Shown piece by piece: positions 1 through 55,796 of a stretch of 55,796 nucleotides of DNA; within the stretch, counting starts at the first letter, position 1, and every line of letters begins with the position of its first letter. The DNA comes from Clostridiaceae bacterium (lineage in GTDB: Bacteria > Bacillota > Clostridia > Saccharofermentanales > DTU023): contig JAAZMK010000072.1 in NCBI GenBank assembly GCA_012798865.1, forward strand, positions 1 through 55,796. Reading direction: 5' to 3'. A program made the translations under genes and the position numbers. A model generated the notes under the pieces. That model saw only the letters and a list, made by a program, of their open reading frames with translations, did not search any database and was not told where the DNA came from.

Positions 1-949
1 GACCGAAGACACTGACGGGTCTCGAGACAAAAGTCATAAAGAGCATAATGGCGAGCGCGTAGGGGAACGCCTTGACGATTCCCTGTACATTGGATAACAA
101 TCCCAAGATGAAGAAGATCAGAATCTGCGCGAGCATATTGATTCCGTCGAAGTACGCTACAAGGGCACGCTTTGAAGGGAATTCCTGATTTCCGAGCACG
201 ATCCCGATCACGTAGACACTCAAATAACCGTTCCCGCCCAAGATCTCAGCGACGGCGTATCCGAGCAGCGCGATGGCAGTCGTGAATACTTCATTGCCGC
301 CACCTTTGAACGCGATATTTTTGCGGAGCAAAAAGACGAAGAGGACAGCCGTAGCCCCACCGACGGCGACACCGACGGCGACCTGTAAAAAAAGCATCAA
401 GAAAGCTTGTCCCGCTTTAATGCCTTCGAGCATCAACGACAAGCAGACGACGGTGAGAATATAAGAAAAAGGGTCGTTCGAGCCCGATTCAAGTTCGAGC
501 AGTGAGTCGGTATTGTCTCTGAGAGACAATTTGCGTCTTCTCAAGATAGAGAAAACGGATGCGGCATCCGTCGAGCCAATAACACTTCCGAGTAGCATGG
601 CTTCCAAAAGCGGAAATCCAAGCACAAAATGGACAAAGATCCCCGTGATGGCGGCCGTGGTAAAAACACCGAATGAGGCGAGTACGAGCGCTCTGCCCGC
701 GACCGGTTTCGCCGCGCTCCATCTCGTCCCGAATCCGCCGTAAAACATGATGAAAATCAGCGCGATCGAACAAACCTCGTTAGCAAGTTCGAAATTGTCG
801 AACGATTCCAAAAGCCCCGAGCTGCCGACTGCGATACCGAACACGATAAAAAAGAGCAGCATGGGAATGCCGAACTTATCCGATACTTCGCTTAGGAAGA
901 CGCTGACCAAAACAATGATACCTATGAATATTAGAGCGTTTACAATCAA
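1..949 (-). CDS. K+/H+ antiporter, CPA1 (NhaP2/CvrA-like), partial
   Basis: Integral membrane cation/proton antiporter whose 3' end lies beyond the left edge of the window. The visible part is a chain of hydrophobic helices. It contains the stretch STDAASVFSILRRRKL followed by LLELESGSNDP, the transport-site signature of NhaP2-type antiporters, where the Asn-Asp pair binds the cation. The family exchanges K+ (or Na+) for H+ across the cytoplasmic membrane. The start is uncertain. TTG at 949 has an AGAGG about 10 bases upstream and gives a normal family N-terminus (MIVNALIFIGII). An in-frame ATG at 1033 would add 28 untypical residues and has its purine-rich stretch directly against the start codon. 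A TATAAT-like box (1094-1099) lies upstream, but I see no good -35. No neighbour shares its function. Confidence 0.85.
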   Translation of the reverse strand, partial: MIVNALIFIGIIVLVSVFLSEVSDKFGIPMLLFFIVFGIAVGSSGLLESFDNFELANEVCSIALIFIMFYGGFGTRWSAAKPVAGRALVLASFGVFTTAAITGIFVHFVLGFPLLEAMLLGSVIGSTDAASVFSILRRRKLSLRDNTDSLLELESGSNDPFSYILTVVCLSLMLEGIKAGQAFLMLFLQVAVGVAVGGATAVLFVFLLRKNIAFKGGGNEVFTTAIALLGYAVAEILGGNGYLSVYVIGIVLGNQEFPSKRALVAYFDGINMLAQILIFFILGLLSNVQGIVKAFPYALAIMLFMTFVSRPVSVFG

Positions 950-1128
950 AACAAACTTGCCTCTGACAGTTGACTTTCTTAAGAGTGAGAGCCCGCTAAA
1001 AGACTCTTCTAAACAGTATAGCCTGAACGCCATTTCCTTGCATTGCGAACATTGGACAAAAGACTGACCTTGGAAAGAAAAAATGTTAAGGATATTATAA
1101 GTATTCCGGGAAAGGATGATCCTGCCTG

Positions 1129-3141
1129 TCAGCGGGTTATCACGTAATGGAAACGCCTTCTGATTCCATATTCATTGACAGCAATCAGAGCGAAAACATC
1201 ATCATCGATCAGCTTCGGGTTGCCGTCGTTATACAGTGTGAGGGTGCCGGCATAAGAACTGATGTCGTAGTTGTGGAGGTAGAGAATGTCGCCGTTCCGT
1301 GTGACGGTGTAATCATATAAAACATCCGATACCCTCGTTCTATTCCCGTTCTTAAACATCTTCAACGTGCCGCAATTCATTTTTTCATTCCAATAGGTGA
1401 AATAGAATACAGCGCCATTCTCTAATCGGGGACGGAACCTGATATCTACGGCAAAATCAATTTCCTCCCCGTCGACAAAGAGATCGCCCATGTTTTCGTC
1501 ATCGCGTACACTCTTGTAGTAGACGATATGATCGTCGTCAAAGAAAATCGAATGGTCACTGACATCGCTGGCGTAGAGTTCGCGTTCTCCTATCTGATCG
1601 TCGGTGATATTAATCTTGTAAAGATCGCTGTCGCCCTTTTCGGACATGTTATCGAGGAAAAAAACGGCGCTTCCATCGGAGGAAATACAAAAATATGAGG
1701 CGTTGGTCTGTTCGATGACGGACAACTTGGAACCGGCAGCGATGTATCGATCGGAGGAAGCCTCAAGCGCTTCCCACACCGGGTCTCGCACCTCAAAAGC
1801 GGCGCTGATTTCCGAAAGTTTTATTTTCAAATCGACGGGTTCGTTACATGCGCTGAAAACGATGACAGGCTTCTCATTCGCCCAAAAAACATGGCTCTCG
1901 CCGTTTACGCCGTCGGCAACGACGGTCGCCTCAGTGCCATCGAAATAATACAGCGCATAGTCGGTGATGATTGTTTCACTTTTCAATTCTTCACGAAGCC
2001 GATCTCTTTTGAGTTTTGAGTAATAGTTGCCCAGTTTGGCATTGTTTACCCCATCTATTTGCTGGCAGGCAGCTATGTACGCTGCGATATCAATCTCGTA
2101 CTGGTCCCATACCGCCTCGTATTCCGCTTCGGTGTCATAGTCAATCCGAGACGGACATGTGGGCTCATCGGGATACCCGGGGTGAACAGGTTCCGTCATA
2201 GACGCGTCGGCGGATGCCACATCATCGGTCACATAGTCCATGAGCGTTTTCCCCGCCTGTTCAACCTTGGTGTAATAGATTTCGCCGGAATTATAGATGG
2301 CGATGACTCTGGAAACATCCGACGCGATCATTGTCTCGTGTTCGCCGTCTTCGGTTTGCCTGAAAAGAGAATTGCCCTTCATGTAATAAAACACTGACAG
2401 GTCTTCCGCGACATAGGCAATGTAGTCAACCTCGTTCGCCAACGTAACGGTGCCCCCGTTCGCACGCCACAGATAGTAGTCGCCCATATAATTCAAATAA
2501 CCGATTTTATTGAGGTCAGCGGTCACGTCAAAGTATAGGACGTTCTCGGCGATTTTCTCTTTGTCGGTCAGGTCGTGGAGAAACAATTCATTGTCCGCTC
2601 CCGAAGGAAAGTTAATCTCCGATCCGGGTTGCGCCGAATACGTATATTCTAAGTTGTTGACGATATAGGCGACGCGAGTTCCCTCGCTATTGATGGCATA
2701 CGTTGTCACCTTAGAATCGATTTCTTTAGCGTCTTCATCTTTCTTGTCGATATCGCGGTAGTATAAAGTCCCGCCGTCAAAGGGATTATTAAACCCGTCG
2801 AAGAAGAAGACGCGGTTGCCGTCATCGCTGAAGGTGATGTGAGAACCGAAGTTGGAAGCGATCATCGCTATGCCGGGGTAGATGACATCAGCGTCATACA
2901 GCGGTTGAGCCGGTTGAGCCTTCATGTCATACGGCGGGGGAGACGTAGTGTCATATAACGGTCGAGGCGAAATTTTGACGATGCCTTCTTTGGAAAAATC
3001 TGTATAAAACAGTTCGCCTTCTTTGAGATAAAGACAGAAATCATCTTTGCTCCCATTGCCACGCAGAAAGAAAAAAGCGGTCAGGGCGATCGCCAGAATG
3101 ACCATGATGATGCCTGAAACAACGACAATTTTCTTCCTCAT
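1129..3141 (-). CDS. Membrane-anchored extracytoplasmic protein, beta-propeller-like
   Basis: A 670-residue protein of unknown function. Residues about 5-27 form one hydrophobic segment after MRKK, with no lipobox cysteine, so it is probably a signal anchor with the rest outside the membrane. The body has repeated blades of about 40-60 residues with alternating patterns such as VFFFDG, VAYIVNN, IGYLNY and VFFLDN. These resemble TolB/DUF5050-like propellers. A proline-rich and then charged, possibly coiled insertion (about residues 315-385) interrupts the blades. There are no catalytic motifs I recognise. The ATG at 3141 has a good AAGGAG five bases upstream. It stands alone: the repeat array lies upstream and the antiporter gene downstream. 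A sensory or cell-surface role is only a guess. Confidence 0.75.
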   Translation of the reverse strand: MRKKIVVVSGIIMVILAIALTAFFFLRGNGSKDDFCLYLKEGELFYTDFSKEGIVKISPRPLYDTTSPPPYDMKAQPAQPLYDADVIYPGIAMIASNFGSHITFSDDGNRVFFFDGFNNPFDGGTLYYRDIDKKDEDAKEIDSKVTTYAINSEGTRVAYIVNNLEYTYSAQPGSEINFPSGADNELFLHDLTDKEKIAENVLYFDVTADLNKIGYLNYMGDYYLWRANGGTVTLANEVDYIAYVAEDLSVFYYMKGNSLFRQTEDGEHETMIASDVSRVIAIYNSGEIYYTKVEQAGKTLMDYVTDDVASADASMTEPVHPGYPDEPTCPSRIDYDTEAEYEAVWDQYEIDIAAYIAACQQIDGVNNAKLGNYYSKLKRDRLREELKSETIITDYALYYFDGTEATVVADGVNGESHVFWANEKPVIVFSACNEPVDLKIKLSEISAAFEVRDPVWEALEASSDRYIAAGSKLSVIEQTNASYFCISSDGSAVFFLDNMSEKGDSDLYKINITDDQIGERELYASDVSDHSIFFDDDHIVYYKSVRDDENMGDLFVDGEEIDFAVDIRFRPRLENGAVFYFTYWNEKMNCGTLKMFKNGNRTRVSDVLYDYTVTRNGDILYLHNYDISSYAGTLTLYNDGNPKLIDDDVFALIAVNEYGIRRRFHYVITR

Positions 3142-3251
3142 GTTCTCTCCTTCTTACATGAACCCGATAAGGATGAGGAGAACATCCCGCGTGTCATGTT
3201 ATCCGAAGAAATATCGCACGATTCATTTTACACTCTGAGCGGGGCATACCG

Positions 3252-3540
3252 GTGAGTTTTTCAGTTAATATCGAATTTTTGACTTTACGTCGACGCCCAT
3301 GTGCAATTTTTCAATTAATATCGAATTTCTGAATTTTGTGCCTACGCCCATGTGCAGTTTTTCAGTTAATATCGAATTTCTGAATTTTGTGCCTACGCCC
3401 ATGTGCAGTTTTTCAGTTAATATCGAATTTTTGACTTTACGTCGACGCCCATGTGCAGTTTTTCAATTAATATCGAATTTCTGAATTTTGTGCCTACGCC
3501 CATGTGCAGTTTTTCAATTAATATCGAATTTCTGGATTCT
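3252..3540. repeat. Tandem repeat array, about 5.7 copies of a 49-51 bp unit
   Basis: Units start at 3252, 3301, 3352, 3403, 3453 and 3504 (last one partial). Each has a core TTAATATCGAATTT and a join ACGCCCATGTGCA. Two sequence types occur. Type B has CTGAATTTTGTGCCTACG (units 2, 3, 5). Type A has TTGACTTTACGTCGACG (units 1, 4). Some copies are identical, implying recent duplication. The 51 bp units keep a plus-strand frame open, but the 49 and 50 bp units break it, so I treat the array as non-coding. There are no unique spacers, so it is not a CRISPR array. Confidence 0.9.
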
Positions 3541-3565
3541 ACGTTCTCCGTTTCCACAAAAGGAA

Positions 3566-3614
3566 AGAGGCTGTTTCACTCCCGCTGCTATTTAGCGGTT
3601 TTGAGACAGCCCCT
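3566..3614 (-). terminator. Hairpin terminator after the ABC export operon
   Basis: Outer arms AGAGGCTGTTTCA (3566-3578) and TGAGACAGCCCCT (3602-3614) pair with few mismatches, and an inner stem CCGCT/AGCGG sits in the loop. Read on the minus strand it is followed by a pyrimidine-rich, T-rich stretch. It lies about 40 bp after the stop of the last gene of the minus-strand export operon. Confidence 0.55.
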
Positions 3615-3653
3615 AGAGGAATTGATGTGTTTGCGTATACGCTTGCCGCGAAG

Positions 3654-4835
3654 CTATGCGAAACTGCGTTGGCGGCTTTTTCGCAACACGAGGGTGAGGC
3701 ACAGGAAGGCAACTGTCATCAGAGTCATAATGCCCATCGCTTGCCAAACAAAAGAATAGTCGGGCGCCTGCTCGGGCATATGGACGATGGCGTTGTTCGC
3801 CTTGACCGCCCAGACGGTCGGCATGAAGCTGGCCACCTTCTGCACTGGCGCTTGAATTAATTCCAAGGGTACGAAAACACCGGAGGTAAAGGAGACCGCC
3901 AGGCTGAAAACCGTCGAGAAGAAATTCAGCGCTCCTTTGTTGCGCATCAGGGTGATGAAAAAATTGGCAACGGCAAGCACGGCGACCATGTGAACAAAGC
4001 TCACGCCGATCAGCCACAGGCTCCTGGTATCGGTCAGCAAGTCGAAACCAAGTTGGGTATACATGAAGACGATCAGGAAAACCCAGAGGACGACGCTGAA
4101 GAGCAGGGTTGCCAAAAAGATACCGAAGGTTCGCTGCCGTTCGGGGATGCCGGAAACCAAATCGCGATTCTTGACTGACTGGTTTTCCATGGCGATCAAT
4201 GTACTGCCAATCACCGAGGTGAGCAACGCGATGAGGATATAAAACGTGTTGTTGAAAGAGGTTCCCAATAAGGTGATTTTATATGTTTCCCCTGATAGGA
4301 AAGCGCGAGTGGAAACCTCAGCCTGCAGATCGGTTCGGATCAGATCCAATGTATTCTCTAACTGCTCTGCAGGAATGCTGCCGCCGAAGGCCTGCTTGTA
4401 TACCTGAAAGGTCTGATTGTACCTTTCGACGAGTTGAGCCGAAACGATGGAAAGATGCACATAGATCGAGCCTTGTGCATTCAATTCGGCGTCATTCCGT
4501 TCCGGATCCAGCATCTGTTTCCCGAAGTCCTGCGGAATCCGAATGACGTAGTAAGTTTCTCCGTCAAAGAGAGCGTCGTTGATGGCGATCTCGGTATCTT
4601 CCAATTCGACGATTTCGGCGTGCTCAGTCAAATAGGCGGTGAATGCCTTGGAGACCGGTGATTCGTCGGCATCAAAGACGGTAATCTTTGGTTCTGCAAT
4701 TTTCAGATCGGCTTCTTTACTTGGTAATTGCGCGTTGATGACGAAATTTGCGATGACGACGAAAATGCCGATATAGGTCAGGATGGTCGCAAGGCTGCCG
4801 CGCATCACTTTAAAATAGAGTTTAAATGCTCTCAT
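3654..4835 (-). CDS. ABC-2 type transporter permease (second subunit)
   Basis: A 393-residue membrane subunit of an ABC-2 exporter. A first helix (about residues 17-36) is followed by an extracytoplasmic domain of about 150 residues. It then has five or six C-terminal helices (about 190-385), the YhgE/ABC2_membrane_3 layout. It would pair with the permease encoded just upstream and the ATPase above it. Its ATG at 4835 lies inside the end of the upstream permease gene (14 bp overlap), which implies translational coupling. The substrate is unknown. Candidates for this family include peptides, lipids and antimicrobials, and control by a neighbouring two-component system would fit a cell-envelope stress role. 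It is the last gene of the operon and is followed by a hairpin. Confidence 0.85.
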   Translation of the reverse strand: MRAFKLYFKVMRGSLATILTYIGIFVVIANFVINAQLPSKEADLKIAEPKITVFDADESPVSKAFTAYLTEHAEIVELEDTEIAINDALFDGETYYVIRIPQDFGKQMLDPERNDAELNAQGSIYVHLSIVSAQLVERYNQTFQVYKQAFGGSIPAEQLENTLDLIRTDLQAEVSTRAFLSGETYKITLLGTSFNNTFYILIALLTSVIGSTLIAMENQSVKNRDLVSGIPERQRTFGIFLATLLFSVVLWVFLIVFMYTQLGFDLLTDTRSLWLIGVSFVHMVAVLAVANFFITLMRNKGALNFFSTVFSLAVSFTSGVFVPLELIQAPVQKVASFMPTVWAVKANNAIVHMPEQAPDYSFVWQAMGIMTLMTVAFLCLTLVLRKSRQRSFA

Positions 4836-6045
4836 AGTTCGATCTCCTTAAACCGATGATGGTGAGTACGATGGCAATGACAAGAAAAATGCTCAGGCGG
4901 ATGACGATGTCAAAATACCGATCCAAAGTCGAGTAGTTGTACAGGCTGTACAACCCCTCTGCCACAAGAGAGACCGGATTGATTTTTTGTAAAAACGGGA
5001 TCGAATTCTTGACCAGCTTGCGGATCTCGGAGGCCATCATGCCGGAGAAAAATCCCAAGACCAGTGGCAGTCCGATACCTAGAGCAGTTTTGATGCCGGT
5101 AGAGCCTTTGAATAGTGAGCCGACGGCAGTACCCATGAAGATTCCCGTGAGTGTGCCCAGGAGCAACAGGACGAGGATGTAACCCGTACGAGGACCTAAG
5201 TCCACGCCGAGGACACCGAGATAGTAGTAGATGATAACAATCAGTATGCTGTACAGGACGACGTTTGGCGTTATTTCAGCAAAGAAACGCTTCCACATCG
5301 GGTATGGAGCCAGCCAGGAGCGGGCAGCCCGGGACGATTGATTGGCCTCAAGTTCGGCAACCGAAGAGATTGAGCCTGCCATCGGGAAGATAGACAGGTA
5401 ACCCAAGAGAGCGAAGAAGTAAATCAGTACATCTCCCTTTTTTGTTCCTTGGTCTTCCTCGTGTAGTCCGGTATCCGACTCAAACGCCTTCCGGATTCTT
5501 TCCTCGAAGTCTCGTCCCGGTCGGATGGCGCCCGATGTCACTAAGTTTTCGATGGAATTCATTGTGTTTTTAATCTGTGTATAGCGTTCGAGGAGGGAGC
5601 GCAGGACGCTGCCGTTCAGCGAATTAGAGCTATTGAGTATATTTTTTGCTGTCATCGTAACCGTCTCGCCTACCTCGACAAAAGCGTAGACTTGATTCTT
5701 GTCCAACAATACACGCGCCTCTTCCGGCTCTGCTTTTATATAGATGATGTAGGCATTCTGAGGATCAGTATCGACCTTTAACGGTCCGTCGTTTTCGTCC
5801 GGGGTTCCGGGGACGCCTACATAGTCGAGAAAGGTGTCGAAGGCTTTTATCTCTTCTTGCTTGGCATCCCCTGTCACGACGGCAACGGTAACCGGATCAA
5901 ACCGATAGGTATCGGAAGAAAACATTCCCGACATGGCGAGGTGGAAAACAGTCACCAAGACGAGCGGGAAAAAGAGAGTCCAGAACAGCGAGGAGTGATC
6001 TTTAACCAGAGCCAGTGTCTTGTATTTGGTGATGTGCCTAAACAT
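4822..6045 (-). CDS. ABC-2 type transporter permease (first subunit)
   Basis: A 407-residue permease with the same layout as its downstream neighbour. One N-terminal helix (about 18-38, FWTLFFPLVLVTVFHLAM) is followed by a large external region to about residue 205 and then about six helices. The two permeases probably form a heterodimer bound to the ATPase. The ATG at 6045 has AAAGGAG nine bases upstream and overlaps the ATPase stop codon (shared ATGTTTAG), so the three genes are one transcript. An export direction is inferred from the ABC-2 fold and the lack of a binding protein. The transported compound cannot be read from the sequence. Confidence 0.87.
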   Translation of the reverse strand: MFRHITKYKTLALVKDHSSLFWTLFFPLVLVTVFHLAMSGMFSSDTYRFDPVTVAVVTGDAKQEEIKAFDTFLDYVGVPGTPDENDGPLKVDTDPQNAYIIYIKAEPEEARVLLDKNQVYAFVEVGETVTMTAKNILNSSNSLNGSVLRSLLERYTQIKNTMNSIENLVTSGAIRPGRDFEERIRKAFESDTGLHEEDQGTKKGDVLIYFFALLGYLSIFPMAGSISSVAELEANQSSRAARSWLAPYPMWKRFFAEITPNVVLYSILIVIIYYYLGVLGVDLGPRTGYILVLLLLGTLTGIFMGTAVGSLFKGSTGIKTALGIGLPLVLGFFSGMMASEIRKLVKNSIPFLQKINPVSLVAEGLYSLYNYSTLDRYFDIVIRLSIFLVIAIVLTIIGLRRSNYESI

Positions 6046-6982
6046 CGTCTCTCAACTCCTTTCCCGTAATTTCCAAGAAGACATCGTTCAGGGTCGGCTG
6101 CTTGGAGCTGATTTTCGTCATGGGAATATTATGGTGTTCGAAATAGTTCAGGATGTCCAAGAGCCCGTTGGTTTTGGCTTTCATCTTGAGAACGAGTTCA
6201 GCCTGTTCGTATTCCAGTGACTCCACCGTGGGCAACGCCTCGATGGCTTTCAAATGAGATTCATCCAGATCAAAGGTCTCGACCCTGACCGTCTCGCCCG
6301 AGCGGCTGATAGCTTTAATTTCATCCGAAGTGCCCGTGATCAGGATTTTGCCGCGATCCATAATGGAAATGCGGTCACAAAGAAACTCCACCTCTTCCAT
6401 GTAGTGGGTGGTGTACACAATGGTCGAACCTTCGTCCCGGAGTTGGAGGATACCCTCCAAAATCCTGTTTCGTGACTGCGGATCCACGGCTACCGTCGGT
6501 TCGTCCAAGAAGATTAGGCGAGGTTTATGGGCAATCCCACATGCCAGATTAAGCCTTCGCAAGAGACCGCCAGACAGCTTTTTCGGACGAAATTTGCGAA
6601 ACTCGTCCAACTGAACAAATTCAATGACCTCCTCCACCAATTTTCTCCGGACGGCTTTATCGGGTACGTAAAGACCGCAAAAGTAATCGATGTTTTCGTA
6701 AACCGACAGCTCATCGTAAACCGCCGGCTCCTGGGAGACCACCCCGATGTTCTGTTTGAGGTGGTGGGCGTCCGGTCTCATCGGTTCGCCGAAAATCTCA
6801 ACCTCACCCTTTTCGTAGCGTAAGAGAGAAAGAATACAGTTGATCAACGTAGTTTTGCCCGACCCATTCGGACCCAATAACCCGTAAATTTCCCCTTTCT
6901 GAATCTCTAAATCCAGATGATCGACGGCGACTAGGTCCTTGTAGCGCTTGACCAGATTGCGTACACGAACTTCTGTTTGCAT
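6038..6982 (-). CDS. ABC transporter ATP-binding protein
   Basis: A 314-residue ATPase, first gene of the export operon. The nucleotide-binding domain occupies about residues 5-215. It has Walker A GPNGSGKT (37-44), signature LSGGLLRRL, Walker B LIFLDEPTVAVD and an H-loop in YTTHYMEE. The C-terminal 90 residues match the extra domain usual in ABC-2 (DrrA/CcmA-like) ATPases. The ATG at 6982 follows a strong AAGGAGG. Upstream, between this operon and the divergent kinase gene, lies the perfect palindrome TGACAATTGTCA (7096-7107), a plausible regulator site. It energises the two permeases that overlap it downstream. Confidence 0.93.
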   Translation of the reverse strand: MQTEVRVRNLVKRYKDLVAVDHLDLEIQKGEIYGLLGPNGSGKTTLINCILSLLRYEKGEVEIFGEPMRPDAHHLKQNIGVVSQEPAVYDELSVYENIDYFCGLYVPDKAVRRKLVEEVIEFVQLDEFRKFRPKKLSGGLLRRLNLACGIAHKPRLIFLDEPTVAVDPQSRNRILEGILQLRDEGSTIVYTTHYMEEVEFLCDRISIMDRGKILITGTSDEIKAISRSGETVRVETFDLDESHLKAIEALPTVESLEYEQAELVLKMKAKTNGLLDILNYFEHHNIPMTKISSKQPTLNDVFLEITGKELRDDV

Positions 6983-7095
6983 ATGACTCCTCCTTCGCAG
7001 GACGACTTCCCGCCCTTCCGATTATTTCGTGATTTCAACCTCAGTTTAATGTCCGGTAGACGCACGGAGAAGTGAAGGATGTCACCAATCGCAAG

Positions 7096-7107
7096 TGACA
7101 ATTGTCA
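7096..7107. promoter_or_regulatory. Perfect 12-bp palindrome, candidate operator
   Basis: TGACAATTGTCA, flanked by AAG and TTTC, sits between the divergent ABC export operon and the histidine kinase gene. NarL/LuxR-type response regulators bind short inverted repeats of this kind. A TATAAT box for the kinase gene lies at 7149-7154 without a clear -35. The role is inferred from position and symmetry only. Confidence 0.4.
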
Positions 7108-7180
7108 TTTCTCTCAATCGGACGGTGCCGTTTGAAACTGCCAAGCTGTATAATTAAAAAAACATGCGGGAGGAAAATGT

Positions 7181-8260
7181 GTGGATTTGCTCATCAATTC
7201 CATTTTAATTACTGCCCTCTCGACTTTGGGCGCGACGCTCTCGCAGCCAGACGTTCTTCCGATCGTCGAGTTCTTTTCCTCTCTGATTTTGGCGGCTATT
7301 CCGCACTTGATAAGGACTGCCAAAGACCCGAAGTGGCACCGTTTCACCAACGCCTGCGCCGCCCTGTTTATCCTGCTGCTCGTTCTGCTCTCGTGGTGGA
7401 AGCCGGCTTTTTTATACTTTATCCCGCTCCTCATCGGTTCTATCGACTGCGCACCTTACTTGTACGCGTTTCTTGCCGTCCCGTTATTCTGGATCATGCA
7501 ACCGCCTCCTATCCACGCTGCTGCCCTTCTAGTTCTGACCTCCGTACTGACCTTCATTCTCTCTTATCGCACCCGCCGCGAACTCGGCTTTACCCGCAGA
7601 CACTTCGAGACCGTCGATGACCAGAGGCGACGGGTGCGCGATCTTCACCGACAGAATCGCGAGCTTATCGCCAACCGCGAACTGGAGATGTCAAATGCGA
7701 GACTCCGGGAACGAAATCGTATTTCCACCGAAATCCACGACAACGTCGGTCACCTGCTTTCTTCCTCTATCCTCCAAGTCGGCGCCTTGGAAACCATCGC
7801 GAGCGAATCCGAACGACCCTATATCAAAAGCCTGCAGCAGACTCTGAGCGACGCCATGCAGCAAATCCGTGACAGCGTCCATGATATCCATCGCGACTCG
7901 TTGGATATTCGCCGGGAATTGCAGCAAATTCAGGAGAATTTTGCCTTCTGCCGCATGACCTCAAACGTAGCGATTGAACAGGAGCCCGATGCAAAAGTTC
8001 ACTACACACTGCTTGCCATTGTGCGGGAAGCACTGACCAACACCATAAAACATTCCGACGCCACCTTGGTCACGGTGTCACTCACCGAAGTAGCCCGTCA
8101 GTACCACATGATCGTCACCGACAACGGCAAGCCCAAAGATCCCCGTCCTGACGAAACAACCGGCATCGGACTGGTGACCATGGAAGAGCGCGTCCGCGGG
8201 CGGGGATGCGGTCGACCGCCTGTCCGCTGTTTTGACACCTCAGGAAATCAGTCTCGTTGA
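7181..8260 (+). CDS. Sensor histidine kinase (HisKA_3 type) with a damaged 3' end
   Basis: Two-component sensor of the NarX/LiaS/DesK class. Five or six N-terminal membrane helices (residues about 5-130) have little external loop. A coiled linker (about 135-180) and the dimerisation/phosphoacceptor region RNRISTEIHDNVGHLL follow, with His186 as the likely phosphorylation site. The ATPase domain shows the N-box REALTNTIKHSDA (Asn287) and G-box TDNGK, then ETTGIGLVTMEERV. Normal family members continue with a glycine-rich turn and a final strand. Here, after residue 340, the frame runs into DNA encoding a response-regulator tail and stops after 19 unrelated residues. The start is GTG at 7181 with GGGAGG upstream. 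The ATPase core is nearly complete, so partial activity cannot be excluded. It probably controlled the divergent export operon. Confidence 0.82.
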   Translation: MDLLINSILITALSTLGATLSQPDVLPIVEFFSSLILAAIPHLIRTAKDPKWHRFTNACAALFILLLVLLSWWKPAFLYFIPLLIGSIDCAPYLYAFLAVPLFWIMQPPPIHAAALLVLTSVLTFILSYRTRRELGFTRRHFETVDDQRRRVRDLHRQNRELIANRELEMSNARLRERNRISTEIHDNVGHLLSSSILQVGALETIASESERPYIKSLQQTLSDAMQQIRDSVHDIHRDSLDIRRELQQIQENFAFCRMTSNVAIEQEPDAKVHYTLLAIVREALTNTIKHSDATLVTVSLTEVARQYHMIVTDNGKPKDPRPDETTGIGLVTMEERVRGRGCGRPPVRCFDTSGNQSR

Positions 8261-8414
8261 ACAGGTCGCCGAAGGAAAAAACAACAAAGAAATCGCCGAG
8301 GCTTTACACTTCAGCGAAGGAACGGTGCGCAACTATATTTCGACGATATTGGAAAAACTGGACTTGCGTGACCGTACGCAGTTGGCGGTCTATTACTATA
8401 AGAATCGAGGCTGA
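8205..8414 (+). pseudogene. NarL/LuxR response regulator remnant: receiver domain missing
   Basis: In the +1 frame relative to the kinase the sequence encodes a short linker and then a complete LuxR-type helix-turn-helix: LTPQEISLVEQVAEGK, then NKEIAEALHFSEGTVRN and a C-terminal helix ending YYYKNRG. This is the normal C-terminus of a NarL-family regulator. No start codon, ribosome site or receiver domain precedes it; its upstream DNA is the 3' part of the kinase gene. The simplest reading is a deletion of several hundred bases (last kinase codons plus the regulator's start and receiver domain), with the join near 8198-8210. A TTG at 8232 could start a bare HTH peptide, but I see no convincing ribosome site. 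Confidence 0.8.
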
Positions 8415-8418
8415 TTAT

Positions 8419-8445
8419 TCAGCTTCTAAATGTGTTTGAAGCTGA
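8419..8445 (+). terminator. Weak hairpin after the regulator remnant
   Basis: TCAGCTTC (8419-8426) and GAAGCTGA (8438-8445) form an 8-bp perfect stem with an 11-base loop just after the stop of the HTH frame. No T-tract follows, so termination strength is doubtful. Confidence 0.35.
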
Positions 8446-8552
8446 GTGACCAACTTAAAAAATATTCTAAAAGGGCAGGTCCGGATGAACACGCTCAGCA
8501 CGTTCCAAAATGAAAAAATTTGAAACAATATGCCATAAAGAAACGCATTTCA

Positions 8553-8581
8553 TTGCATTCATTTTCACCGTACGTTATAAT
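8553..8581 (+). promoter_or_regulatory. Sigma-A type promoter for the sugar oxidoreductase operon
   Basis: TTGCAT (8553-8558), a 17-bp spacer and a perfect TATAAT (8576-8581) lie 57 bp before the GTG start at 8638. The match and spacing are close to consensus. I did not find an obvious operator palindrome around it. Confidence 0.75.
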
Positions 8582-8637
8582 TTAACCATCTATTTCCACC
8601 TTAGCCTAATGCTTTCCAAACTTAAGGAGGTTCTCTT

Positions 8638-9783
8638 GTGAAACAGTTCAAAACATGTGTCATCGGCGTCGGTTTTATCGGCGCCGCTCATATTGAAGCG
8701 CTCCGCCGCCTCGGATATGTCGATGTTGTCGCACTGTCCGACGTGGTTGATCCGGAGGCAAAAGCGGCGGCACACGGCGTCCCCAAAGGTTACGAGGATT
8801 ATCGAGAGATGATCGACCGGGAGAAGCCGGACGTCGTACACATCTGCACGCCCAATGTGGACCACTATGACATGGCGATGTACGCGATGGAGCGCGGCAT
8901 AGCGGTCGTCTGCGAAAAGCCAATGACTAAAACAGTCGATGAAGCCAAACGTCTTGCCGACTACGCGAAACAAAAAGATATCGTAACAGGGGTCAACTTT
9001 AACTACCGCATGTACCCGCAAATTATGCAGGCGAAGGCGATGGTTGATTCCGGCGAAGTAGGCGACATTTACACCATCCATGGAGGCTATTTGCAGGACT
9101 GGCTTTTCTATGAGACTGATTACAGTTGGCGCCTTGAGCCGGATATCAGCGGCGAATCTCGCGCGTTTGCCGATATAGGATCTCACTGGATCGACGCGGT
9201 GGAATTCATTTCCGGTCTCCGAGCCGTGGAAGTATTCGCCGATTTTGAAACATTCCATAAAATACGTAAGAAACCTTTGAAGGCCATTGATACGTATTCA
9301 GGCATGACGCTCCGCCCTGAGGACTACGAAGAGAAACACATCGATACGGAAGATTACTGCACCGTACTCTTTAAATTTGATAGCGGAGCGCGCGGCACGT
9401 GTACCATCAGTCAGGTCTTTGCGGGAAGAAAGAATCAGATGCTCGTGGATATCGGCGGCAGCCGGTGCGCCTTGCATTGGGACAGCGAACACAGCAACGA
9501 TCTTTGGATCGGCAGACGAGATACGTTCAATCAGACCGCCACGAAAGACCCCTCTACGCTAAGTCCGCTTGCCGGTTCGATCATCGGCTATCCAGGCGGA
9601 CATGTTGAAGGCTTCCCCGATACGTTTAAGCAAAACTTTAAAGCCATCTATGCAGCCATCGAAAAAGGCGATACCGGTCAACACCTTTTTGCGACGTTTG
9701 AAGACGGTCTGAGGGAGATGCAGCTTTGTGATGCGATTGTAAGAAGCGCGAAAGAGGACCGCTGGGTCCGAGTGGAGGGCTGA
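8638..9783 (+). CDS. Gfo/Idh/MocA family oxidoreductase (1)
   Basis: A 381-residue NAD(P)-dependent sugar or polyol dehydrogenase. The N-terminal Rossmann domain has VIGVGFIGAAH for dinucleotide binding and the family motif CEKP, whose Lys contacts substrate and cofactor. The C-terminal domain carries ADIGSHWID, the intact DxGxHxxD catalytic signature. The family oxidises a ring or chain hydroxyl, as in IolG, or the C3 hydroxyl of glucosides in 3-keto routes. The start is GTG at 8638, seven bases after AAGGAGG. It is the first gene of a four-gene plus-strand operon with two TIM-barrel isomerase-like proteins and a second oxidoreductase. That arrangement suggests oxidation followed by isomerisation or cleavage of the keto product. 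The substrate is not determinable from sequence. Confidence 0.88.
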   Translation: MKQFKTCVIGVGFIGAAHIEALRRLGYVDVVALSDVVDPEAKAAAHGVPKGYEDYREMIDREKPDVVHICTPNVDHYDMAMYAMERGIAVVCEKPMTKTVDEAKRLADYAKQKDIVTGVNFNYRMYPQIMQAKAMVDSGEVGDIYTIHGGYLQDWLFYETDYSWRLEPDISGESRAFADIGSHWIDAVEFISGLRAVEVFADFETFHKIRKKPLKAIDTYSGMTLRPEDYEEKHIDTEDYCTVLFKFDSGARGTCTISQVFAGRKNQMLVDIGGSRCALHWDSEHSNDLWIGRRDTFNQTATKDPSTLSPLAGSIIGYPGGHVEGFPDTFKQNFKAIYAAIEKGDTGQHLFATFEDGLREMQLCDAIVRSAKEDRWVRVEG

Positions 9784-9788
9784 TCTCC

Positions 9789-10640
9789 ATGTTCAAAATA
9801 GGTACTCTTGCCGATTGGTTCGGTCTTGGATTGCTTGAGGGCATTCGAGAATCGTCGCGATGTGGCGCCACGGGCGTCCAGATTTATGCGGCGGGTGAAT
9901 TCGATCCGCGATCGACCGCGACAGATTCCGTCGTCAAAGAAGTTATATCCGTCGCACGCGCGTCGGGTCAGACGATCACGGCGCTTTGCGGTGAACTCGG
10001 CGGTTATGGTTTAGAAAAGCATCAAGACAACGCCGAGAAGATCGATTACCTCAAACAAGTGTTGATCCTCGCAGATCGGTTGGACTGTCGTATCGTCACG
10101 ACACACATCGGTGTTGTGCCTAAAGACCGTTCACATCCGCGCTACGAGGTGATGCTCAACGCGCTGGGCGAATTGGCGTATTTCGCAAACCGCCTTGGCT
10201 CCTATGTCGCTGTCGAGACAGGACCGGAATCGATGACGATTTTGCGGGCATTTGTTGACGAGTGCGGTCCGGGGGCTGCCATCAACTACGACCCCGCTAA
10301 TCTGGTCATGGTGGGTGCCGACGATGAGGTTGAAGGCGTCAGAATCGCCGGCTCCGCCATCGTTCATACCCATGCCAAAGACGGACGATCTCTCAAACAG
10401 ATCGACCCTGAAGATTTTTACCATCAGTTTGCCGAAGGCGGTCTGGAATGGGCGGCTCAATCAGGCTGCTCGGAGGAAACGCCTCTTGGCGAAGGGAGTG
10501 TCCGTTGGCTGCCGTATCTGCGCGCACTACAGGATATCGGATATAACGGTTACCTGACCATTGAGCGCGAAGTCGTCAATGGCTCGGAAGACATACGCAT
10601 GGCTGTGCAATTCTTGAAAGAGTGTATAGAACAACTATAA
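9789..10640 (+). CDS. Sugar phosphate isomerase/epimerase-like TIM barrel (1)
   Basis: A 283-residue protein of the xylose isomerase-like / AP-endonuclease 2 family. Probable metal-ligand positions at the barrel strand ends are visible in TTHIG, VETGP, NYDPANL, HTHAKDG and the C-terminal IERE. The family includes isomerases, epimerases, IolE/IolI-type enzymes and the catalytic subunits of C-glycoside deglycosidases. It starts five bases after the preceding oxidoreductase stop. GGAGG lies about ten bases before the ATG, so the two are co-translated and probably act in sequence. It has no signal peptide and is cytoplasmic. The exact reaction is unknown. Confidence 0.85.
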   Translation: MFKIGTLADWFGLGLLEGIRESSRCGATGVQIYAAGEFDPRSTATDSVVKEVISVARASGQTITALCGELGGYGLEKHQDNAEKIDYLKQVLILADRLDCRIVTTHIGVVPKDRSHPRYEVMLNALGELAYFANRLGSYVAVETGPESMTILRAFVDECGPGAAINYDPANLVMVGADDEVEGVRIAGSAIVHTHAKDGRSLKQIDPEDFYHQFAEGGLEWAAQSGCSEETPLGEGSVRWLPYLRALQDIGYNGYLTIEREVVNGSEDIRMAVQFLKECIEQL

Positions 10641-10692
10641 AACTAACATCGCGTCCCTAATGGACACGACGACACAAGGAGGATATCGAAAC

Positions 10693-11607
10693 ATGATGAA
10701 GCTCGGTTTGTTGTCCGCGATTTTGCCGGACTATACGTTTGAAGAAGTTATTGACTACGCCGCAAGCGTCGGATTTGAATGTGTGGAGGTATGTTGTTGG
10801 CCCAAAGGCAAAGCCGTCCGCCGATATGCCGGTGTGACACACTTCGACCTTGACGAATGCGATGAGAAACAATTGCTGGCGTACAAAAAATACGCCGAAG
10901 ACCGCGGTATTGAGATTTCATCTCTTGGCTACTACCCGAACCCCATGGATGTGAATCAGGAAGCGGCTGATGTAGCGGTGCAGCATCTTTACAAAATGAT
11001 CGACGCCTCCGCCCTGATGGACGTCAACATGATTACTACGTTCATCGGGCGTGACAAAACGAAAACGGTCGAAGAAAATCTCGATAAATTCGAGGTTGTC
11101 TGGACACCGATCGTTGCCTACGCCGAGTCGAAAGGGGTCAGAATCGGCATTGAGAACTGTCCGATGCTCTACACGAAGGACGAATGGCCCGGCGGGAACA
11201 ACCTGGCGCACGCTCCTTATATCTGGCGTGAAATGTTCCGACGCATTCCGTCAAAGGCATTGGGTCTGAACTTCGACCCTTCGCACCCCTATCTGATCGG
11301 GGCGAGCTATACGAAGCCTCTCTATGAATTTAAGGACCGCATCTTCCACATTCATTTCAAGGACATCAAGATTTACCAGGATAAACTTGATGAATACGGT
11401 TATTTTGCCTATCCCTCGCTCTGGCATTCACCGAAGCTCCCCGGAATGGGCGGTGTGGACTTCGGCGCTTTTATCTCGGCGCTCAACGACATCCGATACA
11501 CAGGTCCCGCCTGTCTCGAAGTTGAAGATAAAGCTTATGAGAATTCCGTCGAGGATGTGCGTGCTGGCATAGAACAGAGCTATCGTTTCCTCCGCCAGTT
11601 CATTTAG
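10693..11607 (+). CDS. Sugar phosphate isomerase/epimerase-like TIM barrel (2)
   Basis: A 304-residue paralogue-type protein of the same superfamily as its upstream neighbour but quite divergent from it. Metal-site segments are GIENCPM, NFDPSHP, HIHFKDI and the terminal LEVED. The ATG at 10693 is chosen because ACAAGGAGG lies about ten bases upstream. The frame is open further, to an ATG at 10660, but that start would place the ribosome site inside the coding region. Thr-Arg-type N-terminal MKLGLLSAILPDYTFEE is usual for the family. It is the third gene of the operon. Two such barrels side by side suggest two distinct steps, or a two-subunit enzyme, on the oxidised sugar. Confidence 0.86.
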   Translation: MMKLGLLSAILPDYTFEEVIDYAASVGFECVEVCCWPKGKAVRRYAGVTHFDLDECDEKQLLAYKKYAEDRGIEISSLGYYPNPMDVNQEAADVAVQHLYKMIDASALMDVNMITTFIGRDKTKTVEENLDKFEVVWTPIVAYAESKGVRIGIENCPMLYTKDEWPGGNNLAHAPYIWREMFRRIPSKALGLNFDPSHPYLIGASYTKPLYEFKDRIFHIHFKDIKIYQDKLDEYGYFAYPSLWHSPKLPGMGGVDFGAFISALNDIRYTGPACLEVEDKAYENSVEDVRAGIEQSYRFLRQFI

Positions 11608-11642
11608 GCGTTGCGGAAGAAGTAAAAGTAAGGAGGATCACA

Positions 11643-12722
11643 ATGGTCAGAACAAAAGTTGCGCTATTAGGAAGCGGATTCATCGCCGATATCCATGCGG
11701 AATCGTTTCGGCGCTTTGTACCGGACGCGGAAGTGACCGCCGTCTATTCGCGGAACATCGATAAGGCGCGGGCTTTTGCCGATGCGCATGGCATACCGGA
11801 AGCGTACGACGATATACAAGAGCTTTTGGATAAGAGCGATATCGACATTGTCGACATCTGCCTTCCCAACGACCTGCATCATCCTGCCTGCATCCAAGCC
11901 GTAAATGCGGGGAAGCACGTCATCATCGAAAAGCCGTTCTGCCTCTCCCTGCGTGAAGCGGACGAGATGATCGAGGCGGCAAAAGAGAATAACGTGTTGC
12001 TCATGTACGCGGAGGAATTGTGTTTCGCGCCGAAATACGAGCGCGTCCGCGCCATCGTCGAAAGCGGTGCGCTCGGACAGATTTACATGCTCAAACAGAG
12101 CGAAAAACATTCCGGTCCGCACAGTCGTTGGTTCTATGAATCGAAGCATTCGGGCGGAGGCGTGATGATGGACATGGGTTGTCATGCGATCGCTTGGTTT
12201 ATGTGGATGCTCAAAGACTACAACCCCGTCAGCGTGTATGGACACTACATGCGCGTTTATCACGATACGGATGCTGAGGATCATGCGCTCACACAATTGG
12301 AATTTGAGAAGGACGGTCGTACGATCATCTGTGTCGCTGAGGACAGTTGGGTCAAACACGGCGGCATGCAGGATGCCATTGAGGTTTACGGCGATGAGGG
12401 CGTCTGTTATTCCGATCTATTCCAAGGCAATTCATCCCAGCTTTACAGCTTGCGGGGCTACGACTACGCGAGCGAGAAAGCGGGCGCGACGACAGGATGG
12501 ACTTTCCCCATCTTTGAGGAAGCGTTCAACCAAGGCTACCCGCAGGAACTCGCTCACTTTGTGGACTGTGTGCGAAACGGTAAGAAGCCTCTTACCGATG
12601 GTCAGTTGGGGCGCGCTGTCATAGCGGTTATTCACGCCGCCTATGCGTCCGCCCGCGAAGGACGTAAAATTACTTTGCCATACAACTCAACGGCGGAGCG
12701 TCCCGTGGATAACTGGCGCTAG
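11643..12722 (+). CDS. Gfo/Idh/MocA family oxidoreductase (2)
   Basis: A 359-residue dehydrogenase with the Rossmann motif LLGSGFIADIH and the IIEKP motif. In the C-terminal domain the usual DxGxHxxD reads MDMGCHAIAW, so the last Asp is replaced by Ala and the catalytic geometry may differ from oxidoreductase 1. The ATG at 11643 follows AAGGAGG by six bases. It is the last gene of the plus-strand operon and is followed within 30 bp by a strong hairpin terminator. Two oxidoreductases in one operon could carry out an oxidation and a later reduction with cofactor recycling, as in 3-keto-glycoside pathways. This is inference. Confidence 0.86.
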   Translation: MVRTKVALLGSGFIADIHAESFRRFVPDAEVTAVYSRNIDKARAFADAHGIPEAYDDIQELLDKSDIDIVDICLPNDLHHPACIQAVNAGKHVIIEKPFCLSLREADEMIEAAKENNVLLMYAEELCFAPKYERVRAIVESGALGQIYMLKQSEKHSGPHSRWFYESKHSGGGVMMDMGCHAIAWFMWMLKDYNPVSVYGHYMRVYHDTDAEDHALTQLEFEKDGRTIICVAEDSWVKHGGMQDAIEVYGDEGVCYSDLFQGNSSQLYSLRGYDYASEKAGATTGWTFPIFEEAFNQGYPQELAHFVDCVRNGKKPLTDGQLGRAVIAVIHAAYASAREGRKITLPYNSTAERPVDNWR

Positions 12723-12743
12723 AAGTCAAAACATTAAGAAAAG

Positions 12744-12791
12744 AAAGGGGGCGTCCTTTACCGGAGATCGGCGTGCAGGACACCCCTTTTT
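12744..12791. terminator. Terminator between converging operons
   Basis: AAAGGGGGCGTCCT (12744-12757) pairs with AGGACACCCCTT (12777-12788) with one bulge, followed by a T-run on the plus strand and, in reverse, by a shorter T-rich stretch. It closes the plus-strand oxidoreductase operon and can serve the minus-strand transporter operon as well. Confidence 0.8.
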
Positions 12792-12814
12792 GATTGGTCG
12801 AATTATCGTATGAA

Positions 12815-13804
12815 TTACTGGCGAACTTTCTTTTCGCGGTTATAGAAGATCAACAGCACGATCATGATTAGACCCATGAATACGTTGCGTGTCGGTTGTG
12901 CTAGACCCATCGCCGTCAGCAAGTTGCTGAGCACGACCATGACAAGCGAACCGGCGATGCTTCCCGTATACGTTCCGACGCCGCCGGAGAATGATGTGCC
13001 GCCGATAATGACAGCGATCAGCGAGTTGTAAGCGTATTCATCGAAGATCTGGCAACGCGCGGCGTTCATATAGGCTGCGCCCAGCATACCGGCAAAAGCG
13101 GCAAACATCCCCGAAAATACGTACGTCAGAATCTGTATGCGATTGATATTCACTCCGTTCAGTCGAGCGGCAACGGGGTTATTTCCAAGGAGGTAAACTT
13201 GTTTCCCGAAACGCGAATGGTTCAAAAGGTAGAAGACCAGCGGTATGATGATCAGCCCATATAAGATAATCGACGGCAAGAATTGCAGACCGAACAGCTT
13301 GGATGTCACGGATTTAATGAACGACGGTGAAGCATATCCCATGGGGCTTCCCTGTGTCAACACGTACTGCATGCGCGTGATCACGTTTGAGATAGCCATC
13401 GTGACGATGAGCGGCGGAAGTCCGATTTTAACAGTACAAATGCCGTTCAAAAGACCGACAGTCGCTCCCATGGCAAGTGCCGCGAAAAGCAAAGGGAAAA
13501 AGCGACCATCCTGACTGTTCATGATGGTCGTCGTCAAAATAGCTGCCGACGACATGACAGCGCCAACTCCGAAATCCATGCCGCCCCCGATCAAGACGAT
13601 CGTTTGACCTGCAGAGGCAATACTCAGAAGCAACGTAAGCATGACGATGGATCCGATGGCGCTCGCATTGAGTGAGCCAGGCGAGATCATGACCGTTATG
13701 GCATACAAAACTAGTGCGATGAGGAACGCCATCCGCGCCGGACTCTTCTGCATGAAGAGCTTTGAACGCTGACCCAGTGTCAAGGTGGATTTAGTGCTAC
13801 TCAT
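12815..13804 (-). CDS. Ribose-type sugar ABC transporter permease (second)
   Basis: A 329-residue permease of the BPD_transp_2 (RbsC/XylH/AraH) family with about nine helices. Typical segments are GQTIVLIGGGMDFGVGAVMS near the N-terminus and AVIIGGTSFSGGVGTYTGS near the C-terminus, the conserved permease loop facing the ATPase. The ATG at 13804 has AAGGAGG upstream and overlaps the stop of the preceding permease gene by 8 bp. With that gene it probably forms a heterodimeric channel for a monosaccharide, polyol or glycoside. It is the last gene of the operon, ending close to the bidirectional terminator. Confidence 0.92.
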   Translation of the reverse strand: MSSTKSTLTLGQRSKLFMQKSPARMAFLIALVLYAITVMISPGSLNASAIGSIVMLTLLLSIASAGQTIVLIGGGMDFGVGAVMSSAAILTTTIMNSQDGRFFPLLFAALAMGATVGLLNGICTVKIGLPPLIVTMAISNVITRMQYVLTQGSPMGYASPSFIKSVTSKLFGLQFLPSIILYGLIIIPLVFYLLNHSRFGKQVYLLGNNPVAARLNGVNINRIQILTYVFSGMFAAFAGMLGAAYMNAARCQIFDEYAYNSLIAVIIGGTSFSGGVGTYTGSIAGSLVMVVLSNLLTAMGLAQPTRNVFMGLIMIVLLIFYNREKKVRQ

Positions 13805-14888
13805 GCGTCGTTACCTCCTTTCCCTCTGATTCCTTCGGACTCTTTCGGTAGTCAATGCGCTTAAACTGCCTGACAATGCCTTCTCTCAGGACTTCTTGCC
13901 TTCCCTTTGCGGTGACGATGGTCATCAAGAGACCGAGGAAGATGATGACATCGGATACGAAGTTCTGCCAGTAGCTGGATACGGAGAAGCCGGGGATCAG
14001 ACGCACCAAGAGAGAGAAGAAGTAGTAAACGGAGTTCTGAATCAGAACAAAAAACCCGCTTCCGAAGACGGCGCTGGCCACCGAACCCCAACCGCCAAAG
14101 CCGAGACCGCCGAGGATGCAAGCCGAAAGCGAGCGAATACCGTAATCTTCCGCCTGAAGCGGATTGCCTGCAGCGATCATCAACGTCAGGCAAAGACCGG
14201 CAATACCTACGATGACTCCCTTAAGAAGAAATGCTTTCAACTGAACTTTAACGGGACTGATGCCCGCGGCGAATGCATTTCTCGGATTGCCGCCGACAGC
14301 GTAGATGTGCGACCCGAAAGGAGTTTTGCGGGCGAAACGACAGATCAAAAGCACACCGAGGACCGCGAAAAAGGAAACGGGAATCAGTCCGAAAAGCTGA
14401 CTGTCGTACGCCATATACCACTCTTTCGGCACTTTGCCTTGCGGAACGCTCATGATCATGACGTTAACCCCTCGAATGACATACGTCATGGCATAACTTG
14501 CAAGGAGAGCCGGTAATCGGAATACGGAACAGCAGACCCAGACCGCGATCGAGGCGAGGACCGCCGCGCCGATACCCAAGAGACAGGAGAGAGCAAATGG
14601 AATGCCCCATACCTGATGGGTCATGATGGTGACAACGTTGACCAAGGCAAGTTGAATCCCGCAAGAGACATCCATTGTGCCCGCGATCAATAACAAACTC
14701 TGACCGATCGCGACCAGAATGAACGCGGCATTTTTTGCAAAGAGCGTATTGATGCTTTTAACGCTGAAGAAGGATGCCGGTCCTTGTAAAGCCGCATTGA
14801 GTACCAAAGCGATGATGAATAAAACGAAACCGGCAAAAAATGATGAGCGTCTTAACCGTGTGAAACTATTTTTCAAAGTATCGATCAT
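13797..14888 (-). CDS. Ribose-type sugar ABC transporter permease (first)
   Basis: A 363-residue homologue of RbsC with an N-terminal helix (about 15-35) and about nine further helices. It has the family segment LIAGTMDVSCGIQLALVN and the C-terminal loop ACILGGLGFGGWGSVASA. A 40-residue charged cytoplasmic tail follows. Its ATG overlaps the ATPase stop codon (ATGA), so ATPase and both permeases are translationally coupled. Heterodimeric permeases are common in clostridial ribose-type importers. The adjoining oxidoreductases and isomerases are the obvious consumers of the imported compound. Confidence 0.92.
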   Translation of the reverse strand: MIDTLKNSFTRLRRSSFFAGFVLFIIALVLNAALQGPASFFSVKSINTLFAKNAAFILVAIGQSLLLIAGTMDVSCGIQLALVNVVTIMTHQVWGIPFALSCLLGIGAAVLASIAVWVCCSVFRLPALLASYAMTYVIRGVNVMIMSVPQGKVPKEWYMAYDSQLFGLIPVSFFAVLGVLLICRFARKTPFGSHIYAVGGNPRNAFAAGISPVKVQLKAFLLKGVIVGIAGLCLTLMIAAGNPLQAEDYGIRSLSACILGGLGFGGWGSVASAVFGSGFFVLIQNSVYYFFSLLVRLIPGFSVSSYWQNFVSDVIIFLGLLMTIVTAKGRQEVLREGIVRQFKRIDYRKSPKESEGKEVTTHE

Positions 14889-16414
14889 GCCTTTGCCTCC
14901 ATCGTCGAGACGATCTCTTGATCTTCCGACATCCCCATCATCGCAGCCACGAGTTTCTCGGGCGTTTTATTTTCACCGGTCAATTGCGCGCTGACACATC
15001 CTTCGTAAAAGACATAAATGACATCGCATAGACTTAACAATTCTTCCGATTCGCTTGAAGAAATCAAAATGGTCATTCCCTCGTTCGCACATTCTTTAAG
15101 TATTTCATGGATTTCGAGACGTGAATGAATATCGACACCTCGCGTCGGATCGTCCAAAAGCAAGAGCTTAGGCTGCATCGCGATCCATCGTGCGACGACG
15201 AGTTTCTGTTGGTTGCCTCCGGACAGCGAGCTTGCGGGGTGATTCAGAGAACCGATCACAATATTGTATTTATCGACGGCACGTTGCGCAAATGCGCGAT
15301 TCGCTTTAGCGGGCATATAGGCGAAAGTCTTACCTTTGGCGACTTTGCCGGCGAGTATGTTTTCCAACACGGTACGTGCAGGGAAAATGGCTTCCCGGTT
15401 GCGTTCACCCGAGATAAAGCCCATACCGTTTTTTACGGCTTTCGAGGGTGATTTTAAAGTAGAAGGCTCGCCGTCGTAGATAATTTCTCCCTCTTCATAA
15501 CGGATGGCGCCTAGAATGGCGCGTATCAATTCCGGCTGTCCCTGTCCTTGCAGACCGCCAATACCGACGATTTCGCCTTTGTGAGCGCGAAGCGAAATAT
15601 CATGCACTTTCGGGAAAATAGAAAGATTCTTGACATCGAGTACGATCTCGCGTCCCTCATCCGAGTGCATGTGCACTACATCCTTTTTGCTTTTGTCCGG
15701 ACGCTGTCCCGTCATGTAATAAACGATGTCATCGAGGCTGAAGTCGTCCATCGGTCCCGTGATCACCGATTCACCGCTTCTCATGATGGTCGTCCTGTCG
15801 CATACTTCAAAGACCTCGTTCATACGGTGCGTCACGTAGACCATCGCGATGCCCTCTTCCTTTAACTCGCGCATGACGGAAAAAAGGACCTGTATCTCGT
15901 CGTAGTGCAACGCGGCCGTTACCTCGTCCAGAAGCAAAAGACGCGGCTTCAAAGCGACGGCTTTCGCCACTTCAAGCATCGTCTGAGTAGATGGCATCAA
16001 GGTTTGGACGTAATCGTCCGGATCGCAGTCGATCTGGAAACGTTCAAGAAGGCGGTTAATGATCTCATCGCTGGCCTTCTGATCGACGAACCCCAGTGCA
16101 TTTCTCGGCTCATTGCCTAAAAGGATATTGTCCCGAACACTCATGGTCGGTATGAGACTTAAATCTTGGAAAGCTGTCGCGATCCCCAACTTGCGTGAAT
16201 CGTACCCATTGCGTATTTCAACCGGGTTTCCATCGATCAGAATCTCGCCGGCATTCGGGTTGACCAGACCTGCCAGAATCTTGATCATTGTGGATTTTCC
16301 GGATCCGTTTGATCCGAGAAGCGCATGTACTTCACCCGGTTCTACACTTAAGGAAGCATTGTTGAGCGCGACGACTGCGTCAAATCTTTTGTCGACTCCG
16401 CGTAATTCAAACAT
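14885..16414 (-). CDS. Sugar ABC transporter ATP-binding protein (RbsA-like, two domains)
   Basis: A 509-residue ATPase with two fused nucleotide-binding domains, as in RbsA/MglA/XylG. The first has Walker A GSNGSGKST and Walker B LLLLDEVTAAL. The second has the degenerate P-loop GLQGQGQPE usual for this family, a strong signature LSGGNQQKLVVARW and Walker B LLLLDDPTRGVD. The start is placed at the ATG at 16414, giving the family-like N-terminus MFELRGVDKRF. An in-frame ATG at 16438 would add eight residues, and neither has a strong ribosome site. A hairpin about 140 bp upstream separates it from the binding-protein gene, a usual way to make more binding protein than membrane complex. Confidence 0.93.
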   Translation of the reverse strand: MFELRGVDKRFDAVVALNNASLSVEPGEVHALLGSNGSGKSTMIKILAGLVNPNAGEILIDGNPVEIRNGYDSRKLGIATAFQDLSLIPTMSVRDNILLGNEPRNALGFVDQKASDEIINRLLERFQIDCDPDDYVQTLMPSTQTMLEVAKAVALKPRLLLLDEVTAALHYDEIQVLFSVMRELKEEGIAMVYVTHRMNEVFEVCDRTTIMRSGESVITGPMDDFSLDDIVYYMTGQRPDKSKKDVVHMHSDEGREIVLDVKNLSIFPKVHDISLRAHKGEIVGIGGLQGQGQPELIRAILGAIRYEEGEIIYDGEPSTLKSPSKAVKNGMGFISGERNREAIFPARTVLENILAGKVAKGKTFAYMPAKANRAFAQRAVDKYNIVIGSLNHPASSLSGGNQQKLVVARWIAMQPKLLLLDDPTRGVDIHSRLEIHEILKECANEGMTILISSSESEELLSLCDVIYVFYEGCVSAQLTGENKTPEKLVAAMMGMSEDQEIVSTMEAKA

Positions 16415-16555
16415 GTGTTGACATCCCGTAGATAACATAGTTCTGCAGCGCGACGAAAACCGGATGCTTCCGCATATCGCATGCCCGCGCGCTGCAGAGA
16501 CGTTTCGTTTGTCGGAAGAGCGGAATCAAACCCGACTCTTCCTTTCTCATAAAAC

Positions 16556-16582
16556 CTGACCGGCGGATTTTGCGCCGGTCAG
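16556..16582 (-). terminator. Intercistronic terminator/attenuating hairpin after the binding-protein gene
   Basis: CTGACCGGCG (16556-16565) and CGCCGGTCAG (16573-16582) make a perfect 10-bp stem with a 7-base loop. On the minus strand it is followed by GGTTTTATG. It lies 37 bp after the binding-protein stop codon and before the ATPase gene, so it probably reduces read-through. A second, smaller stem (GGAAGAG/CTCTTCC, about 16514-16542) lies beyond it. Confidence 0.75.
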
Positions 16583-16618
16583 TATTTCATGGGCTAATTC
16601 GCTTTAATGTAAAGCGGC

Positions 16619-17716
16619 TTATTTGAAGTAGGCTTGTGCCACTTCGTCGATGGTCAGCCAATACGTAAGCGCGTCACCGGGCTTCATCGTATTTGCGTAG
16701 TTGAGGAACTCCTCATTTTCGATGTCGTCATAGGTGAAGCTGAGCTTCGAAGGCAGACGGATGGCGTGAATTTCAGGAACAGTGTAAATATTGTCCTTCA
16801 ACTCTTTGCCAAGAAGCATATTCAAACCGAAGTTCAATGCGCTGGCGCCGACACCTGGAGGATTCGAGAGAACCATGAAGTCCATCTTTCTCCCGTCCTT
16901 GTTGATCTCAAGCACGCGCTGCATGAACTCACCTGTGTCATTGAATCCGACGAATTCAGGATACGGTTTGCCCGCCGCATCGTAGGCAGCCAGGATGGCT
17001 TCCGCACACTGCGATGTCAACACAGCGTCAAATTCCAAGCCGGAGTTCAGGATTTCTGTCATGATCTGTTGCGCTTTTACCGCGTCCCAGTCGTGGTTGT
17101 ACTGTCCGCCGACGACAACGAGTCCTTTCTCATCGAAAGCTTTCTCGAAGCCCGCCTGACGGTCAGTGTTGGCCTGGTTGCCGTCAAGTGCCGCGATCAT
17201 GATAATCTTCTTACCCGCGCCGAGGACTTCTCCCGCGTAGGTGCCGGTCTTATAACCGAGGTAGTACTGGTCGGTGCTGACATTCAACACGTTGACGTCG
17301 GTCGAGGTGTACTCGCAGTCCGCGTTGATGTAGACGATGCCGGCTTTCTGTGCTTTCTCGATGATCGGGTCAAGACCTGTCGGAGAGACGGGGTTGACCA
17401 GAATCACGTCGTAGCCTTCATTAATGCTGTTCTCGATTTGCTGCGACTCAGTGGCGGCATCCCAGTTCGAGACGAAAGACGCGTATTTGACGTCCAGTCC
17501 ATGGCTGGCAGCGGCTGCTGCGGCCTCTTGGATGTCTGCCTCATAGCGCACCCGGTAGGGGTTTCCTTCGATAATCGCATTGTGAGAGGCCAGTTTAACT
17601 ACCTTCACATCACCCCCTGGCGGTTCGGTGCCGGTGGTATCGGGATCTTTAGGACCACAAGCAACGGCGACTAGAACCATCATGAGGGCCAAAAGGATCA
17701 CTAGATATTTTTTCAT
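16619..17716 (-). CDS. Sugar-binding lipoprotein of a ribose-type ABC importer
   Basis: A 365-residue extracytoplasmic binding protein (Peripla_BP_4 type). Residues 1-20 are a lipoprotein signal peptide ending in the lipobox LVAVAC, so Cys20 is lipidated and the protein is tethered outside the membrane. The mature part begins with an acidic, low-complexity linker (GPKDPDTTGTEPPGG) and then has the two-lobed fold, with family segments QQIENSINEGYDVILVNPVS and QAGFEKAF. The ATG at 17716 follows AGGAGG by seven bases. It is the first gene of the importer operon and has its own promoter (17801-17830). It delivers the unknown sugar or polyol to the permeases encoded downstream. Confidence 0.93.
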   Translation of the reverse strand: MKKYLVILLALMMVLVAVACGPKDPDTTGTEPPGGDVKVVKLASHNAIIEGNPYRVRYEADIQEAAAAAASHGLDVKYASFVSNWDAATESQQIENSINEGYDVILVNPVSPTGLDPIIEKAQKAGIVYINADCEYTSTDVNVLNVSTDQYYLGYKTGTYAGEVLGAGKKIIMIAALDGNQANTDRQAGFEKAFDEKGLVVVGGQYNHDWDAVKAQQIMTEILNSGLEFDAVLTSQCAEAILAAYDAAGKPYPEFVGFNDTGEFMQRVLEINKDGRKMDFMVLSNPPGVGASALNFGLNMLLGKELKDNIYTVPEIHAIRLPSKLSFTYDDIENEEFLNYANTMKPGDALTYWLTIDEVAQAYFK

Positions 17717-17743
17717 TTCTTTTCCTCCTGTTTTTCTATCATC

Positions 17744-17759
17744 AAGGGGAATTCCCCTT
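17744..17759. promoter_or_regulatory. 16-bp perfect palindrome in the binding-protein mRNA leader
   Basis: AAGGGGAATTCCCCTT lies between the promoter (17801-17830) and the start codon (17716) of the binding-protein gene. It would form a very compact hairpin in the leader, or act as an operator bound by a dimeric repressor just downstream of the transcription start. Confidence 0.45.
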
Positions 17760-17800
17760 AACTAGCATATTGAACAAACGGATTAACGTCGTATGGGAGA

Positions 17801-17830
17801 ATTATACAAATGTCGCACATGCTCGCGCAA
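17801..17830 (-). promoter_or_regulatory. Promoter of the sugar importer operon
   Basis: On the minus strand TTGCGC (17825-17830), an 18-bp spacer and a perfect TATAAT (17801-17806) precede the binding-protein start by about 85 bp. The AT-rich region upstream (17860-17940) holds two direct copies of TTTGCAATT at a 12-bp interval (17916-17936), possibly a regulator site. Confidence 0.7.
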
Positions 17831-17940
17831 CGCTTTCCTTTCAAATGACGATTTCTTTTACAATTTGAAAATTTATTGCTAATAACGCCAATAGAATACC
17901 ATACTAAAGACGTGATTTGCAATTCTTTTTGCAATTTCTT

Positions 17941-18897
17941 TCAAATTGCCATCACATTATCTTCAATCAATGAACGCAAGTACTTCTCAGCGATCCGAAT
18001 TTGGTCTTCAATGAAGTCGTTATAGCCGAGTACGCGACCGTCGTGAAACGGCATATGGCAGAACTCGTAATTAATATAGCCGTCGTACCCCTCTTCTTTC
18101 AGAGCCTTGATAAAAGCGGGATAATTTGTAAGTACGGGCTGAATATGCGGGTCGAACGAGATCATGCGAATATCGCCGTTTGCCTCTTCTACGAACTCGC
18201 CGTTGGCGTGTGACAGCACCTGTCGTTTGCCGACGTCTTTGACAGCCTGCGCCACATAGGCATCGCTTTGACGTTCTTCCGTCCAGCCGAGACAGGGTGC
18301 GTCAAGGCAGCACTGCACCCATGGCGAATCGACCCATCGTACAAAGTCGAGCATGTCACGATAATCCTCAATAATGGGGTGATGATTTTGGAGAGCAAGC
18401 ACGACGCCGGCGTCTTCTGCCCATACCGCACATTCTTTGAGACATTCGACGATGTTTTGACGCAATTCGTAATCGAGGGCGCCATAGTAGGTATGATACG
18501 CTTCAGGAACCTCGTACGTCGCAATGCCGTTTCTCATGACGACACCGCGCCACGCCGCGAACACGCGCAGTACAGGCGCGCCAAGTTGGCGCGCGACACG
18601 AATCTGCTCGCGGACCATGAGAAGTTCATTTTCAATGTGTTCAGGCACCACCGAAGCGAAATTGTTGTTCGCCGCGACGGCGGCGATCTCAAGACCCTTG
18701 CTTTCGGCGTAGGTCTTGATTTCAAGACAGCGCCGCTCATCAAGATCCAAAGGTGAGCCATGCGGGCGTTTCAGGTCAAGTTCTACACCGTCGTAACCGA
18801 ATTTCGCAGCCGTATCGATAAACTCTTCAACTGTTAAGGGCGGTCTGTCATTGAACCAGACGCCCGAACAGGAGATCGAGTATAATCCGACTTTCAT
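17941..18897 (-). CDS. Sugar phosphate isomerase/epimerase-like TIM barrel (3)
   Basis: A 318-residue member of the AP-endonuclease 2-like TIM-barrel family. Candidate metal-site strands read ALQNHHP, CLDAPC, LSHANGE and INYEFC. The start is set at the ATG at 18897, seven bases after GGAGG. The frame stays open 27 bases further but without a ribosome site. It lies 23 bases after the stop of the divergent-family oxidoreductase gene upstream, forming a two-gene minus-strand operon. This repeats the oxidoreductase-isomerase pairing of the plus-strand operon, so the pair may act on the same or a related imported compound. The reaction is unknown. Confidence 0.86.
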   Translation of the reverse strand: MKVGLYSISCSGVWFNDRPPLTVEEFIDTAAKFGYDGVELDLKRPHGSPLDLDERRCLEIKTYAESKGLEIAAVAANNNFASVVPEHIENELLMVREQIRVARQLGAPVLRVFAAWRGVVMRNGIATYEVPEAYHTYYGALDYELRQNIVECLKECAVWAEDAGVVLALQNHHPIIEDYRDMLDFVRWVDSPWVQCCLDAPCLGWTEERQSDAYVAQAVKDVGKRQVLSHANGEFVEEANGDIRMISFDPHIQPVLTNYPAFIKALKEEGYDGYINYEFCHMPFHDGRVLGYNDFIEDQIRIAEKYLRSLIEDNVMAI

Positions 18898-18920
18898 ATG
18901 TTTACCTCCATTTGTTAGTG

Positions 18921-20048
18921 TCACTTGCCGACAATCTCATCGGCAAAAACTTCGCGTCCAAGCTCGGCGGAACGATAAAAGCCGTCAATGATTGCGGTGA
19001 CATTCAGCGTTTCCTCGGGTTGAACCATGAGAGGCGTCCCTTTTTGCAAGTGATCGACCGCATTTTCCATCAGGAAAAAGTGACCGGGGAAGACTTCGTT
19101 CGCATAAGGTCTCTCTTCAGAAAATACGCGCGGTCGGACATCAGCCTGATAACGACCCATCGATGTCAGTAATGTCATCTCGGGGAGCACGAGACCGCCC
19201 AGACTGCCCGCAAAGGTCATGCCGTATTCGTTCGGGAGGTTGATCGCCCAAGATGTCTTGAAATGAATGGATGCGCCGTTGTCGAGGCGAATCATGCCGG
19301 CGGCGAATTCGTCCACATCGAATTCTTTCGCTGAATAAGGCGGCATGTTCGGTACGCCGGCAGGTGCGCCGGATTCCGGCACGCTCGTGAGAATCTCCTC
19401 GCCGCTCCGGGCGATGACCGAAGACGTTACGCCCGACACAGAAGTGAATTTTGGACCGCCCATAACCCAAAGAGCGGCGTCGACAAGATGCACACCGAGG
19501 TCACAGAATACGCCGCCGCCGTTCGTTTCTTTCTTATGGAAAGCGCCCCACTTTGGAATGCCGCGACGACGGATCAGCACCGACTCGCTGAAATAGATAT
19601 CGCCTAGTCGTCCTTCGTGAGCCCATTCGTGCGCGAGTTGGTATTCGGTGTTGTAACGCAGTACCTGACAAGCAAACAACACCAAGCCTCGCTCGCGTGC
19701 GTATGCGTACAATTCACGCGTGTCGTCGTAGTTTAACGCGACGGGCTTTTCGCAGGCGACATGCGCGCCGTGCCTCATCGCCAACATCGCCATCGCCTTA
19801 TGGCTGGCGTTTGACGTACACACGGAGACGATATCCGGTTTTTCCTTGATAAGCATGTCCTCGGCTTCGGTATACCAGCGCGGAATAGAAAAACGCTCAG
19901 CCGTTTCGCGCGCGGAATCCGCTCTTAGATCTGAAACGGCACATAAATGCACGCGTTCACCCAAATTGAGATAAGCCGGGATATGCGCCGTATTGGCGAT
20001 CATGCCGCATCCGATGATCGCAACCTTTAGACGACTGTTAGTATCCAT
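18921..20048 (-). CDS. Gfo/Idh/MocA family oxidoreductase (3)
   Basis: A 375-residue dehydrogenase with the Rossmann motif IIGCGMIANTAH, the ACEKP motif and an intact C-terminal signature CDLGVHLVD. The cytoplasmic enzyme should oxidise or reduce a hydroxyl/keto group of a sugar or polyol with NAD(P). The ATG at 20048 is preceded by GGTGGTGG. It is the first gene of the pair with the TIM-barrel protein downstream. A possible promoter (20082-20087 with TATAAA on the minus strand) is overlapped by direct repeats of CGTGACG. Confidence 0.87.
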   Translation of the reverse strand: MDTNSRLKVAIIGCGMIANTAHIPAYLNLGERVHLCAVSDLRADSARETAERFSIPRWYTEAEDMLIKEKPDIVSVCTSNASHKAMAMLAMRHGAHVACEKPVALNYDDTRELYAYARERGLVLFACQVLRYNTEYQLAHEWAHEGRLGDIYFSESVLIRRRGIPKWGAFHKKETNGGGVFCDLGVHLVDAALWVMGGPKFTSVSGVTSSVIARSGEEILTSVPESGAPAGVPNMPPYSAKEFDVDEFAAGMIRLDNGASIHFKTSWAINLPNEYGMTFAGSLGGLVLPEMTLLTSMGRYQADVRPRVFSEERPYANEVFPGHFFLMENAVDHLQKGTPLMVQPEETLNVTAIIDGFYRSAELGREVFADEIVGK

Positions 20049-20081
20049 TGGTCCACCACCATTTCTATGATTTTGTTTATG

Positions 20082-20118
20082 TTTATAGACATGCGTGACG
20101 TTGTATCACGTCGTGACG
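20082..20118 (-). promoter_or_regulatory. Candidate promoter with CGTGACG direct repeats
   Basis: A TATAAA box (20082-20087, minus strand) has a GTGATA-like -35 sixteen bases upstream. Two plus-strand copies of CGTGACG (20094-20100 and 20112-20118), 18 bp apart, cover the spacer and -35. They could be an operator for the oxidoreductase-isomerase pair. The evidence is only arrangement. Confidence 0.3.
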
Positions 20119-20122
20119 CACT

Positions 20123-21547
20123 TTACCAAGTGATATCGAAGTCTTCGTCTTTATCCAACGCTTCAAGTGCTTCTGATACTCGAGTCACAAAGGACTCTTT
20201 CATCGAGAACTCGGAAATGCCGTTGATATAAACGCGCACACGTCGGTCCTCCTCGTGGTAGAGCGCCATGACGTCGTCATGTTTTTCCCCGGGATACCGG
20301 TATGTGATCCTCATAAGCGGGACTTCGTCCGGTTGTTCCTTCGCGGGAAGCAGACGACCGTCCGACGCGGCACTTCCAAGCAAACGGAAGAGCAGTCGGA
20401 ACCGGTCGATGTCGAGCGGTTCGCCGTCCATCGTTACGGACGGTTCGCGCGGATTCTCCTGATCAAGCGCGAATGTCCGATGACCTTCCGGCATCTCGAT
20501 CTCAATGGCGCTTACATCCATGAGCAACGGCGACAAAAACCAACGCAACAACAACTTCTCGAACTCGATGTCCATGAACGGCTGACGTTTTATCGTATAC
20601 ACGAGGGGGCTGCCTTCTGCGTTTACATAAAACAAGGAGCCGTCGTCGCCGACAGGCTGAAATCTCAATATATAGCGCATGACCTCATCAGCACTGTTGC
20701 GATAGCCAAAGGAGACATTGAGCCACGGGTCGTCAAAGCCGTATTCTCTTTCAAGTTCTGACGTGAGGTGCTGTTCCGTAATCGTTGCTCCTCGCATTCC
20801 GCAGAGAGGTGCCAAAACTTCCAAACCGTACGTCGCGTCAAGCTCATACAGACCTGCCGACACCACGAGGTGCGTTGGCGCTCCGAATGAGATTGCCGCC
20901 GATTTGAGAGCGTCGTTACCCGCTTGCACGGAGAGGATGACGATTGGCGAAGGTCGTTCCTTAAATACAAACGTCACGTCCTGCAGTGCCGAAAGCGCGC
21001 TCGACAAGGCAAGCTTAGGCGTCACCCAAAGGGAAAGCAAGTCATTCTTAGCTAAAAGGAAGAAATCCGCCTGTTCGCTTTCGATCAGATATATGCCGTC
21101 GTGACCTTCCGCGGTACAATAGCGGTCGCCGGAGATCGGTTCTTGCATGCCGAGGGAAAGCGAAATTGTCGCGCCGTCCATGTATTCTACATTGAGCGTC
21201 GCCTCGGGGGTGTCAAGTCCGTACACTGCTAAGTTGTCCGGCTTTTTTACGACGAGGGGAAGATGGCGAATGTCGGCGCAAGCGCCTAGAAAGTCAATGA
21301 AATGTTCGATATCGACGTACTCGGAAGGGAGATCTTCGATGACATAGCCTCCTTCCGCCATACCGACTTTCCACGTGCCGGACGCATTGGTGAGATGTAC
21401 CGCACGCACGTCAGTCACTTTCCTGTCCGAAAGGGTTAGCGTCAGTTCTTCGGTCTTTTGTGTGCTCCGAAGGAGCAGCAGCAATGTTACAGCAAGTACG
21501 ACAGCAAGTATGGCAAGCCCCGTTGTAAACTGCATAAGCCTTCGCAT
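20123..21547 (-). CDS. DUF4340-like membrane-anchored protein
   Basis: A 474-residue protein with one N-terminal helix (about residues 7-27) and a long extracytoplasmic body. It matches DUF4340 in character, with repeated segments such as VYGLDTPEATLNVEY and IYLIESEQADFFL. DUF4340 proteins are commonly encoded beside GldA/GldF/GldG-type ABC genes; their role is not established. The ATG at 21547 overlaps the stop of the GldG-like gene (TGATG), and GGAGG lies eight bases before it, fixing this start over an in-frame upstream codon at 21571. It is the last gene of a four-gene minus-strand operon. It may be the external part of the ABC complex. Confidence 0.82.
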   Translation of the reverse strand: MRRLMQFTTGLAILAVVLAVTLLLLLRSTQKTEELTLTLSDRKVTDVRAVHLTNASGTWKVGMAEGGYVIEDLPSEYVDIEHFIDFLGACADIRHLPLVVKKPDNLAVYGLDTPEATLNVEYMDGATISLSLGMQEPISGDRYCTAEGHDGIYLIESEQADFFLLAKNDLLSLWVTPKLALSSALSALQDVTFVFKERPSPIVILSVQAGNDALKSAAISFGAPTHLVVSAGLYELDATYGLEVLAPLCGMRGATITEQHLTSELEREYGFDDPWLNVSFGYRNSADEVMRYILRFQPVGDDGSLFYVNAEGSPLVYTIKRQPFMDIEFEKLLLRWFLSPLLMDVSAIEIEMPEGHRTFALDQENPREPSVTMDGEPLDIDRFRLLFRLLGSAASDGRLLPAKEQPDEVPLMRITYRYPGEKHDDVMALYHEEDRRVRVYINGISEFSMKESFVTRVSEALEALDKDEDFDITW

Positions 21548-22998
21548 CACTGGTACCTCCGGTAAAGCCAAACGCCTATACCTGTCAGCAAGATAGCGAG
21601 CGGAATAATGCCGCCCAGAACGACGCCCAGTCTCGTCACTTGTGATGATGTCGCGCCGAGTGTTTTTCCTGCAAGAGATTTCGGTGTGATGGCGGGTCCC
21701 TCTTCGCGCCCTGCCAAGTCGTTCATCATATTGAGCAGGTAGGCGCTGTTTGAGAGAGAGGTGTTGTGAAGCGCGATCGGTTCCAGCATATGATGTGAAC
21801 TCGAGACGACGATCGAAGATTGACGCGCTAATAATCCGTCTTCATAGAAACGGCGTGAGGCTAATACGAGTGCCGGGAACGGTCCCCGCTCCGTAGCGTC
21901 ATCGGCGGTGAATTCATCCGACGCGTTTGGCGGTCTAACTGCCGCAGTTTCTCCAAACGTCAGCAGCGTCTCCGTAAACTGATGATCGCGAACAGTGAAT
22001 ATTGTCTCTAAGGGTCGCGCCAAAGGCATCAGCATCGGTGCGTTTGGGTCGACAAGCATATCGCGGTAATGAGTTTCCGCGAAGTCGGCAATGGCGTAAA
22101 ACGGCTGACGCTGATAAGTTCGTTCCGGTGTCGTCTCAAACACGGAGCCTTCGCCGACAGAAACGCCCCATTCGGCAAGAAACGATTCGATCATGGGAAG
22201 GGACGCCTGAGTCACAGAAGCCGTATAGAACAACGTTTTGCCGTAGTTTCCGTCATTGTAAAGAAAGGCGTCCAGCGCACGGATATCATCAGCGGAGAGG
22301 TCATTCTGCGGCGCGAAAAGGAATAGGACATCGTAGATGGAAAGATCATCGGTTGCCGGCACAGCGTTTTCCAAAACGTAATAGTTGTTGACGAGCAGCG
22401 TTGTGAACGCTTCCGCTTCCGGACCTCCGTTTCCTACAAGTACACCGCATCGCACATCATCCCCGCTCAAAACGTTCATGATCGCGCTCGTGATCGCCTC
22501 TTCAGCACGCGACGATTCAATTATGATCGAGCCTGAGGCGGTAGGAGTGTAGTTGAACAGAGACGAAAGAGGTATCTGTTTGACGCGGTCGCCCGAGGAA
22601 ACGATCAGATCGCCTTCGGAAAGCTTGAGATCGGGTCGGGTTGCCGCGTAACTCGGATCGGCTGCATAGTCGATGTAGTGAACCGTTACGCGCGAAGAAT
22701 GGCGTTCGTATTGTTCCAGGATTTTCATTGTCTGAACGAGATACGCATCGCCCGTAAACATCTGTTCAGGGGCGAGGATATCGATGGTGACCGGTTTTAC
22801 GAAATGATCGAGCATCGTTTTAGTCTCTTCGCCGATGTTGTATGCCGCGTTGGCAGTAAGGTCCAAGGAAAGCGGGAATCGGTTGGATAATACGAGCGCC
22901 ACCGCGTTGAGGAGAATGAACACTACCACAAGAAGCGTGATCGATACCGCGAAAAGCGCGTTCATGCGCCGACCGGTCGTATTAGTTGTTTTCTTCAT
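21547..22998 (-). CDS. GldG-like ABC auxiliary protein
   Basis: A 483-residue protein with an N-terminal helix (about 10-33), a large extracytoplasmic region and a C-terminal helix (about 452-477). It fits the ABC_transp_aux/GldG layout. The part at about residues 140-260 has the pattern CGVLVGNGGPEAEAF and IYDVLFLFAPQNDLS, resembling the family's glutamine amidotransferase-like fold. The ATG at 22998 follows AAAGGAGG by six bases, 13 bases after the permease stop. In Bacteroidetes GldG works with GldA and GldF in gliding. In Clostridia such sets occur in non-gliding cells and their substrate is unknown. Confidence 0.85.
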   Translation of the reverse strand: MKKTTNTTGRRMNALFAVSITLLVVVFILLNAVALVLSNRFPLSLDLTANAAYNIGEETKTMLDHFVKPVTIDILAPEQMFTGDAYLVQTMKILEQYERHSSRVTVHYIDYAADPSYAATRPDLKLSEGDLIVSSGDRVKQIPLSSLFNYTPTASGSIIIESSRAEEAITSAIMNVLSGDDVRCGVLVGNGGPEAEAFTTLLVNNYYVLENAVPATDDLSIYDVLFLFAPQNDLSADDIRALDAFLYNDGNYGKTLFYTASVTQASLPMIESFLAEWGVSVGEGSVFETTPERTYQRQPFYAIADFAETHYRDMLVDPNAPMLMPLARPLETIFTVRDHQFTETLLTFGETAAVRPPNASDEFTADDATERGPFPALVLASRRFYEDGLLARQSSIVVSSSHHMLEPIALHNTSLSNSAYLLNMMNDLAGREEGPAITPKSLAGKTLGATSSQVTRLGVVLGGIIPLAILLTGIGVWLYRRYQ

Positions 22999-23011
22999 GC
23001 CGCCCCTCCTT

Positions 23012-23716
23012 TCAGCTCCACCGGCGCTTTTCAAGACCTGCGCCGGTCAAGAGCACAAAAAGTGCGGCGATGCTTAAGAAAAACACCACGTTGGAAAAAT
23101 CGATGATGCCGATGGTGAAGCCGTGATAACGGTTATTGAACGACATATACATAAAAAGAGTCTTAAACGTCTTTCCTGAAACGACACTTACCAACGCATC
23201 GATCAGGACGAGCGACAGACTTGCCGCGAAGCCGCTGACAGCGGCGATGACTTGGCTTTCAGTCAAACCGGAAAGGAAAAGGCAGATGGCGATGAGCGAC
23301 GCCCCCAGCAACATCAGTCCGATTAAGTGACCGATGACGACGGGCCAATCCGTCTTTGAGAAGTATTCGACGATCAGCGCCATGATGAGCGATCCCGAGA
23401 TGGACATCAGGTACACGGCGAGCGCGGCGAAATATTTTCCGCAAACGATGCCTAAGCGTGACACGGGCGATGTAAAGAGTATTTGATTCGTGCCTGCACG
23501 CTGATCCTCGCTCATGAGCCGCATCGTCAAGATGGGCACTAAAAACAAGACGACGGTAAACAACTGGTTGAAGAGAAACGACATGTCTGTCGTATTTTTG
23601 ACGAGATTGCCCATGAAGAAGTAGTAGGCTGTGAAAAAATACATGACGGCAATAAAAACGTAGCCGAGCGGTGAGTGAAAATATGCGTGAAACTCACGTT
23701 TGAAAACAGCGATCAT
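23012..23716 (-). CDS. ABC-2 permease, GldF-like
   Basis: A 234-residue membrane protein with six predicted helices and no large external loop. It starts MIAVFKREFHAYFHSPLGYVF, which is typical of the GldF/ABC2_membrane subfamily. The conserved segment RLMSEDQRAGTNQILFTSPV after helix 2 is also characteristic. It overlaps the ATPase gene by 4 bp (ATGA), so the two are translated together. It forms the membrane channel of the GldA-F-G-like complex. Confidence 0.9.
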   Translation of the reverse strand: MIAVFKREFHAYFHSPLGYVFIAVMYFFTAYYFFMGNLVKNTTDMSFLFNQLFTVVLFLVPILTMRLMSEDQRAGTNQILFTSPVSRLGIVCGKYFAALAVYLMSISGSLIMALIVEYFSKTDWPVVIGHLIGLMLLGASLIAICLFLSGLTESQVIAAVSGFAASLSLVLIDALVSVVSGKTFKTLFMYMSFNNRYHGFTIGIIDFSNVVFFLSIAALFVLLTGAGLEKRRWS

Positions 23717-24693
23717 CGGAGTTCCTCACTTTCCGAGATGGGCGTTGTATCCTGATCTGTTCCTGTGACATGGAGGAAAACGTCTTCCAAAGACTGCTCG
23801 CGTCGAGTCGTTTGGAGGAGCGGAAGATCCGCATGAGCCAGAGCATGAAAAACGGCTTCGCGGATATCGGTTCCGGAGACTCCTTCGATCCGATAGTCGA
23901 ACGCGCCCGGCTCCTTCTCTAGGAGGGCTTCGACATGCTGAACGGACGGCACAGCTTGAAGCGCGTTCAAGACATCGTCTTTCGCTCCTTTAATACGCGC
24001 GACCATGCGATGGGTGGACATCATCTTTCGAGAAAGTCCTTCGGGCGTATCGTCCGCGGCGATTTTGCCTTGGTGAATCAGGATCACGCGGTCGCACATG
24101 AGCTGAATTTCGTGCAGGATATGCGACGAAACAATGACGGCACTTTTTTTGCCCGCCTCGCGAATCAGCTCGCGCATATCGACGACTTGCGACGGGTCAA
24201 GGCTTGCTGTCGGTTCATCGAGTACGAGAAGCGAAGGGTCGCCGATGAGAGCCTGCGCAAAACCTACACGCTGCCGATACCCTTTGGAAAGATTGCGAAT
24301 CATACGACGACGTTCATCGGCAAGACCGACTCGCTCACAGATGTCAGAAAGATGGTCCTCTCTCTCCTTGTGATTACGCATCACGCCCTTCAAATCACAG
24401 ACGAATGAGAGGAAGTCATTGACACGCATTTCAGGATAGAAGGAAAAAAGCTCCGGTAAATAGCCGATGTGTTTTTTTGCGTTAGTGGCATCGGCGAGGA
24501 TGTCATAGCCGGCGATACGCACCGTTCCGGACGTCGCGGCAAGGTAACCGGTCAAAATGTTCATGATCGTCGATTTTCCTGCGCCGTTAAGACCTAAGAG
24601 TCCGACAACCTGGCGATCCGCAATCGAAAAGCTGATGTCATCGAGGACTTTCTTTTCGCCGTAATATTTGACTAGATGTTCAACGTCGACCAC
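23713..24693 (-). CDS. ABC transporter ATP-binding protein, GldA-like
   Basis: A 326-residue ATPase beginning MVDVEHLVKYYGEKKVL. It has Walker A GLNGAGKST, signature LSKGYRQRVGFAQAL (LSKGY variant common in this subfamily), Walker B LLVLDEPTASLDP and H-loop SSHILHE. A C-terminal domain of about 90 residues follows. The start is GTG at 24693, about ten bases after GGAG. It is the first gene of the operon with the GldF-like permease, GldG-like auxiliary and DUF4340-like protein. Upstream, 24694-24905 is AT-rich and holds a long inverted repeat (24820-24839). Confidence 0.92.
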   Translation of the reverse strand: MVDVEHLVKYYGEKKVLDDISFSIADRQVVGLLGLNGAGKSTIMNILTGYLAATSGTVRIAGYDILADATNAKKHIGYLPELFSFYPEMRVNDFLSFVCDLKGVMRNHKEREDHLSDICERVGLADERRRMIRNLSKGYRQRVGFAQALIGDPSLLVLDEPTASLDPSQVVDMRELIREAGKKSAVIVSSHILHEIQLMCDRVILIHQGKIAADDTPEGLSRKMMSTHRMVARIKGAKDDVLNALQAVPSVQHVEALLEKEPGAFDYRIEGVSGTDIREAVFHALAHADLPLLQTTRREQSLEDVFLHVTGTDQDTTPISESEELR

Positions 24694-24819
24694 GCTCTTC
24701 GTTCTCCATTCCGGTGCCTCAAAAGGATTCGAGTTTTATTATGTGACATCTCCCATAATTTTGCAAAAACGCGACCGAAGAAAATGTATCTGAGAAAGAT
24801 TTGCAACTGTATAAAGGGT

Positions 24820-24839
24820 ATTATATTTAAAAATATAAT
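24820..24839. repeat. AT-rich perfect inverted repeat upstream of the GldA-like operon
   Basis: ATTATATTT (24820-24828), AA, AAATATAAT (24831-24839). It lies about 130 bp upstream of the ATPase start, in a gap of 212 bp that otherwise shows no gene. It may be part of a promoter or operator; one arm contains TATAAT in each direction. Confidence 0.4.
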
Positions 24840-24905
24840 GGTATGTGGCGCGGTGATCGTGACTCGTTCGAGTCCCTGAAATGTCGCATAAAAGGCGTAC
24901 AAGTA

Positions 24906-25232
24906 TTATGTGTTTTGTGATGCTTCTGTGAACAGGATACGCAGATAGTCTCTGCGACCGTATAGTATCCGGTCGATGAAAACGTCTTTATCGACTACTC
25001 GGTAAAATACAAGATAGTTGCCGCTGACAAGATAACGGTATTCGCTGTTGACCTTAGCGATAGCGGAAAAAGGCGCGCCAATCAGCGCGTGTTCACGCAG
25101 TCTGCGGATGGTTTTTGTGATTTTTGCAACTGTGGAGAGCGCAGCCTGCGGGTTTTCCAAAATTTTTTCAATATAGTCTTTGATTTCATAGAGATCTTTC
25201 TCCGCGTTTGGAGATAGATGCAGGTTATTCAT
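24906..25232 (-). CDS. RelE/ParE family toxin
   Basis: A 108-residue protein with the compact alpha-beta toxin fold. It opens NLHLSPNAEKDLYEIKDYI, has the central RRLREHALIGAP and the C-terminal strands YRYLVSGNYLVFYRVVD and RILYGRRDYLRILF, all typical of the ParE/RelE superfamily. Such toxins either inhibit gyrase (ParE) or cleave ribosome-bound mRNA (RelE). Sequence alone does not decide which. Its ATG overlaps the antitoxin gene by 8 bp, so the toxin is translated after the antitoxin. The pair sits alone between two unrelated operons. Confidence 0.88.
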   Translation of the reverse strand: MNNLHLSPNAEKDLYEIKDYIEKILENPQAALSTVAKITKTIRRLREHALIGAPFSAIAKVNSEYRYLVSGNYLVFYRVVDKDVFIDRILYGRRDYLRILFTEASQNT

Positions 25233-25479
25233 GCACGATTCCGAGATGTTCTTCTACGGCCTCCAAAGTCAACCATCCTTTTTCCTCGCCGGATGTACGC
25301 CCTTTGACAAGTTCGTTCATCAGTGTAATGATTGCCTGCGTCTTTTCGTAGTCATGTATATCTACAATGGCGTATCTGCCTCGTCCATTCTTCGTTAGAA
25401 AGACGGGAGCGCCGACATCTACTTCGCGCAGCACCTCAGAATAATTGCGGAGATCGGAAATAGGTTTAATGTTTGGCAT
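25225..25479 (-). CDS. Phd/YefM family antitoxin
   Basis: An 84-residue antitoxin. The N-terminal half IKPISDLRNYSEVLREV, followed by VFLTKNGRGRYAIVDIHDYE, is the DNA-binding Phd/YefM fold. The C-terminal 35 residues are charged and would wrap the toxin. The ATG at 25479 is chosen because AAAGGAG lies nine bases upstream. The longer frame, open to 25551, would run through the promoter and operator. It neutralises the overlapping toxin and, with it, represses its own promoter. Confidence 0.88.
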   Translation of the reverse strand: MPNIKPISDLRNYSEVLREVDVGAPVFLTKNGRGRYAIVDIHDYEKTQAIITLMNELVKGRTSGEEKGWLTLEAVEEHLGIVHE

Positions 25480-25501
25480 AATTCTCAACTCCTTTATGTG
25501 T

Positions 25502-25549
25502 AGTATAGGTCGGTTTGCTGTGAAATTCAACTGCGAATTTACAGCAAAC
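25502..25549 (-). promoter_or_regulatory. Toxin-antitoxin promoter and overlapping operator
   Basis: Minus-strand TTGAAT (25525-25530), 17-bp spacer, TATACT (25502-25507). A near-perfect inverted repeat, GTTTGCTGTGAAATTC (25513-25528) against GAATTTACAGCAAAC (25535-25549), covers the spacer and -35 box. This is the expected layout for autorepression by a Phd/YefM-type antitoxin. Confidence 0.75.
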
Positions 25550-25603
25550 ACGCACGCGTTTTATATTTGTGTTCATATAGCGGATTAAAGTATGAAACTT
25601 AAT

Positions 25604-26563
25604 CTAAGGAGAAAATAGAAACGCCCTCGCCTTGCCCCGCAGCAAAATAGATTCCTGTGAGGCGAGAAAGGCTGTCTGCCCCGGTGTGAGCAGGAGTTCG
25701 TCTTCTCCTGTTTGTCTGCTTTGAGGGCGCCACGAAACGGCACGGCACTGACCTTTAACGAGGAATAGTCCGGCGAATTGTCGTCTCGGCACATCCACGA
25801 CGCCTTCGCCGTTCAGTGTGAGTTCTTCCATGGCAAATTGGTCGCAACAGACTATCATGCGACGCGTCAGACCTTTTATCGTCCTCGGCTGTCCAAGACC
25901 GGGAATCTCTCGCGGCGTGGGCGTAAGAGTCGCGACGTCAAGTGCCTCTTGTAAATGGAGCCTCCGCGGCTTTCCCGCATGGTCGCGTCGATCATAGTCG
26001 AAAACGCGGTACGTCACGTTTGAGCTCTGTTGCAGCTCAAAACAGAGAATGCCTCCGCCGAGAGCATGCAGAGTGCCTGCTGGAATAAAAAAAACGTCGC
26101 CTGCATGGACGGGCACCTTTCGGAGTACCGATTCAATCGTGCCTTCTCGCACATGCTGTTCCAATTCCGTTCGCGTCAATGATTTACGAAGACCATGGTA
26201 AATCCAAGCATCGGGATCCGCGTCGAGAATATACCAGCATTCTGTTTTTCCCGATAATTCGCCATGGCGGCGCGCACTGTCCTCGTCGGGATGGACTTGT
26301 ACGGAGAGCGGCAAGCGCGCGTCGATTAGTTTCGCCAAAATCGGAATCGTGCCGTCCTGATGTGCCGAACCGCCCGCCAACCACGGCTCCATTGACAGAC
26401 GATCCTGAAGGGTACGCCCGTCGGAAAGGCGTGAATGACCGTCCGCGTGAGTGGAAAGCTCCCAGCTCTCGGCGAGCCGTTCTCCCGAACCCTTGCGATA
26501 TCGCTCAAAGAGCCGGAAGCCGCCCCAAATCGCGTCTTTAAGAGAGGGTCGCAAAGATAGCAT
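25604..26563 (-). CDS. manA: Class I mannose-6-phosphate isomerase-like protein
   Basis: A 319-residue cupin-fold isomerase. It starts LRPSLKDAIWGG and has the zinc-site motifs QVHPDE and KTECWYIL and the later FIPAGTLHALGGG, all typical of type I phosphomannose isomerases of Firmicutes. The family interconverts mannose-6-phosphate and fructose-6-phosphate, but members in catabolic operons may act on other sugar phosphates. It is the last gene of the NanE-glycyl radical enzyme operon, starting one base after the activating-enzyme stop. A small hairpin GATTAA/TTAATC overlaps its stop. Its inclusion suggests that the pathway ends in, or passes through, a hexose-6-phosphate. Confidence 0.88.
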   Translation of the reverse strand: MLSLRPSLKDAIWGGFRLFERYRKGSGERLAESWELSTHADGHSRLSDGRTLQDRLSMEPWLAGGSAHQDGTIPILAKLIDARLPLSVQVHPDEDSARRHGELSGKTECWYILDADPDAWIYHGLRKSLTRTELEQHVREGTIESVLRKVPVHAGDVFFIPAGTLHALGGGILCFELQQSSNVTYRVFDYDRRDHAGKPRRLHLQEALDVATLTPTPREIPGLGQPRTIKGLTRRMIVCCDQFAMEELTLNGEGVVDVPRRQFAGLFLVKGQCRAVSWRPQSRQTGEDELLLTPGQTAFLASQESILLRGKARAFLFSP

Positions 26564-26564
26564 G

Positions 26565-27470
26565 TCAGCCTCCGATCCGAATGTCCAGCCCCATCCGGCG
26601 ACCGAGAGCCGCCGCCTCGCTCATATCTTCCGGTGTCAGGGTCTTCAGGTGCTCCAGCGTATACGGCTGACCAAGCTTCGCATACTTGGCGCGTCCAAGT
26701 TGGTGGAATGGCAGCAATACATACGTTGTCACACCCAACGCAAGGGCAAGGTGAAAGATGCTCCGCAATGTAGGAAGGTCGTCGTTGTACCCGGGGATGA
26801 CCGCGGTGCGAAGCGTCACGTTGGCGCCGTCATCCATTAACTTGCCGATATTCGAAGTGACAAGATCAAGGTCGGCGCCCGTTTCGCGCAAAAGAACGTC
26901 GCGATCCGAGTGTTTCAAATCGATGTAAAAAAAGTCAACGTACGGCAACACGCTTTCCAACACTTTGTAGGAAAGTGCTGCCGTCGTTTCCACGCATGTT
27001 GTAAGACCCGCCTGTTTCGCTTGGGAAAGCAACACCTCCACCCCTTGCTGACAAAAGGGCTCTCCCCCCGAAAGTGTCAGACCGCCGCCCGTCGCGCGAT
27101 AATAATCGGCATCTTTCATCACGACGGCGAGAATCTCTTCGGACGACATAATCTCTGAGGAAAGGGAATACGCCCCACCGGGACAGACCGGTACACAGCG
27201 CCCGCACGAAATACATCGCGAGCGATCCACATGGAGTCGTCCTTCACGTAAGGAAAGCGCCTGTTGGGGGCAATGCGGCACACAGTTACCGCAAGCGACA
27301 CATCGCCTGCCATCGTGCAAGAGGACGGGGCGAAAAGGTTGCGTTTCGGGATTGCAACACCAAGCGCAGTGCAAAGGGCACCCTTGGAAAAAGACGACCG
27401 TGCGCAGTCCCGGACCGTCATGATAGGCGCCGCGTTCAATGCTGGTGACAAAAAACTTGGGATTATCCAT
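26565..27470 (-). CDS. Glycyl radical enzyme activating enzyme (radical SAM)
   Basis: A 301-residue radical S-adenosylmethionine protein. Cys31, Cys35 and Cys38 form the CxxxCxxC motif (GCPLHCAWC) that binds the catalytic [4Fe-4S] cluster. A ferredoxin-like insert carries two more cluster motifs: Cys57/60/63/67 and Cys86/89/92/96. That insert is absent from classical PflA and present in activators of eliminase and decarboxylase glycyl radical enzymes. GGGLTLSGGEPFCQ is the SAM-binding glycine-rich stretch. The protein abstracts a hydrogen from the glycine of its partner, here the enzyme encoded immediately upstream with an 8-bp overlap. It requires anaerobic conditions. Confidence 0.93.
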   Translation of the reverse strand: MDNPKFFVTSIERGAYHDGPGLRTVVFFQGCPLHCAWCCNPETQPFRPVLLHDGRRCVACGNCVPHCPQQALSLREGRLHVDRSRCISCGRCVPVCPGGAYSLSSEIMSSEEILAVVMKDADYYRATGGGLTLSGGEPFCQQGVEVLLSQAKQAGLTTCVETTAALSYKVLESVLPYVDFFYIDLKHSDRDVLLRETGADLDLVTSNIGKLMDDGANVTLRTAVIPGYNDDLPTLRSIFHLALALGVTTYVLLPFHQLGRAKYAKLGQPYTLEHLKTLTPEDMSEAAALGRRMGLDIRIGG

Positions 27471-29739
27471 AGAGCACTCGACTCATCAGCTCTTCCTGGA
27501 TATCAGTTTCGAGGTTGACGAACACCGCTGAGAACCCCGATACGCGGACAAGCAGATCGCGGTAAGCATCGGGATTCTTCACCGCTTTCTCAAGTTCCCC
27601 TCGATTCACGATCGTGACCATTAACTGGCATCCGCCGCGGTCGAAATAGACGCGGAACATTTTCTTGACCAAATCGCGGTGACCGTTGAAAAAATCAGGT
27701 GTGAACTTGATGTTCTGGAGACTGCCGCCGTGAAGTCCCGCATCAAAACGCGTCAGAGAATTGAGCATGGCGGTGGGACCGCTCGTGTTGGCGCCTCCTT
27801 GCGGATTGTTCGCGGGATTCATAAACTGCCCTTTTCTGCGTCCATCGTAGGATGCCGCCGTGCGCCGTCCCCACTCAGTATTCAACTGGTTATTGCTGAT
27901 GACGATCAGAAAATACGTCATGCCCGCGTTGATGCCTCGATCGCGAATGCCGTTTGCGACAAATTCAAATACTTCGTTTGCCATGGTGTCGGCTTCGTCG
28001 TTGTCGTTCCCGTATTTCGGCGCTTCCCAGAGATGTCGGCGAAGCAGCATGTTGCCGTCAAAATCGCGGTTGACAGCGTCTCGCAACGCCGAAAGTGTGA
28101 CCCGTTGATCTTCGAACACAACCTTTTTTATCGCCGTGAGGGAGTCAGACACGTTGATGTTGCCGTACGTTTCAACTGTTCCGCCCAGATACCTGATACC
28201 CCCGTCCAACACGGCTTTGCCGCGTTCAATGCAATCGTCCATCAAGATGCTTGTGAATAGGAATGAGACTTCCTGATTCATAACCTCGTAGGAGAGCAAT
28301 TGACTTTCAATCGAGAGATCAAAGTAATGGTCGAGGAGTCTCTTGTATTGAGAAAACAGCACATCGAAAGACCCAATCTCTTCCGCGGGAAGAAGCGGTA
28401 CACCGTCGCTTTTGTCGATGCCGTCCATCGGATCGACGCCGTTATTCAGCGCTATTTGAAGTATTTTTAATAGATTGATGCAAATATTCGGCGTGCCGAC
28501 GCTCTGTCCCTGAATGACAAATTCTCCGCACCCGAACGGCACGTACTGTTCCGCCGTTTTTTCATCGACACGCATCGCGCGCATGACGGCGGGGACATGG
28601 ACATCGTCGTTGTAAAGTGTCGGGTACGTCGCTCCGCTTCCGATCGCGTCAAGTGCGGCGTCGATGATGTCTTCAGGCGTTTCCCGATCGAACCGCAATG
28701 TGAATTGCGGCTCGACATACCGGCATGAATGAGCGACATCCATCGCGATTCTAGTGAAGATGTCGGCAGATTCAGGATCTCGGCGACCTCGACCGCCTAC
28801 GATAATGCGACCGTTCACCGTCGTGCGGCGGTTTTCGATCATCGTCCAAAGCGATTGAAGGAGAGAGAAAGCCTCGTCTTCCGTAAGACGCCCCATACGC
28901 AAATCGCGCGCGAGAAATGGACCGAGGACATCGTCCATGCGACCGTAATTGATAACGCCGGCGAGGAGCGCATAAAGCCAAAAGAGTTGTAAGGCTTCCA
29001 CGAAGGTTTCCGGTCGATCGTTTCGAATATGAAGGAGTGCCGCCTCCATGCGCAGAAGTTCTTCCCGCCGCTTAGGCGTCGAGCCCTCCATGGCGGTGCG
29101 GGTCTTGTCGGCGAGGTGGTCGCAGCACGAAGAGAATAAATCCAAGGAAGCCAGGGACGCCCGGTAAAAGTCGTTGTCTTCCAGTTTTTCTTGTTGTTCG
29201 CGAATGCGTTTTCGAAGACCGTCGATACCGAGTTCCATGAGCATGTGGTAATTGAGCATCATGCCGGAGAGCCGTGCCGTCACGATAAGAGGGTACTCAC
29301 AATCGATGAACATGCCGACTACGTCATCCTTTAAGGCCTGTCTGCAATACTTCGTTTTCAGATCGTGTTCAAGCCAGTAATCGTAAAGCGCATCGACGCG
29401 TTCGTGTTCGTCAGGGGGGAGGAGATCTTTAAAAGCGGTCAGCTTGTTAAACACGCAATAGTGACCTACGCCGCCGATGGAGGTCACGCAGCCGAAACCG
29501 ATCGGCAGAAAATCCAGTCTGCCCGCAAAGAGATCGTCAGGTTCAATTGAGCGAAAAAGCGCCGGATACAGGACGCGAAGACAGGCGATCTCTCGTTCCT
29601 CTCGCGATTTTCCCTCGTAGGCGCGATGTGTTGCCGTATAGCGCTCCATGAGCTCCAGTTGATCCATCGGCGACATTTCCGGAGGTATTTTGATGGAAAC
29701 AGCGACATTTTGCGGAGTTTCAACGCTGAACTTCGGCAT
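27463..29739 (-). CDS. Glycyl radical enzyme of unknown substrate (PFL family)
   Basis: A 758-residue enzyme with a PFL-like barrel (about 40-640) and a C-terminal glycine-radical domain. Gly735 in RVSGFSAVF is the radical site. Cys404 in VPFGCGEF is the thiyl position, and Glu406 gives the C-x-E pattern of eliminase-type enzymes rather than the CC pair of pyruvate formate-lyase. The start is the ATG at 29739, nine bases after AAAGGAG and overlapping the NanE stop (TGATG). The frame stays open 45 codons upstream but within nanE. It is encoded between NanE and its activator, with a ROK kinase and an aldolase in the adjacent unit. A phosphorylated sugar or anhydro-sugar is therefore a reasonable guess for its substrate; the reaction is not known. 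Confidence 0.92.
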   Translation of the reverse strand: MPKFSVETPQNVAVSIKIPPEMSPMDQLELMERYTATHRAYEGKSREEREIACLRVLYPALFRSIEPDDLFAGRLDFLPIGFGCVTSIGGVGHYCVFNKLTAFKDLLPPDEHERVDALYDYWLEHDLKTKYCRQALKDDVVGMFIDCEYPLIVTARLSGMMLNYHMLMELGIDGLRKRIREQQEKLEDNDFYRASLASLDLFSSCCDHLADKTRTAMEGSTPKRREELLRMEAALLHIRNDRPETFVEALQLFWLYALLAGVINYGRMDDVLGPFLARDLRMGRLTEDEAFSLLQSLWTMIENRRTTVNGRIIVGGRGRRDPESADIFTRIAMDVAHSCRYVEPQFTLRFDRETPEDIIDAALDAIGSGATYPTLYNDDVHVPAVMRAMRVDEKTAEQYVPFGCGEFVIQGQSVGTPNICINLLKILQIALNNGVDPMDGIDKSDGVPLLPAEEIGSFDVLFSQYKRLLDHYFDLSIESQLLSYEVMNQEVSFLFTSILMDDCIERGKAVLDGGIRYLGGTVETYGNINVSDSLTAIKKVVFEDQRVTLSALRDAVNRDFDGNMLLRRHLWEAPKYGNDNDEADTMANEVFEFVANGIRDRGINAGMTYFLIVISNNQLNTEWGRRTAASYDGRRKGQFMNPANNPQGGANTSGPTAMLNSLTRFDAGLHGGSLQNIKFTPDFFNGHRDLVKKMFRVYFDRGGCQLMVTIVNRGELEKAVKNPDAYRDLLVRVSGFSAVFVNLETDIQEELMSRVLYG

Positions 29740-30488
29740 CAGTGCGCACTCCTTTCCGCATCGCGCCAGTTCGTTCGGAAACCGTTCATCAAATCGGTAA
29801 ACCGTTTCGCCGTAAGATGCGGTCTCGTAATGGCGCTTCCTACGACCACGGCGTGCGCGCCTAGATAGAGGCACTTGATCGCGTCTTCAGGCGTGTAGAC
29901 ATGTCCCTCCATAATCATGTACGTGTCATCGCCGAAATCTCGACACATGCGGGCGAACTCGCGTGCGTTAAAGTGCTCGATATCCCACGTCTCTTGGGTA
30001 TAACCGTAAAGAGTGGGCGCCACCATGTCGGCACCCAGTTCGATCGCGCGCGCCGCCTCTTCGTAATTTGAAATGTCCGCGAAAAAAATGGCATCCGGAA
30101 ACGCCTTGATTGCCTTGGGCAATAGTTCCCAAGCGGGACGTCCCTCCGCCGTAAGCTGATCGGTGCAGTCAAGTGCGATGATTTCCGCTCCAGCCTCGTA
30201 GACTTCGCGTACGGCGTCAAACGTGGGCGTAATAAAGACGTTGGATCCCTCATGCCACTGTTTGTAAAGACCGATCACGGGAAGATCGACGGCAGCCTTG
30301 ATGTCGCGAATCTGGCTTGGCGAGTTCGCACGGATGCCTACCGCGCCGCCCCACGCCGCAGCCTCCGCCATCTTGACATGCATATCCGGCGTGCTGATCG
30401 GATCGTCGTCCTGTACTTGACAGGACACAATGAGACCGTTTTTTAGCGATTCGATTAACGCTCTCTTTCGCGGATCATTCGTTTTCAT
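29739..30488 (-). CDS. nanE: N-acetylmannosamine-6-phosphate 2-epimerase-like (NanE)
   Basis: A 249-residue TIM-barrel protein with clear NanE signatures: LIVSCQVQ near the N-terminus, AAWGGAVGIRANSP, GLYKQW (catalytic Lys region), ITPTFDAV, IIALDCT and FADISNYEEA. The family converts ManNAc-6-P to GlcNAc-6-P. The ATG at 30488 follows AGGAG. It is the first gene of a four-gene unit with the glycyl radical enzyme, its activator and ManA, and has its own promoter (30521-30549). With nagA 5 kb away and a ROK kinase in the neighbouring unit it could serve ManNAc use. No NanA lyase or NagB deaminase is present in the window. Activity on another 2-epimeric sugar phosphate is possible. Confidence 0.88.
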   Translation of the reverse strand: MKTNDPRKRALIESLKNGLIVSCQVQDDDPISTPDMHVKMAEAAAWGGAVGIRANSPSQIRDIKAAVDLPVIGLYKQWHEGSNVFITPTFDAVREVYEAGAEIIALDCTDQLTAEGRPAWELLPKAIKAFPDAIFFADISNYEEAARAIELGADMVAPTLYGYTQETWDIEHFNAREFARMCRDFGDDTYMIMEGHVYTPEDAIKCLYLGAHAVVVGSAITRPHLTAKRFTDLMNGFRTNWRDAERSAH

Positions 30489-30520
30489 ACAGTTGCTCCT
30501 GCTAATTTGTTCATAATATG

Positions 30521-30564
30521 AGTGTAGTACTTTGTGTTTGCAAAGTCAATCATTTATTTGCAAA
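30521..30564 (-). promoter_or_regulatory. Promoter of the nanE-glycyl radical enzyme operon with paired TTTGCAAA sites
   Basis: Minus-strand TTGACT (30544-30549), 17-bp spacer, TACACT (30521-30526). Two identical 8-bp palindromes TTTGCAAA (30537-30544 and 30557-30564) lie exactly 20 bp apart, about two helical turns, on either side of the -35 box. This suits a dimeric repressor, and the DeoR-family gene ends just upstream. Confidence 0.65.
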
Positions 30565-30659
30565 AACGCGCAAATATTAAACGCGGTGTTGTGATTGTCC
30601 TACACCACTGTGAAAGTGTTTTAGTGCGTTATGCTTAAGAAAGCGTCACAAATCAGATG

Positions 30660-31427
30660 TCATGTCTTTTCTTCAACGAACACGACGTTTGACGGGAATT
30701 CTTCTTCCGGCGGCGGTCCGTCAAGATAAACAGTTGTAAATGAATCTAAGCCTGCAATTCTACAAAGACCTACTTTAGACAGTTTGGAGCGATCGGCAAG
30801 AAGATATGCATCGGTGGCATTTTGAAGCGCGATCTGTTTGATGGCGGTCACGTCCATATCGGTTGCATAAACGGTGTTATTGTGGATATCAAGCCCCATA
30901 CAGCCGATGAAAGCATGATGCAAACCGAATTTTTTCAGTGCACACTCCGCGAGGGATCCGACAATCATTTGATCGGCGGGCATGTATCGACCGCCCACGA
31001 CGAAAACTTCCGCTCGCGCATTCGGTTTCATTTGACGCAAAACCATCGTATTGCATGTTACGATACGAATCGGCATGGCGAGCAGTATCGGCGCCAACGG
31101 TGCGATACTCGTACCCATATCCAGGAAAACACATTCACCGGGTTGTACAACCTCCGCAGCGGCACGGGCGACCATTTGTTTGGCTTCCGTATTCACCGTG
31201 TGCTTTGACTGCATCGACAGTTCTACCTGATAGTTATTCTCGAGATCTTCCTCCGAGCGAATGGCGCCGCCTTGTACGCGTCGAAGAGATCCTTGATTTT
31301 CAAGTTTTATGAAATCACGGCGAACGGTCGCTTCCGACACGTCAAGTTCGCGGGCGATGCTCTTGTAATCGATAATGCCCAACTCGTTCAGTCTTTTGAT
31401 GATGTAGAGTCGTCTCGCGGATGCAAT
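30660..31427 (-). CDS. DeoR family transcriptional regulator
   Basis: A 255-residue repressor. The N-terminal helix-turn-helix (about 3-55) reads ARRLYIIKRLNELG, then IARELDVSEATVRRDFIKLE with the DeoR signature. The C-terminal sugar-phosphate-sensing domain (about 75-240) has VFLDMGTSIAPL, VTCNTMVLRQM and HHAFIGCMGLD. DeoR regulators usually respond to a phosphorylated intermediate of the pathway they control. The ATG at 31427 has GAGG nine bases upstream; an earlier in-frame TTG (31445) overlaps that site. It is the last gene of the deoC-to-ROK unit, and the paired TTTGCAAA sites just downstream are its likely targets. Confidence 0.9.
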   Translation of the reverse strand: MASARRLYIIKRLNELGIIDYKSIARELDVSEATVRRDFIKLENQGSLRRVQGGAIRSEEDLENNYQVELSMQSKHTVNTEAKQMVARAAAEVVQPGECVFLDMGTSIAPLAPILLAMPIRIVTCNTMVLRQMKPNARAEVFVVGGRYMPADQMIVGSLAECALKKFGLHHAFIGCMGLDIHNNTVYATDMDVTAIKQIALQNATDAYLLADRSKLSKVGLCRIAGLDSFTTVYLDGPPPEEEFPSNVVFVEEKT

Positions 31428-31450
31428 CATGTTTATTTTCCTCAATATTT

Positions 31451-32395
31451 CTATATATCGCCTAGATAAGCCGCGCCAATCGTGCCCGCCGCATTGCCCA
31501 ATGCGGCTTTCTCGATGGGCGGCGCCCCGATGATGTCGTGGGCAAAGACGAATTGTTCGACTTTCTTGCGAACCGGCTCCAAAAGCGTGTCGCCTGCTCC
31601 CGACAACCCGCCTCCTAACAGCACAATTTCCGGACGGAATATATTGATGAAGCCACCGATTCCTGCTGCAAGATAGGTGCAGTATTGATCGACGACTCGC
31701 ATAGCGACGACATCGCCTTTACGTGCACAATCGAAAGCCGTGCGACCTGAGACGCCGCCATGTGCCGCGGCGTGCGCGTGCATCCGCGATTCGGGGTTTT
31801 TCGACATGGCTTCTTCCGTCTGACGGATCAGCGCCGTCACGGACGCGTAGGCTTCGAGGCATCCATCGATGCCACACGTACACGGTTCTCCTTCTGCGAC
31901 AAGAGGTGTGTGACCGAGTTCCGCACCCATACCGTCACCTCCGCTGAAAAGACGTCCGTTAATGATCAAGCCGCCGCCTACGCCTGTGCCCAACGTCAGC
32001 ATCAGTACATGGCGATAACCTTTCGCCGCGCCGGCGAGCATCTCTCCGACGACGGCGCAGTTGGCGTCGTTTTCGATAAAGACCGGCACGGGGATATGTT
32101 TCTCAAGTTCTTGCTTCAGCGGCATGTTCCGCCAATTTGTATTATTTGAAAAAACGAGAAGTCCCGTGTAGGGATTGATACAGCTGGGCGAACCGACGCC
32201 GACCGAAGGGAAGTCTTCCAAGCGTAGTCCTGCTTTCTCTGCCGCTATGCGCGCCGTTTCCGCCATATCGGCAACGACAAGCTCGAATCCTTCCACTGTC
32301 GGCTGCTGATGGCTGCAAATGACTTGATACGTTTCATCCACGATACCGACCTTGATGGCGGTGCCGCCTAGATCAATTCCGATCCGATACTGCAT
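31451..32395 (-). CDS. ROK family sugar kinase
   Basis: A 314-residue kinase with the ROK fold. It has the N-terminal phosphate motif IGIDLGGTAIKVG, the substrate motif ENDANC with the catalytic Asp, TLGTGVGGG, GAELGHT and the zinc motif CTCGIDGCLEAYAS. EAYAS is common in glucokinase-like members, while NanK-type enzymes share the same zinc motif. Candidate substrates are glucose, ManNAc, GlcNAc or an anhydro-hexitol. Its stop lies 23 bases before the DeoR regulator. A kinase here would supply the phosphorylated substrate for NanE, ManA or the glycyl radical enzyme. Confidence 0.9.
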   Translation of the reverse strand: MQYRIGIDLGGTAIKVGIVDETYQVICSHQQPTVEGFELVVADMAETARIAAEKAGLRLEDFPSVGVGSPSCINPYTGLLVFSNNTNWRNMPLKQELEKHIPVPVFIENDANCAVVGEMLAGAAKGYRHVLMLTLGTGVGGGLIINGRLFSGGDGMGAELGHTPLVAEGEPCTCGIDGCLEAYASVTALIRQTEEAMSKNPESRMHAHAAAHGGVSGRTAFDCARKGDVVAMRVVDQYCTYLAAGIGGFINIFRPEIVLLGGGLSGAGDTLLEPVRKKVEQFVFAHDIIGAPPIEKAALGNAAGTIGAAYLGDI

Positions 32396-32483
32396 GTTGT
32401 CACCTCGTTATCAATGATCTTTTATTCTTTGTGCTTCTTCTGAGAAGATGACTTTAACTTTCTTTCCTTTGAACCGCTCTCGA

Positions 32484-33386
32484 CTACACACCGACGCGTT
32501 TCAACGTATCGACGATGAAACGTTTGGCTCGGTCGATATCCCCCTCATCCAAGTGCTCGATGATGAGCGGGATGTTGGGATTTTTTTCGGCAAGGCGCTT
32601 CACGTATAAATCGTAGTTAAGAATGCCCAGTCCGGCGGCTGGCAGCTCAACGGCGCCTGATCCGCGGAATGTGTGTGATGCGTCCGCATCGATATCGGCA
32701 TGTTTTTCGCCTAAATCCTCCGTCAGATTGATATCTTTGGCGTGGGCGATGACCATGTGGTCGCTTAAGCGGTCGAAGATATGGTTTAAAGTACCATCGA
32801 TATCTTTGATCGTGTTTTCGTCAAAATAGTTCGTCGGATCGCAAATGAGTCCGAGATGATCGCATCCCACTTCTTTGAACATCCGCTCGACCTGTTCGAC
32901 CGAGCCGATCACGTTATTGACGTAATTTTCGACGATGAATGTCGCGCCCCACTCTTTTGCGTACGCGACCAGATCTCGAATAATCTCAATGGTTTCTTCA
33001 AATACTTCGGGGCTTGCATTTTTGTCATGCCATACCCAATCGCTTTCTCGATTGTACGTGCCGGTTTCGCTGGCGACATAAGGACATCCGAGGTCGCGGG
33101 CGTAGCGCATCATCATCTTGAGGTAATCGATATTCTTCTTGCGGACATCCGGATCGGGATGAATGAAATTTGTGTAAGCGGATACCGCGACGATGGGAAG
33201 GTCGGCTTCTCGGAAAGCGTCACGTATTTCATTCGCCTTCTTTTTTGTGAGCGGCTCCTTTGCCGCATCGAAATCCTTAAACGTGACGTCCAGCTGGACA
33301 CAATTGAAGCCGGACGCTTTGATGCGGCGAATGACCTCCGCCATTGTGTAAGGATAGTACCCGGTAAAAATGCCAATGCTAATCAT
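32484..33386 (-). CDS. Sugar phosphate isomerase/epimerase-like TIM barrel (4)
   Basis: A 300-residue member of the AP-endonuclease 2-like family. Metal-site segments are FIVENYVNN, LICDPTNY, IAHAKDINL and IIEHLDEGD. It starts MISIGIFTGYYPYTMAEVI, and its last strand and helix match the sugar isomerase subgroup. The ATG at 33386 is 19 bases after the oxidoreductase stop. This is the fourth oxidoreductase/TIM-barrel pairing in the window and suggests a two-step conversion of a keto-sugar. The substrate is unknown. Confidence 0.86.
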   Translation of the reverse strand: MISIGIFTGYYPYTMAEVIRRIKASGFNCVQLDVTFKDFDAAKEPLTKKKANEIRDAFREADLPIVAVSAYTNFIHPDPDVRKKNIDYLKMMMRYARDLGCPYVASETGTYNRESDWVWHDKNASPEVFEETIEIIRDLVAYAKEWGATFIVENYVNNVIGSVEQVERMFKEVGCDHLGLICDPTNYFDENTIKDIDGTLNHIFDRLSDHMVIAHAKDINLTEDLGEKHADIDADASHTFRGSGAVELPAAGLGILNYDLYVKRLAEKNPNIPLIIEHLDEGDIDRAKRFIVDTLKRVGV

Positions 33387-33405
33387 AATGTCTCCTCTCT
33401 ATACT

Positions 33406-34509
33406 TTAAAAACCGAACTCGTCAAAGCGTACCGTTCGTTTCTCTTCAATGGATCGGTAGCATCCTTCCACGCACGCGATGGTCCGAACATTGTCGCGTG
33501 CGGAGATCTCTGGCTCATCATCCTGTTCAACGGCTCTGAGAAGGCTCGTCATCGTGCCTTCGAAGGCATCGGGAAACCAGACCGTATCCCAGACTGGGGC
33601 GATCCATTGGTGCGGATAATGTTTAGACGTGAATTGCAATGTTGACGGAGCGCGCATAGGGTAATCAGGCCAACCGATCGTGCCTTTGACCATGCCGTCC
33701 ATTCCCTCGACACGCCATTTTATGTAAATATCCTTTTCGCACGGTTCTTCCGGCCATGCCCACACGTCGTCAAGTGACGTCGCCAATAGATCGCTCGGAT
33801 ACTTGAACGTGAATTGCGTTATGCCGTCTACGTGCGGGAAACGAGTTCTCGGATCAGGGCGGCAAACACAAGTAATCTCTTCGGGATCGCCAAATAGGAA
33901 ACGAAATATGTCAACGTGGTGGATGCCCATGCTGAAGATTTCCAGTCGGTCATACTCCTCTAAAAAGGGTTGCCAGTGCGGGATCGCACGCATTTCAATC
34001 GTGGCGAGCACAGGCTCGCCGAGAATGCCTTCGTCGAGCAAATACTTTAGAGCGCGCATCGACTGATCACAGCGCATATTGGAATTGACGGCAATTTTCT
34101 TGTCACTTTCGTCGCCAAGACTCGCAATCTCTTTTGCATCTTCCAACGTCATCGCAACCGGTTTCTGACAAAGGATGCCCTTGATGTGGTCGCGTTTCAC
34201 CGCCTCGCGGACGATGTCAAGCTGTTGATCAGGCGGGTAGGCGATATCAAGTATCTCAATCGACTCGTCATCCAATAGCTCTCGCCATGTGTCGTACACA
34301 TTCGGGATCGCATGACGTTGGGCGACTGTCTCGGCGTGTGACGGCGTGCGCGACGCGATCGCCGCCGGTTGAAGCCCCGCATTGCGATATGCGACGAGAT
34401 GACAGTCCGCCATGATGAAACCGGCGCCGATACAACCGATCCGCCAGTCCTTTCTTTGAGGCGGTTCATATCGAGTCGCCTCAACCAACCGTTGCTCAAT
34501 AACGTTCAT
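33406..34509 (-). CDS. Gfo/Idh/MocA family oxidoreductase (4), atypical
   Basis: A 367-residue member with a 20-residue N-terminal extension before the Rossmann motif IGCIGAGFIMADCH. The usual EKP reads CQKPVAM. The C-terminal DxGxHxxD reads FSMGIHHVD, so its first Asp is Ser. The Lys of the EKP motif is kept. These changes occur in some branches of the family and may indicate a different substrate or direction. The ATG at 34509 has AAAGGAG upstream. It lies between deoC and the TIM-barrel isomerase. 1,5-anhydrofructose reductase of Sinorhizobium belongs to this family, so a reductase role in an anhydro-sugar route is conceivable. Confidence 0.84.
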   Translation of the reverse strand: MNVIEQRLVEATRYEPPQRKDWRIGCIGAGFIMADCHLVAYRNAGLQPAAIASRTPSHAETVAQRHAIPNVYDTWRELLDDESIEILDIAYPPDQQLDIVREAVKRDHIKGILCQKPVAMTLEDAKEIASLGDESDKKIAVNSNMRCDQSMRALKYLLDEGILGEPVLATIEMRAIPHWQPFLEEYDRLEIFSMGIHHVDIFRFLFGDPEEITCVCRPDPRTRFPHVDGITQFTFKYPSDLLATSLDDVWAWPEEPCEKDIYIKWRVEGMDGMVKGTIGWPDYPMRAPSTLQFTSKHYPHQWIAPVWDTVWFPDAFEGTMTSLLRAVEQDDEPEISARDNVRTIACVEGCYRSIEEKRTVRFDEFGF

Positions 34510-34548
34510 CGGGTAGATTCTCCTTTCAAGAGTCTGTATATACGATGC

Positions 34549-35307
34549 TTATTTCGCCTCTCGCGCGGCGATTACGGAGGCAAGCTCCGTATTATCGGTG
34601 ATTTTGGGAAGAACCAATGTGCCTTCCGCCTCTCTTCGGTACGCGTCGTTCATAATCGTCTCGGTTCGTGTGCAGCCGAATCGCGATACGCCGACGGCAC
34701 AGACGATCAGTGCGTCGTCGAGAGTTCGTACGCCGCCGGCAGCTTTGACACGCATGGAAGACGGCGTATTGGCGCGCATCAGTTTCAGATCATGGACGGT
34801 CGCGCCGCCGGGCGCATAGCCGGTCGACGTCTTCGTAAAATCGGCACCGACGTCTGTACAAATACGGCATGCCAACAGTTTTTGCTCGTCAGTCAAATAG
34901 GCGTTCTCAAAAATAACCTTGACCAAAGCATCGGAAGCGTGTGCGGCGTCCACAACGGCACGCAAATCCTTACGCACATAGTCTAAGTTGTCGGAAAGAA
35001 GCCGTCCGATGTTCAAGACGACATCGACTTCCACACAGCCGTCATCGATGGCTTTTTGCGTCTCAAAGACTTTCGTCTCCGTATCGTTGGATCCGTGAGG
35101 AAAACCGACCACTGTCGTCAATTTAACGTCACTTCCCTTGAGGATATTCGCGGCGAATCGGACATCCGCCGGGCGAAGACAAACGGATACGCAACGATAC
35201 GTCATAGCCGTTTCGCATCCTTTTTCGATCGTATCCAATGTAAACGTCGGGTTGAGTAAAGAGACATCAATCATGTCGGCGATTTCTTGCGCAGTTACTT
35301 TATTCAT
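34549..35307 (-). CDS. deoC: Deoxyribose-phosphate aldolase (DeoC) family
   Basis: A 252-residue class I aldolase. The catalytic set is visible: Asp95 in VEVDVV, Lys130 in VKVIFE, the Schiff-base Lys159 in FTKTSTGY and Lys188 in VKAAGGVRT. The family cleaves 2-deoxyribose-5-phosphate to glyceraldehyde-3-phosphate and acetaldehyde. No nucleoside genes (deoA, deoB, deoD) are nearby. Here it heads an operon with an oxidoreductase, isomerase, ROK kinase and DeoR regulator, so it may cleave a different deoxy-sugar phosphate. The ATG at 35307 is preceded by GAGG; a promoter lies at 35525-35553, leaving a leader of about 210 bases. Confidence 0.92.
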   Translation of the reverse strand: MNKVTAQEIADMIDVSLLNPTFTLDTIEKGCETAMTYRCVSVCLRPADVRFAANILKGSDVKLTTVVGFPHGSNDTETKVFETQKAIDDGCVEVDVVLNIGRLLSDNLDYVRKDLRAVVDAAHASDALVKVIFENAYLTDEQKLLACRICTDVGADFTKTSTGYAPGGATVHDLKLMRANTPSSMRVKAAGGVRTLDDALIVCAVGVSRFGCTRTETIMNDAYRREAEGTLVLPKITDNTELASVIAAREAK

Positions 35308-35524
35308 TTTGCCTCCTCATCGGAAAATCAATGATTATCAGGATGTTGTCGCCATGTATCTGAGTCGGGTGTGATTATTCTGCTCCCAATTAGGAAAGTA
35401 CGCACAAATCTCATCCAAACGATCGTTAACGCATCGACCATTGTCCCGGTGATTTTCCTTTCATTGAAAAGAGTATCAAAACGCCCAAAAGAGACAGTAT
35501 TTCAAGCGTTTTTTGAGATAATTT

Positions 35525-35553
35525 ATTATATCATGAGTTTCAGGAGTGAACAA
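35525..35553 (-). promoter_or_regulatory. Promoter of the deoC operon
   Basis: Minus-strand TTGTTC (35548-35553), 17-bp spacer, perfect TATAAT (35525-35530). Downstream in the leader lie the palindrome AACGATCGTT (35418-35427) and the separated arms AAAACGC/GCGTTTT, possible operators. The 405-bp gap 35308-35712 otherwise holds only this promoter and the nagA control region. Confidence 0.65.
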
Positions 35554-35645
35554 ATCATTTCAATTATTTTCAGTTCTTTGAAAGACCACAAGAAATAGAG
35601 GTCGATAGTCAAGTTTCTTTTGGTAACATAATAAAGGGCTGCACC

Positions 35646-35665
35646 TTATATTTACATTAATATAA
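35646..35665. promoter_or_regulatory. Inverted repeat upstream of nagA
   Basis: TTATATT (35646-35652) and AATATAA (35659-35665) form a perfect inverted repeat with a 6-base centre, about 47 bp before the nagA start. It may be an operator or part of the promoter; I could not place a confident -35/-10 pair for nagA. Confidence 0.4.
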
Positions 35666-35712
35666 ACGCGAGCAACAAAAATAAGCACCGATCGGAAGGG
35701 AAGCAAATCACT

Positions 35713-36834
35713 ATGACGGTCTTATCGAATCTCAGACTCTTTGACGGTACGCGTTTTCTTGATGAGACGGCGATCTCTTTTGACAACGGTACGATCACGG
35801 CGCTCGGCACTATGACGGACGGCATCGATATGGGCGGACGTCTGCTCTCTCCCGGATTGATCGATCTTCATATGCACGGTCAAATGGGCGAAGATAACAT
35901 GCGTCCGGGCGGGACGACGCGCATCGCGACCACACAGCCGCAATTCGGCGTCACATCCTTTTGCCCGACCTCCGTCACCGATTCGGACGAGCAAACACGC
36001 GTTTTTCTGGAAAATGTACGCCAAGCGATGGAATCAGCGCAGGGCGCGCGCGTCTTGGGCGCATATTTGGAAGGACCTTATCTCGATCATGATTTACGCG
36101 GTGTCCACGACGAGCGCTTCCTGAAGGAGCCGTCCGTTTCCGATTACCGCGCGCTCGTTGAAGGTTACGAAGACCTGATCGTTCGCGTTACGCTCGCACC
36201 TGAAAAAAATGGCGGTATGGAGTTGGTGCGTTTTCTTGCCGATCAGGGAATTACCGTGTCGATCGGACACTCGGCTGCCACTGCCGACGAAACGGCGGAG
36301 GCTGTCAGGCTCGGCGTGAGTACGACGACACACACATTTAACGCCATGCCCGCGCTCCATCACCGACAGCCCGGCGTTCTCGGTGTCGCTCTGACCCATC
36401 CCGATCTCAAAGCGGAATTCGTCGCGGATATGGTTCATATACATCCTCTTATCGTGAAACTGATCTACCTTGCCAAGGGTGCGGAAGGTTGTTTCTACTG
36501 TACGGATTCCATGGAAGCAGCCGGAATGCGGGACGGCATTTACCGCCTTGGCAATGGGGCGGTCTCCGTGCAAGACGGCATCGCGCGGAAAGGTGAACGG
36601 TTGGCGGGAAGCACGCTCACAATGGATCGGGGTCTTCGTCTTCTTGTCGAAGAGGCGGACATTCCCCTGCATGACGCGCTGCGCATGGGAACTCGCAACC
36701 CCGCTGACGTCATCGGTCGCCCCGATCTCGGACGCCTTGTTCCCGGTGCCAAAGCTGATTTCGTACTTTGGGATGATGCGCTTCATGTCGAGGCTACGTA
36801 TATTGAAGGTCGCTGTTTCTATCGTGCCGACTGA
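35713..36834 (+). CDS. nagA: N-acetylglucosamine-6-phosphate deacetylase
   Basis: A 373-residue amidohydrolase. Visible motifs are DLHMHG (metal site and fold start), YLEGPY, the metal-binding histidines in GHSAAT and THTFNAM, and the catalytic Asp in CTDSMEAAG. These are diagnostic for NagA, which removes acetate from GlcNAc-6-P to give glucosamine-6-P for glycolysis or wall synthesis. The ATG at 35713 has GGAAGGGAAG upstream. It is divergent from the deoC operon and shares a 405-bp control region with it. Downstream NagB is not in the window. Together with NanE it supports amino-sugar use by this locus. Confidence 0.94.
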   Translation: MTVLSNLRLFDGTRFLDETAISFDNGTITALGTMTDGIDMGGRLLSPGLIDLHMHGQMGEDNMRPGGTTRIATTQPQFGVTSFCPTSVTDSDEQTRVFLENVRQAMESAQGARVLGAYLEGPYLDHDLRGVHDERFLKEPSVSDYRALVEGYEDLIVRVTLAPEKNGGMELVRFLADQGITVSIGHSAATADETAEAVRLGVSTTTHTFNAMPALHHRQPGVLGVALTHPDLKAEFVADMVHIHPLIVKLIYLAKGAEGCFYCTDSMEAAGMRDGIYRLGNGAVSVQDGIARKGERLAGSTLTMDRGLRLLVEEADIPLHDALRMGTRNPADVIGRPDLGRLVPGAKADFVLWDDALHVEATYIEGRCFYRAD

Positions 36835-36970
36835 ACTTTAATTTAAACTGATTGATTAACTGTCTAGAATAGTTGAATCCGGTTTCGTCAGCTCGAGACG
36901 GGAGAGAGGGTAAGTGTGGTAGAATACTTTAGCTTTAACGCATACAGGATTTTACCGTAGGAGGACGAAT

Positions 36971-38350
36971 ATGACGTCACAGAAGGTTCAAGAAGAGAAT
37001 AGAACGATCAAGTTCGCGGTCGAAGTACCGGCGGATGAATTTAAAAAATCGCTCCAAGCCGCCCATCGGAAACTGGCTAAGCATTTCCAAGTCCCGGGGT
37101 TTCGCAAGGGCAAGGTTCCTTATCCGATCGTGGTCAATCATTATGGCGAGAGCGTTCTCTATGACGACGCGCTTGAAGAAGCGTTGCCGAAAGTTTACGA
37201 AGAGCTGCTCGCTCAGCATGAGATAGAGCCATATTCGGATCCGAGATTCAATATCCGTGAAATTGGCGGAAGTGTCGGGTTAAAGCTTGACATCAGCGTC
37301 GCCCTTAAACCGGTGATCGAGCTCGGCGAGTATGAGGGACTCGAGGCGTACCGACCCCCCATCGAGATCGACGACGAGGAAATCGATCAAGAGATTGAAA
37401 CCGCTCGCATGCGCGTGGCGCGCCTCGTGCCGATCAAAGATCGACCGATCCAAGAAGGTGACCACGTCACCATCGATTACACGGGTTTGAAAGACGATGT
37501 GCCCTTTGACGGAGGAACGGCGACAGGGCATAAATTGGAGATCGGTTCCGGCTCTTTCATTCCGGGATTTGAGGAAGGATTGGTCGGACGCATGGTGGGC
37601 GGTACACTCGATCTACCGCTTACGTTTCCCGAAGAATACCACGCGGAAGAACTCGCAGGCGAAGATGTCATCTTTTCCGTTACGATTCATGAAGCGCTTG
37701 AACGGGAGATCCCGGAGCTCAATGACGATTTTGTCCATGATGTCAGCGAGAAGAGCGATACGGTCGAAGAGTATCGTGAGGAGATCAGACAACAACTTGA
37801 GAATAAGAAAGCAGAGGAAGCAGACCGCGTCTATGACGACGGAATCATCGGCGCTATCGTTAAAAGTTCAAAGGTCGAACTGTCGGATCTTATGGTCGAC
37901 GATGAAGTCGAAAGCAGGATTGAACAGCAACAGAGACAGTTTTCTATGTACGGGATTAATTTCACGGACTTTTTGCGGTACTCCGGACAGACGATCGAGG
38001 ACTACAAAAACTCGCAGTCGGCAAATGTGCGGCGCATGCTTGAGAGTTCATGGGTCTTGAACGCCGTGCGCGAGCGCGAGCATGAGCGGATCGAAGTGTC
38101 CGACGAAGAGTTTGAAGAGAGCGTCAGGGAGGCAGCGGAAGACGCCGGCATCACTGAAGAACTCTATGAGGGGCAATACCTCAAAACTGATTACGACCGT
38201 GATCGATTCCGGCATGAACTGGAGATGAAAAAACTGCTCAGCTGGTTGCGCGAAGTCAGCGTGGTGACCGATGTCGAGCCCGAGCCTGACGAAGAACCGG
38301 AAGAAACGGAAGATTTGGCGGAAGAAGAGGAAGGCAGCAATCTCGCTTAA
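36971..38350 (+). CDS. tig: Trigger factor
   Basis: A 459-residue ribosome-bound chaperone. The N-terminal ribosome-binding domain carries the signature VPGFRKGKVP (contact with ribosomal protein L23). The central FKBP-type prolyl isomerase domain begins near ITIDYTG-type sequence (VTIDYTGL, about 165-245). The helical C-terminal domain follows and ends in an acidic, glutamate-rich tail (EPDEEPEETEDLAEEEE), longer and more acidic than in many homologues. The ATG at 36971 follows TAGGAGG. Its place just before clpP and clpX is the classical clostridial order, linking folding of new chains to their degradation. Confidence 0.97.
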   Translation: MTSQKVQEENRTIKFAVEVPADEFKKSLQAAHRKLAKHFQVPGFRKGKVPYPIVVNHYGESVLYDDALEEALPKVYEELLAQHEIEPYSDPRFNIREIGGSVGLKLDISVALKPVIELGEYEGLEAYRPPIEIDDEEIDQEIETARMRVARLVPIKDRPIQEGDHVTIDYTGLKDDVPFDGGTATGHKLEIGSGSFIPGFEEGLVGRMVGGTLDLPLTFPEEYHAEELAGEDVIFSVTIHEALEREIPELNDDFVHDVSEKSDTVEEYREEIRQQLENKKAEEADRVYDDGIIGAIVKSSKVELSDLMVDDEVESRIEQQQRQFSMYGINFTDFLRYSGQTIEDYKNSQSANVRRMLESSWVLNAVREREHERIEVSDEEFEESVREAAEDAGITEELYEGQYLKTDYDRDRFRHELEMKKLLSWLREVSVVTDVEPEPDEEPEETEDLAEEEEGSNLA

Positions 38351-38465
38351 GTCCATGCCTTAAGCGTTTCCGCTGAACGATATGTTTTGCTGGAGACCGA
38401 AGAGAGAATGGAACACCGTAAAGAAAGAGGATATGACTACTTTTGATATCGGAGGTCACAATAGA

Positions 38466-39083
38466 ATGAATACTTTTGAAAAAAACAATCACGTGGATAT
38501 GAATCTCGTTCCGATGGTCATCGAGCAGACAAACCGCGGAGAGCGTTCGTACGATATTTTTTCGAGGCTGTTGAAAGAACGCATCGTGATTTTAAGCGAT
38601 TCTGTCAACAACGTGACGGCGAATCTCATCGTTGCTCAGCTTCTATTTCTTGAGGCGGAGGATCCGAATAAGGATATTCAGTTCTACATCAACAGTCCCG
38701 GCGGCGAAGTGTCGGCAGGGCTCATGATTTATGACACGATGCAGTACATCAAGCCGGATGTGCAGACGATTTGCATGGGTATGGCGGCAAGCATGGGCGC
38801 TTTTCTCGTGGCGGCAGGAGCGAAAGGCAAGCGATTTGCGCTTCCCAACGCTGATTTGATGATTCATCAGCCGTCGGGCGGCGCCCAAGGACAGGCGACG
38901 GACATTACCATTGCCGCCGAGTATATTCTCAAGCTGAAGCAGAGACTCAATCGCATTCTCGCCGAGCACACGGGACAACCGATCGAGGTGATCGAACGCG
39001 ATACGGATCGCGACACATGGCTTTCGGCGGAGCAGGCAATCGAATACGGCTTGATCGACAAGATTATGAGCAAGCGTGAGTAA
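38466..39083 (+). CDS. clpP: ATP-dependent Clp protease proteolytic subunit
   Basis: A 205-residue serine protease subunit. The catalytic triad is Ser109 (MAASMGAF), His134 (LMIHQPSGG) and Asp183 (DTDRDTW). The oligomer assembles into the double heptameric chamber and degrades proteins fed by ClpX or other Clp ATPases. The start is the ATG at 38466, nine bases after GGAGGT. The reading frame is open further, to 38382, but that would place the ribosome site inside the gene. It lies between tig and clpX and is probably cotranscribed with clpX (45 bp gap). Confidence 0.97.
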
Positions 39084-39128
39084 TACGTGAACGCAGGCGA
39101 CCATTGCGATTTCTCGGAGGAAAGTTGA

Positions 39129-40427
39129 ATGTCTGATAGAAAAGATAATGACAGGTCCGGTACCTTGTACTGCTCCTTTTGCGGCAAAACAGAGGATCAA
39201 GTGGAGCAGCTGATCACGGGTCCCGGTGTCTGCATCTGCAATGAATGTGTCATGCTCTGCGACGCGATGCTCAATGAAACTCCGATGTTCCGCCATTCGA
39301 ATCCGAAAGGCGATCGGTCGGAGGAGATGAACTTGTTGACACCGCAGCAGATCAAGGAAAAACTCGATGAGTACGTGATTGGTCAGGACGACGCGAAGAA
39401 AACGCTCGCCGTCTCCGTCTATAACCATTATAAGCGCGTCTACGCCGACTACATCGAAGATGAAGATGACGGTGTGGATTTGGCGAAGAGCAACATTATG
39501 TTTTTGGGACCGACAGGTTCAGGCAAAACACTTTTGGCGCAGACGCTCGCGCGGATCTTGCACGTTCCTTTCGCCATTGCCGATGCGACGGCTCTCACGG
39601 AAGCCGGATATGTCGGTGAGGATGTCGAGAATATTCTCCTGCGTCTCATACAGAATGCTGATTATGACATTGCTCTCGCAGAACAGGGCATCATCTATAT
39701 CGATGAAATTGATAAGATCACGCGTCGCTCCGACAATCCGTCGATCACGCGCGATGTCAGCGGAGAAGGTGTCCAACAGGCGTTGCTGAAGATTCTCGAG
39801 GGAACGGTGGCGAACGTGCCTCCACAGGGCGGACGTAAGCATCCGCATCAGGAATTTATTCAGATCGATACGACGAATATTCTGTTCATTTTAGGCGGAG
39901 CTTTTGACGGTATCGATAAGATCGTACGCGATCGAATAGGTCAAAAATCGATCGGTTTCGGCGCGGAGATCGAAGGCACAAACAAGATGGAAAACAAAGA
40001 GCTTTTCTCGCATTTGTTGCCGGAAGATTTACTGAAGTTCGGACTGATTCCCGAATTTATCGGTCGCGTTCCCGTAGTCGTTGCGCTGGAAGACCTCGAC
40101 CAACAGGCGCTTGTGCGTATCTTGCAGGAGCCGAAAAATGCGTTGCTGAAACAGTACAAAAAACTGATGCGTTTCGATGATGTGGAACTCATTTTTCATG
40201 ACGACGCCGTTCAGGAAATCGCCAAGGAGGCGATCGCGCTGAAGACAGGCGCGAGGGGATTGAGAACCATTCTCGAGCGCTTAATGCTCGATATCATGTA
40301 TGATGTTCCCTCTTGTGGCGATGTCCAACAAGTGATCGTAACGAAGGCGAGTGTGAAAGGTGAAGAGCGACCGATTCTTGTGCATCGCGTCGAGCAGGCG
40401 GAAAAACGCGAGGTCAGCAATGCATAA
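39129..40427 (+). CDS. clpX: ATP-dependent Clp protease ATP-binding subunit ClpX
   Basis: A 432-residue AAA+ unfoldase. The N-terminal zinc-binding domain has CSFCGK and CICNEC, a four-cysteine zinc site. The AAA+ core has Walker A GPTGSGKT, Walker B IIYIDEID, sensor regions and the ClpP-binding IGF-type loop near QKSIGFGAE. The hexamer unfolds tagged proteins and passes them to ClpP. The ATG at 39129 follows CGGAGGAAAG. A strong terminator (40465-40493) closes the tig-clpP-clpX group. Confidence 0.97.
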
Positions 40428-40464
40428 AGCGATATATAACGCCCGCTTTGACTGTTATTGACGA

Positions 40465-40491
40465 AAAAAGCCGGAGAATCACCGGCTTTTT
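40465..40491 (+). terminator. Rho-independent terminator after clpX
   Basis: AAAAAGCCGG (40465-40474), loop AGAATCA, CCGGCTTTTT (40482-40491): a perfect stem with a T-run, usable in both directions. Confidence 0.92.
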
Positions 40492-40549
40492 CCTTCGTCG
40501 CGGAACATACGATGTTGTCGTTATCAGTCTATGACAGAGGGCAACAATC

Positions 40550-41539
40550 GTGGGAGCAGAAAACGAAGGAAATATGGTCGTGGCGGCACTTGGGGATGAA
40601 TGGTGTGTAGGTGGCAAAGAGCACAGGATGACCGTTTTGGGTGATGGACGGCGTGTAGCCGTGAAGCCAGAGTATGAATGTGCCGATCCGCGCATCGCTA
40701 GACTGCTTTACGACGTACGTTCGCCCTTTTTGCCGAGATGTCTCGGCCTGACATCTCCCGAGAGAGGAGATGGCGTCGTTTGGAGGGGCGAAAGGAACTC
40801 GATATTCTCTGTGCAAGAGTGTCTAGATACTCGCTTTTTAGAGGGGCGCGAACCGCTGCCTTTTCTAGAATGCTATCCATCGCCCGCTGTGCCTTCAATT
40901 GTTTTTGAATGGGTTGACGGACAAACGATGCGCGATATCGAAAAAAGTGCATTGTCGTCGACACGATTAGAAAAATGGTTCGACGATATCCTTGACGGTC
41001 TGGCGTGGCTCAGCCGATGTGCCGGCAACCCGATTGCCCATCTCGATATTTCGCCGGATAACATCGTCATCGCGCAGTCGGGCGATGCCTTGCTGATTGA
41101 TTTTTCCGGCGCGCGCGTGCTCGATGGCTGTGCCCGAGCGCCCGAGGCATCACGTATTTACAAGGAAGGTTATGCGGCGCCGGAAATCTTTCTGGGCGAT
41201 CTTTTGCCTGAAAGTGACTTGTATGCGCTTGCCAAGTCAATCCTTTCCGTTTGGTGCGATGAATCGGCGAAGACATTGACTCATTCCTCAATAAGGGGAG
41301 CTTTATGCAAACTTGACCTGCCATTTTCCGAGAGATTGCGATGCTGCCTGTCTGATGATCCGGTGGTGAGGCGCGATGCACTGCGCGATTGTTCGTTGAA
41401 ACCGGTCACGGAGGAAAGACAGCTTCAATGCATAAAATGTGAACCGGATCAAATGCCGACCCGCGATGATGATCCGTGCCCCTATTCACTTGCTACGTGT
41501 CCGTTTCTTGAAGTCGCAGATATCATTTGCGGCGAGTAG
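40550..41539 (+). CDS. Atypical Hanks-type protein kinase-like protein
   Basis: A 329-residue protein with eukaryotic-like kinase features but weak overall similarity. It has a VAVK strand-3 Lys (RVAVKPEYE), a catalytic loop HLDISPDN (Asp166, Asn171), metal-binding DFS in place of DFG (Asp184, LIDFSGA) and an APE motif (YAAPE). The glycine loop is poor. The C-terminus has a cysteine cluster, CIKC and then CPYSLATC, that could bind zinc. There is no transmembrane or PASTA segment, so unlike PrkC it is cytosolic. The GTG at 40550 has AGAGGG eight bases upstream. It sits between the clpX terminator and folD; its substrate is unknown, and a pseudokinase or small-molecule kinase is possible. Confidence 0.7.
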   Translation: MGAENEGNMVVAALGDEWCVGGKEHRMTVLGDGRRVAVKPEYECADPRIARLLYDVRSPFLPRCLGLTSPERGDGVVWRGERNSIFSVQECLDTRFLEGREPLPFLECYPSPAVPSIVFEWVDGQTMRDIEKSALSSTRLEKWFDDILDGLAWLSRCAGNPIAHLDISPDNIVIAQSGDALLIDFSGARVLDGCARAPEASRIYKEGYAAPEIFLGDLLPESDLYALAKSILSVWCDESAKTLTHSSIRGALCKLDLPFSERLRCCLSDDPVVRRDALRDCSLKPVTEERQLQCIKCEPDQMPTRDDDPCPYSLATCPFLEVADIICGE

Positions 41540-41615
41540 TTTGTCGTCAATGCTTCAAGATTCATGCTAAGATAAAGTCAACACTTGAATTGGATTACGA
41601 CACAAGGAGAAAGAC

Positions 41616-42470
41616 ATGGCGAATATTTTGCTTGGTAAAGACGTCGCGGATAAGGCGACCGAGTTGCTGATTGAGCGTGTGGAGAAGCTGAAGGCAAAAG
41701 GTATTGAGCCGACTTTGGCGATCGTTCGTGTTGGAGAGAATGAAGACGATCTCTCTTATGAGCGTGGCGCTTTAAAAAGAGCGGAGAGAGTGGGCGTCAA
41801 GGTGGATGTTCGTGTTCTGCCGATCGATATTTCTCAAGCCGCTATTGAGAAAGAACTCGAAATGATTAACTATGACGCATCGATTCACGGGTGTCTTCTT
41901 TTCCGTCCTCTGCCGAAACATCTCAACGAGAAGAAGGTCTGCGATACTCTTCGTCCCGAGAAAGACGTCGACGGCATCACGTCGGCCTCGATGGCGGGCA
42001 TCTTTATGGGAGTCGACACCGGTTTTGCGCCTTGCACGGCGGAGGCGGCGATGGCGGTATTGAAGCATAATGACATTCCGATTAAAGGAGCGCGAGCCAT
42101 CGTGATCGGGCGCAGTCTTGTGATCGGGAAACCCGTCGCGATGATGCTCCTCAAGGAGAACGCAACAGTGACCACATGCCATACGCGCACCGTGGACTTG
42201 CCCGGCGTGACGCGAGAAGGCGACATCATCATTGCCTGTGCGGGTGTGGCGGAGATGGTGACGGCTGAGCACGTGAAGCCGGGTCAGACCATCATCGATG
42301 TCGGGATCAATTTCACGGATGACGGGCGCCTCGTCGGCGATGTCGCATTCGATGAGGTGGAACCCATCGTGGAAAACATTACGCCGGTGCCGCGCGGAGT
42401 CGGGTCTGTGACGACGACGATCCTGATGCAGCACGTTGTCGAGGCTGCTGAAAGGGCTTCCACGGCGTAG
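41616..42470 (+). CDS. folD: Methylenetetrahydrofolate dehydrogenase/cyclohydrolase FolD (variant active site)
   Basis: A 284-residue bifunctional folate enzyme that interconverts methylene-, methenyl- and formyl-tetrahydrofolate. It has the family segments LLFRPLPKHL, EKDVDGIT, the cofactor motif GRSLVIGKPVAMMLL, TCHTRT and the C-terminal TPVPRGVGSVTT. In classical FolD the first domain has YxxxK with an essential Lys. Here Tyr48 is followed by YERGALK, so that position is Ala52 and the nearest lysine is Lys54. As I recall, the YERGAxK form occurs in many clostridial FolD proteins, so this is a subfamily trait, not damage. The ATG at 41616 follows AAGGAG. Confidence 0.93.
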   Translation: MANILLGKDVADKATELLIERVEKLKAKGIEPTLAIVRVGENEDDLSYERGALKRAERVGVKVDVRVLPIDISQAAIEKELEMINYDASIHGCLLFRPLPKHLNEKKVCDTLRPEKDVDGITSASMAGIFMGVDTGFAPCTAEAAMAVLKHNDIPIKGARAIVIGRSLVIGKPVAMMLLKENATVTTCHTRTVDLPGVTREGDIIIACAGVAEMVTAEHVKPGQTIIDVGINFTDDGRLVGDVAFDEVEPIVENITPVPRGVGSVTTTILMQHVVEAAERASTA

Positions 42471-42482
42471 TTCGGAGTTATG

Positions 42483-42512
42483 TTGACGCAGAGGTTGTTC
42501 TTTCAGTATAAT
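42483..42512 (+). promoter_or_regulatory. Promoter of the rpmH-rnpA operon
   Basis: TTGACG (42483-42488), 18-bp spacer, TATAAT (42507-42512), about 75 bp before rpmH. No DnaA box (TTATCCACA-type) is seen in the folD-rpmH gap. Confidence 0.8.
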
Positions 42513-42585
42513 TTTAACGTTATGCCTACATACAAACGGATCATTGTCCATTAAATAATAAATTAACCTAGTTTAGGGGGAATAT

Positions 42586-42720
42586 ATGAAGCGCACCTAT
42601 CAACCGAAGCGCAAGCAACGCTCGCGTGAACACGGTTTCAGAAAAAGAATGCGAACAAAAGCCGGACGCAACATATTGAAAAGACGCAGGCTTAAGGGTC
42701 GCAGCAGAATCTCGCTGTAA
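42586..42720 (+). CDS. rpmH: Ribosomal protein bL34
   Basis: A 44-residue basic protein beginning [12 protein letters not shown], containing HGFRKRM and ending RSRISL. This is the full-length bL34 pattern. It is a component of the large ribosomal subunit. GGGGGAA lies upstream of the ATG at 42586, and the gene ends directly before rnpA, the universal bacterial order. It is too short for most ORF screens. Confidence 0.97.
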
Positions 42721-42723
42721 TTG

Positions 42724-43095
42724 ATGTTATCGAAGACGGCGAGCGCTGATCGTTTAAAGCACAACCGTGATTTTTCCCGTGTTTATCGATATGGAAAATG
42801 TTACAGAGGTCGTTGGCTCAGTCTTCATGTCAATAAGAGGCGTGGGGCTCAGTCGATTGCGAATCCGCGTGTCGGATTTGCAGTGAGTCGCTCCGTTCGC
42901 GGGGCCGTTCAACGGAACAGAGTCAAGCGATTGCTGCGTGAATCTTTTCGCCTTAGACATGTCGACTTGATACCGGGTTTTGATCTTATTGTGACGAATC
43001 GTTGGAAACACGCGGTGGAACCGGCATTGAGCGCTTTAATCGAAGAGATGGATCGACTCCTGATTGAATCGGGCGTCGGCAGACCGCCGGTGTGA
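42724..43095 (+). CDS. rnpA: Ribonuclease P protein component
   Basis: A basic protein of about 123 residues that binds the RNase P RNA and aids removal of 5' leaders from tRNA precursors. The family signature RNRVKRLLRESFR is present, with the upstream FAVSRSVRGAV strand. The start is the ATG at 42724; a TTG directly before it (42721) is also possible, and no clear ribosome site is visible, which suggests coupling to rpmH three bases upstream. It is the second gene of the rpmH operon. Confidence 0.96.
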   Translation: MLSKTASADRLKHNRDFSRVYRYGKCYRGRWLSLHVNKRRGAQSIANPRVGFAVSRSVRGAVQRNRVKRLLRESFRLRHVDLIPGFDLIVTNRWKHAVEPALSALIEEMDRLLIESGVGRPPV

Positions 43096-43122
43096 CTCGC
43101 TGAGTCCGGAGGTTGCTGATCG

Positions 43123-43506
43123 ATGCGAAATAGCGTACACAATCACAGAACAGATGACTCCGGCGCGGATGTGTCGGTGTTGACACGCGATCAAATGCGA
43201 AAGCCGTCTGTTGCGGTTTCCTGCTTGCTGTATCTGATCAGTTTTTATCAACGTTTTATATCTGTGGGAACCCCGGGATGCTGTCGGTTCGATCCCACCT
43301 GCTCCGTCTATGCCGCTGAGGCAATTCGTCGACATGGGGCGCTTAAAGGTGGGGGTCTTGCGATATGGCGAATCCTGCGATGCAATCCATTTTGCCGGGG
43401 AGGATACGATCCCGTTCCCGACAAAAAATCAAATGACCATTCCGCGCAAAGAACGTCTGACAGGTTTGACGGTAGAGGGCGGAAGGCAAGAAAAGAGGCG
43501 ACATGA
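43123..43506 (+). CDS. yidD: Membrane protein insertion efficiency factor YidD
   Basis: A 127-residue protein with the YidD core [25 protein letters not shown] and [14 protein letters not shown]. YidD assists insertion of membrane proteins by YidC. It is longer than usual (about 70-90 residues), having a polar N-terminal extension of about 30 residues and a charged C-terminal tail. The ATG at 43123 follows GGAGG by ten bases. It overlaps yidC by 4 bp. Confidence 0.94.
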
Positions 43507-44600
43507 CATCATTTATTTCGGTTCAACTCGGTTTGTTGGATCCGCTATACTCGCTGTTCGGGTGGGTTCTGGGTGCACTTTATTCGTGGTTGAACAATTA
43601 CGGACTCGTTATTATCCTTTTCACCGTGATCATTCGCGCACTCCTGTTGCCGCTCGGTCTCAGAAGTCAGCGGGGTACGCTGCGTCAACAGACGCTGCAA
43701 TCCGAGATCAACGAGATCAAGCGCCGTTATCCTGACAATGCGCAGAAAGTTCAGGAGCTCACGCAGAAACTTTACAAGGAAAACGGCATTTCGATGACAT
43801 CGGGGTGCTTGCCCTCGATTCTCCAGTTGGCGATTATTTGGCCGATTATTTACATTTTCCGTGCGCCTCTACGTTTCATTACGAATGTCCCCTTCTATAA
43901 CGTGACAAAGATAGGCGAAGTGCTGGAGGCACAGGGATTGATGACAGCGGCTCAAGTCAAGAATCTCGCCGTCATGGATATTCCGATTCTGAACGGGCTG
44001 CGTGATTCCGGTTCTGCGCTCCAGCAATCTGTTCAGGAGGGGTGGATTCAGCTGCCGCAGGTGATCAATACGAATTTTCTCGGCATCGATCTCGGGATGA
44101 CGCCATCTTTCAAGCCGTGGGAATGGTTCGGTGCCGACTGGCGCGTCCAACTGCCGCTCGTTTTGCTGATCTTGATTACGATGTTTACGTACTGGTTGCA
44201 GATGCGCGTCATGCGGATGAGTACGGCTCGCCCCGAGAAAACAAAAGAAGAGAAAGCGCGTGAAAAGGCGAACCCTGCCAAGCGCGGTCAGAATCCCGAC
44301 CAAGCTGCCGGCATGATGAAGACAATGAATATTTTCATGCCGATCGTTATGCTGTTTACCATGTTCAGCATGCCTTCAGCGATGTGCCTGTACTGGCTTT
44401 TCCAGAACATCATGTATTTGATTCAATCGTTACTCGGTTACAAGTTTTATGTGACGCCCCTGCGTCTCGCATATGCAGAAGAGCAAGCATCATTCGATCG
44501 CTCACGTGGGAGAAGTGCGGATTCATCCGCTGATGGAGAAAAGGACGGTTTTTTCAAAAACCTCGTATCGAAGTTTAAGAATCGCGAAAAGCAGGGGTGA
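43503..44600 (+). CDS. yidC: Membrane protein insertase YidC/OxaA
   Basis: A 365-residue Oxa1-family insertase without the large periplasmic domain of Gram-negative YidC. The helices include [20 protein letters not shown] (first core helix with the conserved Arg), the cytoplasmic hairpin to about residue 105, and the C-terminal helices ending in [16 protein letters not shown] loop of about 70 residues with low similarity lies between the core helices. A charged tail rich in Lys and Arg could contact the ribosome. There is no lipobox, unlike SpoIIIJ lipoproteins. It is encoded between yidD and khpB. Confidence 0.95.
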
Positions 44601-44739
44601 TTCTTTAAATAAAGCGCGTCGGCGACGCGGAAAAATAAACGAAAGCGACGTGAGACATCGAGACGCACGATCCAAGTGGTTTTAGCAGGTGTGTCGATGT
44701 TGCGAAAAGCTTTGCGATGTGCGTGAGGAGGATACCCGA

Positions 44740-45537
44740 ATGGAACGCACCATTGAAACAACAGGCAAGACAGTCGATCAAGCTGTCAAGCAGGCATTAA
44801 ATGAATTATCCGTCAGCGAAGACAAGGTGCTGATCGAGGTGTTGGATGAAGGGGAGACAGGCGGTTTGCTTGGTTTCGGGCGCCGTCCGGCATGTGTGCG
44901 TGTGACGATACTCGATGACGATATGAATTATGAGGATGACGACGAAACGTTTGAAGATGATGACGACGAAGACGATTACGAACGCGTCGATCTCGATGAT
45001 GAGGATTTCGATATGGAGTCATCCGATGAGAACGGCTGGCGCGTGCCGGAAGATCAGCGAGGTCTTATTCCCGCCGAGAATGCCGCACTCGATTACGTGC
45101 AGGATATGTTGTCCGGGATCGGCATCCACGGGCGCATTGAATCGTACCTCGGAGGTGACAACACGCTTCATATCGACATTATCAGCAACGACGGCGGCGT
45201 TGCGATCGGTCGTCACGGTGAGACGCTTGACGCGATTCAGTATCTGACGAATATCGTTGCGAATCGGTGGATCGATGAGTATTTAAGAGTCGTCGTCGAT
45301 GTCGGCGATTACCGCCGCCGCCGCGAACAGCGGCTGCAGCAGACAGCCAGAAAGATCGCTGACCGCGTTCTTGACAGGGGGCGAGCATCGAAGATGAAAC
45401 CGATGTCGCCTGCAGAGAGGCGTATCGTCCATATAGCACTTCGCGACATGGACGGTATTACGACGTACAGTGAAGGCGTCGATCCGCGCCGCTATGTCGT
45501 TATCGCACCGACGGCAGGTTTGGAGATTATTGACTGA
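44740..45537 (+). CDS. khpB: RNA-binding protein KhpB/Jag (SpoIIIJ-associated)
   Basis: A 265-residue RNA-binding protein with three parts. The Jag_N domain (about 3-50) contains GLLGFGRRPA. An acidic linker (about 60-105) consists of runs of Asp and Glu. Then come a KH domain with GVAIGRHGETLDAIQYL and an R3H domain with PMSPAERRIVHIALRD. It binds many RNAs, usually with KhpA, and affects cell division and elongation. The ATG at 44740 follows GAGGAGG. The acidic linker is longer than in Bacillus. It sits between yidC and mnmE as in most Firmicutes. Confidence 0.95.
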   Translation: MERTIETTGKTVDQAVKQALNELSVSEDKVLIEVLDEGETGGLLGFGRRPACVRVTILDDDMNYEDDDETFEDDDDEDDYERVDLDDEDFDMESSDENGWRVPEDQRGLIPAENAALDYVQDMLSGIGIHGRIESYLGGDNTLHIDIISNDGGVAIGRHGETLDAIQYLTNIVANRWIDEYLRVVVDVGDYRRRREQRLQQTARKIADRVLDRGRASKMKPMSPAERRIVHIALRDMDGITTYSEGVDPRRYVVIAPTAGLEIID

Positions 45538-45541
45538 CACC

Positions 45542-47011
45542 ATGACTAATATGGATCTTGATACGATCGCGGCATTTTCGACACCGCCGGGCGAAAGCGG
45601 CCTGGCGGTGCTTCGCATTTCAGGTTCTTTTGCGGCTTCGATATGCGATTGTCTGTTTGTGCCCTCATCCTCGCGATTCAAAAAACCGTCCGATATGGAA
45701 GGTTATACGCTTGCCCACGGCTATTGGGGCGCAATCGACGAGGTGGTGCTCGCCTGTTTTCGAGCGCCTTATTCGTACACAGGTGAAGACGTCTACGAAA
45801 TTTCGTGCCATGGCGGACAGGCAATTCGCCAAGCTGTTCTCGACAGCGTGCTCGCTGCCGGCGCCCGCGCTGCAGGTCCCGGAGAGTTTAGCCGTCGCGC
45901 GTTTTTCAACGGGAAGATGGATCTCACGGCAGCGGAAGCCGTGATGGATATGATCGGCGCTCAAGCCGAAAAACAAGCGCAGGCGGCGTATCGGCAATTA
46001 ACGGGCGGCGTGTCGCGTGTCATACACGAAAGGACCGATCATCTCTACGGAGCGCTCGCCCGGCTTGAAATGTTATTGGATTGGGATGAAGAGGAGGAAC
46101 GCCCGGAGGATCGTGAACTGCTCGTGCATGAATTGGAGCACTCGGAGCGCGAGTTACGTCTCTTGGCAGACAGTTTCGCCGGCGGACGCATCATACGTGA
46201 AGGACTCGCCGTCGTGATCGCGGGCAGTCCCAATGTCGGCAAATCATCGATCCTCAACGCTCTTTCAGGACATGACCGTGCGATTGTCAGCAATATCCCC
46301 GGCACGACGCGCGATACGGTCGAGATCGATCTCACGCTGAACGGATACCTAGTTCATCTGACCGACACGGCAGGGCTTGCGATTGACAGTCAGGATCCCA
46401 TTGAGCGCGAGGGAATCATGCGCGCGGAAAGCGCGCTCCGCGCGGCGGACCTCGTTTTGTGGGTTTTGTCGCCGCCTTTGCTTCCCGAGGATGAACGCCG
46501 GCAGGAAGAAACTCGGATTGAGAGATGTCTCGAGGAGGGTAAGGAGCTTCTCCTTATATTGGGCAAGGATGACTTGCGTCCGTCACTTCCTGCAGAGGAA
46601 GATCCTGCGCTTTATGCTGCCGAACGTTTCCCGGATTTGCCGACGCTGACATGGTCGGATCGCTCCGAGGATGATTTACAACGCCTTAGGGAGATGTTGG
46701 TGCGATTTATTGAAGGCGGCAGCCTCAACTCTGCGGAGGAAACTCCCTCCGTCACCCGTCACGAACAAGTGAAATCGCACGGTGAAGGACAAAGTCACAG
46801 TATGCTGACGCATGCGCGCCACAAGGTTGCCGTCGACCGCGCCGTTGAGCTTGTCGGTCGTGCGAGAGCTGATCTTCAGGCCGGTCTTTCGTTCGATCTG
46901 GTCGCCATTTCATTAAAAGAAGCGCTGACGGAACTCTCGACCATTACGGGCGAAGACGTCTCCGAGACCTTAATCGAGCAGATATTCAGTCGGTTCTGTA
47001 TCGGTAAATAA
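45542..47011 (+). CDS. mnmE: tRNA uridine-5-carboxymethylaminomethyl modification GTPase MnmE
   Basis: A 489-residue GTPase. The N-terminal folate-binding domain begins DTIAAFSTPPGESGLAVLRISG. The G domain has GSPNVGKSSILNAL (P-loop), GTTRDTVE (switch) and DTAGLA. The C-terminal FCIGK is the conserved catalytic cysteine motif. With MnmG it modifies wobble uridines of tRNAs. The ATG at 45542 comes five bases after the khpB stop; an ATG at 45551 is an alternative. Confidence 0.97.
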   Translation: MTNMDLDTIAAFSTPPGESGLAVLRISGSFAASICDCLFVPSSSRFKKPSDMEGYTLAHGYWGAIDEVVLACFRAPYSYTGEDVYEISCHGGQAIRQAVLDSVLAAGARAAGPGEFSRRAFFNGKMDLTAAEAVMDMIGAQAEKQAQAAYRQLTGGVSRVIHERTDHLYGALARLEMLLDWDEEEERPEDRELLVHELEHSERELRLLADSFAGGRIIREGLAVVIAGSPNVGKSSILNALSGHDRAIVSNIPGTTRDTVEIDLTLNGYLVHLTDTAGLAIDSQDPIEREGIMRAESALRAADLVLWVLSPPLLPEDERRQEETRIERCLEEGKELLLILGKDDLRPSLPAEEDPALYAAERFPDLPTLTWSDRSEDDLQRLREMLVRFIEGGSLNSAEETPSVTRHEQVKSHGEGQSHSMLTHARHKVAVDRAVELVGRARADLQAGLSFDLVAISLKEALTELSTITGEDVSETLIEQIFSRFCIGK

Positions 47012-47013
47012 CG

Positions 47014-48942
47014 ATGTTGTCACTCGCTGAAGCACGCAATCAAGAAAACGCCTTTGTTGCCGGAGAAGCCGACATCATTGTTGTTGGCGCCGGTCACGCC
47101 GGTTGTGAGGCGGCGCTTGCGGCGGCACGTCTCGGGCGCCGCGTTCTGCTGTTTACGATGACGCTCGACAGCCTTGCCAACCTGCCATGCAATCCCAACA
47201 TCGGCGGCACGGCAAAAGGTCAAATGGTCAGGGAGATCGACGCCCTCGGCGGCGAGATGGGGCGATTGGCGGATCGCCATATGATCCAGTACCGTATGCT
47301 GAACGCGACAAAAGGTCCTGCCGTCATGTCGCCTCGCGCGCAGATGGATCGTACGGGCTACCAACGCGGGATGAAAGAAGTGCTCGAATCGGAACCCCTT
47401 CTCTCGTTGATTCAGCAGGAGATCACGGGGCTTCTTGTGGCAGGCGAGAAGGGTAAAAGAAAAATTGAGGGTGTTGTTGCGGCGACCGGTTCGCTTTACG
47501 TGGCGAGCGATGTGATTCTCTGTCCCGGTACCTTTCTCGATGCGCGCGTCATTATCGGCGACTCGGTGCGCAGCTCCGGTCCTGATCAGCTTGCTCCGGC
47601 TTCCGGGCTGGGTGACGCTTTGACGGCGCTCGGATTGCCGACTCGACGTTTCAAGACGGGGACGCCCGGAAGATTTCACAAGCGCAGTGTCGACCTTGAA
47701 CAGATGGAGCTTCAAGCAGCCGACCGCAATGCGAGACCTTTCTCTTTTGAGCATGAGGACGACCCGTCGTGGCGCCCCGCGGCGGAACTCGCCTGCTATA
47801 TTACGTGGACAACGGATGCGACGAAACAGCTTCTTTCCGACAACATGGACCGTTCACCTCTATATTCCGGAGTGATCGAGGGGGTCGGACCGCGGTACTG
47901 CCCATCCATTGAAGATAAAATCGTTAAATTCCCCAACCATTCACGCCATCATGTTTTTCTTGAACCGACAGGTTTAGATACGCAAGAGATGTACGCTTCC
48001 GGTCTCTCAACGTCCATGCCTGAGGAGATTCAGCGCGCGATGCTCAAAACAGTCCCGGGGATGGAAAATGCCGAGATCATGCGTCCCGCCTACGCCATTG
48101 AGTATCTCTGTGTCGATCCGACCGTCTTGGAATTATCTCTTGAAGTGAAAGGGATCGAGGGTCTGTTTCTCGCTGGTCAAATCAACGGATCGTCGGGATA
48201 CGAGGAGGCGGCGGCACAAGGGCTTATAGCAGGCATAAATGCCGTCAGGAAGCAACAAGGAGAGGAGCCTCTCATCATTGACCGTTCGGAAGGTTATATC
48301 GGCGTTCTGATCGATGACCTCGTGACGAAGGGCACGAACGAGCCGTATCGCCTGATGACCTCGCGCGCGGAATATCGCTTGCTTTTACGCCAAGATAATG
48401 CGGATGCCAGATTGTCGCCGATCGGATACGAGGTCGGTCTGCTCTCGGAAGAGCGTTGGCAGCGCTTTCTTGAAAAACAGCGGATGATCGATGGCGAGAA
48501 GGAGCGCTTGAGCGAGGTGCGTGTCCGCAAGTCCAAGCTGTCGGATCGTATTTTGCAGGACGCCGGGAGCACGCCTCTCAAGGCGACGACTCGACTGTAC
48601 GATCTCCTCAAGCGACCTGAGCTCAATTACGAGATGTTGGCGCCGCTCGATCCTGAGCGTCAGGAATTGCCGCCGTCAGTACAGGAATCGGTCGAGATAC
48701 AGATTCGGTACGAGGGTTATCTCAGGATGGAGCGAGATCGCGTGGAGAGATTTAAGAAGCTGGAGCACAAGCGCCTCCCGAGCGAGATCGATTACGAACG
48801 CATCAGAGGTCTTCGCCTCGAAGCGCGACAGAAACTCAGCGAGCGCCGACCTCAATCGATCGGTCAGGCGAGCCGCATCTCGGGCGTCTCTCCTGCCGAT
48901 ATTCAAGTGTTGCTCGTCTATATGGAGCAGTGGAACGGGTAG
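47014..48942 (+). CDS. mnmG: tRNA uridine-5-carboxymethylaminomethyl modification enzyme MnmG
   Basis: A 642-residue FAD protein and partner of MnmE. Its Rossmann motif is VVGAGHAGCEAALAAARLG, followed by LPCNPNIGGTAKG and the later family segments SGYEEAAAQGL and EYRLLLRQDNAD. The C-terminal helical domain binds MnmE. The length is normal for the family. The start lies two bases after the mnmE stop, so the two are cotranslated. Confidence 0.97.
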   Translation: MLSLAEARNQENAFVAGEADIIVVGAGHAGCEAALAAARLGRRVLLFTMTLDSLANLPCNPNIGGTAKGQMVREIDALGGEMGRLADRHMIQYRMLNATKGPAVMSPRAQMDRTGYQRGMKEVLESEPLLSLIQQEITGLLVAGEKGKRKIEGVVAATGSLYVASDVILCPGTFLDARVIIGDSVRSSGPDQLAPASGLGDALTALGLPTRRFKTGTPGRFHKRSVDLEQMELQAADRNARPFSFEHEDDPSWRPAAELACYITWTTDATKQLLSDNMDRSPLYSGVIEGVGPRYCPSIEDKIVKFPNHSRHHVFLEPTGLDTQEMYASGLSTSMPEEIQRAMLKTVPGMENAEIMRPAYAIEYLCVDPTVLELSLEVKGIEGLFLAGQINGSSGYEEAAAQGLIAGINAVRKQQGEEPLIIDRSEGYIGVLIDDLVTKGTNEPYRLMTSRAEYRLLLRQDNADARLSPIGYEVGLLSEERWQRFLEKQRMIDGEKERLSEVRVRKSKLSDRILQDAGSTPLKATTRLYDLLKRPELNYEMLAPLDPERQELPPSVQESVEIQIRYEGYLRMERDRVERFKKLEHKRLPSEIDYERIRGLRLEARQKLSERRPQSIGQASRISGVSPADIQVLLVYMEQWNG

Positions 48943-48950
48943 AGCCGATC

Positions 48951-49652
48951 ATGGACGAGGGCATTATCGTCAAAGCGCTTGAGCGTGCGGATATCGCCGC
49001 ATCGCCTGAAGTCGTTCGGCGTACTGCACTTTTCGTTGAGCATTTGAAGAAAGTCAACGAAAAAATTAATCTGACGGCGATCACGGATGACGAATCGATC
49101 GGGACGCGTCATCTCCAAGATAGCTGGATGCTCTGTTCCTATATACCAAAAGGCTCGACGCTGATTGACGTCAGCTCCGGAGCGGGTTTTCCCGGTCTTG
49201 CGCTCAAGATCGTTCGTCCCGACCTCGATGTCACGTTGCTCGACTCCGTTCGTAAGAAAACTGACTTCCTTGATAACGCGGTTGAACTTCTCGACCTCGA
49301 CCAAGTTCGCGCGATTCACGGTCGTGCGGAAGAGCTCGGCAGAGATCGTTTGTACCGTGATCGATTCGACGTCGCCGTCGCGCGAGCCGTCACGGCATTG
49401 CCGACACTGCTGGAACTATCGCTCCCGCTCGTCAGACCGGGCGGTCTATTCATCGCCATGAAAGGTCGAGACGATGAAACGGCGGCATCGAAACGAGCTC
49501 TCGAAGAGCTAAGGGGAAGAATTGAAAAAGTCGTCCGTTACGAGCTTCCCGACACCGATCATGCGCGTTCACTCGTCATCGTAAAAAAACTTTTCCCCAC
49601 ACCTTTACGTTATCCTAGGCGAATGGCAGCCATCAAAAAAAGTTCCCTTTGA
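48951..49652 (+). CDS. rsmG: 16S rRNA (guanine-N7)-methyltransferase RsmG
   Basis: A 233-residue SAM-dependent methyltransferase acting on G527 of 16S rRNA. It has INLTAITD, the glycine motif DVSSGAGFPGLALKI (Ser in place of the more usual Gly-Thr) and the later ARAVTALPTLLELSLPLV with KG. The ATG at 48951 is preferred; a GTG at 48930 would overlap mnmG, and neither has a strong ribosome site. A hairpin terminator follows. Loss of RsmG is known to give low-level streptomycin resistance, but this copy looks intact. Confidence 0.95.
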   Translation: MDEGIIVKALERADIAASPEVVRRTALFVEHLKKVNEKINLTAITDDESIGTRHLQDSWMLCSYIPKGSTLIDVSSGAGFPGLALKIVRPDLDVTLLDSVRKKTDFLDNAVELLDLDQVRAIHGRAEELGRDRLYRDRFDVAVARAVTALPTLLELSLPLVRPGGLFIAMKGRDDETAASKRALEELRGRIEKVVRYELPDTDHARSLVIVKKLFPTPLRYPRRMAAIKKSSL

Positions 49653-49665
49653 TTCATCCTTAAAC

Positions 49666-49697
49666 AACGCGCTGATGCACGGCTCATAGCGCGTTTT
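49666..49697 (+). terminator. Terminator after rsmG
   Basis: AACGCGCT (49666-49673) and AGCGCGTT (49688-49695) form a perfect 8-bp stem with a 14-base loop followed by a short T-run. It closes the rpmH-rsmG block. Confidence 0.7.
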
Positions 49698-49739
49698 AGA
49701 GGCTGATATTAAGCATTTTTGCGCACTTTTTTACAGGTG

Positions 49740-49762
49740 TTTTACCGTCGTCTATGGTAAAA
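49740..49762. promoter_or_regulatory. Inverted repeat in the gyrA upstream region
   Basis: TTTTACC (49740-49746) and GGTAAAA (49756-49762) flank a 9-base centre, 72 bp before gyrA. A TTTACA-like -35 lies just upstream, and -10-like TATGGT or TAAAAT boxes overlap the repeat, so this is probably the promoter with an operator or supercoiling-sensitive element. Confidence 0.4.
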
Positions 49763-49833
49763 TATATATGACATAAAAACTCGAAAATGTTCTCTTTTTA
49801 AAACTATTTTCCATGAAGAAAAGGGAGGAATTT

Positions 49834-52440
49834 ATGGCATCGGAGCCAAACATCAAAAACGATTATCAGCAGCGCGAAGAAGCTGTCGACGCGGCATTTC
49901 AGAACCCGGATAATGTCGTTATACCGGTCGATCTCGACCAGGAAATGAAAAAGTCCTTTATCGATTATGCCATGAGCGTTATCTCGGACCGTGCGCTTCC
50001 CGATGTGCGCGACGGACTCAAGCCCGTACACCGGAGAATCCTATACTCCATGTATACGCAAGGGTTTACCGCGGACAAACCACATCGCAAAAGCGCGACG
50101 ACGATCGGTGACGTGCTCGGGCGTTTTCATCCGCATGGCGACCAGAGTGTCTACGATGCGCTCGTTCGATTAGCGCAAGATTTCTCGATGCGTTACCCGC
50201 TCGTCGACGGTCATGGCAACTTCGGATCGAGAGACGGCGACCCGCCTGCTGCCTATCGTTATACGGAAGCGCGTCTGACACGTCTCGCAGGCGAGATGAT
50301 GTCCGACTTGAACAAGGATACGGTCGATTTTAAACCGAACTATGACGATCGCTTTGAGGAGCCGACCGTCTTGCCGGCGGGATTTCCTAACCTGCTTGTG
50401 TCAGGTTCTACGGGCATCGCTGTCGGGATGGTGACGAATATCCCACCGCACAATCTGCGCGAAGTGATCGCGGGTACGATTTTTCTGATCGACAATCCCG
50501 ACGCGACGGTTGATGATTTGATGGAGTTCATCCCGGCGCCCGACTTTCCGACGGGCGCTCAGATCATGGGCGTCTCGGGAACGCGTGCTGCTTACAGGCG
50601 CGGTCGCGGACGCATCGTCGTACGCGGTCACGCGGAGATTGAGGAAATCGCCAACAACCGTTATCGCATCGTCATCAAGTCGCTTCCCTATATGGTCAAT
50701 AAAGCGCGCCTGATCGAAAGGATCGCGGACTTGGTCAAGGATAAGCGCATTGAGGGTATTTCCGACGTGCGCGATGAGTCGGATCGTCACGACGATATCC
50801 GTATTGTTGTGGAGCTGCGGCGCGATGCGACCCCGATGGTCGTATTGAATCAGCTTTACCGGCATACGCAATTGCAGGATACGTTCGGCGCGACCATGCT
50901 CGCACTTGTGTCCGAGGACGGCAAGTATGTACCGGTGCTTCTCAGCCTGAAAGATATGCTCGAGCATTTCATCAAGCATCAGGCGGAGGTCATCACGCGC
51001 CGCATCAGCTTTGATTTGGCGCGCGCGGAGGCGAGGCTCCATCTTGTCGAAGGATTGCAGCTCGCGATTGATTACATCGACGAGGTCATCACGATCATCC
51101 GTCAGTCCGCCGACGAGGAGACGGCGAAAGCGCGTCTCTGCGAACGTTTCGGATTGTCCGAGAAGCAGTCGCAACACGTCGTCGACATGCGTCTCGGTCG
51201 ACTCTCCGGTCTTGAACGCGAGAAGCTGTTGGCGGAGAACGTCGATTTAACGGACAAGATCAAAGGGTTCAAGTTGATCCTTGGCGATGAATCGCTCCTT
51301 CATGTAGAGATGAAAAAAGAGCTGCAGGCGATCGCGGACAAGTACGGCGATGACAGGCGAACAGAAATACTGCCTGCCGGAGAATACGAGATCGATGACG
51401 AGGAATTGATCGAAGAGGAGCAAGTCGTTATTGCCATGTCGAAAGCCGGCTACATCAAGCGGATGCCTGTCGATGTGTACAGCGCTCAGCACCGAGGCGG
51501 GCGCGGAATCACGGCGATGCAGACGCGAGAGGACGACTTCGTCGATACGATCATCATCACGTCGACGCACCAGACGCTGTTATTCTTTACCGACTTTGGG
51601 AAAGTCTACGAACTCAAGGGATATCAAGTGCCTGAGTTCAGTCGGACGGCGCGCGGGATCGCGATTGTTAACCTGCTGCATCTTGACCCGGAAGAAAAAG
51701 TCCGCACATTAATTCGTATCGACTCATACGACCAGGGCGGCAATCTCGTCATGGCGACGGCGGACGGTCTCGTCAAGAAGACGTTGCTATCCGACTACAG
51801 AAATATTCACAAGGGCGGTCTAATCGCGATCAAGATGCGCGAGGGCGACAGACTCGTCAATGTACGACTGTCCGACGATGAAGATGATATTCTGCTCGTC
51901 ACGCGCAATGGGTTGTCGATCCGTTTCAATGAATCGTCCGTCCGCGCGACGGGAAGAAATACGATGGGTGTCAACGGCATCAAACTGAGCGAAGACGATC
52001 AGGTGATCGGCATGATCACGACAGACGGCGACGGGACGCTTCTCGTCGTCACTGAAAACGGATTCGGCAAGCGTACTTCTCTCTCGGAATACCGCGTTCA
52101 AAACCGCCACGGCGTGGGGCTTATCACTTATAGGACGACAAGACGCACGGGAAAACTGATCGGTGTCGCAGAGGTGACAGACGAAGACGATGTTCTTCTT
52201 ATCAACGATCACGGTATCATCATCCGTTTCCGTGCGAGTGAGATCCCCATTATGGGGCGCATCACGTCAGGCGTCACGCTGATGAAAGTCCGTGAAGGGC
52301 TGGTCGTCGATATGTCTGTCGTCTCGCCCGATGAGGAGTGTGAACATGAAACTGTCAACGGCACCGCGCCGGATGACCTGAACGACGAAGCGTATGTCGA
52401 TGATTTGGAAGAGAGTGCAGACGAAGAGGAGCTTTCCTAA
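49834..52440 (+). CDS. gyrA: DNA gyrase subunit A
   Basis: An 868-residue type II topoisomerase subunit. It opens with the conserved [18 protein letters not shown]. Catalytic Tyr143 is in AYRYTEAR, and the C-terminal beta-pinwheel has the GyrA box as QHRGGRG, supporting GyrA over ParC. In the quinolone-binding segment [10 protein letters not shown], Gln104 stands where E. coli has Ser83; Asp108 equals Asp87. An acidic tail of about 40 residues ends the protein. The ATG at 49834 has GGGAGG five bases upstream, which argues against the earlier ATG at 49813. gyrB is not next to it; the partner must lie elsewhere. Confidence 0.95.
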
Positions 52441-52580
52441 GAGGACGCTCCTGAAACTGAGATTGTGTTTTTCGACCAACTCTCGTAGAGCTTTCCTAAG
52501 AGGACACTGCTGAGACTGAGATTGTGTTTTTCGACCAACTCTCGTGGAGCCCTCTTAAGAGGACGCTGCTGAAACTGATT
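52429..52580. repeat. 59-bp tandem repeat starting in the gyrA 3' end
   Basis: Copies begin at 52429, 52488 and 52547 (last partial, about 34 bp). Each begins GAGCTTTCCTAAGAGGAC or a close variant. The first copy contains the gyrA stop codon, so the array is a duplication of the gene end plus about 47 bp downstream. Copy 3 has CCTCTTAAGAGG, a perfect palindrome. Confidence 0.92.
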
Positions 52581-52623
52581 CGTGAAGGAGTTAACGTGCA
52601 AGCGCGCCAAGCGACAAAAACGC

Positions 52624-52652
52624 TTGTCAGTTTAGAGTCATACGAATAAGAT
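52624..52652 (+). promoter_or_regulatory. Promoter for pepF
   Basis: TTGTCA (52624-52629), 17-bp spacer, TAAGAT (52647-52652), 42 bp before the pepF start. A small hairpin AAGCG/CGCTT lies directly upstream and may end gyrA transcription. Confidence 0.6.
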
Positions 52653-52694
52653 GGAATCAGAAAAAGAATAATAGAAACGGGGGAGAGATTATCC

Positions 52695-54548
52695 ATGTGG
52701 ATAGACACTCAACTATTTGAACAAGAACAACGAGAAGCAGAAGAATCGAGTTCGGTTAAGCAGCTCCATCGCTCCGAAGTGCCGGTCGAACAGACATGGG
52801 ACATGACGACTGTTTTCCCATCCGTGGAGGCATGGGAGGAAGCTTTCGCGGAACTCTTGCCTAAACGAGAATTATTGACAGAGTACAGAGGGCGGCTGAC
52901 CGAGTCGGCAGACACGCTGTACAAGGCCATTTGCACACGCCAAGAGTTCATGATTGAACTCATGAAAATCGGTGCATACGCTTTCCATCGCGCAGATGAA
53001 GACACGTCGGATACCACCTTTCTCGCGATGAAGGGGCGCCTCGGCGCGGTGATCGCGTCCGCTATGGGCGACGATGCTTGGTTCGAGCCTGAGGTGATCG
53101 AGATTCCGCCGGAAACATTGGAACGTTTCATCGAGGAAAAGCCTGAACTTGCCGAGTACCGCCATGCCTTCGAGATGATTCTCCGAGAGAAGAAATACAA
53201 GCTTTCGCAGGCGGAAGAAGTCCTCTTGGCCAAGGCGTCCCAGATCTTAGGAGCGCCCGATGAGATTTTCGGCATTTTATCGAATGCCGACATGACATTT
53301 GATCCCATCGTCAACGAAAAGGGCGAGACGGTTCCGATGTCTCATTCGCATCTCGGCGTGTATCTTGAGAGCCGTGATCCGCGCGTGCGCCGTGACGCTT
53401 TCAAGAGCATGTACAAAACATTCGGTCAGTTCAGGAACACATGCGCGACGACACTGCAGAACGCGATCCGCGTCGATACGTTTAACAAGAACGTGCGCGG
53501 CTTTACGACGGGACGCGAGGCGTCTCTATTCAGAAACGCCGTGCCGGAATCTGTTTACGACAGTTTATTGGAAGCTGTGAACGAGCGCTTGCCGCTCTTG
53601 CATCGCTATGTCCGTATGCGCAAACGTATTCTCGGCGTCGACGAGCTCCATTCGTACGACATGTATGTCTCGCTCGTCAAAGAAATCGACTTGCATTTTA
53701 CATTCGATGAAGCCAAGGAGATCCTGTACAAGGCGCTCGCACCTCTCGGAGAAGAATACATCGGATTGCTGAAGCGCGCGTTTGAAGAGCGCTGGATCGA
53801 TTGGGCGGTGAACACGGGCAAGCGTTCCGGAGCGTATTCCGGCGGCACTTACGCTACAAATCCGTTCATTCTGATGAGCTGGCAGGGAACATTTGATAAC
53901 CTCTTTACGCTTGCACACGAATTGGGGCACAGCATTCACTCGTACTACACGCGCAACGCGCAGCCGTTCCAGTACGGTCATTACCCGATTTTCCTCGCGG
54001 AGATCGCTTCAACGTGTAACGAGATCCTGTTGTCGAATTATTTGCTCAAGACAGCGGACAGTGACGAGATGCGCGCCGCCGTGATCAGCCACTACCTCGA
54101 CGGAGCCAAGGGAACCGTGTTCCGGCAGACACAGTTTGCCGAATTTGAGCACATGATCCATCTTGCCGATGAAGCCGGCGAGGCACTGACGGCAGATTTT
54201 CTAAGCGAGAAATACGGCGAGCTTAACAAGAAGTACTACGGCGAAGCGCTTACATTCGATCCCGATATCGCCAACGAGTGGGCGCGTATTCCGCACTTCT
54301 ATTACAACTACTATGTTTTCCAGTATGCGACGGGATTCTCCGCCGCGACGTCTTTCGCGGATGCGATCCTGACCGAAGGTCAGCCCGCCGTCGATCGTTA
54401 TCTCGGATTCCTCAAGGTTGGATCGTCCGACTGGCCGATCGATGTGCTGAAAAATGCCGGCGTCGACATGACGACACCCGAAACGATCGTAAGAGCTCTC
54501 GATGCCTTCGAACGAGGTCTCGACGAGTTGGAAGCGCTGATGGGATAG
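52695..54548 (+). CDS. pepF: Oligoendopeptidase F (M3B family)
   Basis: A 617-residue zinc metallopeptidase that cleaves short peptides in the cytoplasm. The zinc motif is HELGHSIHSYY with His408, Glu409 and His412; the third ligand is the Glu in AEIASTCNE downstream. The N-terminal part begins with the family segment WDMTTVFPSVEAWE. The full length matches PepF. There is no signal peptide. The ATG at 52695 follows GGGGGAG. It is a single-gene unit. Confidence 0.95.
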   Translation: MWIDTQLFEQEQREAEESSSVKQLHRSEVPVEQTWDMTTVFPSVEAWEEAFAELLPKRELLTEYRGRLTESADTLYKAICTRQEFMIELMKIGAYAFHRADEDTSDTTFLAMKGRLGAVIASAMGDDAWFEPEVIEIPPETLERFIEEKPELAEYRHAFEMILREKKYKLSQAEEVLLAKASQILGAPDEIFGILSNADMTFDPIVNEKGETVPMSHSHLGVYLESRDPRVRRDAFKSMYKTFGQFRNTCATTLQNAIRVDTFNKNVRGFTTGREASLFRNAVPESVYDSLLEAVNERLPLLHRYVRMRKRILGVDELHSYDMYVSLVKEIDLHFTFDEAKEILYKALAPLGEEYIGLLKRAFEERWIDWAVNTGKRSGAYSGGTYATNPFILMSWQGTFDNLFTLAHELGHSIHSYYTRNAQPFQYGHYPIFLAEIASTCNEILLSNYLLKTADSDEMRAAVISHYLDGAKGTVFRQTQFAEFEHMIHLADEAGEALTADFLSEKYGELNKKYYGEALTFDPDIANEWARIPHFYYNYYVFQYATGFSAATSFADAILTEGQPAVDRYLGFLKVGSSDWPIDVLKNAGVDMTTPETIVRALDAFERGLDELEALMG

Positions 54549-54593
54549 AACGACGCCTGATCTCGTTTCTATCATCAGATTCACCCCTGTCAT

Positions 54594-54622
54594 GGCGGCG
54601 GTCATCGGTATGATCGCCGTCC
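54594..54622 (+). terminator. Hairpin after pepF (no T-run)
   Basis: GGCGGCGGTCAT (54594-54605) and ATGATCGCCGTCC (54610-54622) form a stem of about 11 bp with one bulge and one G-T pair around the loop CGGT. It lies 45 bp after the pepF stop. No T-tract follows, so it may be a weak terminator or an mRNA 3' stabiliser. Confidence 0.45.
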
Positions 54623-54808
54623 TGCGAAAATAGCAGAAGAAAACCAGGGATGGCATGACGGGATTAAAAGAGAAAGATAAAAGATAAATGTCGTGACTCG
54701 AGAAAGCTGATGATTGCGAGACAAAGGTCAACAGAGAAAGAAAATAGATGAATGGTGCGACCCTCAGACTCGTGATTCTACGACGTGATACATGACAGGA
54801 GAGTGTAT

Positions 54809-55303
54809 ATGAGATTCCATCTTAAGAATCTGTTTAGCGGCGAACCGATCGCCTATCGCAGCCGTGTGATACCCACACGTCCTTTGGGTGCCGGTGTCGG
54901 CGTCACGTCGGCACCCGTTCTCATCAAAAATGCTGAGCAGTTTAATAGTTTTGTGGACGGGACCCGTTACGGCTGGCAGTGGGATCAGGCACGTCTCGAT
55001 GAATTATTCAAGAAGTATAAGGCAAGTTTTTTTGAGAACCGCGTTCTGGCGGCGGGCGTCGTGAGCGCCGGTTCCGGTTCGACACGGGTAACGGTCTCCA
55101 ATGTTATCAAGACAGATACAGGCGTACAGATCATATTACGACTTGAATCGCCTGAGATCGGAACGACCGATATGATGAGTTGGCATTATTTCGTTGAGCT
55201 GCTCGCCGAAGATGTGGGCGATGGCGACGTGTCGACCAATCTTCCTGTATCTAAAGGCAGATCGAGAAGAGGATTTCCTGACGTGATCGTCGCTGACCGC
55301 TGA
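54809..55303 (+). CDS. PrcB-like C-terminal domain protein, hypothetical
   Basis: A 164-residue protein without a signal peptide or membrane segment. The middle part, FENRVLAAGVVSAGSGSTRV, followed by a strand-rich stretch up to YFVELLAED, resembles the PrcB_C domain of proteins linked to protease complexes in spirochaetes and found singly in Clostridia. The link is from pattern only. The ATG at 54809 follows AGGAGA by about six bases. It lies alone in a gene-poor stretch; its function is unknown. Confidence 0.65.
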   Translation: MRFHLKNLFSGEPIAYRSRVIPTRPLGAGVGVTSAPVLIKNAEQFNSFVDGTRYGWQWDQARLDELFKKYKASFFENRVLAAGVVSAGSGSTRVTVSNVIKTDTGVQIILRLESPEIGTTDMMSWHYFVELLAEDVGDGDVSTNLPVSKGRSRRGFPDVIVADR

Positions 55304-55465
55304 GCGACATTTGTTAAAGGTCTGTTCGGATCGCGTCGGGCTGTGTTTGAGAGCAAACGGCATGACGTTTTCCTCAATGTATTTCTGACTATTTCCGCAT
55401 TATTTTGTATTCATATGCACAGAAAGATACGCTTTCAGCGATCGCTAACGAGTTGTTTTGCGCAC

Positions 55466-55680
55466 TTGCATTTCTTCACAGTCTTGATGTAGAATTCTAC
55501 TATAAATGGCGGATTGTTCCGTTGCTTGTTTGGCATGGAAGCGTTCCGCCCTTTTCCGATGTTCATTTGATATCTGAGGAGATGATTTAGATTGAGTAAC
55601 ACATCGACAAAACTGTATCAAATTGATAGTGGATTTAGTACGCATTAAACTCGCATGTTCAGAAGAACTGCGGGTTTTTT
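55466..55680 (+). promoter_or_regulatory. Promoter and leader with terminator before a secreted-protein gene
   Basis: A promoter TTGCAT (55466-55471), 18-bp spacer, TAGAAT (55490-55495) starts a leader of about 200 bases. It ends in the hairpin AAACTCGCA/TGCGGGTTT (55647-55655 and 55669-55677) plus a T-run, 20 bp before the next start codon. No known riboswitch consensus was recognised. The 396-bp gap 55304-55699 holds this leader and no convincing gene. Confidence 0.5.
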
Positions 55681-55699
55681 CGTGGAGAGGAGTACAAGG

Positions 55700-55796
55700 A
55701 TGAAAAAACATATGAGAAAAGCGCTTTCGTTCGTGCTGGTTCTTGGTTTGTTGTTTTCTGCAGTAGCTGTGTCCGCATTCTTCATGCCGTCACCGA
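55700..55796 (+). CDS. Secreted protein, N-terminal fragment
   Basis: Only 32 codons are visible before the right edge. They encode a textbook Sec signal peptide: MKKHMRKA, then a hydrophobic core LSFVLVLGLLFSAVAV and a probable cleavage after VSA. The ATG at 55700 is preceded by GAGGAG. The mature protein is not in the window, so no function can be given. Expression may depend on read-through of the terminator directly upstream. Confidence 0.7.
   Translation, partial: MKKHMRKALSFVLVLGLLFSAVAVSAFFMPSP

Follow-up and report, generated by a model that had tools for sequence, protein, structure and literature searches.

A glycyl radical enzyme subfamily paired with a NanE-type epimerase points to an undescribed radical step in phosphorylated-sugar breakdown

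Glycyl radical enzymes (GREs) without an assigned function are common in the gut (review PMC11574389). Every GRE elucidated to date (choline, hydroxyproline, isethionate, anhydroglucitol) has uncovered an unsuspected anaerobic pathway. Sugar phosphates are already known as substrates of this superfamily, since Escherichia coli YbiW and PflD are lyases of 1,5-anhydroglucitol-6-phosphate and 1,5-anhydromannitol-6-phosphate (AG6P/AM6P) (PMC12441222; PDB 8id7, 8id0). Radical chemistry on sugar phosphates is therefore not novel in itself, and a first-pass annotation of the present locus, which placed known eliminases with microcompartment or amino-acid genes only, is not supported on this point. 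Its interpretation as a whole is supported in part. The open-access literature gave no match for a GRE with anhydroglucitol or with N-acetylmannosamine-6-phosphate, and nothing pertinent to a NanE-linked family was found in the GRE literature since 2024.

We analysed a 55,796-nucleotide stretch of a Clostridiaceae bacterium (contig JAAZMK010000072.1), referred to here as the window. The GRE gene (27466..29739, minus strand) encodes 758 residues (P0001, the founding sequence of the family) from an ATG start conserved in the family; an 803-residue version from a GTG is merely the longest open reading frame. The protein matched the Pfam PFL-like (405.9 bits) and Gly_radical (76.5 bits) domains, both above cut-off, and contains Cys404-Gly405-Glu406 and Gly735, which together place it in the GRE superfamily; all of its fold matches are GREs. 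Cys404 and Gly735 were invariant in the family alignment, and the Glu was present in at least 90% of 44 aligned GREs, so that the Cys-x-Glu active site predicts an eliminase-like enzyme catalysing a 1,2-elimination. Downstream, the gene at 26565..27470 (minus strand) encodes a radical-SAM activase (TIGR02494, 275 bits against a cut-off of 174) whose radical-SAM domain and two Fer4 matches reveal a two-cluster ferredoxin insert. The length, active-site motifs and activase architecture given by the first-pass annotation were thus all borne out.

We then compared the window GRE with the characterised families. The results showed that it fell below the cut-off of every NCBIfam GRE equivalog, including those for choline TMA-lyase CutC (TIGR04394, 223.7 against 1050), trans-4-hydroxyproline dehydratase HypD (NF043068, 283.5 bits against 1100), sulfopropanediol dehydratase (NF048009, 235.7, and NF048011, 222.5, against 1000) and YbiW/PflD (NF007437, 229 against 1109). 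Its PDB relatives share about 23-26% identity with it, and a structure search gave nearly equal scores for all GRE types, with Z values within 1 counted as tied. In the tree, a fully supported split (100) set the family apart from YbiW, PflD-type and HypD enzymes. Relative to 24 other GREs, the family has two loops shorter by at least 6 and at least 12 residues, and a near-universal active-site His is replaced. R74, R156, R311, R319, H670 and N616/N617 are residues specific to the family. Membership in any characterised GRE family was rejected on the failed cut-offs and the separate tree position, indicating a new subfamily of eliminase-type GREs, as judged from sequence. No clustering with choline, glycerol, hydroxyproline or isethionate-type enzymes was seen, in agreement with the earlier description of a GRE with an unknown substrate. 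HypD shares the eliminase core at about 25% identity, but the window GRE, apart from its low score, lacks a proC neighbour.

Comparison with YbiW and PflD bears on a first alternative, that the family GRE opens an anhydrohexitol- or anhydro-amino-sugar-6-phosphate by C-O cleavage and that NanE and an aldolase act on the product. The two groups have in common the GRE fold, Cys-x-Glu, a dedicated activase and a sugar-phosphate setting with PTS genes in some loci, YbiW and PflD themselves being PTS-fed. Moreover, a PhyH dioxygenase lies near the distant-clade GRE in two loci (L022, L101) and about 9 kb away in a third (L023), which parallels ybiU near ybiW in E. coli; ybiU encodes a DUF1479 protein, of an oxygenase family. 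Both arrangements would fit an aerobic/anaerobic pair acting on one ether. A PflD-type and a family GRE also occur about 5 kb apart in one genome (L012), which would suit the same reading. However, the family shares only about 25% identity with YbiW and PflD, is no nearer to them than to other eliminases, and lacks their ESN-containing loop. A NanE-type epimerase also requires a free aldehyde, which an anhydrohexitol does not have. Finally, the partner of YbiW/PflD is FSA, whereas that of the family is NanE, with DeoC in some loci; no transaldolase/FSA (TAL_FSA) was found in the window's genome, which is 93.5% complete, so this absence is not absolute. The known AG6P/AM6P route is therefore unfit for this host and was rejected, and we regard the broader anhydro-sugar alternative as unlikely.

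The best-scoring solved relative, both by sequence (1r8w) and by Foldseek, was glycerol dehydratase, and the glycerol/propanediol dehydratases (1r8w, 5i2g, 9rco) have the same catalytic Cys, Glu and Gly. This likeness would fit a diol-dehydratase-like reaction on an alditol phosphate, in which the neighbouring reductases first reduce a sugar phosphate at C1, the GRE then eliminates the substituent on C2, and DeoC splits the resulting 2-deoxyaldose phosphate into acetaldehyde and a shorter aldose phosphate; the recurrence of DeoC and of Gfo/Idh or RmlD-like reductases with the linked NanE also speaks for it. Nevertheless, active-site residues of these dehydratases were not retained in the window GRE: His164 corresponds to Gly159 and Asp447 to Asn418, and the loops carrying His281/Ser282 and Tyr339 are absent. 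Microcompartment genes were likewise absent from the flanks examined here. The smallest operons of the family, found at two loci (L148, L157), consist of PTS IIA-IIB-IIC-IID-NanE-GRE-activase with a mannose-family PTS and contain neither reductase nor aldolase. We consider this alternative quite improbable.

The gene overlapping the GRE start (29739..30488, minus strand) encodes a 249-residue NanE-type epimerase of the ManNAc-6-P 2-epimerase family, here called the linked NanE, which scored above the family cut-offs (NF002231, 227 bits against 189; PF04131, 154.6 against 27). The six catalytic residues of NanE (Q11, R40, K63, D124, E180 and R208; PMC8482478) were conserved in every aligned linked NanE, and the acetamide-contacting Y149 was also kept. 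Of the two signature motifs reported for NanE (PMC8482478), V-G-[SG]-A-x-T-R was present in the window protein as VVGSAITR, whereas x-P-x-I-G-I-x-K-[basic] was replaced by LPVIGLYKQ (Ile to Leu, basic to Gln). Because this motif departs, we call the protein a NanE-type epimerase and do not assert that it is a ManNAc-6-P epimerase. The linked paralog further differs from canonical NanE in its pocket neighbours (KR to K[IQV] followed by W, TTL to PTL, AEG[NK] to MEGH) and in a C-terminal NWRxAERSKH tail, with 38-44% identity to canonical NanE copies in the same genomes against 57-97% within the linked group. The window's genome has no NanE besides it. In several family genomes, however, a canonical NanE is retained in addition to the linked one, and simple sialic-acid catabolism was rejected on that ground.

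These observations bear on a reading in which the GRE acts first, on a phosphorylated derivative of an amino sugar, and the aldose phosphate of the ManNAc-6-P type that it releases is converted by the linked NanE to GlcNAc-6-P for completion by NagA and NagB. Having only the linked NanE, the window's genome would suit this order, as would a divergent NagA gene (GlcNAc-6-P deacetylase; 35713..36834, plus strand; 268.5 bits against 225.65) and a NagB gene away from the GRE locus. NagA also occurs near the GRE at three other loci (L004, L152, L154), NagA and NagB-like genes adjoin some NanE/GRE loci, and NagB was above cut-off in 41 of 47 family genomes. On the other hand, no plausible precursor yields a 2-acetamido aldose through a GRE elimination, a second NanE would be redundant in the genomes that keep the canonical enzyme, and NagB was not found in three of the family genomes searched (G066, G473, G511). 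We give this order of steps little credence.

The distribution of the two genes was then surveyed. Among Erysipelotrichales, the linked NanE was present in 36 of 39 GRE-positive and 2 of 205 GRE-negative genomes (Fisher p 4e-37, with kinship of the genomes uncorrected), and the pair is often retained even where the two genes are widely separated on the chromosome. The family GRE was present in about one sixth of the sampled Erysipelotrichales and also occurs in Enterococcus, Lachnospiraceae, Parabacteroides and others; Holdemanella biformis and Parabacteroides distasonis have homologues. GRE genes are mobile and the assembled genome is fragmented, which could place a known GRE activity beside nanE by chance. 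Yet the scores lie far below every characterised GRE family and the strict co-occurrence extends to unlinked genes, which contradicts this explanation and makes it highly improbable; the recurrence of these genes across dozens of genomes shows that the arrangement in the window is not chance. The constant NanE partner suggests a candidate substrate class for the GRE.

Taken together, the GRE-NanE pairing in many gut anaerobes suggests that a phosphorylated sugar, probably an amino sugar, is degraded through a previously undescribed radical step. Our preferred reading, held tentatively and at somewhat less than even likelihood, is that the new GRE subfamily and a dedicated NanE-type C2 epimerase catalyse successive steps in the anaerobic catabolism of such a sugar. 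A mannose-family PTS, or an ABC importer with a ROK kinase, would import and phosphorylate the sugar, giving a 6-phosphorylated aldohexose substituted at C2, with the N-acetylhexosamine class as the likeliest, and the NanE paralog would interconvert its C2 epimers. The activase would install a radical on Gly735 that transfers to Cys404, which would abstract a hydrogen from the carbon adjoining the leaving group; Glu406 would take up the proton, and a 1,2-elimination would break either a C-O or a C-N bond. The deoxy-carbonyl sugar phosphate so formed may be reduced and/or cleaved by Gfo/Idh or RmlD-like reductases and the DeoC aldolase, with the products re-entering glycolysis. The evidence argues strongly for a phosphosugar substrate and moderately for the N-acetylhexosamine class, but weakly for NanE acting ahead of the GRE, for the type of bond cleaved and for a role of DeoC.

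This reading draws on the NanE link, the kept catalytic residues, the minimal PTS operons, whose IIC scored best against AgaW (GalNAc PTS IIC) but below its cut-off, and the NagA/NagB-like and DeoC neighbours. Against it, members of the distant clade within this GRE family lack NanE altogether or, in Vibrio, have only a canonical-like one. In about 12 different genomes DeoC lies next to the GRE or the linked NanE, but it is multi-copy in family genomes, so its adjacency is weaker evidence than it appears; being near-universal (DeoC in 46 of 47 family genomes), DeoC and NagB cannot by their presence choose between routes. Nor does an N-acetylhexosamine have an obvious need of a radical step, because NagA/NagB handle GlcNAc-6-P and NagB is found in most family genomes. 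A more specific version, that the GRE cleaves C2-N of an N-acetylhexosamine or hexosamine 6-phosphate after epimerisation by NanE and that DeoC cleaves the deoxy sugar phosphate once this has been reduced, is rather unlikely; if true, it would offer anaerobes of the gut a route that is oxygen-sensitive and can replace NagA/NagB.

Several recurrent partners lie upstream of the window operon on the minus strand: a DeoR-family regulator (30660..31445), recognised by profile match and recurrent at NanE/GRE loci; a glucokinase-like ROK-family sugar kinase (31451..32395; 250.9 bits, just below the TIGR00744 cut-off), which adjoins NanE/GRE in several other genomes; a xylose-isomerase-like TIM-barrel protein (AP_endonuc_2; 32484..33386) and a Gfo/Idh/MocA oxidoreductase (33406..34509), both partners in ABC-fed loci; and a DeoC-family deoxyribose-phosphate aldolase (34549..35307; 226 bits against 117), a recurrent neighbour of the linked NanE/GRE pair.

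Within the operon, the order is nanE, GRE, activase and a ManA-type gene (class I mannose-6-P isomerase; 25604..26563, minus strand). The nanE stop overlaps the GRE start (TGATG), in agreement with the translational coupling proposed earlier, and the GRE stop overlaps the activase start. The ManA-type protein scored barely above the cut-off (TIGR00218, 116.7 bits against 116.2), and such a gene was present at only about 10 of about 60 NanE/GRE loci. The conserved unit is therefore nanE-GRE-activase, and a conserved operon of all four genes, as first suggested, was rejected. The paired repressor-like sites of the first-pass annotation were found in the promoter region (30521..30567, minus strand), which contains a sigma70-like promoter (TTGACT-17-TACACT, 30549-30521) and two operator-like TTTGCAAA sites (30537-30544 and 30557-30564) spaced 20 bp apart; both sites are identical in a relative (L004) whose proteins are 96% identical.

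In the window, four genes lay in series on the minus strand with their ends overlapping or almost touching: nanE (30488-29739), directly followed by the gene for the 758-residue glycyl radical enzyme (GRE; 29739-27466), its activase (27470-26565) and a ManA-type gene (26563-25604). The GRE contained Cys404-Gly-Glu406 and Gly735, both of its GRE domains exceeded the Pfam cut-offs, and the activase showed a radical-SAM domain and two Fer4 matches in Pfam. The nanE promoter (TTGACT-17-TACACT) carried two TTTGCAAA sites; promoter and sites were retained in one related locus (L004) and recognisable only in part in another (L002). Genes for a DeoR regulator, a ROK kinase, a TIM-barrel sugar isomerase-like protein, a Gfo/Idh oxidoreductase and DeoC lay 5' of nanE on the same strand, with NagA divergent to them. 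At 8638-20048, three more Gfo/Idh and three more TIM-barrel (AP_endonuc_2) genes surrounded a sugar-binding protein, an ABC ATPase and two permeases; this cluster may supply the importer and the first reactions of the GRE pathway. Judged by eye, two overlapping 108-residue genes directly behind the ManA gene (24906-25551) resemble those of a Phd/YefM antitoxin and a RelE/ParE toxin.

NCBIfam scores, the identity gap and the tree indicate that the window GRE and its relatives are a separate GRE family. None of the NCBIfam GRE equivalogs reached its cut-off with the window GRE, the closest subfamily model scoring 333 of 678 bits. In the genome collection, 29 loci matched at 38-96% identity, and the next best at most at 31%. 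In a maximum-likelihood tree, built by a quick method and containing long branches, a fully supported branch split all family members from YbiW, the PflD-type enzyme, HypD and 21 other GREs. The AlphaFold model had the GRE fold (pLDDT 91.9, pTM 0.92), and Foldseek matched it about equally to glycerol dehydratase, YbiW, HypD, PflD and CutC (TM 0.82-0.86, 21-24% identity); VIA-align gave Z 37-42 and rmsd 2.2-3.0 over ~700-725 residues for most of these.

The active-site surroundings of the family are remodelled. Two loops between invariant landmarks had 15 and 17 residues in the family, compared with 21-23 and 29-32, respectively, in 24 of 24 other GREs. By residue mapping, the shortened loops are those bearing H281/S282 and Y339, active-site residues of glycerol dehydratase, and its H164 (His in 22 of the 24) is replaced by Gly159. 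Arg156, three residues before Gly159, was invariant, as were R74, F82, N264, R311, R319, N616, N617, N644, H670 and Q675, among others specific to the family. With these shorter loops, the pocket may be roomier.

The NanE linked to the GRE is, by sequence, its own paralog: members of the group shared 57-97% identity (45-55% for the L148, L149, L157, L176 and L152/L154 subtypes), and no more than 38-44% with canonical NanE encoded in the same genomes. It retained every residue for which action on ManNAc-6-P has been shown in NanE (Q11, R40, K63, D124, E180, R208 and Y149; PMC8482478), so it probably epimerises an open-chain aldose 6-phosphate at C2. Since one NanE signature motif was broken and the C-terminal tail was conserved, its substrate may differ from ManNAc-6-P.

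In nearly all near-clade loci with enough flank, NanE adjoined or was near the GRE; in three (L009, L010, L017) it was on another contig. Distant-clade genomes had no NanE, apart from a canonical-like copy in Vibrio. Among 244 Erysipelotrichales genomes, counted without regard to kinship, 39 had the GRE, 38 the linked NanE and 36 both. Three had only the GRE. In G414 it was interrupted by a stop, and in G068 the contig with the locus (L020) breaks off at the regulator, the position at which relatives carry nanE; G387 is a genuine exception. Of the two with only the linked NanE, G560 had the terminal part of a family GRE at the edge of a contig (L178). The two genes were often far apart (e.g., G603, G491, G410), so this co-occurrence is not accounted for by plain linkage. 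In G414 (C63), the split GRE and missing linked NanE look as if the pair had decayed together.

In place of NanE, some distant-clade loci carried a PhyH-family (Fe/2-oxoglutarate) dioxygenase adjacent to the GRE (L101:11215-14196) or ~1 kb (L022:8095-12268) or ~9 kb (L023:880-12265) away, an arrangement comparable to that of ybiU next to ybiW in E. coli (L102). Dioxygenase and GRE may be aerobic and anaerobic counterparts that act on one substrate.

We infer that the family GRE is an eliminase-type enzyme acting on a sugar that a PTS or a kinase has phosphorylated and whose configuration at C2 the dedicated epimerase determines. The minimal operon (L148, L157) was PTS IIA-IIB-IIC-IID-NanE-GRE-activase, and the IIC proteins of L148 and L006 scored best against AgaW (GalNAc PTS), below cut-off. 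NagA was near the GRE locus in the window and in L004, L152 and L154; in L118 and L119, NanE had a NagB-like gene on its 5' side. With the conserved NanE residues and the AgaW-like transporter, these neighbours make N-acetylhexosamine-6-P, with moderate confidence, the best substrate class; an open-access literature search found no paper combining a GRE with ManNAc-6-P. DeoC was a neighbour of the GRE or of the linked NanE in ~12 distinct genomes, and ManA was one in ~10; as there are ~3 DeoC copies per genome, we estimate roughly one chance adjacency among ~50 genomes. NanE genes distant from the GRE were often beside DeoC, an RmlD-like reductase and ManA (L168, L174, L177). DeoC as a neighbour is a hint that the product may be a 2-deoxy compound. 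Against 1-deoxyfructose-6-P as the product speaks the lack of FSA, the aldolase of the AG6P/AM6P route: no transaldolase/FSA was found in the window's MAG (1.56 Mb, 93.5% complete), which had this GRE and NanE as its only copies and one NagB on another contig.

Further gene arrangements were noted at other loci. In L118:3255-9900, Gfo/Idh, TIM-barrel, ROK, DeoR, a second Gfo/Idh, the NagB-like deaminase and linked NanE followed the genes of an ABC sugar importer, and the GRE was on a separate contig. In one Erysipelotrichales genome (L012:15366-20766), the region ~3-8 kb away from the NanE-linked GRE contained a canonical NanE and a PflD-type GRE accompanied by activase and FSA; L174 had FSA and a PflD-type GRE beside DeoC-RmlD-ManA-NanE. 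Three full tandem family GRE copies, one with an in-frame stop, were present in G563 (L150:1-9000 and L151), flanked by a fourth, partial GRE open frame, and a different contig of that genome carried one more full copy. In L172:6160-15001 and L171, a linked-type NanE had HPS/PHI genes on one side and, on the other, a corrinoid methyltransferase set (corrinoid protein, MtaA/UroD-like protein, corrinoid activator) followed by DeoC and a YbiW-like GRE, which hints at a pathway for a methylated sugar.
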